The notes under the pieces: generated by a model
Seen by the model: only the letters and a program-made list of their open reading frames with translations
Told to the model about the DNA's origin: nothing
Databases searched by the model: none
Assembly: GCA_015146655.1 (NCBI GenBank)
Contig: VKHL01000128.1
Span: 20,299 to 84,298, forward strand
Source: Ochromonas danica
Taxonomy: Eukaryota; Sar; Chrysophyceae; Chromulinales; Chromulinaceae
Reading direction: 5' to 3'
Length of the DNA stretch: 64,000 nt
In this document: one piece after another, positions 1 through 64,000 of the stretch
How the letters are laid out: each line of letters begins with the position of its first letter
Numbering within the stretch: position 1 is the first letter of the stretch
Program-made: the position numbers and the translations under genes

Positions 1-325
1 TCCAATGGATGAGAAGAAAACTAGAAAATGGCAAAGATTAGACTATTCCTATTTATTCGCTGTAGTTTGGACTTTGGAAAGAGGAAAGTCTAAAACCAAG
101 TGTTTAAAGTCTAAAATCCAAGACCATGGCTTTCTCTTGTTTTCTCTTGTGCTGAAAATTCCGGAATTGCAGTTTCGCACATTGCTGCTCTGTACAGAAT
201 ATTTGCAGAAGCGAAATAGGCAGTGACCCTGACCCTCTGATTCTCGTTGTCACAACAGAAATGACACAACTAAATGTCATTATCATAAGTAATTGATTGA
301 AGTAAAACAACGAGCAAACCAAACC

Positions 326-2434
326 ATGCATAAGAAGAAAGATACTAACAAAGCAAGATTTCTTTACATTTATGCTCTTGGTAAGATTATGAAGGAATTG
401 TTGTTGTTTTTTGTCTTGTTTCCATGCTCAGGTGTTTGTGTGATGTGCGGAAGACAAACTTTTCAGTGGCATATTGGTAAGTGGAACATAACCACATACC
501 ATACATACACCCCCCATGTGATCGTGATCACTGACTTGTTAATGGATGTGATGACAGGCTTTGGAAAGTATGACGCTTTTCTCTATGGTATGGCGGTCCT
601 GGTGTACGTTGTCGCCTTCACCATGTTGACCTTCAGCTTTGTTGAGCTGATCTCCATCGTTCCCTTCTCTGGTGGATGCTATGGCTACTCTCGTTGTGCG
701 TTGGGTCCCGCTGTGGGTTACGTGGCTGGCATGTTCGAAACAGCGAAGTACATTCTCTATGCCACATTCAACATTCGTCGTTTGGGCGACATCTTTCATA
801 ACATCTATGGTTTTGAGGAGAAATATGAGATCATGATTTGGCTAGCCTTCTTGGTCGCCTTCAATCTCATGCATCACTTTCAAACAAGGATGCTGTGGTG
901 GACGATAGCTTTAGTGGGCTTCGCGATCTTCGTAACTCAGGTGATCTTTATCATGGGATCGACGAGTGCAGGGACGGTGACGAATCTTAGTGCTTCTCAG
1001 TGGGACAATAATCCGGCCCACTTTGTGGAGGCCCTACCATACGCTACCTACATGCTGTCAGCTCTTGATGCAGTTCGCACATGCGTGGATAATCAGGTAG
1101 ATGCCATGTGATTTGATGTGGATGCTGCTGTCACTTGTTGTCTGTACATTAGTTTGTTTTGCTGACAACAACACTATTTTCTCACTCGTTTGTTAGCAGG
1201 GAAGCGATATTGTTCCTAGAGCTTTGCTTCATATATTGGCTTGGTCGACTGTAGCTGGTGTGGCTTCCATTGTGGCTCAAGCCGCTTACGTTCATGATGA
1301 CGAATCTCTCATCAATGAGCATTATGCTTATACTGTCGGGTTGAGGATGGCGTTGAACCTCAATGCTGACGACAAGTTCGTGACTCTGTTTGCTTTACCA
1401 GGTTCCTTGGGGTGTTGCTTGGGGTTTCTGTATTGTGCTTCTCGTCAGGTTAGATCGATGGCGAGCTCAGGTTTGTTGCCTCCTATCCTGGCCAAGGGAG
1501 GGGGTCAGAAAGTGAGAGACAGCAGTCAACCAGTAGCTCAAGCCAGTTCCGTTGTGCCTGGTGACGGTGCAGAAGTGAGAAGGGGCAGTAACCATGGCAG
1601 TACTCAGAGAGGAGGTGCAGACGCACAGGACTTCTCCCATGGTAGCAAGCCTACGGTGGCGGTATTTGCCTCTTCTGTGTTGTGTTTCAGCTTGTTGCTT
1701 GTTGGCCACTTTCTCATAACCGAGTACTGGGATATTTATACCCAAATGGGCCAGCTATTGAATTCGTCTATGTATCAATTTCTGATGATATCTTATGTTG
1801 TGTTTTCTACCCGTTTTTCGAATATGGAGAGAGGAATCAAGAGTCCCTTCGGCATCCCTGGGGCCTTGCTTGCTATGGGCTTCTTTCTATTGCTATTTAT
1901 TGTCTGTCTGCATGACAATCCCAAAACTAATACAGGATATGGGATTACGTTGGTTGTGTTCACAGTGTCTATCTTGATTTATTACGTTGTGGTAGTTCAG
2001 CACCGTCAGTTCTTCTCGAAAGAAGAACAGGAGAAGTTCATGAAGGCCTATGTTGTGAATGGTGAGTATCTTTTTTCCTGCGCTTGTCGTTGTTTGTTAC
2101 ATAGTTGTAGTATGATCTAAGAGCGATGGGTTGTAACGTGTTGTTTGTTATGTGGTGTGTGTGGATGTGTGTGTCTTGGATAGCAAACAAGACTCGCAAG
2201 CGAGGCAAGTCTGGCAGTAACAGCAGACAAAGCGGCAAAAGTACGAGTGTACTGGGTATTCTTGCTGGAGCTGCAATGCTTTTCCAGCCTAACGCTTCTC
2301 GAGGAGTGAGTAATCGCAGTGGCAGTCGTGGATCTTCGATGTCTGGTCAAATCAAGGCATCAACTAGTGGTAATGTCAATGTTGGTCGTAATAACACGGT
2401 AGTTCCTGCTCAGCTGACGGGAAGTATTGAATGA
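326..2434 (+). CDS. APC-superfamily amino acid permease-like transporter, copy 1
   Basis: Probable polytopic plasma- or endomembrane transporter for amino acids or related amines; the substrate cannot be told. Model: exons 326-380, 432-476, 558-1096, 1200-2061 and 2184-2434, all GT-AG and in phase, giving 583 aa. The ATG at 326 was chosen because splicing places it just before TM1 (ALGVCVMCGRQTFQWHIG). Residues about 12-490 hold a series of hydrophobic helices; the segment P-SGG-YGYSR-ALGP-GY-G-E-KY in the third exon is typical of APC permeases. A long hydrophilic loop rich in Ser, Gly and Gln (about residues 310-365) and a Ser/Gly-rich tail after residue 500 are unusual. A second copy, identical as far as I can see, lies 2936 bp downstream. 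The family is fairly sure, the exact ends less so. Confidence 0.72.
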
Positions 2435-3261
2435 TCGTTTCTGTACGCTATTCGAATTATTTGTTTGTCAGACTGCTTTGTCAGTCGAGAGTTGCAGCGA
2501 GGAGTGTTTTGTTCCTTTGGCTATAATGTGCTGATAGTACCCCTCTTTGCATTGTATTGCTTTTCGCTGTTCTCATTCTTTCCTGTTTTTGTTGAGGTAT
2601 TGCTTTTCACATTTCATTCTTTGATATTATTTTGGTATTATGCTAGCTGCAAGCTGGGTTATGAAGAAACTTTTATCATATTATATCGGTAGATTGGTTT
2701 TCAACTCTCGTTGAGTAACGCAATTATCCTTAAATCAAATTTCTTCCTACAACGACTTGGCAAAACCTTCTTTTAATGTTAGTTAGAAAGTATATTAACT
2801 AAATTTACTGTTTACTGGTAGTTTGGTACTGTGCACCACCTGGTCAGATTACTAGTTCCATCCCTGCGATTTTGGACAGATTCGAATTTCCCATTCGGAA
2901 TTCAAAAAGTCGGAGGTCTCGGCGTGTCGTTTGAAGTCCAATGGATGAGAAGAAAACTAGAAAATGGCAAAGATTAGACTATTCCTATTTATTCGCTGTA
3001 GTTTGGACTTTGGAAAGAGGAAAGTCTAAAACCAAGTGTTTAAAGTCTAAAATCCAAGACCATGGCTTTCTCTTGTTTTCTCTTGTGCTGAAAATTCCGG
3101 AATTGCAGTTTCGCACATTGCTGCTCTGTACAGAATATTTGCAGAAGCGAAATAGGCAGTGACCCTGACCCTCTGATTCTCGTTGTCACAACAGAAATGA
3201 CACAACTAAATGTCATTATCATAAGTAATTGATTGAAGTAAAACAACGAGCAAACCAAACC
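2435..3261. other. Intergenic between permease copies
   Basis: No convincing gene. 2435-2936 is AT-rich 3' flank that corresponds to, but has diverged from, the 3' flank of copy 2. 2937-3261 repeats the 5' flank of copy 1 (1-325) and should hold the promoter of copy 2. A 73-codon ATG ORF at 2941 (and its twin at 5) has no protein-like features. Confidence 0.6.
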
Positions 3262-5370
3262 ATGCATAAGAAGAAAGATACTAACAAAGCAAGATTTCTT
3301 TACATTTATGCTCTTGGTAAGATTATGAAGGAATTGTTGTTGTTTTTTGTCTTGTTTCCATGCTCAGGTGTTTGTGTGATGTGCGGAAGACAAACTTTTC
3401 AGTGGCATATTGGTAAGTGGAACATAACCACATACCATACATACACCCCCCATGTGATCGTGATCACTGACTTGTTAATGGATGTGATGACAGGCTTTGG
3501 AAAGTATGACGCTTTTCTCTATGGTATGGCGGTCCTGGTGTACGTTGTCGCCTTCACCATGTTGACCTTCAGCTTTGTTGAGCTGATCTCCATCGTTCCC
3601 TTCTCTGGTGGATGCTATGGCTACTCTCGTTGTGCGTTGGGTCCCGCTGTGGGTTACGTGGCTGGCATGTTCGAAACAGCGAAGTACATTCTCTATGCCA
3701 CATTCAACATTCGTCGTTTGGGCGACATCTTTCATAACATCTATGGTTTTGAGGAGAAATATGAGATCATGATTTGGCTAGCCTTCTTGGTCGCCTTCAA
3801 TCTCATGCATCACTTTCAAACAAGGATGCTGTGGTGGACGATAGCTTTAGTGGGCTTCGCGATCTTCGTAACTCAGGTGATCTTTATCATGGGATCGACG
3901 AGTGCAGGGACGGTGACGAATCTTAGTGCTTCTCAGTGGGACAATAATCCGGCCCACTTTGTGGAGGCCCTACCATACGCTACCTACATGCTGTCAGCTC
4001 TTGATGCAGTTCGCACATGCGTGGATAATCAGGTAGATGCCATGTGATTTGATGTGGATGCTGCTGTCACTTGTTGTCTGTACATTAGTTTGTTTTGCTG
4101 ACAACAACACTATTTTCTCACTCGTTTGTTAGCAGGGAAGCGATATTGTTCCTAGAGCTTTGCTTCATATATTGGCTTGGTCGACTGTAGCTGGTGTGGC
4201 TTCCATTGTGGCTCAAGCCGCTTACGTTCATGATGACGAATCTCTCATCAATGAGCATTATGCTTATACTGTCGGGTTGAGGATGGCGTTGAACCTCAAT
4301 GCTGACGACAAGTTCGTGACTCTGTTTGCTTTACCAGGTTCCTTGGGGTGTTGCTTGGGGTTTCTGTATTGTGCTTCTCGTCAGGTTAGATCGATGGCGA
4401 GCTCAGGTTTGTTGCCTCCTATCCTGGCCAAGGGAGGGGGTCAGAAAGTGAGAGACAGCAGTCAACCAGTAGCTCAAGCCAGTTCCGTTGTGCCTGGTGA
4501 CGGTGCAGAAGTGAGAAGGGGCAGTAACCATGGCAGTACTCAGAGAGGAGGTGCAGACGCACAGGACTTCTCCCATGGTAGCAAGCCTACGGTGGCGGTA
4601 TTTGCCTCTTCTGTGTTGTGTTTCAGCTTGTTGCTTGTTGGCCACTTTCTCATAACCGAGTACTGGGATATTTATACCCAAATGGGCCAGCTATTGAATT
4701 CGTCTATGTATCAATTTCTGATGATATCTTATGTTGTGTTTTCTACCCGTTTTTCGAATATGGAGAGAGGAATCAAGAGTCCCTTCGGCATCCCTGGGGC
4801 CTTGCTTGCTATGGGCTTCTTTCTATTGCTATTTATTGTCTGTCTGCATGACAATCCCAAAACTAATACAGGATATGGGATTACGTTGGTTGTGTTCACA
4901 GTGTCTATCTTGATTTATTACGTTGTGGTAGTTCAGCACCGTCAGTTCTTCTCGAAAGAAGAACAGGAGAAGTTCATGAAGGCCTATGTTGTGAATGGTG
5001 AGTATCTTTTTTCCTGCGCTTGTCGTTGTTTGTTACATAGTTGTAGTATGATCTAAGAGCGATGGGTTGTAACGTGTTGTTTGTTATGTGGTGTGTGTGG
5101 ATGTGTGTGTCTTGGATAGCAAACAAGACTCGCAAGCGAGGCAAGTCTGGCAGTAACAGCAGACAAAGCGGCAAAAGTACGAGTGTACTGGGTATTCTTG
5201 CTGGAGCTGCAATGCTTTTCCAGCCTAACGCTTCTCGAGGAGTGAGTAATCGCAGTGGCAGTCGTGGATCTTCGATGTCTGGTCAAATCAAGGCATCAAC
5301 TAGTGGTAATGTCAATGTTGGTCGTAATAACACGGTAGTTCCTGCTCAGCTGACGGGAAGTATTGAATGA
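3262..5370 (+). CDS. APC-superfamily amino acid permease-like transporter, copy 2
   Basis: Second copy of the upstream permease, same strand, shifted by exactly 2936 bp. Exons 3262-3316, 3368-3412, 3494-4032, 4136-4997 and 5120-5370 give the same 583-aa protein. I found no difference from copy 1 in exons, introns or the 5' flank. The 3' flanks differ soon after the stop codon, from 5417 on. The two genes would make the same protein, so the duplication may raise dosage; it could also be an assembly duplication. The 3' tail divergence argues against a simple repeated assembly block. Confidence 0.72.
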
Positions 5371-6052
5371 TCGTTTCTGTACGCTATTCGAATTATTTGT
5401 TTGTCAGACTGCTTTGCCAGTCAACGTGGAGTGTGTTGTTGCATTGACTATAATGTTCTGATAGTATCCCTCTTTGCTTTGTAATGCTGTTCTCTCCCCA
5501 ACAGTTGTTGGGTTGTTGTTTTTTATACGTCATTCTCTAATATCACCCCTCAGTTCCCTATCTCCCTGCAGTTGTTGTGATGTTGTTTTTCACATTTCAT
5601 TCTTTGATATTGGTTTGGTATTATGCTAGCTGCAAGCTGGGTTATGAAGAAACTTTTATCGTATTATATCAGTAGTTTGGTTTTAAGTCTCATGAAGTTA
5701 TAGTAGTAGTAGTAACGTAATCATCCTTTCAAACAAATTTCTTTTAATGTCTTGGCAAAACCTTCTTGTAGTGTTAGTTAGAAAGAGCATCAACTAGATT
5801 TACTAGTAGCTACCACATGGTTAGGGTTAGGGTTACTGTAGGGGTATTATTAAGGTTAGGGTTAGGCTAGTGTATTCTGCAGAATAATATGAATGATGCT
5901 ATTTAAATAGTATAGTGATAGACTCCTATACTATTTGTGCTCCCTATACTATAGTAAACCATAGAGAAGGACTGTTAGACTGGGTCAAGTTAAGTTAATC
6001 AATGATCATAGCTAACAATAGAGAGAATAGATATAATACGAGATGTACTCTT
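5371..6052. other. Intergenic with degenerate duplicate tail and telomere-like repeats
   Basis: 5417-5818 is the diverged counterpart of the tail after permease copy 1. It is followed by TTAGGG-type repeats (5819-5866) and about 180 bp of AT-rich DNA. No ORF is supported. The region lies between convergent genes, so it should mainly hold 3' ends. Confidence 0.55.
5819..5866 (+). repeat. Interstitial telomere-type repeats (GGTTAG)n
   Basis: Two short blocks of GGTTAG units, 5819-5835 and 5854-5866, are separated by about 18 bp. TTAGGG is the common telomere unit in many eukaryotes, including stramenopiles. They sit directly after the tandem permease duplication, inside gene-containing DNA. 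Confidence 0.75.
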
Positions 6053-7780
6053 TTATGGATAGTTACTATCTTCATACACATCTAACATATCATCTCCATT
6101 CTCATCATTATTCTCATTCTGTAAACGATTGAATTTTAATCGTACTAATGGTATAAAAACACCTTTACTTTGTAATGATTGTCTCTCTGTAAAGACAGCC
6201 TTTTGTAACGATTCTTCTTGTAAGACAACCTTAGCAGCAGCTTCTAATTCACTAGAATCAATATTATTGACAAACTCATTGACCATCACTCGTATAGTAG
6301 ATTCATCTGTTGGATCACTAAAAGGTTGTTGACTATCAACATGATAGACAGGTAATCCTCTTCTAACCAATTCTTCAATTAATTCTTGATTGAAAATAAT
6401 TCCAATACAATGAATAAACTCTAATGGAAGTAAAGCCAACAAACGCTTGTAAATATCACTTTCTAGGACATTCATATCATTCGCCATTTTGAATAAGTAA
6501 TTCTGATCTTTATAGATGAAAGGTTGTGGTCGCCAGAGATTTCTTCGCCAATATTGAATTGCTTTGATGACATCTAAAGAAGCACATCGAACTTCATCTA
6601 ATGCCATGATAAGTTCTTCTTTCCAAAAGGCTTGAATACCACTTCCAATAGGGATATTCTCTAATTGCATAGCACGTGATAGCATCGGTGTTGAAGTGGA
6701 TGCATCATTATTCATCATGTTTCGTCCACTTGTCATACTAGGTTGAGTATTAATAGTGAGTCCAGCTATACCCATCCCATTACCATTACCATTACTATTC
6801 CCATTACTAGTATATCCTACTAATTGTCGATCACGATGTAATGCAATAATTTTCGTATATTTTCGATTTAATGCCAACAGAACATCATAACATCGTTTAA
6901 CTGCTTTCTCTCTTGCTTTAATAGCTAAGAGAACATGTTTTGTTGCTACTTTATGACTTTCTAAAGCATCAACATAAAGTGCTAATTCTTGACATTGTTC
7001 TAATGATTGACTTGGAAATTTACATAAAGATCTTCGATAAAATTTTCGTTCACGTTCAGAAATTTTCAATTCTATCCATAGATTTTCTACACGTCCAATA
7101 AGTGTATCTAAGATGACATCTATGAGAGTTGGACCATCTTGTGCATTTCCTTCATGATGTGATGCTGAGGATGGTGAGGAAGTTATTGTAGCATTGGCAG
7201 TGGTAGTGGGTGTACCATGTACTAGAGTGTGAGATGAGGAGAGCTTGGGTTGTGCAGAGTGAGGTCTAGCAGGTGTATGGACACCAACCCCATTAGTATT
7301 ACCATTATCACTCTGACCCTGACCCTGACCATTACCACTCTGGCCGTTAGTAGTACCACTGCTAGCCGTGCTGATGTTTTGTTGACTTGTGAAGAACTCT
7401 TTCCAACTATGTGACTTTAATACTGTTACTGCAGGATCTGTTCGTAATGACTCTAACTTATTGAATGTAGATAATCCAACAGGAATAATTGGTGCACCTG
7501 CTGATTCTGTGATTTTCTTCATTACGACATATGCTGCTTCTACAGGTAGCTTACCTTTAGTAGATTCATTAGGTGTTGCTGCACTTTCTTGTATGATCAA
7601 GGCAAGACGATGTAACATCTTTTGATGTGTCTTATTAGCAGAGAGTAAAGGTTGAGCTGCACTAAGTTTTGCTAAACGAACACGAATAGAAGAATTTAAA
7701 GAAGAAGATGAAGCTTGACGATGTATAGAATGAACACTAGATTGACCATGATGTGAATGAGGAGTAGAAGGGGCTGACAT
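6053..7780 (-). CDS. Uncharacterised helical protein, 575 aa
   Basis: I do not recognise this protein. It is a single long ORF; the ATG at 7780 is the first methionine, since the frame upstream opens only with a TTG. The N-terminal 60 residues are Ser/His-rich. Residues about 65-140 look helical, then a low-complexity Gly/Gln/Asn/Thr/Ser-rich stretch runs to about 220. Two helical blocks follow: about 225-325, with many charged residues, and about 385-560, with a striking YWRRNLWRPQPFIYKDQNY segment. No signal peptide or membrane segment is visible. A Gly/Asn repeat links the two helical blocks. It converges with permease copy 2. It may be a cytoplasmic scaffold, but no function is claimed. 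Confidence 0.6.
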   Translation of the reverse strand: MSAPSTPHSHHGQSSVHSIHRQASSSSLNSSIRVRLAKLSAAQPLLSANKTHQKMLHRLALIIQESAATPNESTKGKLPVEAAYVVMKKITESAGAPIIPVGLSTFNKLESLRTDPAVTVLKSHSWKEFFTSQQNISTASSGTTNGQSGNGQGQGQSDNGNTNGVGVHTPARPHSAQPKLSSSHTLVHGTPTTTANATITSSPSSASHHEGNAQDGPTLIDVILDTLIGRVENLWIELKISERERKFYRRSLCKFPSQSLEQCQELALYVDALESHKVATKHVLLAIKAREKAVKRCYDVLLALNRKYTKIIALHRDRQLVGYTSNGNSNGNGNGMGIAGLTINTQPSMTSGRNMMNNDASTSTPMLSRAMQLENIPIGSGIQAFWKEELIMALDEVRCASLDVIKAIQYWRRNLWRPQPFIYKDQNYLFKMANDMNVLESDIYKRLLALLPLEFIHCIGIIFNQELIEELVRRGLPVYHVDSQQPFSDPTDESTIRVMVNEFVNNIDSSELEAAAKVVLQEESLQKAVFTERQSLQSKGVFIPLVRLKFNRLQNENNDENGDDMLDVYEDSNYP

Positions 7781-8371
7781 GATGATAACTGACAATATAG
7801 TAGACTAGTCTATCTGGTGGACTTTGATTTGTTTGTTGTGGGATCGGATCGGTAGCAGAGAGAAAAAACGAAACGGTCACTGTTAACTTAATAAGAATAT
7901 AAGATAACTAAATTTACAGTGCTGGAGTGGACTACATGTATACAGTAAGATCACAACAGGCTAAGAAGATACCAGCCTCAACAGCTGTCGGAACAGAATA
8001 ATGATACTAAGATTTGCTTAGCATCATAACACCAAGCACTATAAAATCTTTCGCTGCGCGAATGTGTATTCTGTTTTTTCATTTTGTCACAAAATGTCTG
8101 CAACCGCCTTCACAGTGCAACTGCAAGAGTAACACCGTCTATTATCATCTGCGGAAGAGGTACCATGTGTGTGTGTGTGTGTTGATAAGAACGAAGGAAG
8201 TTGATAGAGGAGTAGCTTGTACGAGTATATCAAGTCGCCTACTCAGCGGAAGAAAAGTTAACTTATTCTCTCTAACATTAAGACACGAAGCACATATAGT
8301 TTTCTAACCATCTTCGAAGAAGGTCGAAGCACAGAAAGCTGCCGCAAAAATTTCAACCAGGGAGTTTCTTT
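7781..8371. other. Intergenic, no gene seen
   Basis: This lies upstream of the 575-aa gene and downstream of the SulP gene. It contains a short (GT)n run near 8166-8181. A 97-codon ORF on the plus strand (8014-8307) has no protein-like composition and runs through the GT repeat; it is not accepted. Confidence 0.5.
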
Positions 8372-10465
8372 CTAACGATTGCGTTGCTTGATGTCAGAGA
8401 TCCATTTCTCATAACAACATCCATTAGCATCCAACGTCTTGAAGAAATCATGCTCTTCGAACATATGACGCAAGCGGGAGACACCATCCACAATGACTCT
8501 CTTCTTCTTCTCTTTAAAGATGCCGATCATCCCTTCCAGAGCATCCACGCCATCGAGATCCATACTCCACACTGTGCGCAAACTGATCACTACCGTATCA
8601 AATCCATCCAAACGAGACACAATCTTCTCCGCACGCTCCATGTGAGATGATGCATTGATGTAGGTCAACTGTCCCGCAATGCGATAGACCAAAGCATACT
8701 GCACATCTTTGGATGGGAAGAAATAGGACTGCTCAGATGAGTTGCCATTGGGCATCAAGAGAGGGAAAAGGTGTTCCTCACGACCAGTTGCACGTCCACT
8801 TCTGCTGCTCAAAGTGCTATATTCCACATCACCATTCTTCTGACTAACTAAGGGCGTGACTTCACCATTTTCAACATCATTCTCACGTGCCACTTCAATG
8901 GCATCATCACCAACACGTCTCTCCCATTGCATTCGATGGTATTCTTCAAACAATCTAGCCAAGTGATCTGGAAGAGCACATGAATCCAACTTTTGCACAT
9001 GAACCTCCGCAATGAATTTCTTTTCGGCCACAGTAGGAACTTCCAAGTAGATTAACATCTCTGACATTCCATGCGAAAGATTCTCAGCATAGATCAAGAG
9101 AGACACGATGGAACCCAGAATCAAGCCAGACATAGTGTCAACGGAAATGCACAAGAAGGCTGTGAACATGGCGATGGAAAACTGAGTCTTGTCATAAACA
9201 TAAAGGTGATGGAGATGGCTGACATCCACCATGCGAATAGCAACCATGGTTAGAATTGCGGCAACGGTGGCCATGGGCACAAACTTGAAGTAAGGAAGAA
9301 GAATGTTTGAAAGCAACAACAAGACGAACGCATTTAGAATGCCAGAAATTCTGGAAGTTGCTCCAGATTGGACGTTCAAAGAGGTTCTTGCTAAAGCAGC
9401 AGTGGCAGGGATACCACCAAACATTCCTCCCACGATGTTTGCCACACCCAAACCAACCAATTCCTTGTTACGGTCATGGTGAGTTTTACCGTGCATTTCA
9501 TCAGCCATGCGTGCAGATATCAAAGTCTCCAGGATACCAATGAAGCTAATAGCAGCCGCATCAGCAAACACACTGTAAGACAAGACTCCCTCAGACCAAA
9601 CAGGTAAAGTAAAGAGCTTCAATGACAAGTCAATCCCAGCAAAGTGTTGGCCCAAGGTAATGAGGCGATTCAATGGATAGATATCATGCAACTGTCCCAA
9701 AATACCGAAAATCGCCCCAACGATACAGTAAATGACAGGCCACGGAACACGGGAATAGTGCTTGAACAAGTAGCGTAAAGTGAAAACTTGGAAAAGGAAG
9801 AACAAGAATGGCACTGGGGAGGGGACTTCTTGTACATGCTTCAGGGAGTCAATGACCTTCTCATAGAAATTGAGAGAGTGATCATGGTGAATTTCCAATC
9901 CAATCGCAAAGTCCAATTGGCCCAAGCCAATGATGACAGCCACTCCAGCAGTCTACAAAATCAAGCATTACGTTAGAATATCACGGCGGAAGCGGATGAA
10001 TCATGCAGAAAGGACTCACAAATCCATGCACCACAGACGAAGGGATGACCATCAAGTAATTGACCAAATCAAAGAGCCAAACAAGCAACGAAAAGGCTCC
10101 ACCAAAAATGCTAAGCCATGGTAGAATCAGCGGGTTATAAGCAGAGGCAGCTGCTGCTAAAATACCACTGAGAGCACCAGTTGGACCAACGATGTTGAAC
10201 TCGGACCCACCCAACACGGCACCAAACAAACCACTCCAAAAGGCTGTCACAATACCAGCCACTGGGCCAGCACCTACTCAGGAAAAAGACAGATCAAGAT
10301 AATTGATGATGACATTGAATCAATCAATCAATTAAAAAAAATAGAAGCTATACCTCCGGCAATTGATAAGGAAATTGATAGTGGAACATTTACTAATGCT
10401 ACTGTACAACCCGCACGAAAGTTATTTTTTAATTCTTCAGCATAAAAAGCCAAATGCTCCAACAT
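8372..10465 (-). CDS. SulP/SLC26 family anion transporter with C-terminal STAS domain
   Basis: Membrane transporter of the SulP family (sulfate, bicarbonate or other anions; substrate not determinable). Exons on the minus strand: 10354-10465, 10020-10273 and 8372-9952, giving 648 aa. The ATG at 10465 opens directly before the first helix, as in bacterial-type SulP proteins. Conserved parts include GAGPVAGIVTAFWSG, GPTGALSGIL (about residues 60-72) and several further helices up to about residue 430. An acidic/polar linker precedes a STAS domain at about 545-640. Splicing restores the run HGF|TAGVAVIIGLGQ. The short N-terminus and motif style resemble bacterial SulP more than animal SLC26, which may reflect the lineage's own copy. 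Family assignment is firm. Confidence 0.88.
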
Positions 10466-10787
10466 GATGACAAGACCAGATGAAGGAGATCAAAAGCAAG
10501 GTCAAGTTCAACCGATCGATCACGGAGGAGAGAGAGAAGAGAGAGCGAACCAGAAGGACGAGGGAAAGACCGACGAGCAGGGAGGAGTTTATTCGCTTGT
10601 GGCAGAATAGAACATGGAATCGAACTCAGAATGAGGACACCACCTCCTTGCACTGCTGTGAACCCAAGGCCATTCCATGGAACCCCGTGCCAATGCCACG
10701 GAACAGCAGGCGATGCAAGACAAAACAAAACTGTGAGAGAGAAAAACTCAACACCGCTCGTTTTTTTTGCGCATCTCCGGAGTGGGG
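10466..10787. other. Short divergent intergenic region
   Basis: This separates the minus-strand SulP start from the plus-strand GC-rich ORF. From about 10480 the base composition switches from AT-rich to GC-rich, with purine-rich gagag tracts near 10520-10580. It may hold promoters for both genes; no specific site is recognised. Confidence 0.4.
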
Positions 10788-12110
10788 ATGGCACAATCAA
10801 ACGTGACGGGGAAAGGAGCTAGTATGTCGAACAAACGCATTGGATCGCGAGACGCACAGCTGCCGTTCAAGATGCCGCAGTTAAAAGATCCTCCCGACCT
10901 GTATTACACAAACCCGGGTTGCTCGCGACCTTTCATTCCGGCTGAGGAGATGCACGACCAGCGCACCAGTTCCTCGTCCAGCATCGCGCAAGGGTCCCGT
11001 GGCCTCCGCACACCCATTCCCTCCCACAAGTCGCGTTCGACCCAACCCCGGCAGGATTCCAGCGCGTCAGTTTCACTCCAACATCCGTTGGAAGATTCCG
11101 TGCCTACAACCACTCAATTTCAAAAAGCCACTCAGCCTCTTGCGCTGGAGTCCGCGCCCGTCGTCCCCCATGCAGCGTTGCCCCCGCAACGAAACGACGC
11201 GCCGTCGCGCTTGATGCGCGTCGCGGCCGCCATTCCCGATGCAGTGCCGCCCCTGCCGCTGAGCAATGTGGACGACCGCGGCGCGTCCCTTTCGACGCAC
11301 AGCAACGAGACGCTCCTGATCGCGCAGCCTTCCAAGAAGCCGCGGTTGATTAAAAGAAAAGCTGGGGATGAATACAATCCCCCCAGCGTGTGTCACACCG
11401 TGCCAGGTTCCTCGCAAGCCTTCATTCCTGCTCACGAGGTGCACTCCAGGCACACGAGTTCCTCCTCCAGTATCGCACAAGAAATCCCGATGCGCTCTGC
11501 AAAGAAAACGCGACCCGTCAACTTCACGACTCAGCCCCTCGTGCAGAAGTCCGCGTCCGTCGTCCCCAAACCCGTGCAACCGAACGACGACGTGGTATTG
11601 TCCCCGGTCGCGGCCGTCATTGCCGATCCAATGTTGCCTCCACAGCTGACCAACGCGCCGCCCGCGGGGGGCGACCGCGACGGGTCCTCGATCGATCCGG
11701 CCCTGTTCGATCGTATGGTGCAAATGATTGTGGCGCGGTCTGCAGAGGCGGGATGGGCCATGGTAGGTTCCAACGCTTCCGCCGCGTACAACGACGGCCC
11801 TATCCTTGCCATGATGACCTCGGTGATGAACCGCTGCAACACGATCGACGTCACGATAAGCAACCAAAACGCGCGCATCAACTCCATGGTCGGTACCATT
11901 ACCCGGATAGTGACGATCTTACGCCAAATGACGTCCGCGGATGCCGGGATTCAGCGCAGCTTGCAAACGGTCACCAGGATTCAGCGCAGCTTGGAAACGG
12001 TCACCAGCAACAACTTGGCGTTCTCTGGCATCACTCTTCCTCCTCGGCACACCGCCACTCCGCCGCCAGCCAAATCGTAGAACTGCGATCTGGCGCTCGA
12101 ACTTCAATCA
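10480..12110. other. GC-rich compositional island
   Basis: About 1.6 kb with much higher GC than the surroundings, judged by eye. It begins just upstream of the SulP gene start and ends shortly after the stop of the duplicated-module ORF. No terminal inverted repeats, target-site duplications or transposase were recognised at its edges. Confidence 0.7.
10788..12080 (+). CDS. Unknown intronless ORF with duplicated module, GC-rich island
   Basis: Hypothetical protein, 430 aa from the first ATG at 10788; a second in-frame ATG at 10824 is also possible. The reading frame extends upstream only with a TTG. The N-terminal two thirds are Pro/Ser/Ala-rich, look disordered, and contain a module twice. 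Copy 1 starts about 10902 and copy 2 about 11388. Each has a Cys-then-FIPA-(E/H)E-(M/V)H core, a TSSSSSIAQ run, a TQPL-S-VVP stretch and a Val/Ala/Ile-Pro-Asp/Ala patch. The C-terminal 130 residues are helical and include a near-repeat (IQRSLQTVT, IQRSLETVT). GC content and codon use differ clearly from all neighbours, suggesting transfer or mobile origin. Long overlapping frames on both strands are expected in GC-rich DNA, so even the coding frame is not certain. I recognise no family. Confidence 0.45.
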   Translation: MAQSNVTGKGASMSNKRIGSRDAQLPFKMPQLKDPPDLYYTNPGCSRPFIPAEEMHDQRTSSSSSIAQGSRGLRTPIPSHKSRSTQPRQDSSASVSLQHPLEDSVPTTTQFQKATQPLALESAPVVPHAALPPQRNDAPSRLMRVAAAIPDAVPPLPLSNVDDRGASLSTHSNETLLIAQPSKKPRLIKRKAGDEYNPPSVCHTVPGSSQAFIPAHEVHSRHTSSSSSIAQEIPMRSAKKTRPVNFTTQPLVQKSASVVPKPVQPNDDVVLSPVAAVIADPMLPPQLTNAPPAGGDRDGSSIDPALFDRMVQMIVARSAEAGWAMVGSNASAAYNDGPILAMMTSVMNRCNTIDVTISNQNARINSMVGTITRIVTILRQMTSADAGIQRSLQTVTRIQRSLETVTSNNLAFSGITLPPRHTATPPPAKS

Positions 12111-13196
12111 AGTTTAACCACCAACGATGTTGGGCACTCGCTACTGTGGATTGATGAATCCTGTTTAAGATTGATGAATATCCATATATGCACTTTTCAA
12201 TACTTTAGCAATTTAATAAGCACATGTTGCTAAGCATACAAAACGGACGGGAAAGTTTGTAGCGTTTAACCATGCACTGGGTCTCATTCAACCATAGAAT
12301 CATCGCGACATTTCAGCAAGCTGCAAATGAACTTGGAACTCACTTGTCCAGACTATGAAGGACTGCTATATTCGACTTGAGTCCACAGTATCCCAACCCC
12401 TGACTTTACACAAAGCGCTGAACAAACAACCCAAGACAATGAGGGCCCCTTAAAAAACCCAGTGGTTAGACCCGAAGTGAATTTGGTGTTTTTGCTAATA
12501 ACTTTTTAACAAAAGCAAGTTAAGTCCTGCAATGTTGCCATATTATTTAACATTAAGATCCACATCAGTACAAGCGATTTTCACCAATTAGTCTTGCTGT
12601 GGCCAGCTCTTAGCCCAAGGGGAAGCCAAGGACTGGAAAAGGGCTCGCATGGGTCTAAATGGCCTTTCCACCATTGTTCTTGCCCCCTGGTGCTGTGCAT
12701 TAGCTAAAAGCGGGTTGCTCCTGGGATAGTTTGGTGACCTTGTTTTCTTCAGGCTCATTCGGGATCCTCTTGCGCTTGCGGTTTGGGCGAACGATACAGT
12801 TCCTAGCATGATTGTGATACGAGGAGTCACTCTGGTTACGAATCACTGAACGGTTCATAGCGTGCCCAAGACCCCAAAATCTTGCTCAATTCAAGAAAAC
12901 GATAAACTGCGAAGGCATGGCAAAGCAAAGGGGAATCATAAGCACTTGGAAATCACTATCTCAGCCTTGATTCGAATTTGGTTGTGAGGTCCAGGTGTAA
13001 TATCCAGATATTGCGTTTTTTGCGTTTTTTTTCAACAGTCTCTGAGGTGCTTTTGGCAACAAATGCGTTTCTCCATTTGTAACGGCTTGGTTGGGAACGG
13101 AAGAGGGAAACTGATTTGATTAAAACAAGGGTCGCAGCGCAAACTTTGATAATTAATTTAATTTCTGTAAATTATAAAACAATTTATTAAGAAGAA
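12081..13196. other. Long intergenic region, no firm gene
   Basis: About 1.1 kb between the GC-rich ORF and DRC4. It holds only short ORFs, including a 52-codon minus-strand frame with a basic KRKR patch (12700-12858). A short direct repeat gcgttttttgcgttttttt lies near 13013-13033. The last 60 bp before 13197 are AT-rich and probably the DRC4 leader. Confidence 0.5.
12700..12858 (-). CDS. Possible small ORF, 52 aa, basic patch
   Basis: ATG at 12858, stop at 12700. The product would be hydrophilic, with an RPNRKRKR cluster resembling a nuclear localisation signal and a Glu/Asn-rich following segment. It overlaps another minus-strand frame (12588-12830) that looks less protein-like. There is no homologue recognised and no splice partner, so it may be a remnant of a larger gene or chance. 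Confidence 0.15.
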   Translation of the reverse strand: MNRSVIRNQSDSSYHNHARNCIVRPNRKRKRIPNEPEENKVTKLSQEQPAFS

Positions 13197-14861
13197 ATGG
13201 GGCCTAAAAAGAAAGATAAGAAAGGCAAGAAAGTGGAAGAGACTAAAGTAGAGGAATCAGGTTAAGATATTATGTTTTTATGCTGTTCTCATCAATAAGG
13301 TATTAATGAATAAATCTACACTTGATAGAGTATGAGACCATGGACTTAGAAATGCTTCGTGAAGTTGTTCCTATGCTTCGACAACAACTAGAAAAGTCCA
13401 TGTTAGATCGTAACTATGTCCAACTCGAACGGGTGAGTTATCACTCGGGCTTTTCATTTTCACATGCTATGACCTCACCCAACATGCTCTGTTACGTTTT
13501 CTTGTCTATTTAAATTATAGGATGCTATTCAGCAATATTTTGAAAATACTAAACGCGAAGTACGTGAGAAGGAATTGGCCATAGCGGCGAAAGATCGTGA
13601 GATGGAGTTATTGGAAGATAATCATCGTGTAGAATTACGTGTCTATCAACAAAAGGTCAAGCATTTAGAGTACGAACATCGCAATAGTATTAAGACTATT
13701 ATTGAAGATGGTACCAATCTGCTGGAGAAGGAACAGGTTAGTAGTGGTAATCTCAATCCATAGATTGTCAAACGCACAGCTAAACCTGTCTTTCTTTTCC
13801 TGCAATAGATGACTCATGAAGAGCGTGAACGAAAGCTATTAGAGACAAAAGAGAATTTCAAGCTACAGCAGATGAAGTATGAGTTGATGAATGCAACAAA
13901 AGTGGCTGAAGTGAAACAACAACATGAAAAGCAACTCATCAAACTTCGCCAACAATATGAGGATGGTCTTACTGAACTTACTCAACGCTGTGAATCACGT
14001 ATGAAGCAGTTAGAAGCTGATTTAGAACTTCGTCGGAAGGTTGAAATTCATGAAGTCGAAGAGCGAAAGAACCAACATATCAATGATCTTGTCAAGAATC
14101 ACAAGAAAGCATTTAATCAAATGAAGGTTTATTACAATGAGATTACTTCTGGCAGTCTTAAATTGATTAAGTCTCTTCAACAGCAAGTTGAAGAGTTAAA
14201 GGAAAGAGCAGCGAAGAACAAGAAAGTATTGTACGATTTGTCGCTGGAGAATCAGAAGCTCTCTGAACCTCTTTCCAAAGTCTCCGCAGAAATTGCTGAA
14301 TTGAAAACGTTGTTGAAAGAGCGAGCTAAGGATCAAATGGCTCTTCGCAATGCTAATTCCCGCCTTGGAGCTATTAACAAAGCCTCCTCTTCAATGAAAG
14401 TGAAGTTAGAAACATTACAAGAGGAGTATTCAAATGTGGAGAGAGAACGGGATCAATTATATAACAATTATGAGCAATGTATTCAACGTGTTCGTGCGCA
14501 AACGGACTTCAATAATCAGGCCTTGGAGCAACGTCTTGTTGCAGCCGAGACAAATGTGGAGAAGGCTGCTTTGCAGGTGGAAGAGATTATTCGTGCCGCT
14601 AGTTTGGATAGTAGCGAAGTTTCACGCATGATTGGCGCTTTGTCGCAGATGCTGTCAGCTAAAGACGAAGCATTGAAAGATCTCAAGTTTGAAGTGGTGA
14701 AGTTGCAAAAGAGCTTTAATGATACTCGTGATGCCTATTTGGCCAAGTTGAAGGAGTTTGGCATTCCTGATGATGAAATTGATGCTGATCACTTTCAATT
14801 GGAGAGACTTCCACGTGGAGCTACCACAGGACCGGCAACAACCCTTGTTGCCAAGATGTAA
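13197..14861 (+). CDS. DRC4: Dynein regulatory complex subunit 4 (DRC4/GAS8)
   Basis: Axonemal coiled-coil protein of the nexin-dynein regulatory complex, needed for motile cilia and flagella. Exons 13197-13260, 13329-13432, 13521-13736 and 13809-14861 give 478 aa, the typical length for the family. The N-terminus MGPKKKDKKGKK matches the lysine-rich start of GAS8. Family signatures include RNYVQLER across the second exon end, KDREMELLEDNHRVELRVYQ, KVKHLEYEH, and LRRKVEIHEVEERKNQHI. Almost the whole protein is coiled coil, and the C-terminus keeps the AKLKEFGIPDDE motif. Its presence indicates an organism with a motile flagellum. Splice joins all keep frame. Very confident. Confidence 0.95.
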
Positions 14862-15318
14862 CTTTGCTTATTTTAATGCGCATATCCTGATATTGAGGAG
14901 AAGCTGACGTTTCTCTGATATTGTAATTTGTAAGTAATGATTTCAGATTGTGCAACGTGTGGTCAAGCAGTTTGAGTTGCTGGGGGTTTGATGTTATCGG
15001 CACCTCACACCATGGGGTGCGGAACACCGCTGTGCACTTCCCTGGCAGCACACCGCAGCAGAGACCACTCACTCCTCCCTTTCGCACTGCTGGAGAGTCG
15101 CCACCTCGTCACTGTTGTGGCACGAGCACTGCCCTCTCTCTGTCCCAAGAACCATCTTCTTCTCTCGATCACAACTGCTACACCAGACATCAAAAGCTTC
15201 CATACGTGATCGTAAAGAACCTTTCTTCCCTCTTGAAGCAAAAAGATTTATTGCTTGGGTTTGCATTTTTCCTTGATTTATTCAATCTTGCCTGATCAGC
15301 GAAAATTAAAAGTAGAGA
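14862..15318. other. Intergenic with a GC-richer patch
   Basis: No gene supported. 15000-15180 is richer in G+C and C-rich tracts than its flanks, with overlapping short ORFs on both strands that look like chance. The last 60 bp form the leader of the next gene. Confidence 0.45.
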
Positions 15319-16081
15319 ATGGATGAATTCCAGATTGGTATTTTCCGATTTGCTGATACAAATTATCAACAAATCTTGACTTATGCTATCATCATAATTG
15401 GAGCACTTCTGATGATCACTTCTGTTCATTTTGCTGGCTTGCCCAATCGTGCATGGCCTGACTTCATGGTTGAATATGCATGTGCGGACGTGCCCTTGAA
15501 GAATGCTGAAGACAGACGTCAAGGTTAGTTACCTTTATTTGGTATCTGCTCGCTTCCTTTCCATTATTAATTTTGTTAAATGCTAAATAGATACTAGGTC
15601 ATACAGGCATGGCTCATCTTCTCATGACGATTCTGATGGCTTGTCCACGTCCTCCACTTCAACAAGAAGAGTCTTGAGAAGGCGCTCCTTCTTTACAGCT
15701 TCTACTGCGTCGCCAATTGCGCGCCGTTCAGTGAGACTATTGCATGACCAAAACAGAAATGTGGTGGAATCGATTCGAATGACAATAGTCAATATGATGA
15801 CAGAAGTATATGCTGGCATGACTTCACTTCTGTCGCAACACCATCAACATACTGTAGAAGCCGAAATGTTGAAGAACATTCAAGATCCTTCGTTCTCTAT
15901 AAAATATCTGCTCCATCTTGAGCTTAGCAAGAGTTGTTATGATGATTTACTGGAAGATGAAAATGTTGCGAGAGAATTGGATGAAATTTTCCGCGACAAG
16001 GAAGTGGCTAAAGGCTTTCTCGCCTATATAGGCCGCAATAAAGTAGAGTATCTTAAGAAGCTCCTAAAGGATCGAAAGTAG
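15319..16081 (+). CDS. Unknown small single-TM protein, 231 aa
   Basis: Not recognised. Exons 15319-15523 and 15591-16081 join in phase. There is a short N-terminal region (DEFQIGIFRFADTNYQQI), then one hydrophobic segment at about residues 20-40 (LTYAIIIIGALLMITSV), which fits a membrane anchor. A Ser/Arg-rich patch (about 75-115) follows, then a helical, mostly acidic C-terminal part with paired charged residues. It ends in KKLLKDRK. It could be an organelle or ER membrane protein; no function is claimed. It lies between DRC4 and a lipid-synthesis gene on the same strand. Confidence 0.6.
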
Positions 16082-16498
16082 CATAACGTAGTGAACTTGT
16101 TTATTTTTCGATCAGAGCTACTTGCTTTGGTGTGTGTGTTTGTGATTTCCATTAGTCGATAACATATCTCTCTTTCTGCTTCTTCTTCTCAAACCTTAAA
16201 TGAATGTAACTAAATTGGCTTCATTTTAGTTCTAGCAAGAGTGTAAAAACTGCTCATGTAAAACGCCAATTCGCCACAGAAAACAGCCATTTCTTGAGTT
16301 AAAAGCCTGAATTGGTCTCCTCGCCGCCTTCACCTTCCTTTTCTTCACAAGCGCATCATCTCCTCATCACATCTCTTTATCCTTCCTTTGACCTGCGAGA
16401 GATTGTAAGGTACTGACTATCTTCCTGCCTGTTTTACCAACTGTTGGTGAATATTCATATTTTTATATCATTAATTATCTTTTGGATTTGGACAGAAA
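16082..16498. other. Intergenic, no gene seen
   Basis: AT-rich tail of the 231-aa gene, followed by a pyrimidine-rich stretch (16320-16400) upstream of the SDR start. No repeats or RNA genes are recognised. Confidence 0.5.
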
Positions 16499-17585
16499 AT
16501 GGAGATCAGTCCCAAAGTGCTCTTTTCTGTTCTGGGATTGGCCACCCTTTTGCGTTTCCTTTCGGTCTTTCTCTATGGTATCTATGCTCGTTTGATCCGT
16601 CCTGGAAAAAATCTCAAGAAGCGCTATGGTGAATGGGGTAAGATCTAACTAACTGAGCTTACACTAAATGGAATAACCCCTTTAATAAGCGATCGTGATG
16701 AATGTTCTTTGATAGCTCTTGTTACTGGTGCTACCGATGGTATTGGTAAAGCCATGGCTTTTGAATTTGCTAGAAAGGGTCTCAATGTTATTCTTATCTC
16801 TCGCTCTGAGGAGAAGTTGAAAGAGGTCCGTGAAGAACTTCTCAGCAAGTATCACACTGTAGATGTCAAGATCTTAGCTGTTGACTACAATAAGTTCGAT
16901 GAGTCAGCTCGCAAGAGAGTTGAAGATCTCATTGCACCTTTGGATTTGGGTATCTTGGTTAACAATGTTGGAATTTCATATCCTTTCACCAAGTTCTTCC
17001 ACGAGTTGGACGATGAGAGAGTCAAGCAGTTGATTACTTTGAACGTTGATTCTACTACTTGGATGACTCGTATTGTTTTGCCTGGTATGATTGAACGCAA
17101 GCGTGGCGCCATTGTTAACATTGGATCTGGTAAGCTAGTCCGTGTGAAAACAATGATCGATTATCGTCTCCTCACGGTTATGTGCTTGTATTTCTTTCAT
17201 AGCTGCTGGTGTTTCCAACTCTCCTCTCCTTGCTCAATATGGTGCTGCTAAGAGCTATATCGCCATGTTCTCTCGTGCCCTGCATTATGAGCTCAGCCAG
17301 TACAACATCGATGTTCAGTGCCAAGTGCCCCTCTTCGTGGCAACCAAGTTGGCCAAGATCAAGAAAGCCTCTCTTACTGTTGCAACTCCTGAAGGGTATG
17401 CTCGTTCTGCTGTTCGTGCGATAGGTTACGAGACTGTTGTCTCCCCTTACTGGTCTCATGCACTGCAAATGTACTTCCTCCTCAATCTTCCCGAGTCCTG
17501 GGTGGCAGCTTTGACCAAGAGCATGCATCTTGATATCCGCAAGAAAGGCTTGAAGAAGGAAGCAGAGGCTGAGAAGAACAAATAG
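16499..17585 (+). CDS. HSD17B12: Very-long-chain 3-ketoacyl-CoA reductase-type SDR (HSD17B12/KAR-like)
   Basis: Likely ER enzyme that reduces 3-ketoacyl-CoA with NADPH in fatty acid elongation; a steroid or other ketone substrate is possible. Exons 16499-16637, 16716-17129 and 17203-17585 give 311 aa, the usual length of HSD17B12/KAR proteins. The N-terminal hydrophobic segment (about 8-30) is a membrane anchor. The cofactor motif TGATDGIG is at residues 50-57, NNVG follows in the middle, and the catalytic set is Ser184, Tyr197 and Lys201 (YGAAK). The C-terminus ends KNK, a lysine-rich tail fitting ER retention. The third exon junction falls just after the catalytic Ser. Confident in family; the substrate is inferred. 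Confidence 0.87.
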
Positions 17586-17855
17586 GACGAAGAAGAACTA
17601 TCGCATTCTGAAATGGTGTAGTAACTATTGCAATCATTTTCTAAGGCGAGAGCTTTAATGGAAGATGTTATGATAATTAAATCATCCTCATTTTTTCCTT
17701 CCTCAATACATGAACATTATCACATTGTAGTTTGTAAGGGAAAGACTGCTGGCATTGGACCTTACAGTCTCGAATGTTGCTAGATATTATGTTGTTGCGT
17801 GGGGTCCCCCACCATCTCCCCTAAGTCCCTCTCCACACAATCCAATTCAACTATC

Positions 17856-18885
17856 ATGAGTCATCGAAATTCAATCAAACACAAACTAAGTGCACTAAGA
17901 ATGTTCTTTCAGAGTTCTCTCTTTGCTATCTTGCTTCTATCCTATAGAACTCTTCGTGTTGGAGCGATTGAGTTTGATTGGTTGGTAGCCAATACTTCAC
18001 TTTGGTTAAGTGCAGCCACCTATTGTGATGTCAGTACATACCTTACACGCTCCTACCTGGGATACTCTGGAGGTTTTATTCCTTATTATGAGATTAATAA
18101 CTTGGAAAGGGATGTTCAAGTAAGTGATCTAGCCGTGTTTTCTGTGAAGAAGAGCATTTATGTTGGTGTTTCTCTTTCAAAGGGATTTATAGGAGTGATG
18201 CCTGCACAAAACACAATTTATATTGCTTTCCGTGGTTCGACTTCAGTGATTGATTGGCTCAACAATTTAGATTTCAACCTTACTACTTATCCAATTTCGA
18301 GTTGCACAGGGTGTGAAGTAAATGAAGGGTTTCTTCTTTCTGAGCAATCTATAATCGCCTCCCTGGCACAAAATCTCACGGGACTTGTAGCTCTCTATTC
18401 AAATCCAAAGATTGTTGTGACTGGGCACTCTCTAGGAGGGGCTTTAGCAACACTAACCGTTGTTGATTTACTCATTGCAGGATTTACTAACATTGAACTG
18501 ATGAATTTCGGTTCACCTAAAGTGGGCAATCTGGCATTTGCGGAATTTGCTTCTAACCTCATTGGAAACAGATATCGCGTAACGCGCTATCAAGATATTG
18601 TGCCTAATTTCCCTGATGACTCGCAGTACGTTCATATTTCCGGTGAGGCTAATGGTATTTGTGGTCTGATTAGGCTATGATGATAATAGTGATTTATTAG
18701 GGGAGTGGTATGAAGATGAAAATGGCAACATCAAACTATGCGAAGGCCTTGAAGATCCGACTTGTTCATCTCAATGGATGTTCTATAACACTCAGGCTCA
18801 CCGCAAATACCTGGGTCTTGAGGTCAGCTGTGAGGCAGTCACAACACCTTCAACTCCCCGTGCACATCTATATCTTCGACGATGA
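17856..18885 (+). CDS. Secreted class 3 lipase (alpha/beta hydrolase)
   Basis: Probable triacylglycerol or glycolipid lipase entering the secretory pathway: a signal-type segment lies at about residues 16-37. The ATG at 17856 is preferred; the upstream frame opens only with GTG. The nucleophile elbow GHSLGG places Ser192; Asp247 (RYQDIVP) and His296 (AHRKYLG, after the intron) complete the likely triad. Preferred model: exons 17856-18642 and 18701-18885 (58-nt intron), 323 aa, restoring a GEWY segment and Cys residues typical of this family near the C-terminus. An alternative acceptor at 18673 would give a 31-nt intron and keep frame, adding nine residues. Without splicing the protein would stop early and lack the His. 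Confidence 0.85.
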
Positions 18886-19046
18886 AGCCAGTTTTGTATG
18901 AAAGCAATGCTTACATAAGGAACGTATGCTTATAGGAAGAACATTGATGATCGGTTCATTTACATGGATATATTTGAGACATGAACGTTAGGTTGGAAAG
19001 ATGAAAAGTCATCATCATTCCGCGTTGTAATGAAGTGAACGGAGAG

Positions 19047-20423
19047 TTAATATAGAAAAGGGACGAACACATTTCGATTGCTGGTATAGGTGGGATATTC
19101 CTATAGAAAAACGTCAGTGGACAGCATAAAAGAGAAAATTATGTCAGCTAACTGACGAGCCTGAAAGTAGATAGTTGTCCTTACCTTTGGGAACGCACGC
19201 TCCAAAGCATCTTCTTCAATCTCGGCAGCTTTGTTCTGACTCACAAGGTTTCAATCAGATACAATTAACTACAAAACAGCTCTTGATACTTACCAAGATT
19301 GCAGCGAGTGCAAGAGTAGAGAAAACCTTGTAGATATGCCCTTGAACCATGGCAACACCGAATGCAGTCAATATGATTCCGCCATACATGGGGTGACGAA
19401 CTACCCCGTAGACCCCAGAAGTTGTTATACGTTTAATTTGCTTGGGAGGTTGCAGAAACAGAGAACAATTCTCTTTGAGCTCCCAAATAGCATTGAGGGT
19501 CATCACAATCCCCGTGGCTATTAAAATAGAACCAACCAGAGGCAATATAATATTGATAAGAAAGACAATTCGAGGCATGAAGCTGACAAAAATCACGATC
19601 GTTAACAGAAAAGCAGGAATCAAAAGTTCTTCTCCTCTTGTTCCGAAGTCGCCAGTGTTGGCACTTTCCAAGGAAGCCTGGAAAGCACTTCGAAACCCTG
19701 GCAAGGTATCTCGAATTATTGCCTTTCGACGCTCGGCATCTAATAGAAAGGCCAAGAAAGAATCCAATAGCAAAGTCAAAGCTGCTGACGAGCTCTCAGC
19801 AGGTTGAGAAGACGATGAAGACGTGCTCGTGCTGGTTGCACTTGTATCGGATGGAGTTGGTGGTGGCAACTCCCGCTTAGATACATCCACAAAAGTAGTC
19901 CTACTTGCTTCATCATCATTTGCAATAGATGTGGCTCTACTGTCCGCTATCGATGGTGTGGTCATAGGAGGTTTTACTGACGATCGGTTCAATGAGAGTT
20001 GCAAGACGGTTTCTTCTGTGCTAATGTTGGCATATTGAATGTGCTGTTTTAAAGCCAACTTCCATTCACCTGCTTCTTCTGGACTCGCAGCTTGCATTAA
20101 CATATTATTCTCTCCATTAAATGAGGTCAAATAGATTTGAGAGGCAGTCAGAGAAGTGCTTGACGTGATCTCGGTATTAACCAAGCTCAACTCTCCCTGT
20201 GAAACCACAGCATTCTCATAAGAAAAGGAATGTACAAGGAATTGAGATGACTTACCCTTAGTTCTTCACCAAAGGGATAATCCTTGAGGTCACGTACGTA
20301 GTATTGAATCTTGCCTGCCATGAGAACAAAAAAACGTTTCTTCCAATTCTTCACAATACCACTTCGACCTTGCTTTGTCATCCATCCTTTCTTAATAGGT
20401 GGTGCACGAACAGACTCAGCCAT
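19047..20423 (-). CDS. PH domain protein fused to NnrU/ICMT-like membrane domain
   Basis: Minus-strand exons 20256-20423, 19294-20196, 19185-19235 and 19047-19100 give 391 aa; all junctions are phase 0. Residues about 9-115 form a pleckstrin homology domain (KKGWMTKQG, NWKKRFFVL, ending GEWKLALKQHI), which typically binds phosphoinositides or proteins. A Ser/Thr-rich linker follows. About residues 245-350 are hydrophobic helices, including GVYGVVRHPMYGG. The last exons supply an EE-LER-FP-EYPTY segment characteristic of the isoprenylcysteine methyltransferase/NnrU-like superfamily. The combination of PH and this domain is unusual to me. The paralogue at 46362-47303 shares both 3' intron positions. 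Enzymatic activity is inferred only from family resemblance. Confidence 0.75.
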
Positions 20424-20909
20424 TTTTAGTAAGATAAAATAGGAATAAGAAAGAAGACAGGTGGCAAGAAGAAGGTAAGAGAACCAGGCATGCAAGGCAA
20501 GACAACGAGACAACGATCAATCCTCACGCACAGTCTTATTAAGTTAACAGCTAGAGCTGGGAAATCGCACACCCACGTCCAGTCGACTTCGCAGCTTGGA
20601 TCTTGTCTATATACACATAAACTATATCTGTGTCTCATTGGGACCTTAAGATATGGTACTATATCTCGTGAAGAAACTTCAATAATGAAATGATGAATAG
20701 AAATGAATCAATAAGACGACAATAATAATTAACATGGTTAATTTCGAACCTAGACTGCAAACACATTATTTAATACAACACAGATCAATCAGACGGTATC
20801 ACTGGTCATGATACTTGACTACTGCTACTAGACCTAACAGTCAATTGCCGAAGCGACAGTATGAAAGCATCCTCCACGGTGACGACGAAGAGTTAGTTGT
20901 TTTACGAAC
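20424..20909. other. Intergenic, no gene seen
   Basis: This separates the PH-domain gene start from the RNase T2 stop, both on the minus strand. Short ORFs on either strand have no protein-like features. The 20424-20520 part should hold the PH gene leader and promoter. Confidence 0.5.
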
Positions 20910-22187
20910 TCAGATATCATTAAATAAAGGAATGTAAAGAGATGCAGGGCATGGTGTAGTGAAGCTGTTGGACGTGGGGGTTGGACAATCAATCATTTCA
21001 AATTTTGCATTTAAAGAACTTTGAGCGCTATTCCAACTTACGCTCTGCGATTCTCTCTTTTCCTTCATACTGCTTGGCAAGGTGATGTTCCAACATGTTT
21101 GAATTTCCAAGAACACACCAATGGTATCACTCGTGGATTTTTCTTCCTCTCTCGTTTTCCTTATATTTTCAGGTCGTTTGTTCTTTGCTCCTGAATAAGA
21201 TACTTGTGGATCGCACATAACATTAACTTGTTTGTTATAGATTGAAGCTACCTCACTTGTCGTCACCACAGACCCTGCCCACTGAGCCAGAGATGAGCTG
21301 TTAGCGGAAAGTATTGTATTTAATGCAACACCAGCAGAGAAGTACGCAACTTCTAAGTCTATTGCATCTTCAGCAAGTGGATAAAAAGAAGCAAAGCATG
21401 TGCCATGCTTTTGCCACTCATGATTCAACAGATAACATGTTCCACAGGTCAACCCATCGCACACAGAATCAGTACTTGGATCAAACCAGATAGAAGTCAA
21501 TTCTTTATACACAGGCCATTGTTGAACAAGAGAGGGGATTAATGGGGAATAGGATGTCCCATCACTCTGCTTACAACAGATGCTCGTCCCATCATACACA
21601 TTCGGCCACAAGCCATGAATAACTAGACGAGGAGTAGATGATAGTACACTATCACTACATAACGACCCTGCTAGGTGTGAAAGTGAAGGATCGTGACCTT
21701 TGGCAAATGCATTGCAAAACTGTGGCAACCAGATCTGATCCATTAGTAAATAGCTATAATCTACACTCTGGCCCAACTTTAGGCTTGTGTCTGGCATACT
21801 GCTTGTGGTTGCAGGGCATATGTCACAACATGTTGTTTGGCTGGTGATATCATCTGATGGCCAACCGGTTAGATTCGTCCAACCTGACACTGGGTCATAG
21901 GTTTGAAGAATATTCGTACAAGAAGGAGCTTCATAACAAGTCGAATCATCTGAATGATGATGTGGTGGATGAATTGGATTGTAATGTAAGACAACCACAA
22001 TAACAATAGCACTAATGGCGGCAAAGGTCACGGCAAAACCAACAATTCGATTGAAATTCTGGGATGATAGGCGACGCCTTCGACTTGCCATTAGTCCATC
22101 TTGTTCACTATGTGCATCAACATCAGGTAGATTGAGATATTTTACTGAAGAGCTTTCTGTACTTGATAACCATTCTACCGATGCCAT
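20910..22187 (-). CDS. RNase T2 family endoribonuclease, membrane-anchored
   Basis: Acid-type endoribonuclease that cleaves RNA via 2',3'-cyclic phosphate, acting in the secretory or lysosome-like system or outside the cell. Single ORF of 425 aa from the ATG at 22187. Residues about 48-70 form one hydrophobic segment after an Arg-rich stretch, so a type II membrane anchor rather than a cleaved signal is likely. Both catalytic motifs are present: IHGLWP (His191) and HEWQKHGTC (His256, Glu257, His261). Many Cys residues fit disulfides. A basic/charged insertion around residues 335-360 (KNKRPENIRKTREEEK) looks lineage-specific; it is in frame and bounded by no clear splice sites. Longer than usual (family about 230-300 aa) because of anchor and insertion. 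Confidence 0.9.
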   Translation of the reverse strand: MASVEWLSSTESSSVKYLNLPDVDAHSEQDGLMASRRRRLSSQNFNRIVGFAVTFAAISAIVIVVVLHYNPIHPPHHHSDDSTCYEAPSCTNILQTYDPVSGWTNLTGWPSDDITSQTTCCDICPATTSSMPDTSLKLGQSVDYSYLLMDQIWLPQFCNAFAKGHDPSLSHLAGSLCSDSVLSSTPRLVIHGLWPNVYDGTSICCKQSDGTSYSPLIPSLVQQWPVYKELTSIWFDPSTDSVCDGLTCGTCYLLNHEWQKHGTCFASFYPLAEDAIDLEVAYFSAGVALNTILSANSSSLAQWAGSVVTTSEVASIYNKQVNVMCDPQVSYSGAKNKRPENIRKTREEEKSTSDTIGVFLEIQTCWNITLPSSMKEKRESQSVSWNSAQSSLNAKFEMIDCPTPTSNSFTTPCPASLYIPLFNDI

Positions 22188-22405
22188 TCTCTTCTTTATT
22201 TTGCTGTTTTTTGGCTTTGCCGAACAAATTCTCGACCAATACAGCAGGACGGAACCGGGACCGAGCTGTTTTTGATAGTTTCATATGCACTTTTGTGAGT
22301 TGGTGAAAGCGTGTTTCGCAACTCCCCGTGTGCTTGAGCAAGGCAGGCACAGGCACAGGGATGGGCAGAAGAGAATTTCGATCTTCTTGTTGTCCTTTGT
22401 GAACG
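22188..22405. promoter_or_regulatory. Shared divergent upstream region (RNase T2 / SDR)
   Basis: 218 bp separate the start codons of the minus-strand RNase T2 and plus-strand SDR genes. Both promoters must lie here or overlap the genes. No known motif is recognised; the assignment rests on gene orientation only. Confidence 0.35.
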
Positions 22406-23583
22406 ATGGTTGAAGATGATGAATGGAATACATGGCAAACATATGTTGCCTTAGGTGGTGCAGCAGCTGGTGCATTGATTTTTGGGAAATATTATAGTGA
22501 TGAACTAAATCGTCAAAAAGAAAAAGATGATTTGATTGCTTCAGCTACAACGAAGCTGAAAGATAGTACCGTGATTATCACTGGATCAAACACTGGTGTG
22601 GGTAAGTCTTGTTATGAGATTTTATCTATGTTCACGTAGATTTCTCATCTTATCTCATCTTATCTCATCTCATCGCTCCCATTGTTGTGCTGTCTATAGG
22701 ATATGCTGCTGCTAAACTCTTTGCACAAAGTGGTGCGAAAGTTGTTTTAGCATGTCGTAATTCTGCAAAAGGCTCTGTTGCAGCTGCCAAGATTCGTAAT
22801 GAGACGAAGAATTCGCATGTAACATTTGATCATCTGGATCTTGGCGACTTGAAGAGTATTGAAAGCTTTGCTCAGCGTGTAGACAAATGCCATGTCCTGG
22901 TCAATAATGCTGGAGAAATTATCAAAGACAAAAAGTTAGTTTATGGTATCGAGTCAACCATGCTTTCTAATTATGTGGGACATTGGTATCTCACTAAATT
23001 ATTGTTGCCAAAATTGGCACAAACTTCCATTCAGGATAAGAGAGAAGTGCGCATTGTTAATGTTTGTAGTCGTGGTGAGAAATACAGTGACATTGGACCA
23101 GATTATTTGGAAAATGGAAAAGAAGCGCTGGATCGTGCTTTTCAAGGTCCTAGCCCTTATCAACCCTTCTTAGCATACTCTAATTCCAAGTTCTTTAACC
23201 TTCTTTTCCACAAGGAATTGTCTCGCAAGCTCGTTGAAAGTCCTCTGTCTATTATCACTCTTAATGCTAATCAGAGCAATCAGAAGTTTAATTTGACTGC
23301 AACAGCTGTAACTCCTGGTTTTGCCAATACCAACATCTTCAAGTTTGCTCCATCCTTCATGACCAGCTTGACTGCCCCTTTACGTTATTTAACGTTGAAG
23401 ACACCTGATGATGGTGGTAGTGAGCTTGTTTATGCAGCAATAGCTGAGAAAGGTCATGGTATCTACTATGGCGAAAAGAAGCCTACAGCTTCTTCTGATT
23501 ATGCCACTAACAAAGAACTTAGTAACGATCTATGGAAGTTGACTGACAGCATTGTGCAAAAGATCGTGAAAGGCGAAAAATAA
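22406..23583 (+). CDS. Short-chain dehydrogenase/reductase, retinol dehydrogenase-like
   Basis: NAD(P)-dependent oxidoreductase of the SDR superfamily, closest in style to the RDH/WWOX group; substrate unknown. Exons 22406-22601 and 22700-23583 give 359 aa. An N-terminal hydrophobic segment (about 14-28) suggests a membrane anchor. The cofactor motif TGSNTGVG is at residues 59-66 and is split by the intron at its last Gly; NNAG follows, and the catalytic Tyr225 and Lys229 lie in YSNSK. The intron keeps frame (G|GA). The C-terminal part GHGIYYGEKK resembles the substrate side of this group. Family confident. Confidence 0.87.
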
Positions 23584-24117
23584 TGATATCCTGGTGGTTT
23601 CTTCTGTTGTAGCTCATGTCTAGCTTAAGCTGTTCCTCTAAGGTTGTCCATCACACAATTATCATCCTCTCTTTGATTCTTCCTTCATTGTTCCACTCAT
23701 ACTACTAGTAATGTAATTAAAGAAACTTACCTTGTGTTTGTCTTTGTTTATCAGTTGTTCTTTCTACTGATAAGCTCGCTTTCACTAAATAGATAGAAAG
23801 TAGTCTATTGTTGATGCATTTGCTTGTCTTGACAGTTCGTTTTTCTAGCTATTCCAGCGCATCTTAGTATCAAATCATGATGGCATATCAAAAAGAAACA
23901 TAAGATTATGTTTCTAGTAATCTTAGTAATTGGCAAAGGCTGTTAAATACAAGTAGTCTAGATTTTGTTTCAAGGTTTTTTATGATGGGACAATCATCAC
24001 TCCGAAATCCGGAACTCCGAAATTCGAAATCCCGAACTCGAAAATCATCTCTCTCATCATCTTCAACCACTCTCATTACTCGTGCTGCGACACCCTTGAG
24101 ATGAGACTTGAGAAACA
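23584..24117. other. Intergenic with short degenerate GAA-type repeats
   Basis: No gene supported; a minus-strand ORF here is a shadow of the next gene. 24001-24046 holds imperfect repeats of a tccgaaat / ccgaactc type unit directly upstream of the LRR gene start, probably in its leader. Confidence 0.45.
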
Positions 24118-25782
24118 ATGAGTGTCTGGCAGTTGAATCGAGATATTCTCCACAGTATTTATTCAGAATGGTTAAGATGGGATCATCTGCCAAGATTAGA
24201 CATAGCCTGTATAGAAAAAACAGATCGAGAAGAATGGTTATCTTCTTTGATTGATTTGAGGATGAGAGGGAGCTTAAAAGAGATGTCACGTAGTAGGTTA
24301 AAGAAATTCTATATGTGGTTAAACACACGTCAAGTATTCTGTGTAGAAGAATTTCCAGTGAGACTAGAGATCTTGCGGGATCTGATGGAAGAGTTGAATT
24401 GGAAATCCCACTGCCCAATTATTCGTTCTATTAAGATAGTGAGAGGAGAACTTCACCACGCCCCAGGTAGTTATAACTTGTCCCTATTGGAGTGGAACCT
24501 ATCTGTCTTTATTAGACTTTGCCATGGTCTACAGGGAGTGGTAATTTCTTCCAATACACACAACAACATCAATGATAATAACAATACATCACCACCACAG
24601 TCAGAGTCGTCCATGGATGACATTGTCTTTCGAATTTTAGATCAAACTTTACAAGAGAATTCTCTTATTAAGATTGATCTGAAAAACTTCACTGGTGGTT
24701 ATAATAAATATGGTGAGAAGATTGCCAACCTCCTGAGAAGACATGCCTCCAGCTTAGAAGAGCTCCATCTAAGTGTGGTAGGTGGAGTTGGTATGAATCT
24801 GAATCTCATTGAAAATCAGCTTCATCTGAAAACATTGGTCGTTTATCTATGGGAAGGAGGCTTGCATGCGAACGAAACCTGGTTTATTCCTTATCTGGCT
24901 TCAGGTGGTGGAAGGTTATTGGAGACCTTGCAGGTTAAATACTGTGCAAAGACGTCACTAAGTATTGATCATCTCTTGGTCTCTATAGCTGTAGCATGCC
25001 CGAAGTTGACGCGATTGATAATGCAGGATTTCGAACCCGGCGATGGAGAGAACCTACGTCACCTCTTCGAACTATGTCCACATCTTCAATATGTGACTTT
25101 TGATGGAATTATCAAAACAGATGAGAAGAGAAGATCTGTGTCTATAGAGGTGAGGGGTTCCAATGGAGAATGGGCAAAGGTTTTATGCCTTGCATTGAGG
25201 AGAAGTCAGTACATGCAGGCGACATTAGAACTGAACGATCGCTACCATCGAGTGGAGAATCTCAAGTTCATGTTAGAACCTTACCAACTTCGCTTAGACT
25301 CCGCTACTCGTGAGGTCTATATGATTGCCCTACTAGAGGATCTTCCCCATTTGAACAGCTTGAACTTGAGCTACAAAAGCACCCATACATACACTGATGC
25401 TACCTTAGCAGCAATCACAAAGCATCATGCGACAAGCTTGACAGCATTGAAAATAGCTGATTCGCCTCACAACTGCTTACGATTTCGGATTTCTGACAAG
25501 GTGTTGAGCGAGCTAATCCAGGCATGTCAGTTGTTGCAGATCCTTAATATTATTGGTTGTGGACTTAAGAGTTTTGTGGCTGTGTCTAATCATACCAGTC
25601 TGCGAGAAGTTGATTTGACTGCTGCACACAATGTTTTGATAGGGCAAGTAGATGCATTGCTGCTTGATGAAAACATAGAGTGGCCTCTCACTCTTGAGGA
25701 GGGGATTGTCTCCGCTTGTGGCAGCCACTTCTATTATAGCTACGACACAGAATCATGTGGCTGGGGCAGAGAGAAATACTAA
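24118..25782 (+). CDS. Leucine-rich-repeat type protein, F-box-like layout
   Basis: Single-exon ORF, 554 aa. Residues about 5-80 resemble the layout of an F-box or similar adaptor region (LNRDILHSIYSEWLRWDHLPRLD), but a clear F-box consensus is not visible. From about residue 150 there are spaced Leu-rich strands such as LEELHLSVVG, LKTLVVYLW, LETLQVKYC, LTRLIMQDF, LNSLNLSYK and LQILNIIGCG. These are irregular LRRs as found in F-box/LRR and RNI-type proteins. It is probably a cytoplasmic protein-binding protein, perhaps a ubiquitin ligase adaptor. No transmembrane segment or signal peptide. It ends shortly after a Cys/Gly/Trp-containing tail. Confidence 0.65.
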   Translation: MSVWQLNRDILHSIYSEWLRWDHLPRLDIACIEKTDREEWLSSLIDLRMRGSLKEMSRSRLKKFYMWLNTRQVFCVEEFPVRLEILRDLMEELNWKSHCPIIRSIKIVRGELHHAPGSYNLSLLEWNLSVFIRLCHGLQGVVISSNTHNNINDNNNTSPPQSESSMDDIVFRILDQTLQENSLIKIDLKNFTGGYNKYGEKIANLLRRHASSLEELHLSVVGGVGMNLNLIENQLHLKTLVVYLWEGGLHANETWFIPYLASGGGRLLETLQVKYCAKTSLSIDHLLVSIAVACPKLTRLIMQDFEPGDGENLRHLFELCPHLQYVTFDGIIKTDEKRRSVSIEVRGSNGEWAKVLCLALRRSQYMQATLELNDRYHRVENLKFMLEPYQLRLDSATREVYMIALLEDLPHLNSLNLSYKSTHTYTDATLAAITKHHATSLTALKIADSPHNCLRFRISDKVLSELIQACQLLQILNIIGCGLKSFVAVSNHTSLREVDLTAAHNVLIGQVDALLLDENIEWPLTLEEGIVSACGSHFYYSYDTESCGWGREKY

Positions 25783-26408
25783 TTAGTGCTGTTATTGGGC
25801 AATAGCCGTTGCTACAAGGGGATCGATACGTGGCCTAGTGAAGCTGACCTTTGTATGACGTCTACTTTGCTATGTTGTGTATGAAAGATGTCTTGACTTG
25901 ATGACCTCCATCTCCATAATGCTGGGCAGAGAGTGTCTGTGCTCAAAACTTTGCATGAGAAGGCGGATAGTTGGACTGTTGCTGATAAGATTAATAATAG
26001 CTACTATTGGTGCTGAATGAGGCTCTATTTCTTACATAATCTTGTGGAAAGGTGGATGGACTTGGGATCCTAAGAGTATTTGATCCCTCCACTAGACTAC
26101 GTCTAGGTACAATCGTACGGAAGAGTGCATACACTAATAACCAATTTTAACGGGACAGCATTAACTTTGAAGGGAGGGAGGTAGTTAAGTTAAGAAGCTG
26201 CCCTCCCCTTCCCAATATTAACTTAAAAGGGAGATCGTTAAGTTAAGGAGTTTGTTGGTCTTGGTCACTGCAGTGGAGCAGAAAAGCAGCCAAGCAAGGC
26301 AACCAACAACAACAAGACAGAGAGGTTCTACAAGTAGTCTGTACCGTAGATCCTTTACCTCCTCTTCTTCTTTCCCTTTTAAGGTTTCTTCATGAGATTT
26401 AGCTTGTC
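25783..26408. other. Intergenic, no gene seen
   Basis: 626 bp between two plus-strand genes. It contains two related ttaacttaa / taagttaa-type motifs near 26150-26250, and a pyrimidine-rich run just before the VPS13 start. No ORF or RNA gene is supported. Confidence 0.45.
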
Positions 26409-29400
26409 ATGTTTGAACAAGGATTATCATTCCTATTAAAGAAGATCTTAAGAGACTTTGTAGAAGATGGAGATAATCTAAATGATAAAGTCCAAGTGGG
26501 AGTTTGGTCAGGCTTGATTGTCTTAGAAGACTTAGTTCTCAAGAACTCAATCTTCAATCTCTTAGAAGCTCCTATTGTTCTAAACTATGGATATATTGGT
26601 CGTTTTGAGTTGCAAATTCCATGGAGTCGACTAGGTTATGAGCCTGTCACGGTCGTGTTAGACAAAGTCTATATCCTAGTCGAACCAAAGTATGAATGGA
26701 ACCCTGGTGCAGCTGATAAACGAGAACAAGCTATGAAACAAACTAAACTAGCAGCTGCAGAACTGTTTGCTAATCAACGTATGCAGGAGCTTTCCAATGG
26801 CAATGGTAGCAGTGGAGGTAGTGGTGGAGGATATGCTGGATTAGCGAAGAATTGGTTCATGAGTGCTTTGCTAAGTAAGATAGTAGACAAGATCCAATTC
26901 ACTGTTCGTGAGTTGCATGTTCGATATGAAGACAAACTTTCGTGTCCAAGTGAGTTTTGTGTGGGATTTTCGTTTGAATCATTGCATCTGCTTTCTCGTG
27001 AAGGAACAGGATCCTTTGATGGCGAACCATCACCAAGTAATCATCAACAAACCTCTATAATGGATACGGAACGAAATTATGAGCAAGAGCTTAAGATAGA
27101 AGGTGTTGATGCTTGGCATAAATTGGCTGAATTGAACCACTTGGCTGTCTATTGGAATCCATTACATGATAAAGGATTGGATGTGTGCTCTTGCTCGTTC
27201 ATTGGTAGATCTACGCGAGAAATTCAAACATTAATGTCTCGTACAGTAGTTACGCGAGTGTTTAAATCCTATGAGAGACCCCGACATCATTACATTCTCA
27301 ATCCTGTTGATATCAAGTCTTATATAGATGCCACGGTGAATGTGTCGACTGGTTCTGCAAAGGTTTGTTCTCGTTGTATGTGTTTGTAATACTTGGTATT
27401 CTTGTAACTTCTGTCTGTTTCCTTGTAGGCAAGAGTGAAAGTGTTAATATCCGACATCTCCATCTGTCTTGAGGACCAACAACTTCGGGAAATCATCTCG
27501 ATGGCCATCAATATGACCAACTTTTCAAAGCTTGAGAGATTTAGTGAGTATAGACCTATCTGTGCTGTTTTAGAAGATCCTAAAGCATGGTGGAGGTATG
27601 CTGTTTTCTGATGGCTATGATTGTTTTTACATGGATTGTTATCATTTGTTGCATGATTGTTATGGAAATAGGTATGCCATCAATGCTGTTTTGATTGAGC
27701 TTCGTTTAGAGAAGAAGCGAGAATTTAGTTTAAAGCGATTTATGAAGCGCGCGCGTGATAAAGCAGTTTACGTAGAACTTTGGCGAAGTCGTTTAGTTAG
27801 CCCGGCTTCTGCTGTCAATCAACTTGGGCAGGTTAATGATAGTCTACCTCTGCTAGATCGGGAGAACAACCTACTTTATCAACAACTTTTGATAATTGGA
27901 CGTAAACGGTTAACAACAGAGCAACGCAAGAGAAGAGCTTCCAAGACGGATTTGACTGTTGCTTCGAGTGCAAAGTTAGCAGATTCTGCGTTGATAACAA
28001 GTGGCTCAGAAATCGATCTGAACGCTGTAGTTCCTTTAGATACAGAGAGAATCCAGCTCTTACAGCAACTAGAATATGATCTCTCGTTTGAAGATATTCT
28101 ATTCTTCCGCTCGTTGGCAGATCTTCATGCACCCGTTGATTACAAACCGACATCTTGGACTGGAAATATTATGGGGTGGATAACAGGGAAGCCTGCTTCA
28201 AATGGAGATGAAGATCGTGGCAAATTGATGGATGCTTTGAAATATGATCCTGATCATTTGTTTCGTGGAGGAGCAGCTAAAGTCGATCTCAATGAGGTCA
28301 TGTCGATTATCGATGTCCACCTTAAGGAAGGGTCGGTGGTGTTGTCATTGTCTGCACCAGAAACATCGAACACGTTCCAAGCAGCTATTCCTTTCTTACA
28401 GTTTAAAATGGAGAAGCTATCTTTGAAGACTATTACTATGGGCGATGGGAGTCATATTAAAGTCTATTGTGCCTTGCAGGATTTTGAAGGATTTGAATTA
28501 CATCCTGCAAATCCTCGAAGCCGAAGATTGGCATCTCCTTCCTCACAAATGGAATTACAACAGCATCGCTTCATCTTTAGAAGAACATTGAAAGTGGAGA
28601 AGTCATCTACAGGCGGATCAGAGTCTAACTTCTCAATGTCTGAGGAGCGCAGTACTCATTCACAAAGTTCTCGTCTTCGTGCTAGTAACATTTCAATTGC
28701 TCCTTTGTTCTCCTGTGTTATCGAAACATTTCCTGCGGGCAATGAAATTGAGATGTTGGTGAAGCTGAATGTGGAAGAATTAGAGATGTGGCTGTCTCCA
28801 TCTGCACGATGGATTGATAGCATTGCCATCTTCTCCTCTTGGCCGGAAGATGTGAAATATTGGAGTGAAATGGAGATGAAAGCAATGAATCAGATGGATG
28901 ATTTGAAATCTCGTGTCAATGCTAAGTTGGATTATATGATGAATAATCATTCCAATATCGTCATAGAAGGAAAAGTGCAAGCTCCTATCCTTGTCATTCA
29001 TGATCATCAACCGGATGTTAATTGCAAAGCTAGTTTGTTAGTTGTTGATTTGGGATTATTAACATTGAGTACTCAGAAATTGGCAAAAGCTCAACGCACG
29101 AAAGAATTGGAAGTACTAAATCAAGTGTCTGCCATGATGAATAGCAAGGCAGAAAGAAGTAATAGTAGTCTCTCTTCCAACAAGAAAGCAGGTCCTTCAG
29201 TTAAAGATTGGGAAATCCTACGATCGGAAAGTAAGTCCAATAAAGATCATTTTCCTCAAGATTTGGAGCTTTTGTTCGATGGAGTCAAGATGGAAGACAA
29301 TCAAAGTGTCATGGAGAATCCCTTGGATAATACACAACATCGTCGCTCTAGTATTTTCCATAAATATGGAGAACATCCTGGGCAGGATAACCTTCCTGGT

Positions 29401-32400
29401 GCTATGGAATTCGACTCACAAGAAGAGGAATTATTTGATATTTTCATCTCCAAGATCTCTCATATTGAGGTCTACTTTGTCGAAGCAATTGTTAATACCT
29501 CTCTGGATGGGAAATGGAATGTTCAATATGAAATTGACAAGACTGTTATGGTGGAACGTTTTGAAATTAATGTTGAGATTCAAGTTTCTGCTTTACCATG
29601 GGATATTACACTTCCTCCGCTAAAACTCTTTGTTGATATCCCAGAAATCAATATTGAGCTATCAGATGCAAAGATTTTACGTGTAATACAATTTGTTGCA
29701 CAGATGATGAAACAAACAGAAGCCTTGTCTTCTAAGAATCAGCGTCCATTGCCGAAAAGCAAGCAAAAGACGAGTAAAGTGGTTTCGACTAAACCTGAGC
29801 CAACAAAGAAGCTTGTTTCATTGCCTGCAGGAAGCAAGCCTCCACTTTCTTCACCCGCAACTATTACTCCTAACTTCAACCGAAAGAGAAAGTACCGTAG
29901 GAGTCGTGGTCGCAGTGTGGGAGATACTTCCACGGTATTCTCTGATGCAAAGTCTGTGCTGTCAGCTCATACTGCTCGTTCCATCTCCAATACACGTATA
30001 AATGAGAATGGGTTGGGTTGGGCGAAAGATCTGTCCGCTTCTAATTATCAGGATGCTTTAGATACCCCATTTGACAATGATAGCGATGATGGGAGTTTTT
30101 TCTCGGTTGTTGAAGCGTTCGATGATCATGAAGATGATGAAGATGGACAAAACAAAAGTCTAAGTTTAGAAGAGCTCAAGTTTGTGATTGCACAGCGAGA
30201 AGCTATGCATACCAATCTATTGACAGATTTGCGTCTGAGTGAACTGGATCCCAGTCGAACTGCTCAACGTGAGAGTTTAAAGCGAGAACTTACTGCGTAT
30301 GAGATGGAGCTGCATCAGTTGAAAGTTTCTTATGTAGAGCTGCTGATGAATAGCAAAGATCAAAACACCTTTGATTATGAATCCAAGACCACATCTACAT
30401 TTGATCATGACGCCTTTGATGAACATGTCCACAACATGTTGGAGCCCGATTTTGTCAATGCTCACAATAATCATAATACTGCTCGCAAACGAGATATGAT
30501 CCAAGCAAGTGTTTTCAGATTATCTGCTGCTGCAAAGCCTGTTGAAACAGATTTAAGCAAAGGTCCGAATAAAGAACTGTTCTACATGAGAGTTAACATT
30601 GCGCAAATCAATGTTGACTTATTGTGTGGTGTGGATGCCACTGATGACTCCTCTTCAATTCAAAGCCCAAGTGCAGCTTTCTTGAGACATAATTGTCCCG
30701 CATTTGAATCCAGATTAGGATTAACAAACTTTGGGATTAAATTGCGCCATCGGTCAAAAGATACGAAATTGAGCACACGTATTCGGGATGTCATTTTCTC
30801 AGAACAGTTGGCTCCTGGCCCTAAGATGACCATTGATATTCATCGACCACTTACACAGGGTGGTGTGCCACTAATTACTTCAGATCCATCTTACTTTTCC
30901 ACTTTAGGACTTCCAGTGAACTCAAGATCTGCCTATTCTTCATCTCAAAGCTATTCTGACCTTTTGACCATGCGATACGAGATATCATATGGTAGCAATG
31001 AAGGTGGCGAAGAATCCCTTTCAAAACATTGCTTGAATCTCACTTTGGGTTATCTAGCATTGAATTTCGACCAACAGCGGATCGCGCCTCTAATTCTGTG
31101 GTCTCAAGATTTGTCCAAATTGTTGCAAGCCACTATTGGTACCTCGAAGGCAACTGAGCCACCAAAAGACAAACAGAACACTGCCATGTCTAGTGAAGGT
31201 AGTAGTGATGAAGAGATATCTGACATATCTGTTCCGGTTGTCAATGTGGATTTCCGTATGGACACGTTATCCTTGAGTTGGCTGAATGGTCCTCAACCCC
31301 TTGTCAATGCCACGTTTACAGCGATGCGCAATGTGATTCAAACAAATGAACATGAAATTAATGTGGCATGCCGTATCGTTGACTTCTCTATTTTTGATCT
31401 CTCATCAACGATCACATCCAAGCCATTCCACCCAGTTCGTGAAAGTGGGTTTCGTCTGGGATCCAATAACATGATTTTTGGTCGAAATGCGCTCTCAGAA
31501 ACACCATTCCTAGAGATTCTGAGCAGGATTGAACGACAATGCTGCAGGTCAGATGATGAAACGTTTCGATGGATGACAAATGGGAATGTTAAAGTAGCAC
31601 CTCTTGGCTTGGACATACATGCTGCTTTCCTTGCAGCGGTGAGCAATGAAATTTCTAATGGCCCGCTTTTGCCTTTGCTGTCTGATGTCATGGAAGGCGA
31701 GGGTAGTGCAGTTCAAGCAGGCAACAATAATCCTAATGCACCTTCTCTAAACATGTTACTGAAGAGCAGTTTAGGAGAGAGTTGTGGCAATATTGAGGTT
31801 GAAGTCGATGGATTGTTTTTTAAGCTGCGCTTAGATGATGATCGTTTGCAACATAGTCATGATATGTCTTTGATTGTCCCACAAGTATGTTCTTACGTAA
31901 ACTGGGGTGAAGATGATGTATATGGCGATATTGCTCTTTCCGCCCAGTTATCAAACATTGAAGCTAGAGCTTGTGGGCAGCTGATCGTTGATCCTTTTGA
32001 GATCAGTATGTTTGCCTTTATTGCTGGAAAGGATAGAAGTCGGTCCGTGTCACCAGCACAAGTTTACGCACTCAGAACTGCTTTCCCGCCTGACACTCTT
32101 CCCACATTACGAGGAGAAGAGGTGCAATTGGCCATAGCTGTTAGTCCTATTCGTCTTCATGTTAATAAACTCGTCGTTTCAGCTGCACAAGCTTTAGCAA
32201 ATGCTGGAAATTATTGGGCGAAAATCATTAGCCAAATTTGGAAAGTGAATTCAAACGAGCATATTGATCCTTTGCATTTGCTTGCGGTGACCCCTTTGAA
32301 TGATAACGTCACGTTGCCTTCTTTATGGTTCAAATTATCGTGCAATATTAAACTCTACGAAGTGGCAGCAATATTAGAAGAAATTGATGATCTTGAATGG

Positions 32401-35400
32401 CCCGGTACAGTTCATGAAGATGCTGGGATATTTGAAGATGAGTTTAATCTTGGGAATAAAGCAACACGATTTGTAGCTGCTCTACAGAATATTTCTTCAA
32501 CGACAATATTACCGAACGGAAAGGCCGCTCAAATCTCACCTCACTCTGTGGCGGAAGTATCATTCAAAATTGGACGCTTTAGTTTGGATGATATTGCAAC
32601 TTTTCAAGTCTCGCGAACTATATTGAGTGTAGGAGATGAAGGAAATGCTCAAACTCCTTTGCCAAGTCCGGCTAGAAGCGGGTTAAGACCAGTCTTAGGG
32701 TCTAGTTTCGTTTCTGGACAGTTTGATTGTTTCGAAGATGGTCAATATTGTCTCAATACTGCATTTAATCAAGTTTATTTGGTACTTTTGGCTGATAGTC
32801 TGATCAACTTATATGCAATGGTTGAAAGTCTTTCTCAGAGTGCGATCTCTCCGACATCTTCGGAGCGTCCACTTGCATCTTCCCAATTACCTGGTGGATC
32901 ATCTACAAAGGTCTCAAATTTGGACGATAAGTATGCTCATCCTTCATCAATACCATTGTCACCAGTTTCTTTCGAGGAGACCGCTCCTGTCATTGTCAAG
33001 GAAACAGAAAAGCGTCTGCCTCATCAAATCATCTCTTTTGATGCCATGTGGATGGAAGCAGTCAGTGGCTTGACAGTCGTTGTGGATGTTGTTGGGATAG
33101 AAGTTATTATTCCTACTTGCGGAGAAAGTTCTTCAGCTCATTTATCACTTCGCACTCAACTCAAATCCTCTCTTGTCTATCGTCGTCCTTCACGGAAAGT
33201 GATTCGCGAGGCATTGGAGGATATTTCAAGAGCCAATATTGATATTCTGACTTGCAAAACAGAAGTTCCGTACTTGCATATCCATTATACGGAGCCATCG
33301 GTAATGTCCCAAGGTATGTCTTATGCTTCAAGTTCTGAAACTTTCCGTGTGGACAGCTTGCTATCATTGGATAGTGCAGCAGCATACTTCCCAACTTCTC
33401 CCTTACACACACCTGGGCCACCTTCTGAACGTAGAAGAAAGTCCTTGAACAGTCAATCTGGAGGAAATAAATTGAAAAGACTAGTAGATGTGGATGCAAC
33501 AATCCAATTCGCTACTTATTTCCAATGCAAACCGAATGAAGTTTCAACATCTGGCCTGTCAATGAAATATACTGATTTTTGGCGAGTGAAAGGATCTTCT
33601 GTTGATGTCATTCTACAAACAAAATTAGGTGTAGAAGTAACCCACTGCCAATTGAATGCATACCTTGACTATAGACCCTTGGTTAACCTGAATACGTTCT
33701 TCGTGGAGCCATTATCTAACATGATACAACAATCATCTCATAAAGCGGATAGTTCCACACCGGCAGATAATATTCCTCAAGAAGAAGAAACTGACACAAA
33801 GAGTTCCCAAGAGCAAGACTATTCAGTTGCTACTTCTTTGCCCATGTTCTTAGCGATTGCAGACAGCATGGCAGATGTGAATCTCTCGGTGAAAATCCAA
33901 GAAGCTTTCGTGCTTGTCATAAATGATGCCTTACCGCAGGCATTAACAGTTTTTCGAATGACTGCATTAGACACTGTGATTACAGCTACTGTTCCATATC
34001 CGACACGTCCTTTGCATTGGATTATTTTGGAAAGAAATCACCCACAAGCTAGATCTTCTTCCGATTTGCAGTTATTGGCATCCAAGTTATCGCCTATTGC
34101 TGAGACATCTTTGGTTTCTAAAAGTGAAAGTGGGAGAACTCCTTTATTAGCTGCTGCGCATGTTGTGAAGAGAATGTTTACCTCTTCCACATCTTCCAGT
34201 GTGCTCAAAGATGGTGTGAAGCCTCAGTCCTCTAGCTCAAAGAGTGCTACCTGCTTTGTTGTTGTGAATGTTACAACTGCTGCTTCTATCGAATATTTCA
34301 ATCGAAAGCTTCTTGCTATGGAGCCACTTGTTGAACCTTTAGAAGCTCGTCTTACTTTCCAAATTACGAGATCAGCACGTGATGATCATGGTATTGCTCT
34401 ATTTCTGTTCAATGCTGATGAAAAACATATTTATCGTGAAGGAATGCATGGTTTGATTGGTCTCGCATTAACATCATACCCAGTCTTCGCATCTATCCCA
34501 GCATCAACGGTCATCATTGACACTCCTCCACCTCAAGTTACCATCAAGCTTGATCATATTAATGTGAACGTTACCATGGGACTATTAGAGAATGTCTTTT
34601 CGGTTGTCAAAGCAGTTGATGCAATTGGTAAAATGGGATGTGATGATGGATCTAATAACAATCATAGTTCCTCTAATTTGGTTATTCGCAATGATTCGGG
34701 TATGCCTATTCGATACTGGAGTCAGAAATCATCCCCTTCAATCATCTTGACGAGCTGTGAGGAACCTCTTGAGCTAGACGATGTTGACAACAAACAATCT
34801 GCAGCACGCAATCTATCAGGACAGCAAACTGGTTCCATGGTTAGGAGCATTAGTCTTGCCGTTCAGAAGTCAGATGGTAATTTTGGTATGACTCATAAGG
34901 ATATCAGTCTAGAAGGTGTGGGTTATCGCATCATATCATCTCTCGATGATGTTGATAGTAGTAACTCCAGCTCTAGTGCATTTGATGAGAAAAAGCCGAG
35001 CAAAAGGAAGACACAAAAGGGATTAGTTAAGAATCAACCCACTGTTATCCCTCCATTGGTACTAGAATTAACCTCTCGAAATGGAAGCAAGCTTTTGGTT
35101 ATTCGCTCTACCATGAGAATCTTTAATTCAACCAACACAGCGTTCCATGTACGACTTGTAGAGAGTAAGACACGTTCTGCTCAATCCATTCTATGGGAAT
35201 GTTACATGCCGCCAGGTCGAGGCTCCTTTATTCCTGCTGAGCTATGCAGTCTTACTGGTGCGTATTTCATGATCAGTGCTAGACCTCGTAAAGGTGAAGA
35301 TAGTGTGGAGAAAGTTGGATCTTCATATTTCCCTATTCCTGTTGTACCTGGCTTAGCTGTGTCATCCACTTCAACGTCAACACAAAGTGTAGGGGAGAAG

Positions 35401-38400
35401 AAAGAAGTGGAAGATATTGATATGAATGAGAATGTTACTTCATCACGTCTCAATGAGATAACTTGGAGAAAGAAGATTCTTGATGAGAATAATGTCAATA
35501 AGCTGACCTATTCTCATTGGATTAACTTCAAACAACAGCAATCACCATCTTCATCATCTAATACCTTCTCTCATGGTTATCATGATTCCTCTTATCTCTA
35601 TGAAAAACTCTCACAGACTACTACTACTAGTCTGTGTTGTAATATTGCAGTAGAATCTTATGGTATGTCAGTGAGAAAGAATGTCCCTACACCTTGTATG
35701 ATTCGTAATATCAAGATTATGGCTCCTATTCAATTGATTAATCTATTAGCTAATGATATACTCATTACATTATTACCTGATATGGAATCATTTGGTTTTA
35801 CAAATGATCTTGATAAGTTATTTGAATTTGATTCTGATTTACAAGATACTATACCTCAATACTATATCAGACCTGGTGAAAGTAAAGAATGTTTACTTTA
35901 TCATACTCGTGAATCATTTCATCTCTCGATCAAATACTCACATGGTACTTCTTCTTCTAGTGCTAAAGTTGGATGGAGTAAGATGTTGAAAATCTCAGGT
36001 TGTTCTGAGGAAGCATCTCAAAACAATATCACCTATTATCTTGATATTCCATTCAAGAATGAATCCATTTTAACACTTTGTATTGATATGGTAGATAAAG
36101 GTGGTTGTCGTACGTTAAGTGTCTATACGCCCTATTGGATTATTTCAACTTCTTTCCTACCTTTACAATTCCAACATGATACTAAACAAAACAATCAAGA
36201 AGATTCTCATCTTAATGGTGTAGATGGTTTAGCAGCAGATCAGTTTTATGAAGAAACACCAAATGCTACAATGAATATGAGGAATAAGAAGGCTAATATG
36301 GTTACTAGTTTACCACGTGGTATTGGTCGTGCAAGAGGATCAAATGGTATTCTATTAGGTCCTGAAGCACCTATCAAAGGTCTGTCTAATATCTTGTATT
36401 CTAATAGTATGCTTTATCATCGTTCAACTATTAGTGTATTCAATAGTCCTATGAGAAAGACTGTCAACACTACTACTACAACAAGTCGTGGTAGTGTCAG
36501 TAGTACTGGTAATGGTGGTGGGTTGTTGACAACATCTACATTGAATTATCAGATGAGTAAACCTGTCAGTAATGATCACATCATATCATTAGATGGCAGT
36601 AAGTCAGATCAGGCAGGTAGTGGTTCCATGCGAAGTAGACCATCTAAAGTGGGTGGCATTGGACTTACAGACTCCAATAGAGATACATCTACTTGGTATT
36701 CTTTAGTACATTGTGGGTATTCTAATCAAGAGAAAAGAACTGCACGAATTCGTTTTCGTCATCGTACAACTCAATGGAGTAAAGTTATTTCCATTGATGC
36801 ATTAGGTGTTGTCAACGTTTCTTTAGAATCAGTTGGTAAAGGCAGTTGTTCTGTGGATGATTCAAATGGTAGTAATACTATCAATTCACCTTTTTATAAA
36901 GAAGGGAAGAAGTTATTTTCTTTTGGTATTAGTATTCAAACATTAGATGTACCTTATCATCGAACACAAGCTGTTGTCATAGTTGATCAATTTACAATGA
37001 TTAATAAGATTGGTCAAAGTATACAAGTTAAACAATATAAACAAGATAATATCTTTACATTACATGGTAATGATAATAATGAAGAAGTTCCATTATGGTG
37101 GCGTCCAGGAGATCAATTATTACAAATTCGTCTAACACGTTATGGATGGATGGATTGGTCAGGAAAGTTTTCAATTTCATCAGATGGTGAATATCCAATT
37201 CGTTTACGTAATAATTATGATAATACTGTCTTCTTTATTATGATCTTTGTTGCTAAATCTGGACCAAAAGTTACTGTTACTTTCAAATGTGGTGATCAAA
37301 TTTCACCTTATCGTTTTGAAAATCATACCGTTGAGACATTCCGTATACAACAACATGGACAAAAACAATATAGTAATTTATTACCTTATCATTCTTGTGT
37401 CTATGCATGGGATGAACCATTAGCACCACAACGTTTTACTATTTCAGCATTAAAAAATGCTTTCCAAACAGAAGATGATTGGCGTGAGATTGGTACATTT
37501 TCATTTGAACGATTAGAATATCTTCCATCTCCTAAAACAAACTATAATCATTTAGTAATGCGTATTATTGCACATGGTCCAACACGTGTTTGTCAAATTT
37601 TTGATTCTCGTCTTGGTGGTAGTCAACAATATCATTTTCGAGAGAACAAGAAGATTAACAACAACACTAGCAGTAGCAGCAGTAACAATAGCAATGCTAT
37701 ATGGATGACACCACAACCAAAACTATTTTCAATCTTAATAGATATTGATCGTTTAGGTATCTCTCTTGTTGATCAAACACCTGAAGAATTGATTTATATT
37801 GCCTTTCGTAAGATTGTGGTTAATCATTCTATGGATAGAAATGAATCTACTACATCTTTAACAATCAATCGTTTACAGATTGATAATCAATTATGGGCAA
37901 CACCTTATCCATCTATTCTACATCCATTACTTCCATTACAATCACCTACTGTTATTAAGAACAAAGAACCACCACCTTTTATTAAATTAGATATTCGACA
38001 AAGTTTTGAATATCCTGGTGAAGTTATTGTCTTACCAGAATTTGCTTTTCATATTGAAAGGTTTGATATTAACTTAGAAGGTACAATTATCTCTAAACTA
38101 GCAACAATGGTATTCAATTGTATGGAGTTAATGGATGAAGCTGCTTTGGCTATACCAGGACAAAGTGCACACAAATATCGTTTCCGTACTAATGAATCAT
38201 CATCATCATCAACAGCAATAGATGGGAATCATTCTAGCAGTACTACTACTATGCTATTATCATCGTATGACTTTGCTGATGCATTATCAACATCACCTTT
38301 TATGATAGGAATGATAATAAATCATCAATCATCTTTAAATATCAAATCATCTATCCAACATATTCATGATTTATTAGATCAAATCTATCATCATCATCAT

Positions 38401-40568
38401 TATCATCATCGTTCTACTATGACAGAAGATGGTCCTCATCTAGATGAATATGGATTACTATTAGGTAATGGTGGTGAAGAGAGATGGTCAAGACGGACTC
38501 TAACAGGCAATACTTTAGCAACCTATTATATCCAATCTTTACTTAAACATTATCGTAGTAATGATCCAGCATTTAATTCATCATCTGGTGCAAAAATCTA
38601 TTTCCAACGATTTTCCATCTCTGAAATACGATTTAATGTTTCATTTAATCCTGTAGTAAATGAAGTATCAGGATGGACTTCTGGTTTAATGAATAGATTA
38701 CTCATTGCTATTGGTAGTCCTGTAGTCAAGATTGATAATTGTTCATTATCTTTCCCACCAGTTGTAGTAGAACATGTTTTTGCTAGTGGGAAAGGTTTTG
38801 CTGATGTGATTTATGCACAATATAGTTATCAAGCAATTAAACAAGCTTTATTAATTCTATTTTCATTAGAATTAATAGGTAATCCTATACAATTAATACA
38901 GACATTAAGTGAAGGAATATGGGATTTTATGTATCTTCCATTAGAAGGATTATCTTCTTCTCCAAAGGACTTTCTATATGGTTTATTACGTGGTACATCT
39001 TCATTAGGAAGAAAAGTGATAGCCTCCGTTTGTTCTTCTTTAGGACATTGTTTAAGTTCTGTACAAGTTGGTCTGATTGCTGTAGGAGCAGTTGATAGTT
39101 ATCCTGTCTTAGAAAAAGCTGACACTTCATCATCTTCTTCATCCTCATCATCCTCATCAACTAGTATATCTGATTCTGTTGGAGAACAAGACCATTCAAC
39201 AGCCGCAGCAGCAGCAGCAACAGCAGCATTGATTACAGTACGAGAACGATCAAGAAGACCTAGTAATACTCTTGAAGCAATGAATATGGCCATAACAGGT
39301 CTAATCAGTGATCCTATTGCAGGTTATAATGCTGATGGATGGCGTGGTTTATTACTTGGATCTATTAAAGGTAGTATGGGATTATTTACAAGACCTTTGT
39401 ATGGTTTCTTAGGTGTAGGATCGTTGACATTAGAACAAGTCTCCTTCCTTCTTCTACCAAGATATCATGCTATACAGAAATTAAGATTAACACGTGCACG
39501 TCCACCACGATATCTACTAAATCCAAATCAACCATTACAAATCTATAGTGGAGATGAAAATGCAGGATTAGAATTACTTTCTCGTCTTGGACAAGAATCA
39601 TATCGTCTTGAACAATGTCTATGGCATACTTCTTTAGATAATCAAAATAAGTTATTAATGACAAATATGCGGATTATGATCTTAGAAGATAACTTTGAAT
39701 CTGTTGTTGTTGTCTGGCAATGTCCAACACGAAGTATCCTCTCTATTGATATTGATTATTCTAATTCTAAAGAAGTAGAAGGAAGTGCAATGGTTGAGAG
39801 TGAACAGAATATGGAAGCATTATTCCGTATGTTGAATGTTCATCCACGTAATAGAGGAAATGGTGGTAATAGCATTACTCGCAGTCGTGGTGGTGATGGT
39901 GGATTTGCTGGTGTAACCTCATCATCCTCAACAACAACATCATCATCCTCGTCATCATCATCATCTGCTGCTGTCTTGTTTGGAGGATTTAAAAGCAAAC
40001 TTATCGGACAACCTGAATTGATTATCTATCATCAATCACAATCAGATGGCTCTCAAAGGTAAGTAGTCTATCTCTTCTCTTCTCTTTCATCACCTATTTG
40101 AATAGGTTTGGACTCATTTGGTTTGATTCATTCTGTAGGGACAGAGGAAGGATGAGGAAAGACTTAGGATTGTTACTAGGTCATCGACGTATTCTATTTA
40201 ATTGTCATGAACAACTATTACAATTGTTGTACAAGTTGTTACGCAATTATCCATCTTTAGCCTCAGCTGATATTCTTAGCTATCTACAAGCTGTTGGAGT
40301 GGATCCAAATATTGCCATGAGTATTACAGGATCTTCTTCAATGAGTGCTTTGAAGAATCCACGCTCAGGTGTGAGTTTGTTTGATCGTACGCCATTGAGA
40401 AGTCCCATGGGATTGGATAACTTCCATCAAGCAACTGCTTCTTATCCTTCTTATTCAGGGTCACGAGATGGAGAAGAGAGTAGTTTGAACGAAACACAAG
40501 GAGGACATAGTCGATCAAGTAGCTTTGCAGCTGTTAGTGACACTTCAAGTCATTTGGGAGAAGTCTAG
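26409..40568 (+). CDS. VPS13: VPS13 family bridge-like lipid transfer protein, giant
   Basis: Rod-shaped protein that moves phospholipids between organelle membranes at contact sites. Exons 26409-27362, 27429-27595, 27672-40058 and 40139-40568 join in phase to 4645 aa, larger than most VPS13 proteins. The N-terminus (MFEQGLSFLLKKILRDFV...) is a clear chorein domain, residues about 1-110. The WWRYAI segment typical of the family is rebuilt across the second intron. Long lipid-groove strands follow. A VAB/SHR-binding-like region with repeated strands and WW/W-rich turns lies at about 2700-3450. The C-terminal DPIAGYNADGWRGLLLGSIKG region (about 4245-4270) belongs to the ATG2-C/DH-like part, followed by a PH-like end. 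Low-complexity Ser and Asn runs occur. The third exon is 12.4 kb, exceptional here. Confidence 0.93.
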
Positions 40569-42026
40569 TGCAGCTACAGCTGTTGTTTGACTCTTCATGA
40601 TGTAATGTAGACGTTGATGAGATAAGAATGACTCTAATCATAACAACTACATTGAAGTCTATGGATGTTCAATAATCAACTACTTGTATCATAACGTTAG
40701 GTTATCAGATGGACAAGAAGCAAGAGAGGTAGTTAGTAGTTAGTTAGCTAGTTACATGATCTTCATTGAATCCAGCCAAAGGAGAAGAACTTGGATACTA
40801 ACTGGTTAGGCCATTTCTTATCAATATCCTATACTATCGATAGTAGAAAATACTGTCGGCACCAGCAAGGAAGCATTTCATTGAGAATATAATTTGCCAT
40901 TAATTTTGTTTTCCCTGATCGGTTGTCACCAATCAATGAAACAGATTCGAAGGAATTGATCTCTTAAAATCAGCTTCTTGATAGGTTGTTGTTTATCAAT
41001 CAATTACCACATGCATTACTCCTCGCTAGGCATGAGTGTAATGTATACTCTACTTTCGACAGCTCACATTTTGTAAGTCACCAACGAAGAGTTGAGAAAC
41101 TTGTTGGTCGCTCGTTGGTGATATTTCACCGCATAGACCCTTGACCAATCACACCCACCGCAAGCTGAGCTAGGCCATGTATATAAGATACACTTGGTGG
41201 TGAGAATGAAGTTCGATTTGTTCGGTCATGGTTTTGGCCTCGTTCAGAAGCTCTTTCCACCCACGAATAGTTCAGTGTAGCATTGTATCGGATCGACAGA
41301 GATTCCCATTACGATCAGTACTTCCTATCATCTTTCTTTTCTTTTGTTGTGAACTTGTGACCAGATTACTCGTGGTAGACTGGACCATCTCTCAACTCTT
41401 GTATGGCTTCAAACAACTCTACCACCAACAGCGCAGGAATCAACCTCTACCATGATTGTCAAAAGCTAAATTGTTCATTTCATGCTTCGAAATCCAACTG
41501 ATCTGGAGAACTACTCAAATTTCGACCTTGTTCAACATCATCGTCAAATTTGGCATGGAAGTATCACTATTTGAGCGGGAAAGTTCAACCTGGTTTTCGG
41601 TTTTCGTTTGTTCGAATTTTTTGCTAACGGACTCCATTGCGACACAGCAAGAGAGAAGCCCCAAGCCTCCCCACCATAGAAAGGTCACGTACTCATTCAC
41701 ACCAAGTCACAGTGACGTTGCTCAACGCAGGGCAAGAGAAGGAGAGAAAGACCTCAACAAGGCTTCGGGGGCGGAGGGGGGAGAACAAAGTCAACATCAA
41801 CTCTCTCCCACCCACCCACTGCCTCTGTCATTTGGTCTCTACGCCTTGTCATCACAATCGAATCAACCTTGAAGTACTGGGAACTTCTTCATCATGTCTA
41901 CCTCTTCTATCATTCGTTGTTAAATAAATACTGCTGTTATTAAAAAAGGAAATATTATTCATTATTGTTCATTCTGATTATTATGTTATAGAAGAAGATT
42001 TATAGAAGAAGAAAAAGACTCAAACA
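40569..42026. other. Long intergenic region, no firm gene
   Basis: 1.46 kb between VPS13 and the histidine kinase. A 75-codon ORF (41228-41455) with one hydrophobic segment and an overlapping GTG/TTG-opened frame downstream are not convincing. A 10-bp inverted repeat lies at 41079-41121. The last 100 bp are AT-rich and probably the kinase leader. Confidence 0.45.
41079..41121. repeat. Perfect 10-bp inverted repeat
   Basis: tcaccaacga at 41079-41088 is the exact reverse complement of tcgttggtga at 41112-41121, with a 23-nt spacer that itself contains a ttgttggtcg near-copy. It could form a hairpin or be a dimeric binding site. Function unknown. Confidence 0.6.
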
Positions 42027-44574
42027 ATGTGGAAAGCTCCTTTCCTCTTTAATGTGGCGATTTTGTTCGTGGAACTCCCTCTTGCATGCTATCTTTGTTA
42101 CCTTGTCATGGATGCTCATAGTAATCCCATTACTTTCATTCGTGGTGCTTTCTATCTTGTTCAGATTTTGCTCAAAGCCATTGCAAGCATAGTCTTATCC
42201 CTGCAATGCTATTATTGCTACTATTCGAAATACTATCAACAGCAACAGGTCGTCCAGGTTGAGCAAAATCAATCTGGCCTTGACCTCAAACAGAAATGGA
42301 AGTCTGTTACCTATGCATCTATCTCATCTTTCGCTATTCTCTATTATGTTGGAGTGTTGTTGAATTTGTTCCAAGTTTGCTTTTTGTGTGACTCCTCCTT
42401 CTCTGACAGTTATGTCGTCCTTTATCATGATGCTTTGTCATTTTCGATAGCATATACCATACTCTATCCTGTTCTTTTCACTGTCATCTTTAATGAGAGC
42501 TATCCTGAAAACACACCTTTCATCTGGCTCTTGTGGATTCTCTGTGTTGCTGCTGTGACCTGTGTATTGATTTATAAGAGGTCTTTGAGTATGACCTTAG
42601 TCAATGTATACTTCTTGCTGGTTTGCCTCTTGAGCTTTTATGGGGTGCATCGTATGAAAGCGATAAAGACCAATCCCATTCAACAGGAGGAAAGAGAAGA
42701 GGAGGAGAAGAAAGATGATGAGGAGAAATCGACCTTAGCTGCTCGTAACTCCCAAGAACTGCTTGACAATATGAAGAACATGATGGGCAATGTGGCCCAT
42801 GACCTCAAGACGGTAAGTCTTTCTCTTTGCTTCTCGTCTGGCACTGGTTGTCTCAATCTCGCCTCTGCCTGTCATCCCGCAGCCCTTAGCCTCCTTCATG
42901 ACTGGGCTCGAAACTCTCCAGAAAATGCTTCTCGAATGCAAAGTCAAGCTAGATCGTGACGAGGAAAAACATCTTGTGCTATCTTCGTCGACCTTTGATG
43001 ATAGTTCGAGTTCCAATGTTTCTTCTGTGAAAATGCTCCTCAGCGATTGCTTGGAGTGTTTATCGAGTATGTCAGACACGAATGCCTTTATGCTAATGAA
43101 TATCCATCGTTGTATTGACTACGTCAAGGCGAGCAAAGACTTGAAATTAACACCAAAGTATGAGACGGTTTATTTACTGGAGGCCATATCTCTGCCTCTA
43201 CAGTGCATGAAGAATATTCAGCAGCGTGTGTCGATCAACTTCCTTCCAATTCAGAAGGATATTTGTAGTCATGTGATCACTGATAAGCAATGGCTGCAAG
43301 AGAATGTACTGTGTCTGTTGAGTAACGCTGTCAAGTATTCTAATGGAGGGTCTGTCCAGGTCAAGATTTCGTTGGAGAAGCAATACACTTGTTCGAATGA
43401 TGACCACAAAGTTGTAAAAGACTCCAAACCTTCTAACATAGATAGTTTGGATTTGATTTCTCCTTCTTTCTCGCAATATTCTCACGGAGGAAATTCTGTG
43501 GCCAGAAAGAAGATTCATCCCGATCCAGATCAACCAACAGAAGTTGCGAAATCGGTGACCGTTCTTCGTGTAGAAGTTGAAGATGAAGGAATTGGCATGT
43601 CTGAACAAGCTATGACCTCTCTCTTCTCAGCTTTCAAGCAGAACCAGCACTTGGCTGGAGGAACAGGATTGGGTTTATTCTCTTTAGCTAAACGCATGGA
43701 AGCGTTGCAAGGTCGTTGTGGTGTATCTAAACGTCGAGATGGAAAGCGTGGCTCGTTGTTTTGGTTCCAGTTTCCTTATCGTGAAGATGTGATAGCGTAT
43801 GAAAATTGGATTGCTTCGCAATCTGACCACAATTTCAGTGTTGTCACCAAGCCTGGAATGATCAGAATTGTCTCTCATGGGGAATCGTATGATGAGAAGA
43901 TTGACAGTGTTGCTTGTTCTCTCTCGGCGCCCACTGTGGAAGATTCCTTCTCCGATGTCGTGCTGACCAAGAAGCCATCCCCTTCCTGCCATTCCTTTGA
44001 TTCCTTTAAAGACATGAAAGTGCTGTTGGTAGAGGATAGTCCGTCTATTAGCAAGATCACTTCCATGTTACTTCGCAAGAGTGGCTTCCAAGTGGAAGTT
44101 GCTGAAAATGGCGCTGAGGCCTTGGATAAGATTCAAAGCTCTTTACGGAATCATGTTTTAAATGAACATGGTGTAGCGGGGAAATCAATTTGTTGTGATG
44201 ATGAAGATGATAATTGTTGCTTGCGAGCCTTCGATTATATTTTGATGGATCTCCAAATGCCTGTGATGGATGGTTTGGAAGCAACTCGTCGTTTGCGTGA
44301 TTTTGAGAATCATGGCAATATGAAATGTGATAGCTGTCCCTTTATTAATAATACGAACTATATCCATGGAGCAATGGAGAAATGTAGTTGTAGTAGTGAT
44401 TTTATGTGCAAGAAGAAAGTATTTCACCACAAAGTGATCGGTGTGTCTGCTAATGAAGATGAAGAGACCCAAAAGGCTATGGTAGATATAGGATTTGATG
44501 CTTGTTTGTCAAAGCCATTCTCCATGGTAGCCTTCACGAAATTGATTTCCACTATCGATCAGTCTCCCCTTTGA
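42027..44574 (+). CDS. Membrane hybrid sensor histidine kinase with receiver domain
   Basis: Two-component phosphorelay sensor. Exons 42027-42812 and 42883-44574 give 825 aa. Residues about 1-205 contain six or seven hydrophobic helices, a membrane sensor module I do not recognise by name. The phosphoacceptor His258 sits in the H-box HDLKT|PLASF, and the intron falls exactly between Thr and Pro. The ATP-binding domain has an N-box (Asn410, LSNAVKYSNGG), DEGIGM and GGTGLGLF. A receiver domain starts near residue 642 (MKVLLVEDS), with phosphoacceptor Asp718 (ILMDLQMPVMDG) and Lys806 (SKPF). A Cys-rich insertion in the receiver (DSCPF ... CSCSSDFMCKKK) is unusual. There is no output domain, so it should signal through a phosphotransfer protein. 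Confidence 0.92.
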
Positions 44575-45154
44575 AGTATTACTTGAAAGTAATATTTGTT
44601 GGTGGAGATGATCTATCTGACTCGATCTATCAAGATATCTCTATTCTGTGTCCATAACAAATCTTAAACCTCATGGGATTTTCTTGCTCTCTTGCAATGA
44701 AAATGGGAGAATAGAAGATTCTATCCTTCGCGGAGTATTTATCTTTGTTTGTTTTTCTGTTCCTTCTTGTGTCTCAAGTGCTATTCTGTTGATTCGCTTT
44801 GAGGTTAAAGCGTTATCTATCTCTTGTCTCCCAACCCGACAATGTGAAAGTGTTGACGCTTACTCTTCGATCAACCTTATCCTTTTTAAATTCTAAGTTT
44901 GTTTTGCTTTGTGCTTGATCTGGAATCCTGATGGATTGATCTGTCTATCCCTCCTCTGAGATTTTGATTTTGAAGGTTGCATAGTTGTTTTGGTTGTTTG
45001 GATATGCAACCAGGTACGTAAGTTAAATTGATCAAAACGACCTTCAACCTTCAACCAATCATCTCGTAATAATAGCTTCCCACCTCTTCCTAATAATAGC
45101 TCGCATGCGGAAGTCATTCAGGCCCTAGTTAGCGGTCTGCTCATTGAAAAGAAA
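44575..45154. other. Intergenic, no gene seen
   Basis: 580 bp between two plus-strand genes, AT-rich, with only chance ORFs. Promoter of the plastid-protein gene is expected in the last part. Confidence 0.5.
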
Positions 45155-46234
45155 ATGGGCTGTCATTTCTCCATAGCCTGGATATATTTCCACTTGCTAT
45201 TGTTGTTTATCTCGATTTTCCCCTTGAAATCTTTCCAACACCCTTACCTCACTTCCCTTTCTCGCCAGCATGTATCAAAAGGTTCGCCTGTCTTTCGCCT
45301 GCAGGCCAACAATCCGAATAAATCTCCAAATGCAGTGGAAAGAGTTCTGCAACAGAGAAGGCCCTCCTCTCATCTCACTGGTGTAAATTCTGAAAAGAAC
45401 TTAACCATAATTGGCAACGAGATGAAGATGGCTCAAAAAGAAGATAATAAGGTTCTCTTCCCTGAACTTGAACAATCGGGTATTGATGAGAAAGCGCTAC
45501 GTGCTTCCCCCTTTGGCAAAGTTCTGTTTGCTGTTTTGGATCGACTCTTCCCCGTTTTCTCGGAACCCAACTGGTTCGATGTTTATGACCCACCTCTCAC
45601 CACAGAAGAGAATCTTGCATTGCCTTACTTTGATGGATATGACTTTGCAAATTCATCCTGGACGATCTACGTGCGTCATCGATTTGGTGCATGGAATTGG
45701 TTGGATCGCATGGGATTAGTTCCCCAAGCAACACAACGAGTCTTCCTTCGTCCTGATGGAAAAACGTGCTGGTCTGATGGATACTATGGCGATTGGTACA
45801 TAAATCCAGCCATTAACTACTTCCAAATTGAGAAGCATTTTGGTCGTGGATTCGGATATACTCAATATCATCGTGGTATTCGTGTCTATCAGATCCAACG
45901 ATGGCATTATGAGGATAGTATAGGAAGATATTGGCAACGTGGTTTGCGATCGTATCTGCGCAATGAGACTCAGTTTTGGGCATTTGAAGGACGAGTATGG
46001 GGCAGTGCCGTCAAATGGAGACCTTATCCACGTGACCAGGGCAAATTTCTCGCTATTCGTGATGGTGCTAATCTGACTGAGATCTTTGGTCGACTTCAAG
46101 ATACTCCTTGGCAAGCTCGCTTTGAGCATGCGATGTCATTACCTTTTTATCAAGCACACCCAGATCAGTTAGAAAGGATAGAAGATAATTTTGACTTCTA
46201 TTATCGTAACCTGCTTGGTAGTGAAATAAGATAA
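45155..46234 (+). CDS. Unknown plastid-targeted protein, 359 aa
   Basis: Not recognised. A single exon. The N-terminus is a signal peptide (hydrophobic residues about 8-24) ending in KS, followed by FQHP and a Ser/Arg-rich, acid-poor stretch. That is the bipartite leader with Phe at +1 used to enter complex red plastids. The mature part (from about 100) is rich in aromatic residues, especially Trp and Tyr, with stretches such as NWFDVYDPPLT, SWTIYVRHRFGAWNW, CWSDGYYGDWYINPAINYF and WRPYPRDQGK. No membrane segments are seen after the leader. It may be a lumenal or stromal protein; it converges with the plastid NnrU/ICMT-like gene. No function is claimed. Confidence 0.7.
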   Translation: MGCHFSIAWIYFHLLLLFISIFPLKSFQHPYLTSLSRQHVSKGSPVFRLQANNPNKSPNAVERVLQQRRPSSHLTGVNSEKNLTIIGNEMKMAQKEDNKVLFPELEQSGIDEKALRASPFGKVLFAVLDRLFPVFSEPNWFDVYDPPLTTEENLALPYFDGYDFANSSWTIYVRHRFGAWNWLDRMGLVPQATQRVFLRPDGKTCWSDGYYGDWYINPAINYFQIEKHFGRGFGYTQYHRGIRVYQIQRWHYEDSIGRYWQRGLRSYLRNETQFWAFEGRVWGSAVKWRPYPRDQGKFLAIRDGANLTEIFGRLQDTPWQARFEHAMSLPFYQAHPDQLERIEDNFDFYYRNLLGSEIR

Positions 46235-46361
46235 TGATTGTGATCAAGGCAAAGAAAGTGATTAGAGAGGATTGTGTGAGGAGAAACGTCGAATATGTAA
46301 TGGTACATTTTGTTAAAGAAATGCTTGAAGCTATGAGGTAATAGTAGCTTGTTAGCTGTCC

Positions 46362-47303
46362 TTAAAGAAAGGGCAAGAGCTTGTTTGGAGTCTTTTCTTG
46401 ATAGTCAGCATATTCCTAAAGAGCATGACATTCTCTTCATAAATATCATGTCATACATAAAACAATTAGAAATAAAACTCACCGGATGAGCCTCCAACAA
46501 TTTCTTTTCTTCCAAAGAAGCCTTGTAGTTCTGTCCGTTATCATTATCAACCAATCAACATTGTTAGATTGCTCGACATATGAACTATATGTAGTTAGAT
46601 GTCTTACCAAGACAACACCGAGGGCAAGAGTCAAGACTAATTTACTTGCACTATCAGAAATTATGGAAATTCCTAAGGACGATAGAATCAAGCCAGCATA
46701 CATGGGATGACGCACGATCTGATAGACTCCTTTGGTAACCAGCTCATTATCAAGACAAGGAGTAACAAAGGGAGAAGTGTTCTCTCTTAAATCACTGGAT
46801 CCTCCAAGGATAAAATAAGCTCCAGCCAGTAGTGTAAGCCATCCACTCAAGTGGATTAAACCGGAGATCAAGCCAGGTACACCCAACAAAACAAAAAGGA
46901 AAAGGGTCATTTGAGTGAGAAACCAAACTTCACCTCGTTTACCCACTTCTCCTTCACCAAGATTTTTAAGAATACTCGAAGAAGAAATTCGAAGAGACTC
47001 CATGAAGTCAGCCACTGCTTGACCACGACTTTCTTCATCTTGTAATGTCTTCGCCAACTGTGCAGTTTGTTCTTTCAGACCATCAATTGTGTATCGAACT
47101 GACTCTGGTAAGTCATCGAATTGCTTGGCATATAGACGACTAGATTGTGAAAGATATGGTTGAAGTGAGGAAGTTTTCAGTGAGGGATTAAAACGAAGTT
47201 GTGTAAGGGAGTGATGAGTAGTGGAGGTCCAAGAATAAGATGATTGAATGAATAGAATGAAAGTAAACAGTAGACAGAATACCATATCAACAATGGATTT
47301 CAT
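46362..47303 (-). CDS. NnrU/ICMT-like membrane protein with plastid-type leader
   Basis: Minus-strand exons 46608-47303, 46483-46530 and 46362-46415, all phase 0, give 265 aa. The N-terminus is a signal peptide (about 1-25, ending SYSW) followed by a Ser/Thr/Arg-rich stretch, which suggests plastid import; here an aromatic Trp sits near the cleavage point. Helices lie at about 130-180 and 205-230. Conserved IVRHPMYAGLI and the C-terminal EE-LLEAHPEYADY segment place it with isoprenylcysteine methyltransferase/NnrU-like proteins. Both small 3' exons match those of the PH-domain paralogue at 19047-20423 in position and nearly in length. Without splicing the C-terminus would be replaced by an unrelated tail. 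Activity unknown. Confidence 0.75.
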
Positions 47304-47551
47304 TTCCTTGCCTAGTTCTTTGATAACTTTCTTGTTCTATATTCACAGGATCTCCGGATCTGTTTGTTCAAGACCAAAGATTGAAAAGTTCAACTCCCCA
47401 CCCATCGGGCATGTTAACTATTCTTACGATGCGTGAAATAATCTTAACTTAACGTGAACTTAACAGACTCGAGTGCGGAGTGGACGTGGTCTTCCCTTCT
47501 TCCTGCTGCAGCTTTGGCATCATATTTGTGCTTGCAAAGGAATTATCAATC
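47304..47551. promoter_or_regulatory. Shared divergent upstream region (NnrU/ICMT-like / ferredoxin)
   Basis: 248 bp between two divergent genes whose products both carry plastid-type leaders. A common light- or redox-controlled promoter is a reasonable inference, but no motif was recognised. 'ttaacttaacgtgaacttaac' near 47441-47463 is a tandem TTAACTTAA-like element. Confidence 0.35.
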
Positions 47552-48153
47552 ATGCAAGTTTTCATTGTTCTTGCCATTCTCTTCCTCTTTGCTGGTCATG
47601 TTGTTGAAGCATTTCGACCATTAATGAATAAAAAGACCTTTTCTAGCCGTTTAATGGTAAGTTATCATCGATTGATGCAATTCTGCAATTGCTTCTACTA
47701 GTCACAAGAAAGGACAGCCATGCTTATATTGATCACTGCCAATCTGTATATAGTACTCAGTTCGTATTGTGAACAATAAGAAGAAGAGTGACGTCACCAT
47801 CGAAGTGCCACCTGGCAAGATCATTCTTGATGTAGCGGAAAGTCAGACTACCTCTGTCCCATATTCTTGTCGTGCTGGTTCTTGCTCTACTTGCATTGGT
47901 AAGTTGAAGTCTGGTACTGTTGATCAAAGTGGTCAGATCTTTCTCAATGATAAGCAGGTCAGTACTTCCTTTAATCAAGATATAACCCTCTATGATCCGT
48001 ATGATTCATGATGAGCTCTGGTGTTATGTTGTCTTAATGCAGATTGAGCAAGGGTATGTGTTGACTTGTGTGGCTGTTCCTACTTCAAATGTCGAAGTTG
48101 AAGTTGACGTTGAGGACACCTTCTACAATGAGAACCCTGACTTCTCCGCTTAA
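47552..48153 (+). CDS. PETF: Plastid [2Fe-2S] ferredoxin, nuclear-encoded
   Basis: Plant-type ferredoxin, the soluble electron carrier from photosystem I to FNR and other acceptors in the plastid stroma. Exons 47552-47656, 47754-47957 and 48043-48153 give 139 aa. Exon 1 is the leader: signal peptide ending GHVVEA, then FRPLMNKK, a textbook ASAFAP-type plastid signal. The mature part starts about YSVRIVNN. Cluster ligands are Cys74, Cys79, Cys82 and Cys112 (C-X4-C-X2-C-X29-C). The acceptor at 47753 (tag|TAC) is required; the nearer AG at 47760 would break the frame. The acidic C-terminus (EVEVDVEDTFYNE) fits ferredoxins. In many red-lineage algae this gene is still plastid-encoded, so its nuclear location is informative. 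Confidence 0.92.
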
Positions 48154-48403
48154 ATGAGGGTGAGGTGATATAGGAGTAGCCCAACACTGTAGTCTAGATC
48201 CGCTACAAACTAGTGCATTACGAAATGTATTTCATTGAGATTGGTCTATTAAATTATAACTTAGGGAACAAACCACGGCACATAAGATACGTGGTCGACC
48301 ACTCAATCAAGTCTTCTCATCGGCTGCATAAACAAGTATACTACTCTTAGCATAAAGGCTACCAGACCGTTATCTTCTCTTCTTCTTCCTCCTCGTCCTG
48401 TTT

Positions 48404-50026
48404 TTACACATAGATTGTGTCACAATATCCTGCAGGCTGGACTGGTGCAGATTGAATGCCTCTGTTCACTAAGCGGCAACGTTGAGACAACAAACGTGGC
48501 AAAGCATCAGTGGCGCTGAGAGTCTGTTGGCTGTCTGACCATAATCTCTCGGCAACAGCTGAGGTGCGAGGGTACAGGTTGCTCTCAATGTTTCTCTCGT
48601 CGATATACTCAGACCACAAAGCCGCTTCACCACCGATGATGTTATTCATCTGACTCTGACTCAATCCACTCGTTGGTTCGTAACCGTACATCACCTGCCA
48701 GGTATTGGTGGCAATGTTCAAATACCAATAGTTGGATGGAGAAGCAATAACGCGATATCCAGCACCAGTCAATTGAGAGATCATGCTAGAGTCAGTCCAA
48801 ACCTGATAGATAGTGGAAGCAATGGGCAAGTTGCTGTTGGCAACGAAAACCTCTTCCCAATGAATAACAGAGCGGATCTGCTGGCTAGTTCCCAAAACAT
48901 TGTTGTCCACAATCTTCACAAAGTAGGTTAGCAAGGCATCATAAGACTTGATTCCATTGGCTTGCATGAATGCGACGATACTTGAATCATTCTTCCAGCA
49001 TCCATAGACAACCTCATCACCACCCAAGTGAATCAAATGGCTGTTAGCAGCCTTAGTGACATCACCAAGAATGTGCTGGATAGTGATATAGGTCTCGTCC
49101 AAGGTAGGGTTGAGGGCGAAGTCATTAATGTTGTAGTAGTATTTCGCGAAGCAATCGGCCATAACAGAAACCTTGCCTTTGGTCCACCCTGCAGCATGCC
49201 CAGGAATGTCAATCTCTACAATGACTTCCACACCACGTTCGAAGGCATACTGAGTAATATCCTTCACATCATCCATACTGTAGATCATAGAAGGGGAGAA
49301 AGCACCTTTCACCATGGTAGGTTCAGAAGGAGTCTATACAAAAACATACATGTCAACACTTGTTAGATGAATCAGCATCACAGGGCGGGTGAGGAGGGAA
49401 TGCCTTACATCAAGAGGGAATGACTCAGCATCAACAACATGCCAATGCAAAACATTTAGTTTATTCATAGGCATGGAAGAGATAACACGTTTAATCTCAG
49501 ACACAGGAAGGTAATGACGTGCAGTATCGATCAATAAACCACGATGACCATAGCGTGCCTTGTCAGTGACCGTCACAGGAGCACTGGTGACCAAGACATC
49601 ACTACCATTGTCACCACCACGACTTAATAACTGACTAAACGTCTCTAATCCACGAAGCATACCCCAGGTCGTAGCAGCTTGAATCGTACAGGAATCCGTA
49701 TTAACTTGCAAGTCATAGGATTCATCACTTCCAATGACTTCTTGAGGAATGGATGTCTCTGACACAGTTAAAACACAGCTTTTTAAGGAGCCAGTAGCAG
49801 TCTTTGGTACAGCAATTAATTGTAAATATCTTTCCATGGCAGAGTCCAGGATAGTATTAGAAGACAAAGTCGTCTTCAAGGTGAAGGAAAATTGTCCATC
49901 TAAAGTAATTTTCTTATCCCCGGAAGTGACTGACCATGGTAAAGGCCAAAGAGAAATCTCTGCTTGAGAGATAAGGAAAAGACTGGAAAGTTGTAATAAG
50001 AACAAGAACTGCATCGCCATTCTCAT
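48404..50026 (-). CDS. Beta-N-acetylhexosaminidase, GH20 family
   Basis: Secreted or lysosomal-type exo-hydrolase that removes terminal GlcNAc/GalNAc from glycans or chitin fragments. Minus-strand exons 49409-50026 and 48404-49333 give 515 aa. A signal peptide covers about residues 1-22. An N-terminal GH20b-like domain is followed by the catalytic barrel with GHRGLLIDTARHY, LNVLHWHVVD and EIDIPGHA. The Asp312-Glu313 pair in HLGGDEVVYGCW serves substrate-assisted catalysis. The single intron (phase 0) restores SFPLD|TPSEP, matching the family. Length is normal. Two further Met codons lie just after the first (residues 3 and 5), so the start may shift by a few residues. Confidence 0.93.
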
Positions 50027-50467
50027 TCACTCTGTCTGTCCCTGTCGTTCTCACCGTCAAGACAAAACTTGGACCGTGCACACCATACCACACTTAATGG
50101 TGGAGTTTTTATGATGAATTCTAAGTTTTAACTGAGAATTTATCACTTACGATCGATCACTTCTTTCCGTCTGAGGGCAGGCAGATAGGTATGAACAGGA
50201 AGGAGTCTTGCCAAGATTAATGCTTTCTCGAGCTCTTCTACACATGGCACTCTTCTAAAACACTAACTCCTGCTCTGGAACTAGAGCAAATAAGTGACAG
50301 CCAGGCAAAGGCGAGTTTAAACTCGGAGTTTTGAAGTTTGACTTCATGGCACCGGATGTGTTTACAACCAAGAGTTAACAACCACCATTCAATAACAACA
50401 TATCATACCAAAGTAAGTGGCAGCTTCCAACAAATACCAACCAACTATGTATTCTTCATCGCATCTT
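50027..50467. other. Intergenic, no gene seen
   Basis: 441 bp between two minus-strand genes. Only AT-rich flanks are seen; no repeat or RNA gene is recognised. Confidence 0.5.
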
Positions 50468-51775
50468 CTAAGACGATGATTCCTTATTAGCCAATCGAGG
50501 AGATCTTCTAACCCGTACTTCCTCAATCGCAGAGATCTGCGAATCCACATTATCCCTGACTTTACCTGCCTTTCTACCAGAACTGACTTCTGTTGTCATT
50601 TCAGATGGTACAATTTCTTTACTGCTCGATCTATTCTGGCGTTTCTTGACAGTCTTGGAAGAAGCACCACCATCCTCATTTTCCTCTTCTTCTTTACCAG
50701 AGGACGTGGTGGTGGCTATCTTGGTCTCTTCGGATGACCTTGACTTTCTCTTGCGTTTGCCATTGCCTTCACTTGGCGTTTCCGCCTGTTCTATTATCTT
50801 GTCTTTCTTTTCATTCTTCTTCTCTTGTGCTTCCAATGCACGTTGAACTGGTGCATAAGATCTACGATGTATTTCACAAGGTCCTAACTCCATTAATAAT
50901 CCACGATGTTCAGGTGTAGGATATCCTTTATGTTTCATAAAATTATATTGAGGATATTTCTCATGTAAAGAGATCATCAAGTGATCTCTTGTCACTTTTG
51001 CAATAATTGAGGCAGCAGCAATGGAATAGATTTTTCGATCTCCTTGAATAATAGCCTTACTAGCAACGGATAGACCAGTAGGCAGTTTATTACCGTCTAC
51101 AAGAGCCATGATTTGATCTGTAGGAGGAGATGGTATAGACATGGCGAGAAGTTGTTGAATGACATCTTCACATGCTCTTTTCATCCCTTGCAATGATGCT
51201 TGTAAGATATTAATTTCATCAATTTCTTCATGAGAGACAATACTAACAGCATATTTCACATTTGGATGATGAATTAACTTGTGATAGAGGTCTTCTCTTT
51301 CTTCTTCATTTAATAGCTTAGAGTCAGCAATTCCAGGAATTGTTGTATTATTTTCTTCTTCTTCTTCTTCTTGTTCATCTTCCATGGTAGTCGAGGTAGT
51401 CGTTGTACTACTACCAGGGGAGAGGGTAGTAGTAGGGAGGAAGCAACAAGCAGCAGCAACAACTGGACCAGCTAACGGACCTCTACCTGCCTCATCCAGT
51501 CCAATAATCCATCCATACTGTGCACCTGCTGCTTCTCTCTCCACTGCACGAGATAATGATTTGGCATCATTTGACTTGGTTGTGGAGGAAATAGGTTGGC
51601 TTGTATTTGACGTCTTTCTTTTCGCGGATACCATAGTAACTGCCAAGCGCTTTATTATTGATATAAAAGGCGTTGGTCTGTATCGGCAGGTCTGTATTGG
51701 TTTAAAAATGATGGGTTGTGGTGAACGATGATGATGAGGTAGTTTATGGAAGAAACTTTGACTAGCTCTGAGCAT
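50468..51775 (-). CDS. rnhB: Bacterial-type ribonuclease HII with N- and C-terminal extensions
   Basis: Endonuclease that cuts RNA in RNA-DNA hybrids, including single ribonucleotides. 435 aa from the ATG at 51775 (the frame upstream opens only with TTG). Catalytic residues are Asp94 and Glu95 (GLDEAGRGPLAG), Asp227 (LVDGNK) and Asp264 (VTRDHL). The GRGPLAGPVV style is that of bacterial RNase HII rather than the eukaryotic RNASEH2A. Residues 1-50 are Arg/His/Phe-rich and acid-free, fitting an organelle leader; an internal Met at about 49 (MVSAKRK) could start a non-imported form. An unusual Thr/Glu-rich insertion (about 118-140) lies inside the fold, and a long basic/acidic tail follows residue 325, with RNQ/KKR patches. 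Confidence 0.87.
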   Translation of the reverse strand: MLRASQSFFHKLPHHHRSPQPIIFKPIQTCRYRPTPFISIIKRLAVTMVSAKRKTSNTSQPISSTTKSNDAKSLSRAVEREAAGAQYGWIIGLDEAGRGPLAGPVVAAACCFLPTTTLSPGSSTTTTSTTMEDEQEEEEEENNTTIPGIADSKLLNEEEREDLYHKLIHHPNVKYAVSIVSHEEIDEINILQASLQGMKRACEDVIQQLLAMSIPSPPTDQIMALVDGNKLPTGLSVASKAIIQGDRKIYSIAAASIIAKVTRDHLMISLHEKYPQYNFMKHKGYPTPEHRGLLMELGPCEIHRRSYAPVQRALEAQEKKNEKKDKIIEQAETPSEGNGKRKRKSRSSEETKIATTTSSGKEEEENEDGGASSKTVKKRQNRSSSKEIVPSEMTTEVSSGRKAGKVRDNVDSQISAIEEVRVRRSPRLANKESSS

Positions 51776-52073
51776 CAATAAGACGATCAGACAAGTCAGT
51801 ATGTTCGCTTTCCTTCCAATCTCTTCAATTTTTACCGAGATAGGATAAGGCTACACTAATTTCAAATCAAATCAAACGCGGTGTTGCGATGCGCTTTTTG
51901 CCATGTTTTACCCCAAGGTAAAAGGCTTTTACCACATTGTGTGGTGTGAAGTTAAGACACTCGCACCAAAGTAACCGTTGCTGGCTGGCCGTTAGTGGAC
52001 GCACCGCAGTGAATCAAATCAATAACAACCAAAAGAAACAAGAAGACCATCATTCCATCGTGTAAAAGACGAG
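51776..52073. promoter_or_regulatory. Shared divergent upstream region (RNase HII / kinesin)
   Basis: 298 bp between divergent genes for a replication/repair nuclease and a mitotic-type kinesin. A common cell-cycle promoter would make sense but no motif was recognised. A gcgttgcgatgcgc-like stretch near 51880-51895 is mildly GC-rich. Confidence 0.3.
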
Positions 52074-55000
52074 ATGGAACGAGTTGCCTCTACACGTAGT
52101 ACACGACCGACTACTTCGACTGGTTCTAATGACTCTCTCAAAAGAAAGTCAGGAGATCTTGACGAAATCAATGACGAAAACGTGAACAATAACAACAATC
52201 CTGTCCCCAAAGTCTCAGCCAATAGTAAGCGGTTAAAGACATCTGATGACGCATCTGTTAAGTCGTTATCTTCGACAACGGGAAGCAAGGTTGGATTGTC
52301 GAAGTCAAGTGCTCTACCTCGTCTCGCCACACGTCGTTCGGTCGTCACTGGAACACCCGCGGGTAATAGTGCTGCTTCAGCTGCTACTACAGCCGCTTCA
52401 GCACCAACTCCCTCCACTGTTGTAGTACCTACCACAGTCAGTGCATCGACTGTTCCCCCCACCACACCTCGTCGTGGTCGATCTGCAGCAACTGCAATGC
52501 AAACACCCGCAAACATGAAAGCTGGGTCGTCCATTCAATTGAATGCGATGCTTCAAGAGACACTCTCTGAGTTATCCTTTTCCACTCTACGTGAGAAGAT
52601 TGAAGGTTTGTTTCAATCGAACAATGATCGTCTAACCTCTATTGTCAATGCCATGAAATGTAAAACCAAGTATGATAAAGACAAACAAAAGAAACAAGAA
52701 GTCGCTGTGAAGGATCTTAAAGATCTTGTCCTCTCAACGAATGAAGATCTTCAAGGAGCTATTGAAGGTTGTCGTGAAGTGGATCGTAAGTTATCCACAG
52801 TGTTAGCACGACAAATTACACAACGATTAGAAGATATGCATAGTATGGCTTCACTTCGTGAGAAAGAGAAAGAACTTCATCAAGTCAAGGAGTCTATGGT
52901 TGAAGAAAGAGGAGAGTTTAAAAACCAACTGTTACAGCAGCGTTTAGATTATGAAGATCGTCTTCATCGTCTAGAAGCAAATCAGCTGTCCTTGAGTAGT
53001 GATCTAGCAGCCAAGGAGAAGGATATTCTCCTCTTAGAGAATCAGTTAGCTGCCCTTAAACATGATTATGAAACTGCGGTTAAAGAAGGTTCTGCTCTAG
53101 CTGATCAGGTAATGACCATGTAATGATGATTATTGTATTTTCATGCACAGTTAGAGAAGCAATGTGATATGATTACGATTGTCATACTGCTTCCGTTGCT
53201 AGTGCTAGAGAGAAAGTGTAGTGAAGGTTATAATGGATCATCACGAAGCAAATCGTGTTGTGTCCTTCGCGCCTTTACACATTATTAACTCTTTGCGATG
53301 TGTGTGTGTGTATGTATATGGTGCTGTACAGTATATGTTTGATTGCACAGTTAGAGAAGCAATGTGATATGATTACGATTGTCATACTGCTTCCGTTGCT
53401 AGTGCTAGAGAGAAAGTGTAGTGAAGGTTATAATGGATCATCACGAAGCAAATCGTGTTGTGTCCTTCGCGCCTTTACACATTATTAACTCTTTGCGATG
53501 TGTGTGTGTGTATGTATATGGTGCTGTACAGTATATGTTTGATTGCACAGTTAGAGAAGCAATGTGATATGATTACGATTGTCATACTGCTTCCGTTGCT
53601 AGTGCTAGAGAGAAAGTGTAGTGAAGGTTATAATGGATCATCACGAAGCAAATCGTGTTGTGTCCTTCGCGCCTTTACACATTATTAACTCTTTTGCGAT
53701 GTGTGTGTGTGTATGTATATGGTGCTGTACAGTATCTATTTCTTCACTGACTTTTCTGTTGTTCTCTAACTCAAACCTTGTTCTTCTTTTAGCGCGCGGA
53801 GAGTGTTGCATCTCGTTATGAATCAGATATGTCTTCCCTTCGCGAAAGTCTCAGTAATTTACAAACAGATTATAAGACTCTTCTCAATGAGAAAGAAGAA
53901 CTTCTACAGAAGTATCGATCTCTATCAGAAGACTTAATGAAAGCAACCATGTCTAGAGAATCGTCTGATAAAATCTCTTCCAAACAACAAGAAGATCTTG
54001 ATCGTTTGAATGCTGAAATTACTCAACTTAAGAATCAATTAAATCAAAAAGATGATGATTTGAGAGCTGCTATGTCTTCCTTACGAGAAATGCAAAAGCA
54101 AGCACAAGAAGAAAAGACATCCTTTTGGACTGAGTTTACTACTTTACATAATAAACTGCAAGCTGCAGAAGAGGAAAGAAGAGGATTAATTAGTCAATTA
54201 GCAGAAAAGAAGGAAGAAATTGCTCTCTTACAAAGAGATCTATCTCAACTTACTACAACCAAAAGTGAATTAGAGGAAAAGCTAATACAACAACAAGAAG
54301 AAGCTTTTTCTTCTCGTGATTTAATTGTTCAATTAGAGATTGAAAAGAAATTACGTATTAAATGTGAAATGCATGAAGAGAATGAACGACGTGAACGAAC
54401 TGCTGCTGTAGCACAACTTATGGCAGTTCAAGCAGAAAGTGCAAAGAGAATTAGTGAAATTGAACAACATTCTATGGAAATAGAAAGTCAATTAAGAAAT
54501 GAACTGTCCTTATTAGAAGAAAATAAGAATAGTCTAGAAGATGAAAAGAAAGCACAAAGTGATCGTATTGTTGGATTAGAGAAAGAAGTGGAACAATTAC
54601 ATAAGTCTTTATCAATTCATAATCCAAATAATCAACCACTTTCTTTATCATTAGAAGAGTTTTCAAGAGCTTCAGGAGAAGTAGAAGTATTAAAAAGACG
54701 TTTAAAAGAAGCACAAGATGCTGCAGAATATCAAGTACAGACTCTTAATAAACAACTTGCAGATGTGGAAAGTAAATTGAATGTTTCGGAAAGTCAACGT
54801 AGACGTCTACATAATCTTGTACAAGAATTACGAGGTAATGTAAGAGTATTTGCAAGAGTTAGACCATTCTTGCCATCGGATAGTGCAGATAATAGTATGA
54901 CATCTCCTCCTGAGCCAATCATTACAGCTCGATCTGAGTTAAATCTCTTACAACTTCCTCCTCCACCAACTCCTCTCACAGCTACATCTCGATCTCATGA

Positions 55001-56478
55001 TGAATCTCCCGCAGCAGGGGAAACATTTACCTTTGACAAGGTGTTTGGACCATCTACTAGTCAAGACTCTATCTTTGATGAAGTATCTGAATTTGTTCAA
55101 AGCGCACTCGATGGATATCAGGTAGTCTATGACACTATTCTTCTCTATGAAATCTCACCAATTACTCTCTAATAATCAACCCTGTGTTTCATTGCTTTAG
55201 GTTTGCTTGTTCTCCTATGGTCAAACAGGATCAGGAAAGACCTTCACTATGAATGGTTCAGGCAAGGGTAAAATGCGTGGAATTATACCACGTGCTATGG
55301 AACAAGTCTCCAATTATCGTAAAGCTTTGGAAGAAAAAGGATGGAGATTTAAAATGGAAGTCTCCTTTCTTGAAATATACAATGAGACCATTCGTGATCT
55401 ATTACGTCCAGATGAACAACCATCCACCAAACATGAGATTAAACGTGATTTACAAGGAAATCTCTTTGTTTCTGATTTAACAAGAATTACTATTTTAGAT
55501 ACAACAAAAGAACGTCAAAGTGAAGAAGATGAAGAAAAAATCTTAGAAAATGTTATGGAAACTGCTGGACAACATCGTTCTGTTTGTAGTACCTTGATGA
55601 ATGATCATTCTTCTCGTTCACATGCTGTGTTCACTTTACATCTGACAGCTATTCATAGTTGCCAAGGTATCTTATTGAATGGTAGCTTAAATCTGGTTGA
55701 TCTGGCAGGCTCAGAAAGATTAGATCGTTCTGGAGTGACTGGACAGGCATTGAAAGAAACTGTGGCGATCAATAAATCCTTGTCATCATTAGCTGATGTA
55801 TTCAATGCCTTGGCAAAGAAACAACCTCATATTCCTTATCGTAACTCCAAGTTAACACATCTCTTGCAGCCTTGTCTTTCAGGCGATGGCAAGACCTTGA
55901 TGGTAAGTGATATTGTGTTTACCACAATAAATGATATAAATAACATGTCATAATGTATGACATAGATTGTCAATCTGAGTCCAACTGAAGAGTCTTATTG
56001 TGAGTCCCTTTCTTCTCTTCGATTTGCTAGTCAAGTTAATCAATGCGAGTTGGGCAAACCTAAGAGACGGTTGAAGGATATCTCCTCTTGTTCTTCGGGA
56101 GGAATCTCTGCAGCCACCGCATCCACCCCTGCACCACCTGCCACTCCTGTTGCCGCAAATAACAGCAACAGTAACAATACTCCGTCATTCTCTTCTTCCT
56201 TACAAGAGCCTCTTAGTGCAAGAAAGATGGCTGTCCTGTCCTCTCAATCCAATTTGTCTGCTTCTCTCTCCAAGCTGGATGAGTTGAAAGAATTGGTTAC
56301 CTCTTCTACAGACGGTCAGAATGCAGTAGGGAAGAGCAAGTCTGAGAAGGTGGCTACCACTGCTGGAAGTTCTTCACTGTTGAAGAAGAAGGCTCCTCTT
56401 GCTAGTAGTACCACTACAAGCAGTGTTGCAAAGGCGTCTAGTCAGTCGCTGAAAGTCAGACCACCTTTGAGAAAGTAA
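52074..56478 (+). CDS. Kinesin-14-type C-terminal motor protein
   Basis: Minus-end-directed microtubule motor, likely for spindle organisation. Exons 52074-53108, 53793-55121, 55201-55902 and 55966-56478 give 1192 aa. Residues 1-150 are Ser/Thr/Lys-rich and look disordered, a probable tail with microtubule-binding or nuclear signals. Residues about 170-680 are coiled coil. The motor begins near 690 (LRGNVRVFARVRPF, the class-typical neck). P-loop GQTGSGKT is 795-802, switch I NDHSSRSHAVF, switch II LVDLAGSERL (about 950). A Ser/Ala-rich extension of about 130 residues after the motor is unusual for kinesin-14. Intron 1 is long (684 nt) because it holds three 200-bp repeats; direct exon 1-2 joining keeps the coiled coil. 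Confidence 0.9.
53145..53735 (+). repeat. Three 200-bp tandem repeats inside kinesin intron 1
   Basis: Units at 53145-53344, 53345-53544 and 53545-53735. The first two look identical; the third has one extra T in the ctctttt run near 53693 and diverges at its end. Each unit starts gcacag followed by an open frame of about 45 codons beginning LEKQCDMIT and ending at TAA, then a short (GT)n run. The CAG in front of it could act as a splice acceptor. Confidence 0.9.
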
Positions 56479-56892
56479 AATAGGTATAGTATTGTGCAGT
56501 GTTATGTCTATATTATGCTGTACACACTACTGTACTATAATGCCTGGTGAGATGAGATGTACGATATATCTATGCTATACTATGCTGTTCTAAGTATAGG
56601 AAGTGTGACGAAACCTCTTTATCAGTTAATTCTAACACCCATTGTGTGTATGGTATAAACAACAAAAATGACTTTACTAGAAATCATCACCATTAGTACT
56701 ATCATCATGATCACCATCATCTCCCTATAATTATTTGATTTTCTTTAAACACGTCAAATTTGGAAGCGAAAAGCAAAATGTGGTGCTCAGTGCTCACACA
56801 CCAACTTCCGAAAACCGAAAACGGCAACATGTCACATGTAAGGTTTCACCACCATATCTATCAAACATCAATAACTCGCAGCACCTCTCCAA
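56479..56892. other. Intergenic, no gene seen
   Basis: 414 bp between the kinesin stop and the first array gene. It contains tandem-like tatgctata/tactgt stretches near 56515-56590. No ORF is supported; the last 120 bp are the array gene's upstream region, partly shared with the other array members (tatcaaacatc... aaATG). Confidence 0.5.
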
Positions 56893-57928
56893 ATGACCTT
56901 GCTTGCAATTTTGATCTTTTTTGGTCTTATTTTGGCCATTGTCCAATCATCCTCTATGCTTAACAAGCGTTTCGAAATCTCATCTTCGACAGAGCATCGT
57001 TCTTCTCCCTTTCAACCTATGAATGCTGTTGGTCCTTTTCCAGATAATCCAACCTATATGTCAATTGAAGAATTCTCAGATACTAACTGTCAGAACAGAT
57101 TCATAGTTGAAAACATCGTCTTGAACGTATGCCTGGCTAATGAGAAGGGATCTATCAAGTACTCATGTGGTAAAGAAACACTTCCTTCTGTTATATGGCT
57201 TCATTACCTTTTGCTTTGTTGTTTAACTCTTTTGCTATTACTACTACAGAGAATGGTATTCCCTATCTTCAAAAATACGATGATCTGATTTGTGATACTT
57301 TGACATCAAAAACTAACAACAATGGCGTTTGTAGCACCAGTTTGGATGGAAAATCTTACAAGTGGAGCTGTGATGTTACTAGTGCCTACGACTATCCGGA
57401 AGGCAACTATTTTGTGTACACGTAAGGAAGAACCCACTGCTCTTCTCTCTCCAAGCTTTCTTTCACTTCTCATGTACTCTTTCTTCTGTCTATGTTAGAA
57501 TGCATCAATCCGACACTTGTGACGCGGAGATTCTTGAGACTACTGCCTTTGTGAATGGATATTGTTTTCGTAGTGGTGGAGCTTCATTCATGTATAAATG
57601 GCCTTATTTCTATTATTATTCGAATTCGGGTAAGTGTCAGGGATACGGTTATCCGACTGATCAATCTTTGGGTGGCTGTACGCCAAATGGAAACAATGAC
57701 GATGACTACGTGGACTACGGTGCTTATCATTCCTCTTCCAATGTAGTGGTGGATGGTGATGATGACAAAAGTGATGATTCTCTGAGTGGATGGAAGATTG
57801 CTGTGATTGTGTTGTGCTTAGTCGCTGGATTTGTTCTTATTGCTGGACTAGCATATTATTTCTTTGTCGTGAAGAAGTCAGTGCCCATGAGTTCTGTAGT
57901 CAAGGTCGATGATCCCGACTTATTATAA
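56893..57928 (+). CDS. Array gene A: cysteine-rich single-pass surface-type protein
   Basis: Unrecognised family with four tandem members here. Exons 56893-57169, 57250-57421 and 57499-57928 give 292 aa. A signal peptide (about 1-19) is followed by a conserved FQPMNAV-PFP segment. The ectodomain has regularly placed Cys residues (NCQN, NVCL, YSC, WSC, DTC, YC) and several Tyr/Trp-rich patches. An Asp-rich stretch leads to SLSGWKIAVIV and one transmembrane helix (about 248-270), then a short basic tail. This predicts a type I membrane protein exposed at the cell surface or in an endomembrane lumen. It pairs with gene D: same MTLLAIL start, and second introns that differ at one base. Function unknown. 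Confidence 0.78.
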
Positions 57929-58171
57929 GATCCATTAAAGTCAACTATTTTGTTCAAAGTATGTTGGTTGCTTTATCTAATAAATCCCATAGCAATATAT
58001 ATCTTCTTTCCGTTGATGCAGATTAATAATATAATTTCGTTATGTCAAGTTGTAGCTTACATGTAGTATGCCTTCATGACAGTAGTAAAGTAGTGATGAC
58101 TGATTAACAAGATAAGTAAAGTAATAAATAATAATAATAAAGTAATAATAAAGTTTAGTGTAATGCGATTG

Positions 58172-58207
<36 letters not shown>

Positions 58208-58667
58208 AAATTAGCATTGAACATCCGACCCCTTCTACCATCTCTTCAAACGCCCTTGTTTTCTGCTTAGCGCTTCCAGACAACAGAGGCATTATGTAGG
58301 GAAGATGGAAAGTCCTTCCCTTCATTCTATCTCTGTAGCATTCTATGTGTGCAATGGGCATCAAAAGTTAACGCCATACAAAGTGACAAAGCACCAACAA
58401 AAAAGTCGCTTTTTTGTTGTTGAATGTTGGTGGAAAAGGCATCGAATCTTCGTAGAAAAGAAACTGCATGGAAAACGGACTTTTGTGATGTTATCTTCAC
58501 AAAAACGCTCTCTGGAGATTCCAAATACAGAGAGAGGAATTTGAGAAATACAGCACAGCACAGAGTGGACTATAGCAGATCACAGAACAAATCCGAAATA
58601 TCAAAAGATATAGATTTATTGAATATCATCTATCAAACATCTGCAGCTTTCATCACTACTTGTATAA
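57929..58667. other. Array spacer A-B with CA microsatellite
   Basis: Holds the conserved 3' flank (tctaataaatcccatagca at 57977; tagcttacatgtagtatgcc near 58051) and a (CA)n run at 58173-58205. The 58290-58560 part has short ORFs with poly-Lys/Phe runs that look like chance. The last 60 bp are the shared upstream region of gene B. Confidence 0.55.
58173..58205 (+). repeat. (CA)n microsatellite, about 33 nt
   Basis: Lies after taatgcgattg in the 3' flank of array gene A, at the same relative place as a longer tract after gene B. Confidence 0.9.
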
Positions 58668-59703
58668 ATGAACTTATTTGCTGCCGTTATCTCTTTCGTT
58701 TGCACTGTCCTTGTATTAGCCACTGCCCAATCATCTTCTTTGTTTAACAAGCATTTCGATCTCTCATCTTACACAAAGCATCATTCTTCTTCTTCCTTTC
58801 AACCTATGAATGCTGTTGATCCTTTTCCAAATAATCCAACCTATGTGTCTATTGAAGGATTCTCAGATACTAATTGTCAGAATGCGTACAAGGTTGGAAA
58901 CATCGTGTTGAACGTATGCCTTGCTAATGAGAAGGGATCTATCAAGTACTCATGTGGTAAAGCACTTCTATATGGCTTCATTACCTTTTGCTTTGTTGTT
59001 TAACTCTTTTGCTATTACTTTACAGAGAATGGTATTCCTTACCTTCAAGAATACGATGATCTGGCTTGTACTACATTGACATCAAAAACGTCCAACAATG
59101 GTGCCTGTATTGCCACGCCGGATGGAATGTCTTACAAGTGGAGCTGTGACGCTACAAGTGCTTATGACTATCCGGAAGGCGATTATTATGTAATGACGTG
59201 AGGAACAATTTCATTGCCTTTCTCTTCACTTCTTATGTTTACATCTGCATTGTTCTTCTGTTTGTGTTAGGACATATCAATCCAACACTTGTAACGCAGA
59301 GATTATTGAGACTATTGCCATTTTGAATGGATTCTGTTTCCCTGGAGAAGACACAAATTCCTACATGTGTCAATGGCCTTACATTTATAGTTATCCGAAC
59401 TCACTGAATTGTGAGGGATTTAAAGATCGCTCAGATCCTGCATTTACTTGTCCGTTGATTGAGCCAACCGATGGTGATGACTACGTGGGCTATAATGCTT
59501 ATCTCTCCTATTCCAATGTAGTGGTGAATGATGATGACAATAGTGATGATTCTCTGAGTGGATGGAAGATTGCTGTGATTGTGGTGTGCTCGGTCATTGG
59601 GTTTGTTCTTATTGCTGGTGTAGCGTATTATTTTCTTGTCATGAAGAAGAAGTCTGAGCCCATGAGCTCTCAAGCCAAGGCTGATAATCTGGAGGTAATA
59701 TAA
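58668..59703 (+). CDS. Array gene B: cysteine-rich single-pass surface-type protein
   Basis: Second member of the array. Exons 58668-58956, 59026-59197 and 59271-59703 give 297 aa. The middle exon is 172 nt as in all four genes, with intron phases 1 and 2. Layout is the same: signal peptide starting MNLFAAVISF, the FQPMNAV-PFP block, Cys-rich ectodomain with Tyr/Trp patches, Asp-rich stalk, SGWKIAVIVV helix (about 252-277) and a Lys/Ser tail. It is closest to gene C in the leader and second intron. The donor of intron 2 is GTGAGG rather than GTAAGG. Function unknown; likely surface-exposed. Confidence 0.78.
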
Positions 59704-59965
59704 GACTATCTAAGTAATCTATGATGTATGTATCTAAGTATGCTGGTATATTGTTGTGGCATGCTTTATCTAGTGAATCCCATAGCAGTATATATCTTCC
59801 TTCCATTGATGCAGATTGGTAATACTAGTATAAGCATATTTATATTATAATTTGTAATGTTGTGTAGTAGCTTACCTGTAGTATGCCTTCATGACATTAG
59901 TAAAGTAATGATGACTCACTTGAGAGTGATTAACAAGATAAGTAAAGTAACTGTCTAATGCGATT

Positions 59966-59966
<1 letters not shown>

Positions 59967-60043
<77 letters not shown>
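59967..60043 (+). repeat. (AC)n microsatellite, 77 nt
   Basis: Uninterrupted dinucleotide run after taatgcgattg in the 3' flank of array gene B. Confidence 0.95.
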
Positions 60044-60044
<1 letters not shown>

Positions 60045-60061
60045 CCTTCCTTCTTCTCAAA

Positions 60062-60437
60062 TCATCCAATTTCCTCCTGCCGCCTCTGTCTGATATTATT
60101 GCTGTCCATATATTGGAAGAATGCGTCGATGCAATCGCTACTCTCGTCCTTTCTACTCTTTTCTGAGTCGTTTGAATAAACAATCATGTCAAGAGAAATT
60201 TTCTTTTCCATTGCAAGGGTCGTCCACATCATCGGTAGTATCTTTATCAGCACCTGCACCAATACTACCAGTTCCACCAGGATTAGCAGCCACTTCTTCT
60301 CTCGAGCTGTACATCTCTTCCTCATCAACTTTGAGTTTCTCTTTAGCTACAACCGCATCCTCTTCTTCAATCTCTTCACACACCCCAGTTCTCACATTGG
60401 TCAAAACCAGAAAATAGAAAAGTACGGAGGTGGACAC
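60062..60437 (-). pseudogene. Possible frameshifted gene fragment
   Basis: Two overlapping minus-strand frames, 60189-60437 and 60062-60328, read better as one broken protein than separately. The upstream half is acidic (CEEIEEEDAVVAKEKLK, DKDTTDDVDDP); the downstream half is polar with SNDSEKSRKDESSDCIDAF and QRRQEE. A single extra C in the gacgaccc run, at about 60228, would explain the switch. No start or splice sites are clear, and no family is recognised. It could also be chance in low-complexity DNA. Confidence 0.25.
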
Positions 60438-60779
60438 GAAAACAGCGGGGCACTGGAATATAATTCCAGTCTCTAGATATCAGTCCCTTCTACCATCTCT
60501 CCAAAAGCGCTTGCCTTCTACTTAGCGGTTCCAGAGAAGAGAGGCATTCCGAAGGGAAGATGGAAAGTCCTTCTCTGCATTTCGTCTCTGTATCTGTGTA
60601 TGTGCATCAACATCGCATCACTTTCAATTGCTGGTTTGTGTGAAGTTAACGCTTTACAAAGCAAATACAGCCTGCAAAAGCTCCGCTTTATTGTTCGAAA
60701 CTACGTGCACTGTAGAAGAAACTACTTGAGAAACGGCGCAAAGCCGCTCTCCCGAGATTAAGCACAGCACAGCGACAAT

Positions 60780-60826
60780 GTGGAGTGGGGAGCGGGGAGA
60801 AGGGAGAAGGGAGAAGGGAGAAGGGG
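60780..60826 (+). repeat. Purine-rich short tandem repeat (gggagaa)n
   Basis: Imperfect repeats of a gggagaag-type unit with a preceding gtggggagcgggg stretch, in the B-C spacer upstream of gene C. Confidence 0.7.
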
Positions 60827-60906
60827 TTCCAAGATCGAAAGATACAGATCTGTTGAATATCAGCTATCAAACATCTGCAGCTTTCACCACTACCATAATT
60901 GTCTAA

Positions 60907-61946
60907 ATGAACTTATTTGCAACATTTCTCTCTTTTGTTTGTGCTGTTCTTGTATTAGCCACTGCCCAATCATCTTCTTTGTTTAACAAGCATTTCGAAA
61001 TCTTATCTTCGAGAAAGAATCATTCTTCTTCTTCCTTTCAACCTATGAATGCTGTTGGCCCTTTCCCAGAAAATCCAGCCTATATGACTATTGAAGAATT
61101 CTCTGATTCAAATTGTCAGAATACATACTATCTTGAAAACGTCGTGTTGAACGTATGCCTTGCTAATGAGAAGGGATCTGTCAAGTATTCGTGTAGTAAG
61201 AAAACACTTCTTTCCATATTTCTCTATCAACTTTTGCTTTGTTGTTTAACTCTTTTGCTATTACTACTACAGAGAATGGTATTCCCTACCTTCGAAAATA
61301 CGATGATCTGACTTGTACTACATTGACATCAATAACTTCCAACTATGGCGTCTGTACCACCACTTCAGAAGGATTGTCTTACAAGTGGAGCTGCGGCGCT
61401 ACCAGTGCTTACGACTATCCGGAAGGCAATTATGTTGTGACCACGTAAGGAACAATTCATTGCTTTTCTCTTCACTTCTTATGTTTACATCTGTTTTGTT
61501 CTTCTGTTTGTGCTAGGACATATCGATCCAACTCTTGCAAGGCAAAGATTCTTGAGACAATGGCCTTTTTGAATGGATTCTGTTATTCTGGAGAAGGCAA
61601 ATATTCCTCCATGTTTAAATGGCCTTATTTGTGTTCTTATCCGAATTCGCCGAACTGTGAAGGATCTGTAAATCGCCTTAATCTCTCTGGCTCTGAATGT
61701 CCGGCAACGGATCCGAACTATAGTGATGACTACGTGGACTACGGTACTTATTACTCCTTTTCCAATGTAGTGGTGGGTGATGACAATAGTGATGATTCTC
61801 TGAGTGGATGGAAGATTGCTGTGATTGTGGTGTGCTCAGTCATTGGGTTTGTTCTTATTGCTGGTGTAGCGTATTATTTTCTTGTCATGAAGAAGAAGTC
61901 AGAGCCCATGAGTTCTCAAGCCAAGACCAATAATTCTGAGGTATAA
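60907..61946 (+). CDS. Array gene C: cysteine-rich single-pass surface-type protein
   Basis: Third member. Exons 60907-61195, 61273-61444 and 61517-61946 give 296 aa. Layout as in the other members, with leader MNLFATFLSF, the FQPMNAV-PFP block, Cys-rich ectodomain, Asp-rich stalk, SGWKIAVIVV helix and a tail ending NNSEV. It is closest to gene B. The first exon ends A|GTAAG instead of G|GTAAA, so the junction codon is Lys here and Glu in A, B and D. Ectodomain patches such as KYSSMFKWPYLCSYPNSPNC differ from the other members. Function unknown. Confidence 0.78.
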
Positions 61947-62767
61947 GATTGATCAAAGTCATCTGTTTTGTTCAAAGTATGCTAGTGTGGCATGCTTTAT
62001 CTAATAAATCCCATAGCAGTATGCATATTCCTTCCATTGATGCTGCTTGATAATATAAGCATTTTAATAATATAATTTGTAATGTTGTGTAGTAGCTTAC
62101 CTGTAGTATGCCTTCATGACATTTGTTAAGTAATGATGACTCACTTGAGAGTAATTAACAAGATAAGTAAAGTAACTGTCTAATGCGATTGACACATACG
62201 CGCACACGCTAATCTACGCCCATGTAAGTGGTGTCAAATATCAGACCCTTCTACCATCTCTCCAAATGAGCTTGCCTACTGTGCTGCTGCGGTTTGGATC
62301 AGGATTAGGATTATGTAGGGTTACTTCCTTCTTTTCTTCCCATGGAAACTGCCCTTCCATGGAAACTTCTCGTTCACCACACATCTTTATCAATCAACAC
62401 ACACAACGTTGAGGTTGATTGCTGACGACCACAAGTGCGTTTCAATAGAAAGGCTGTGGAAACTGCATTCCGTCCTTTAATCCGTTTCGGTAAAGTTACA
62501 AACCAGGGACCACCACAATAAACAAAACTAAAGTTGACTTTTGCGGTGGGGGATTAATCGAAAGTAGACTTTAAAATCAATAAATCAGACTTGAAGATCA
62601 GGTCTCGTCTCGGGTCTCGGCAGATCCAAGTCTCGATTGACCCAAAAGAAGCAGACCGATACCAATCCGCAGTTGCCACTTCCCAAAAAGGAACCCTTGC
62701 ACCACATCTAAAACATTGGATATCCCTGGAATCTATCAAATATCTGCAGCTTGCAACACCTTTCCAA
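61947..62767. other. Array spacer C-D, no gene seen
   Basis: Has the conserved 3' flank and, at 62190-62206, a short degraded counterpart of the CA tract (cacatacgcgcacacg). The remainder shows no gene; an ORF opening before gene D has no leader and runs into it. Confidence 0.55.
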
Positions 62768-63812
62768 ATGACCTTGCTTGCAATCTTGCTCTGTTTCGGT
62801 CCTGTTTTGGCTGCTGCTGCCCAATTATCTTCTTTGCTAAACAAGCACTTCGATCTCCCATCTTCGAGAGAGCATCATTCTTCTTCTTCCTTTCAACCTA
62901 TGAATGCTGTGGATCCTTTTCCCGATAACTGTACCTATGTATCGTTTGAGCAATTCTCGGATTACGATTGTCAGAACAGACTCGCAGTTTGGAGCATCGT
63001 GTTAAATGTTTGCTTGGCGGATGAGAAGGGATCTATCAAGTACTCATGTGGTAAAGAAACACTTCTTTCTAATTGAATTTATCAACTTTTAGGTTTCTCT
63101 TTAACCCATTTACTATTTCTACAACAGAGAATGGCATTCCTTCCCGTCAACAATACAATGACCTGACTTGTACTACATTGACATCAACAACTAACAACAG
63201 TAACCAATGTAGCATTGATTCGAGTGGAATTCCTACCAAGTGGAGCTGTGATATTACCGGTGCTTACGACTATCCGGAAGGCAACTATTTTGTGAACACG
63301 TAAGGAAGAACCCTCTGCTCTTCTCTCTCCAAGCTTTCTTTCACTTCTCATGTACTCTTTCTTCTGTCTATGTTAGAATGCATCAATCCGACACTTGTAA
63401 CGCGGAGATTCTTGAGACTACTGCTGTTGTGAGTGGGGTCTGTTTTCCAGAATATCCAAGTTCATTCATGGTTAAATGGCCTTATTACTATTATTATCCG
63501 AATTCGGATAATTGTGAGGGATCCAGCTATTTAACTGATCTATCTGCGAAAGGATGTATGACAGTTGAAAATACCGATTATGACGACTACGTGGGCTACG
63601 GTGCTTATCGTTCCTATTCCAATGTAGTGGTGGGTGGTGATGATGACAATAATGATGATTCTCTGAGTGGATGGAAGATTGCTGTGATTGTGGTGTGCTC
63701 AGTCATTGGGTTTGTTCTTATTGTTGGTGTAGGGTATTATTTCCTTGTCATGAAGAAGAAGTCAGAGCCCATGAGCTCTCAAGCCAAGGCTGATAATCTG
63801 GAGGTAATATAA
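62768..63812 (+). CDS. Array gene D: cysteine-rich single-pass surface-type protein
   Basis: Fourth member. Exons 62768-63050, 63128-63299 and 63377-63812 give 296 aa. The ATG at 62768 was chosen because it opens the signal peptide (MTLLAILLCFGPVLA), as in gene A; the frame upstream is open but has no leader. The ectodomain differs most in the Arg/Gln patch after NGIP and in the Tyr-rich WPYYYYYPN region. Stalk, SGWKIAVIVV helix and KKKSEPMSSQ tail match B and C. The second intron matches that of gene A except at one base. The array may continue beyond the window, as the 3' flank reaches its edge. Confidence 0.78.
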
Positions 63813-64000
63813 GGTCGATCAAAGTAATCTATTTTGTTCATCATAGTATGCTAGTATGTTGTGGCATGCTTTATCTAATAAATCCCATCGCATTATCCAT
63901 TGATGCTTAAAGTAGATTAATAATATAATTTGTAATGTTGTGTAGTAGCTTACCTGTAGTATGCCTTCATGACATTAGTAAAGTAATGATGACTCACTTG

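Follow-up and report, generated by a model that had tools for sequence, protein, structure and literature searches.

The closest described systems are the Bad proteins of Dictyostelium, which belong to Pfam family PF11912 (CfaA_B_C, formerly DUF3430; profile length 206, curated cut-off 28.6 bits). According to PMC7886984, Dictyostelium discoideum has 54 family members, the DUF3430 domain carries "at least eight" cysteines, and the family was in 2021 found almost only in dictyostelids, together with one Symbiodinium and one Bodo protein; this Symbiodinium protein is the only one from an alga named with a DUF3430/PF11912 domain in the literature that we found. In the same text BadA is linked to bacteriolysis and permeabilisation of membranes is speculated, purified BadA alone did not lyse bacteria, and the first half of the BadA domain is speculated to fold like MiAMP1 (PMC7886984). 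It also describes Phytophthora proteins (V9E022; A0A0W8C5U5) that have a signal sequence and a similar domain, to which a transmembrane (TM) domain plus a kinase is often added (PMC7886984).

The locus analysed here lies near the end of a stretch of 64,000 nucleotides (the window) and consists of four intact genes, all on the plus strand. The original prediction had described four same-strand genes with three exons each, a middle exon of 172 nt and shared intron phases, and this organisation was rebuilt in all four gene models:

56893-57928, + strand: gene 1, rebuilt model, exons 56893-57169, 57250-57421 and 57499-57928, 292 aa
58668-59703, + strand: gene 2, rebuilt model, exons 58668-58956, 59026-59197 and 59271-59703, 297 aa
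60907-61946, + strand: gene 3, rebuilt model, exons 60907-61195, 61273-61444 and 61517-61946, 296 aa
62768-63812, + strand: gene 4, rebuilt model, exons 62768-63050, 63128-63299 and 63377-63812, 296 aa

Exon 1 measures 277, 289, 289 and 283 nt in genes 1 to 4, exon 2 measures 172 nt in each, and exon 3 measures 430, 433, 430 and 436 nt; the corresponding lengths are 80, 69, 77 and 77 nt for intron 1 and 77, 73, 72 and 77 nt for intron 2. All introns are of the GT..AG type, the second donor of gene 2 reading GTGAGG. The reading frames are open, exon lengths differ by multiples of three, and the exon-length sums give intron phases 1 then 2 in all four genes. Genes 1, 3 and 4 encode proteins that are 66, 73 and 69% identical to that of gene 2.

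The predicted proteins share (i) a hydrophobic, signal-peptide-like N-terminus (hydropathy 2.08-2.47), (ii) an ectodomain in which ten cysteines are invariant, and (iii) an acidic stalk, a single TM segment and a short tail. The layout originally proposed is thus present as sequence features in all four, which supports the prediction that they are secreted, cysteine-rich, single-pass (type I) membrane proteins. For gene 2 the main parts are as follows:

58836-59466, + strand: PF11912-like ectodomain (residues 57-219), with two introns inside and cysteine units A-D
59563-59643, + strand: TM segment (about residues 252-278), hydropathy peak 2.95 from residue 254, followed by a lysine-rich short tail

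AlphaFold models of contiguous pieces of gene 2 were poor (pLDDT 51.5 for exon 3 and 32.4 for exon 1-intron 1-exon 2); that of the exon 3 piece places a helix at the position of the TM segment. No domain, signalling domains included, was recognised in the short tail, and a role as effector or tether is for this reason favoured over direct signalling. In the profile and PDB sequence searches several matches were set aside as due to chance or to the TM segment only: below the Pfam cut-off, Phycodna_minor_capsid on gene 3 (E 0.0055-0.012), Insulin_TMD, LapA, SUR7, Orf78 and a plant cysteine-rich domain; an NCBIfam pilin-like model that covers the TM segment of all four members (best E 0.0025); PHROGs matches (best E 0.14); and PDB matches to the CD46 TM segment, viral VP1, BDS-I and CO dehydrogenase.

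In the original prediction no known family was recognised. This was not upheld: when the ectodomains are cut down to residues 57-219 as numbered in gene 2, all four proteins match PF11912, gene 2 alone above the curated cut-off. Gene 2 passes in four of seven versions with a complete ectodomain (33.0, 31.1, 32.2 and 29.8 bits; E 7.9e-8 to 7.3e-7, the latter for the 57-219 trim; profile positions 19-190 of 206) and gives no match in the remaining three (full length, without TM segment, and with the linker kept). On the 57-219 trim gene 1 scores 19.7 bits (E 9.1e-4; best of any version 20.6 bits) and gene 4 17.6 bits (E 0.004); gene 3 scores 23.9 bits (E 4.9e-5) on this trim, the shortest, only and gives no match in four other versions, full length among them. 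Genes 1, 2 and 4 align in one register to about profile positions 20-190 of 206. Gene 1 is the sole protein matched at full length, weakly (E 0.0072), while gene 4 at full length, the N-halves of genes 1 and 3 and a typed consensus sequence gave no PF11912 match; neither genes 1, 3 and 4 in any version nor any full-length protein reached the cut-off. We suggest that the ectodomain likely belongs to PF11912 (CfaA_B_C/DUF3430, Bad-type), formally for gene 2 and below cut-off for the others, and that the genes of the array are better seen as related to a known family, met in a new context, than as wholly unknown.

The ectodomain apparently consists of two halves that resemble each other and contain two short cysteine units apiece. 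This internal repeat is suggested mainly because the N-half and the C-half of gene 2 each map best to about profile positions 121-192 of PF11912 and because units A and B align with one another by hhalign (E 5.4e-4, probability 30%). Unit A-B pairs reach p 0.004-0.084 in full shuffles and p 0.009-0.121 in shuffles that leave the cysteines in place; most other unit pairs are without significance in these tests, and hhalign found no alignment between halves A+B and C+D (probability 0.2%). Intron 1 sits at the boundary of units A and B, and together with the two-half, four-unit reading this provides a concrete model for the domain. MiAMP1 is a plant antimicrobial protein of 76 aa with a beta-gamma-crystallin-like fold, and its length is near that of the half-domain in the array; neither MiAMP1 nor a crystallin came up in PDB sequence searches, and MiAMP1 was not among the Pfam scan matches.

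Introns and flanks are homologous among the four units too, and the repeats span genes plus flanks; in a self-BLAST they appear as blocks of 1.2-1.4 kb with 77-84% identity. At the membrane entry all four genes have the same 30-nt stretch (mean 0.00 matches in 100 shuffles), and further runs of identity are shared by particular pairs:

57437-57520 and 63315-63398, + strand: likely conversion tract of genes 1 and 4, running from intron 2 into exon 3, with identity at 32 polymorphic sites in a row (0 of 2000 permutations)
57185-57240 and 58965-59017, + strand: likely conversion tract of genes 1 and 2, in intron 1, with identity at 21 polymorphic sites in a row (0 of 2000 permutations)
59657-59695 and 63766-63804, + strand: tract common to genes 2 and 4, in the cytoplasmic tail, with identity at 15 polymorphic sites in a row (0 of 2000 permutations)

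Genes 3 and 4 are the weakest of the six pairs, at a p of 0.031 that would fail correction. This mosaic identity points to gene conversion among the four genes, with long identical runs also possible from uneven constraint along the gene. The original prediction had stressed a constant membrane part beside a varied ectodomain. The contrast is real; as a sign of variable antigens it is weakened, since synonymous divergence is low as well in stalk, TM segment and tail (pS 0.133 versus 0.343; 0 of 5000 permutations). Because of this, and because dN/dS is 0.59 in the ectodomain (residues 57-222) versus 0.63 in TM segment and tail, the constant membrane part argues for homogenisation over selection favouring variety. 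Linker and stalk have a dN/dS of about 1.2, over few sites.

Combining these data, we lean towards the view that the array is a gene-converting family of type I membrane-tethered PF11912 Bad-type domains facing bacteria or other cells, a function that we infer. In this scheme, local duplication and gene conversion would have given rise to a family of type I membrane proteins; each protein would enter the secretory route and reside on the cell surface or inside phagosomes, where the tethered disulfide-rich domain may contact bacteria or other cells and either permeabilise their membranes, as speculated for Dictyostelium BadA, or hold those cells. That a mixotrophic, bacteria-eating flagellated alga keeps the array, as a repertoire on its surface or in phagosomes, to kill or sort bacterial prey, in an innate-immunity-like system whose working domain amoebae have as well, is a tentative extension that we regard as possible and rather doubtful.

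Alternatively, the proteins could be recognition, adhesion or mating receptors whose ectodomains bind partner cells or prey and whose copies differ in specificity, mainly through unit D, an explanation to which we give a limited chance. The surface topology, the tandem copies and the mosaic identity among them would suit receptors, as would the fact that, of the cysteine units, D has diverged most (pN 0.397, dN/dS 0.85). However, diversifying selection on the ectodomain was not seen, its dN/dS lying below 1 as a whole and in the highest cysteine unit, no adhesion domain was found at the Pfam cut-off, and the tail has no visible signalling domain.

It is unlikely that the family is an unrelated cysteine-rich one whose spacing scores with PF11912 by chance. 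Such an origin would account for the strong dependence of the match on trimming, the best trim having been chosen after several attempts, and for full-length scores that are weak or absent; moreover, control shuffles matched unrelated families at E 0.0095, 0.013 and 0.021, and because shuffles reach E of about 0.01 elsewhere, the values for gene 4 and for full-length gene 1 are weak alone. Several Y/FxxxxC motifs are expected of PF11912 members; counted with W as a further option, such motifs (3, 3, 4 and 2 per ectodomain in genes 1 to 4) are not above shuffles (p 0.06-0.52). Against chance stand the E values of gene 2 in four versions over most of the profile, the scores of all four proteins on the shortest trim, and the 16 controls, none of which matched PF11912 (14 shuffles keeping cysteine positions, five of them also every aromatic position, and two reversals).

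A variable surface-antigen system with a single copy expressed at a time is very improbable. The tandem array and the mosaic identity between copies recall such systems, but all four copies are intact, the constant part has low synonymous divergence too, the window yielded no broken donor copy and no sign of switching, and each gene follows a shared upstream element. The elements noted in the flanks are:

56858-56869 (gene 1), 58630-58641, 60864-60875 and 62733-62744, + strand: 12-nt element CTATCAAAYATC, 24-43 nt before the four ATGs
58173-58205: (CA)n microsatellite after gene 1
59967-60043, + strand: (AC)n microsatellite downstream of gene 2

The four mismatch-free occurrences of CTATCAAAYATC in the window all precede array ATGs; allowing one mismatch adds a single occurrence, at 15897, where chance alone would give 1.16 occurrences with no more than one mismatch. 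A degenerate microsatellite remnant was seen by eye after gene 3. The 3' flank of unit 4 ends at the window edge (64000), and the array may continue past it; within the window tblastn found no further members (other matches E 3.2 or worse). No relatives were found in viral_contigs, genome_contigs or phages, three collections with few eukaryotes, the first two searched by exact short peptide patterns, so that this negative result carries little weight. An assembly artefact or allelic copies placed end to end can be dismissed almost entirely: a 99.2% duplication lies elsewhere in the window (1-2565 and 2937-5492), but the array units, at their 77-84% identity, have diverged further than assembly copies would, and their spacing, flanks and microsatellites are not the same.

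If the array does encode membrane-tethered Bad-type domains, its presence in a flagellated, probably photosynthetic lineage would widen the range of PF11912 beyond a near-dictyostelid distribution, point to a domain of greater age or mobility than assumed so far, and offer a second system for testing how Bad domains act. The Phytophthora proteins, likened here by description only, resemble those of the array in their signal sequence, similarly spaced aromatic and cysteine residues and frequent TM domain; they differ in the cytosolic kinase that is often present there and absent here (as described in PMC7886984). With the Dictyostelium Bad and counting-factor-associated proteins the array shares a secretory start, a cysteine-rich domain that matches most of the profile and organisation as a multigene family, with ten invariant cysteines here versus the at least eight conserved ones given in PMC7886984. 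Whereas a Bad protein, as outlined in that source, consists of signal peptide and domain (PMC7886984), the array proteins add an acidic stalk, a TM segment and a short tail.

The four genes of the array, all on the same strand, are as follows:
56893-57928, + strand, gene 1
58668-59703, + strand, gene 2
60907-61946, + strand, gene 3
62768-63812, + strand, gene 4
Clean rebuilding of the gene models confirmed the predicted four-gene array, in which every gene is split into three exons by introns in phases 1 and 2 that measure 69-80 nt, and the middle exon is 172 nt long. The proteins are 292-297 aa in length, genes 1, 3 and 4 being 66-73% identical to gene 2, and hydropathy shows a hydrophobic start and a single strong TM segment in each of the four. 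Ten ectodomain cysteines are invariant in all four proteins (gene 2 positions 70, 84, 96, 111, 124, 137, 161, 176, 201 and 214). The duplicated units take in portions of the 5' and 3' flanks, within which all four genes carry a common element 24-43 nt upstream of the ATG. Within the window, tblastn detected no further array members. Unit spacing is ~2.25 kb between genes 2 and 3 versus 1.78 and 1.86 kb elsewhere in the array; an additional spacer with overlapping frames on both strands lies between genes 2 and 3 at 60067-60450.

The original prediction recognized no known family in these proteins. This view has to be revised: trimmed ectodomains match PF11912 (CfaA_B_C, formerly DUF3430), gene 2 above the curated cut-off of 28.6 bits, making the family identity probable. 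Four of the seven complete-ectodomain versions of gene 2 match, i.e. residues 44-239 (E 7.9e-8, 33.0 bits), residue 44 to the C-terminus (E 1.4e-7), 51-222 (E 2.9e-7) and 57-219 (E 7.3e-7); full length, 1-245 and 22-239 give no match to this profile. The chief weakness of the assignment is this loss of the match when signal peptide and linker are kept, which we think comes from the HMMER pre-filters. Among the full-length proteins, gene 1 alone matched (E 0.0072, under the cut-off). With the 57-219 trim, genes 1, 3 and 4 match at E 9.1e-4, 4.9e-5 and 0.004, all under the cut-off, and gene 3 gave no PF11912 match in any other version. By profile score, gene 2 is the one protein that exceeds the PF11912 cut-off, when trimmed. 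None of 14 shuffled and two reversed control sequences, run in three rounds (4+1, 2+1 and 8+0), matched PF11912; some hit unrelated families at E about 0.01-0.02. Because the other proteins are at least 66% alike to gene 2, all four are likely PF11912 homologues, and the array proteins probably belong to a family already described but still little understood.

The ectodomain may also contain an internal repeat. In gene 2 the N-terminal half matches the PF11912 profile best at 126-192 and the C-terminal half at 121-190, i.e. the same part, and the N-terminal halves of genes 3 and 4 match in that register. Of the four short cysteine units A-D, hhalign aligned those of exon 1 (A) and exon 2 (B) with E 5.4e-4 and a probability of 30%, MAFFT put fragments of exon 2 onto unit A unprompted, and the A/B boundary is the site of intron 1. 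The direct comparison of the two halves gave no alignment and shuffle tests on unit pairs had mixed outcomes, so that the evidence is suggestive and short of proof. Structure prediction covered contiguous pieces only: the low-confidence model of the exon 3 piece (mean pLDDT 51.5) contains the TM helix and four short strands, and the model of the other piece is poor (pLDDT 32.4).

The predicted contrast between a constant membrane part and a varied ectodomain is present, pS being 0.133 in stalk, TM segment and tail versus 0.343 in the ectodomain (0/5000 permutations); given this difference at synonymous sites, the constancy appears to reflect homogenization at least partly. Runs of identical polymorphic sites are longer than in permutations in all six gene pairs (0 to 0.031 of 2000 permutations, before correction); such runs extend from intron 2 into exon 3 for genes 1/4 and lie in intron 1 for genes 1/2 and in the tail for genes 2/4, among others. 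Between genes 1 and 4, intron 2 is 98.7% identical versus 80.1% for exon 1. The proposed reading as variable surface antigens is unsupported by what could be tested: with a dN/dS of 0.59, the ectodomain evolves fast but is constrained overall, and shows no clear sign of diversifying selection. Unit D has the highest value among the cysteine units (0.85), and the short linker and stalk reach about 1.2 over few sites.

Other frames in the window match the Pfam models VPS13_N, kinesin, RNase_HII and GAS (E 1.5e-45); together with the introns of the array genes, these matches mark the window as eukaryotic. The last model corresponds to GAS8 (subunit 4 of the dynein regulatory complex) and points to a motile flagellum. 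Two further frames have hydrophobic starts:
45032-46234, + strand, S-F after the hydrophobic stretch, then Ser-rich
46479-47336, - strand, S-F or S-W after the hydrophobic stretch, then Ser-rich
Proteins destined for red-derived secondary plastids begin in this way. The 45032-46234 frame (400 aa) has no Pfam match and perhaps encodes an uncharacterized plastid-targeted protein. From these genes we infer that the source cell is an alga with a flagellum, for example an ochrophyte. At 42006-44574, a frame that appears multi-spanning by eye and an overlapping frame with HATPase_c and response-regulator domains probably belong to a single, split gene for a hybrid sensor kinase. A 200-bp unit occurs three times at 53144-53735 (99% matches), between two long coding frames leading into the kinesin motor. 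Positions 1-2565 and 2937-5492 form a 2.6-kb tandem duplication (99.2% identity), either recent or an assembly duplicate, in which two amino acid permease-like frames of the first copy recur in the second. A 447-aa frame without Pfam match at 10737-12080 lies mostly within the most GC-rich 4-kb block (0.494 versus 0.41 for the window) and has a tandem repeat of 30 bp close to its end; the region is possibly an insert.

By analogy with the Dictyostelium Bad proteins, the tethered domain would have bacteria or other cells as its targets, either on the cell surface or inside a phagosome. For BadA, a DUF3430 protein, overexpression is reported to have increased and depletion to have lowered bacteriolytic activity, and purified BadA on its own did not lyse bacteria (PMC7886984). 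The same source describes Phytophthora proteins that join a signal sequence to a similar domain, often together with a TM segment and a kinase (PMC7886984). The membrane-anchored, converting array described here is probably a variant of the PF11912 family.
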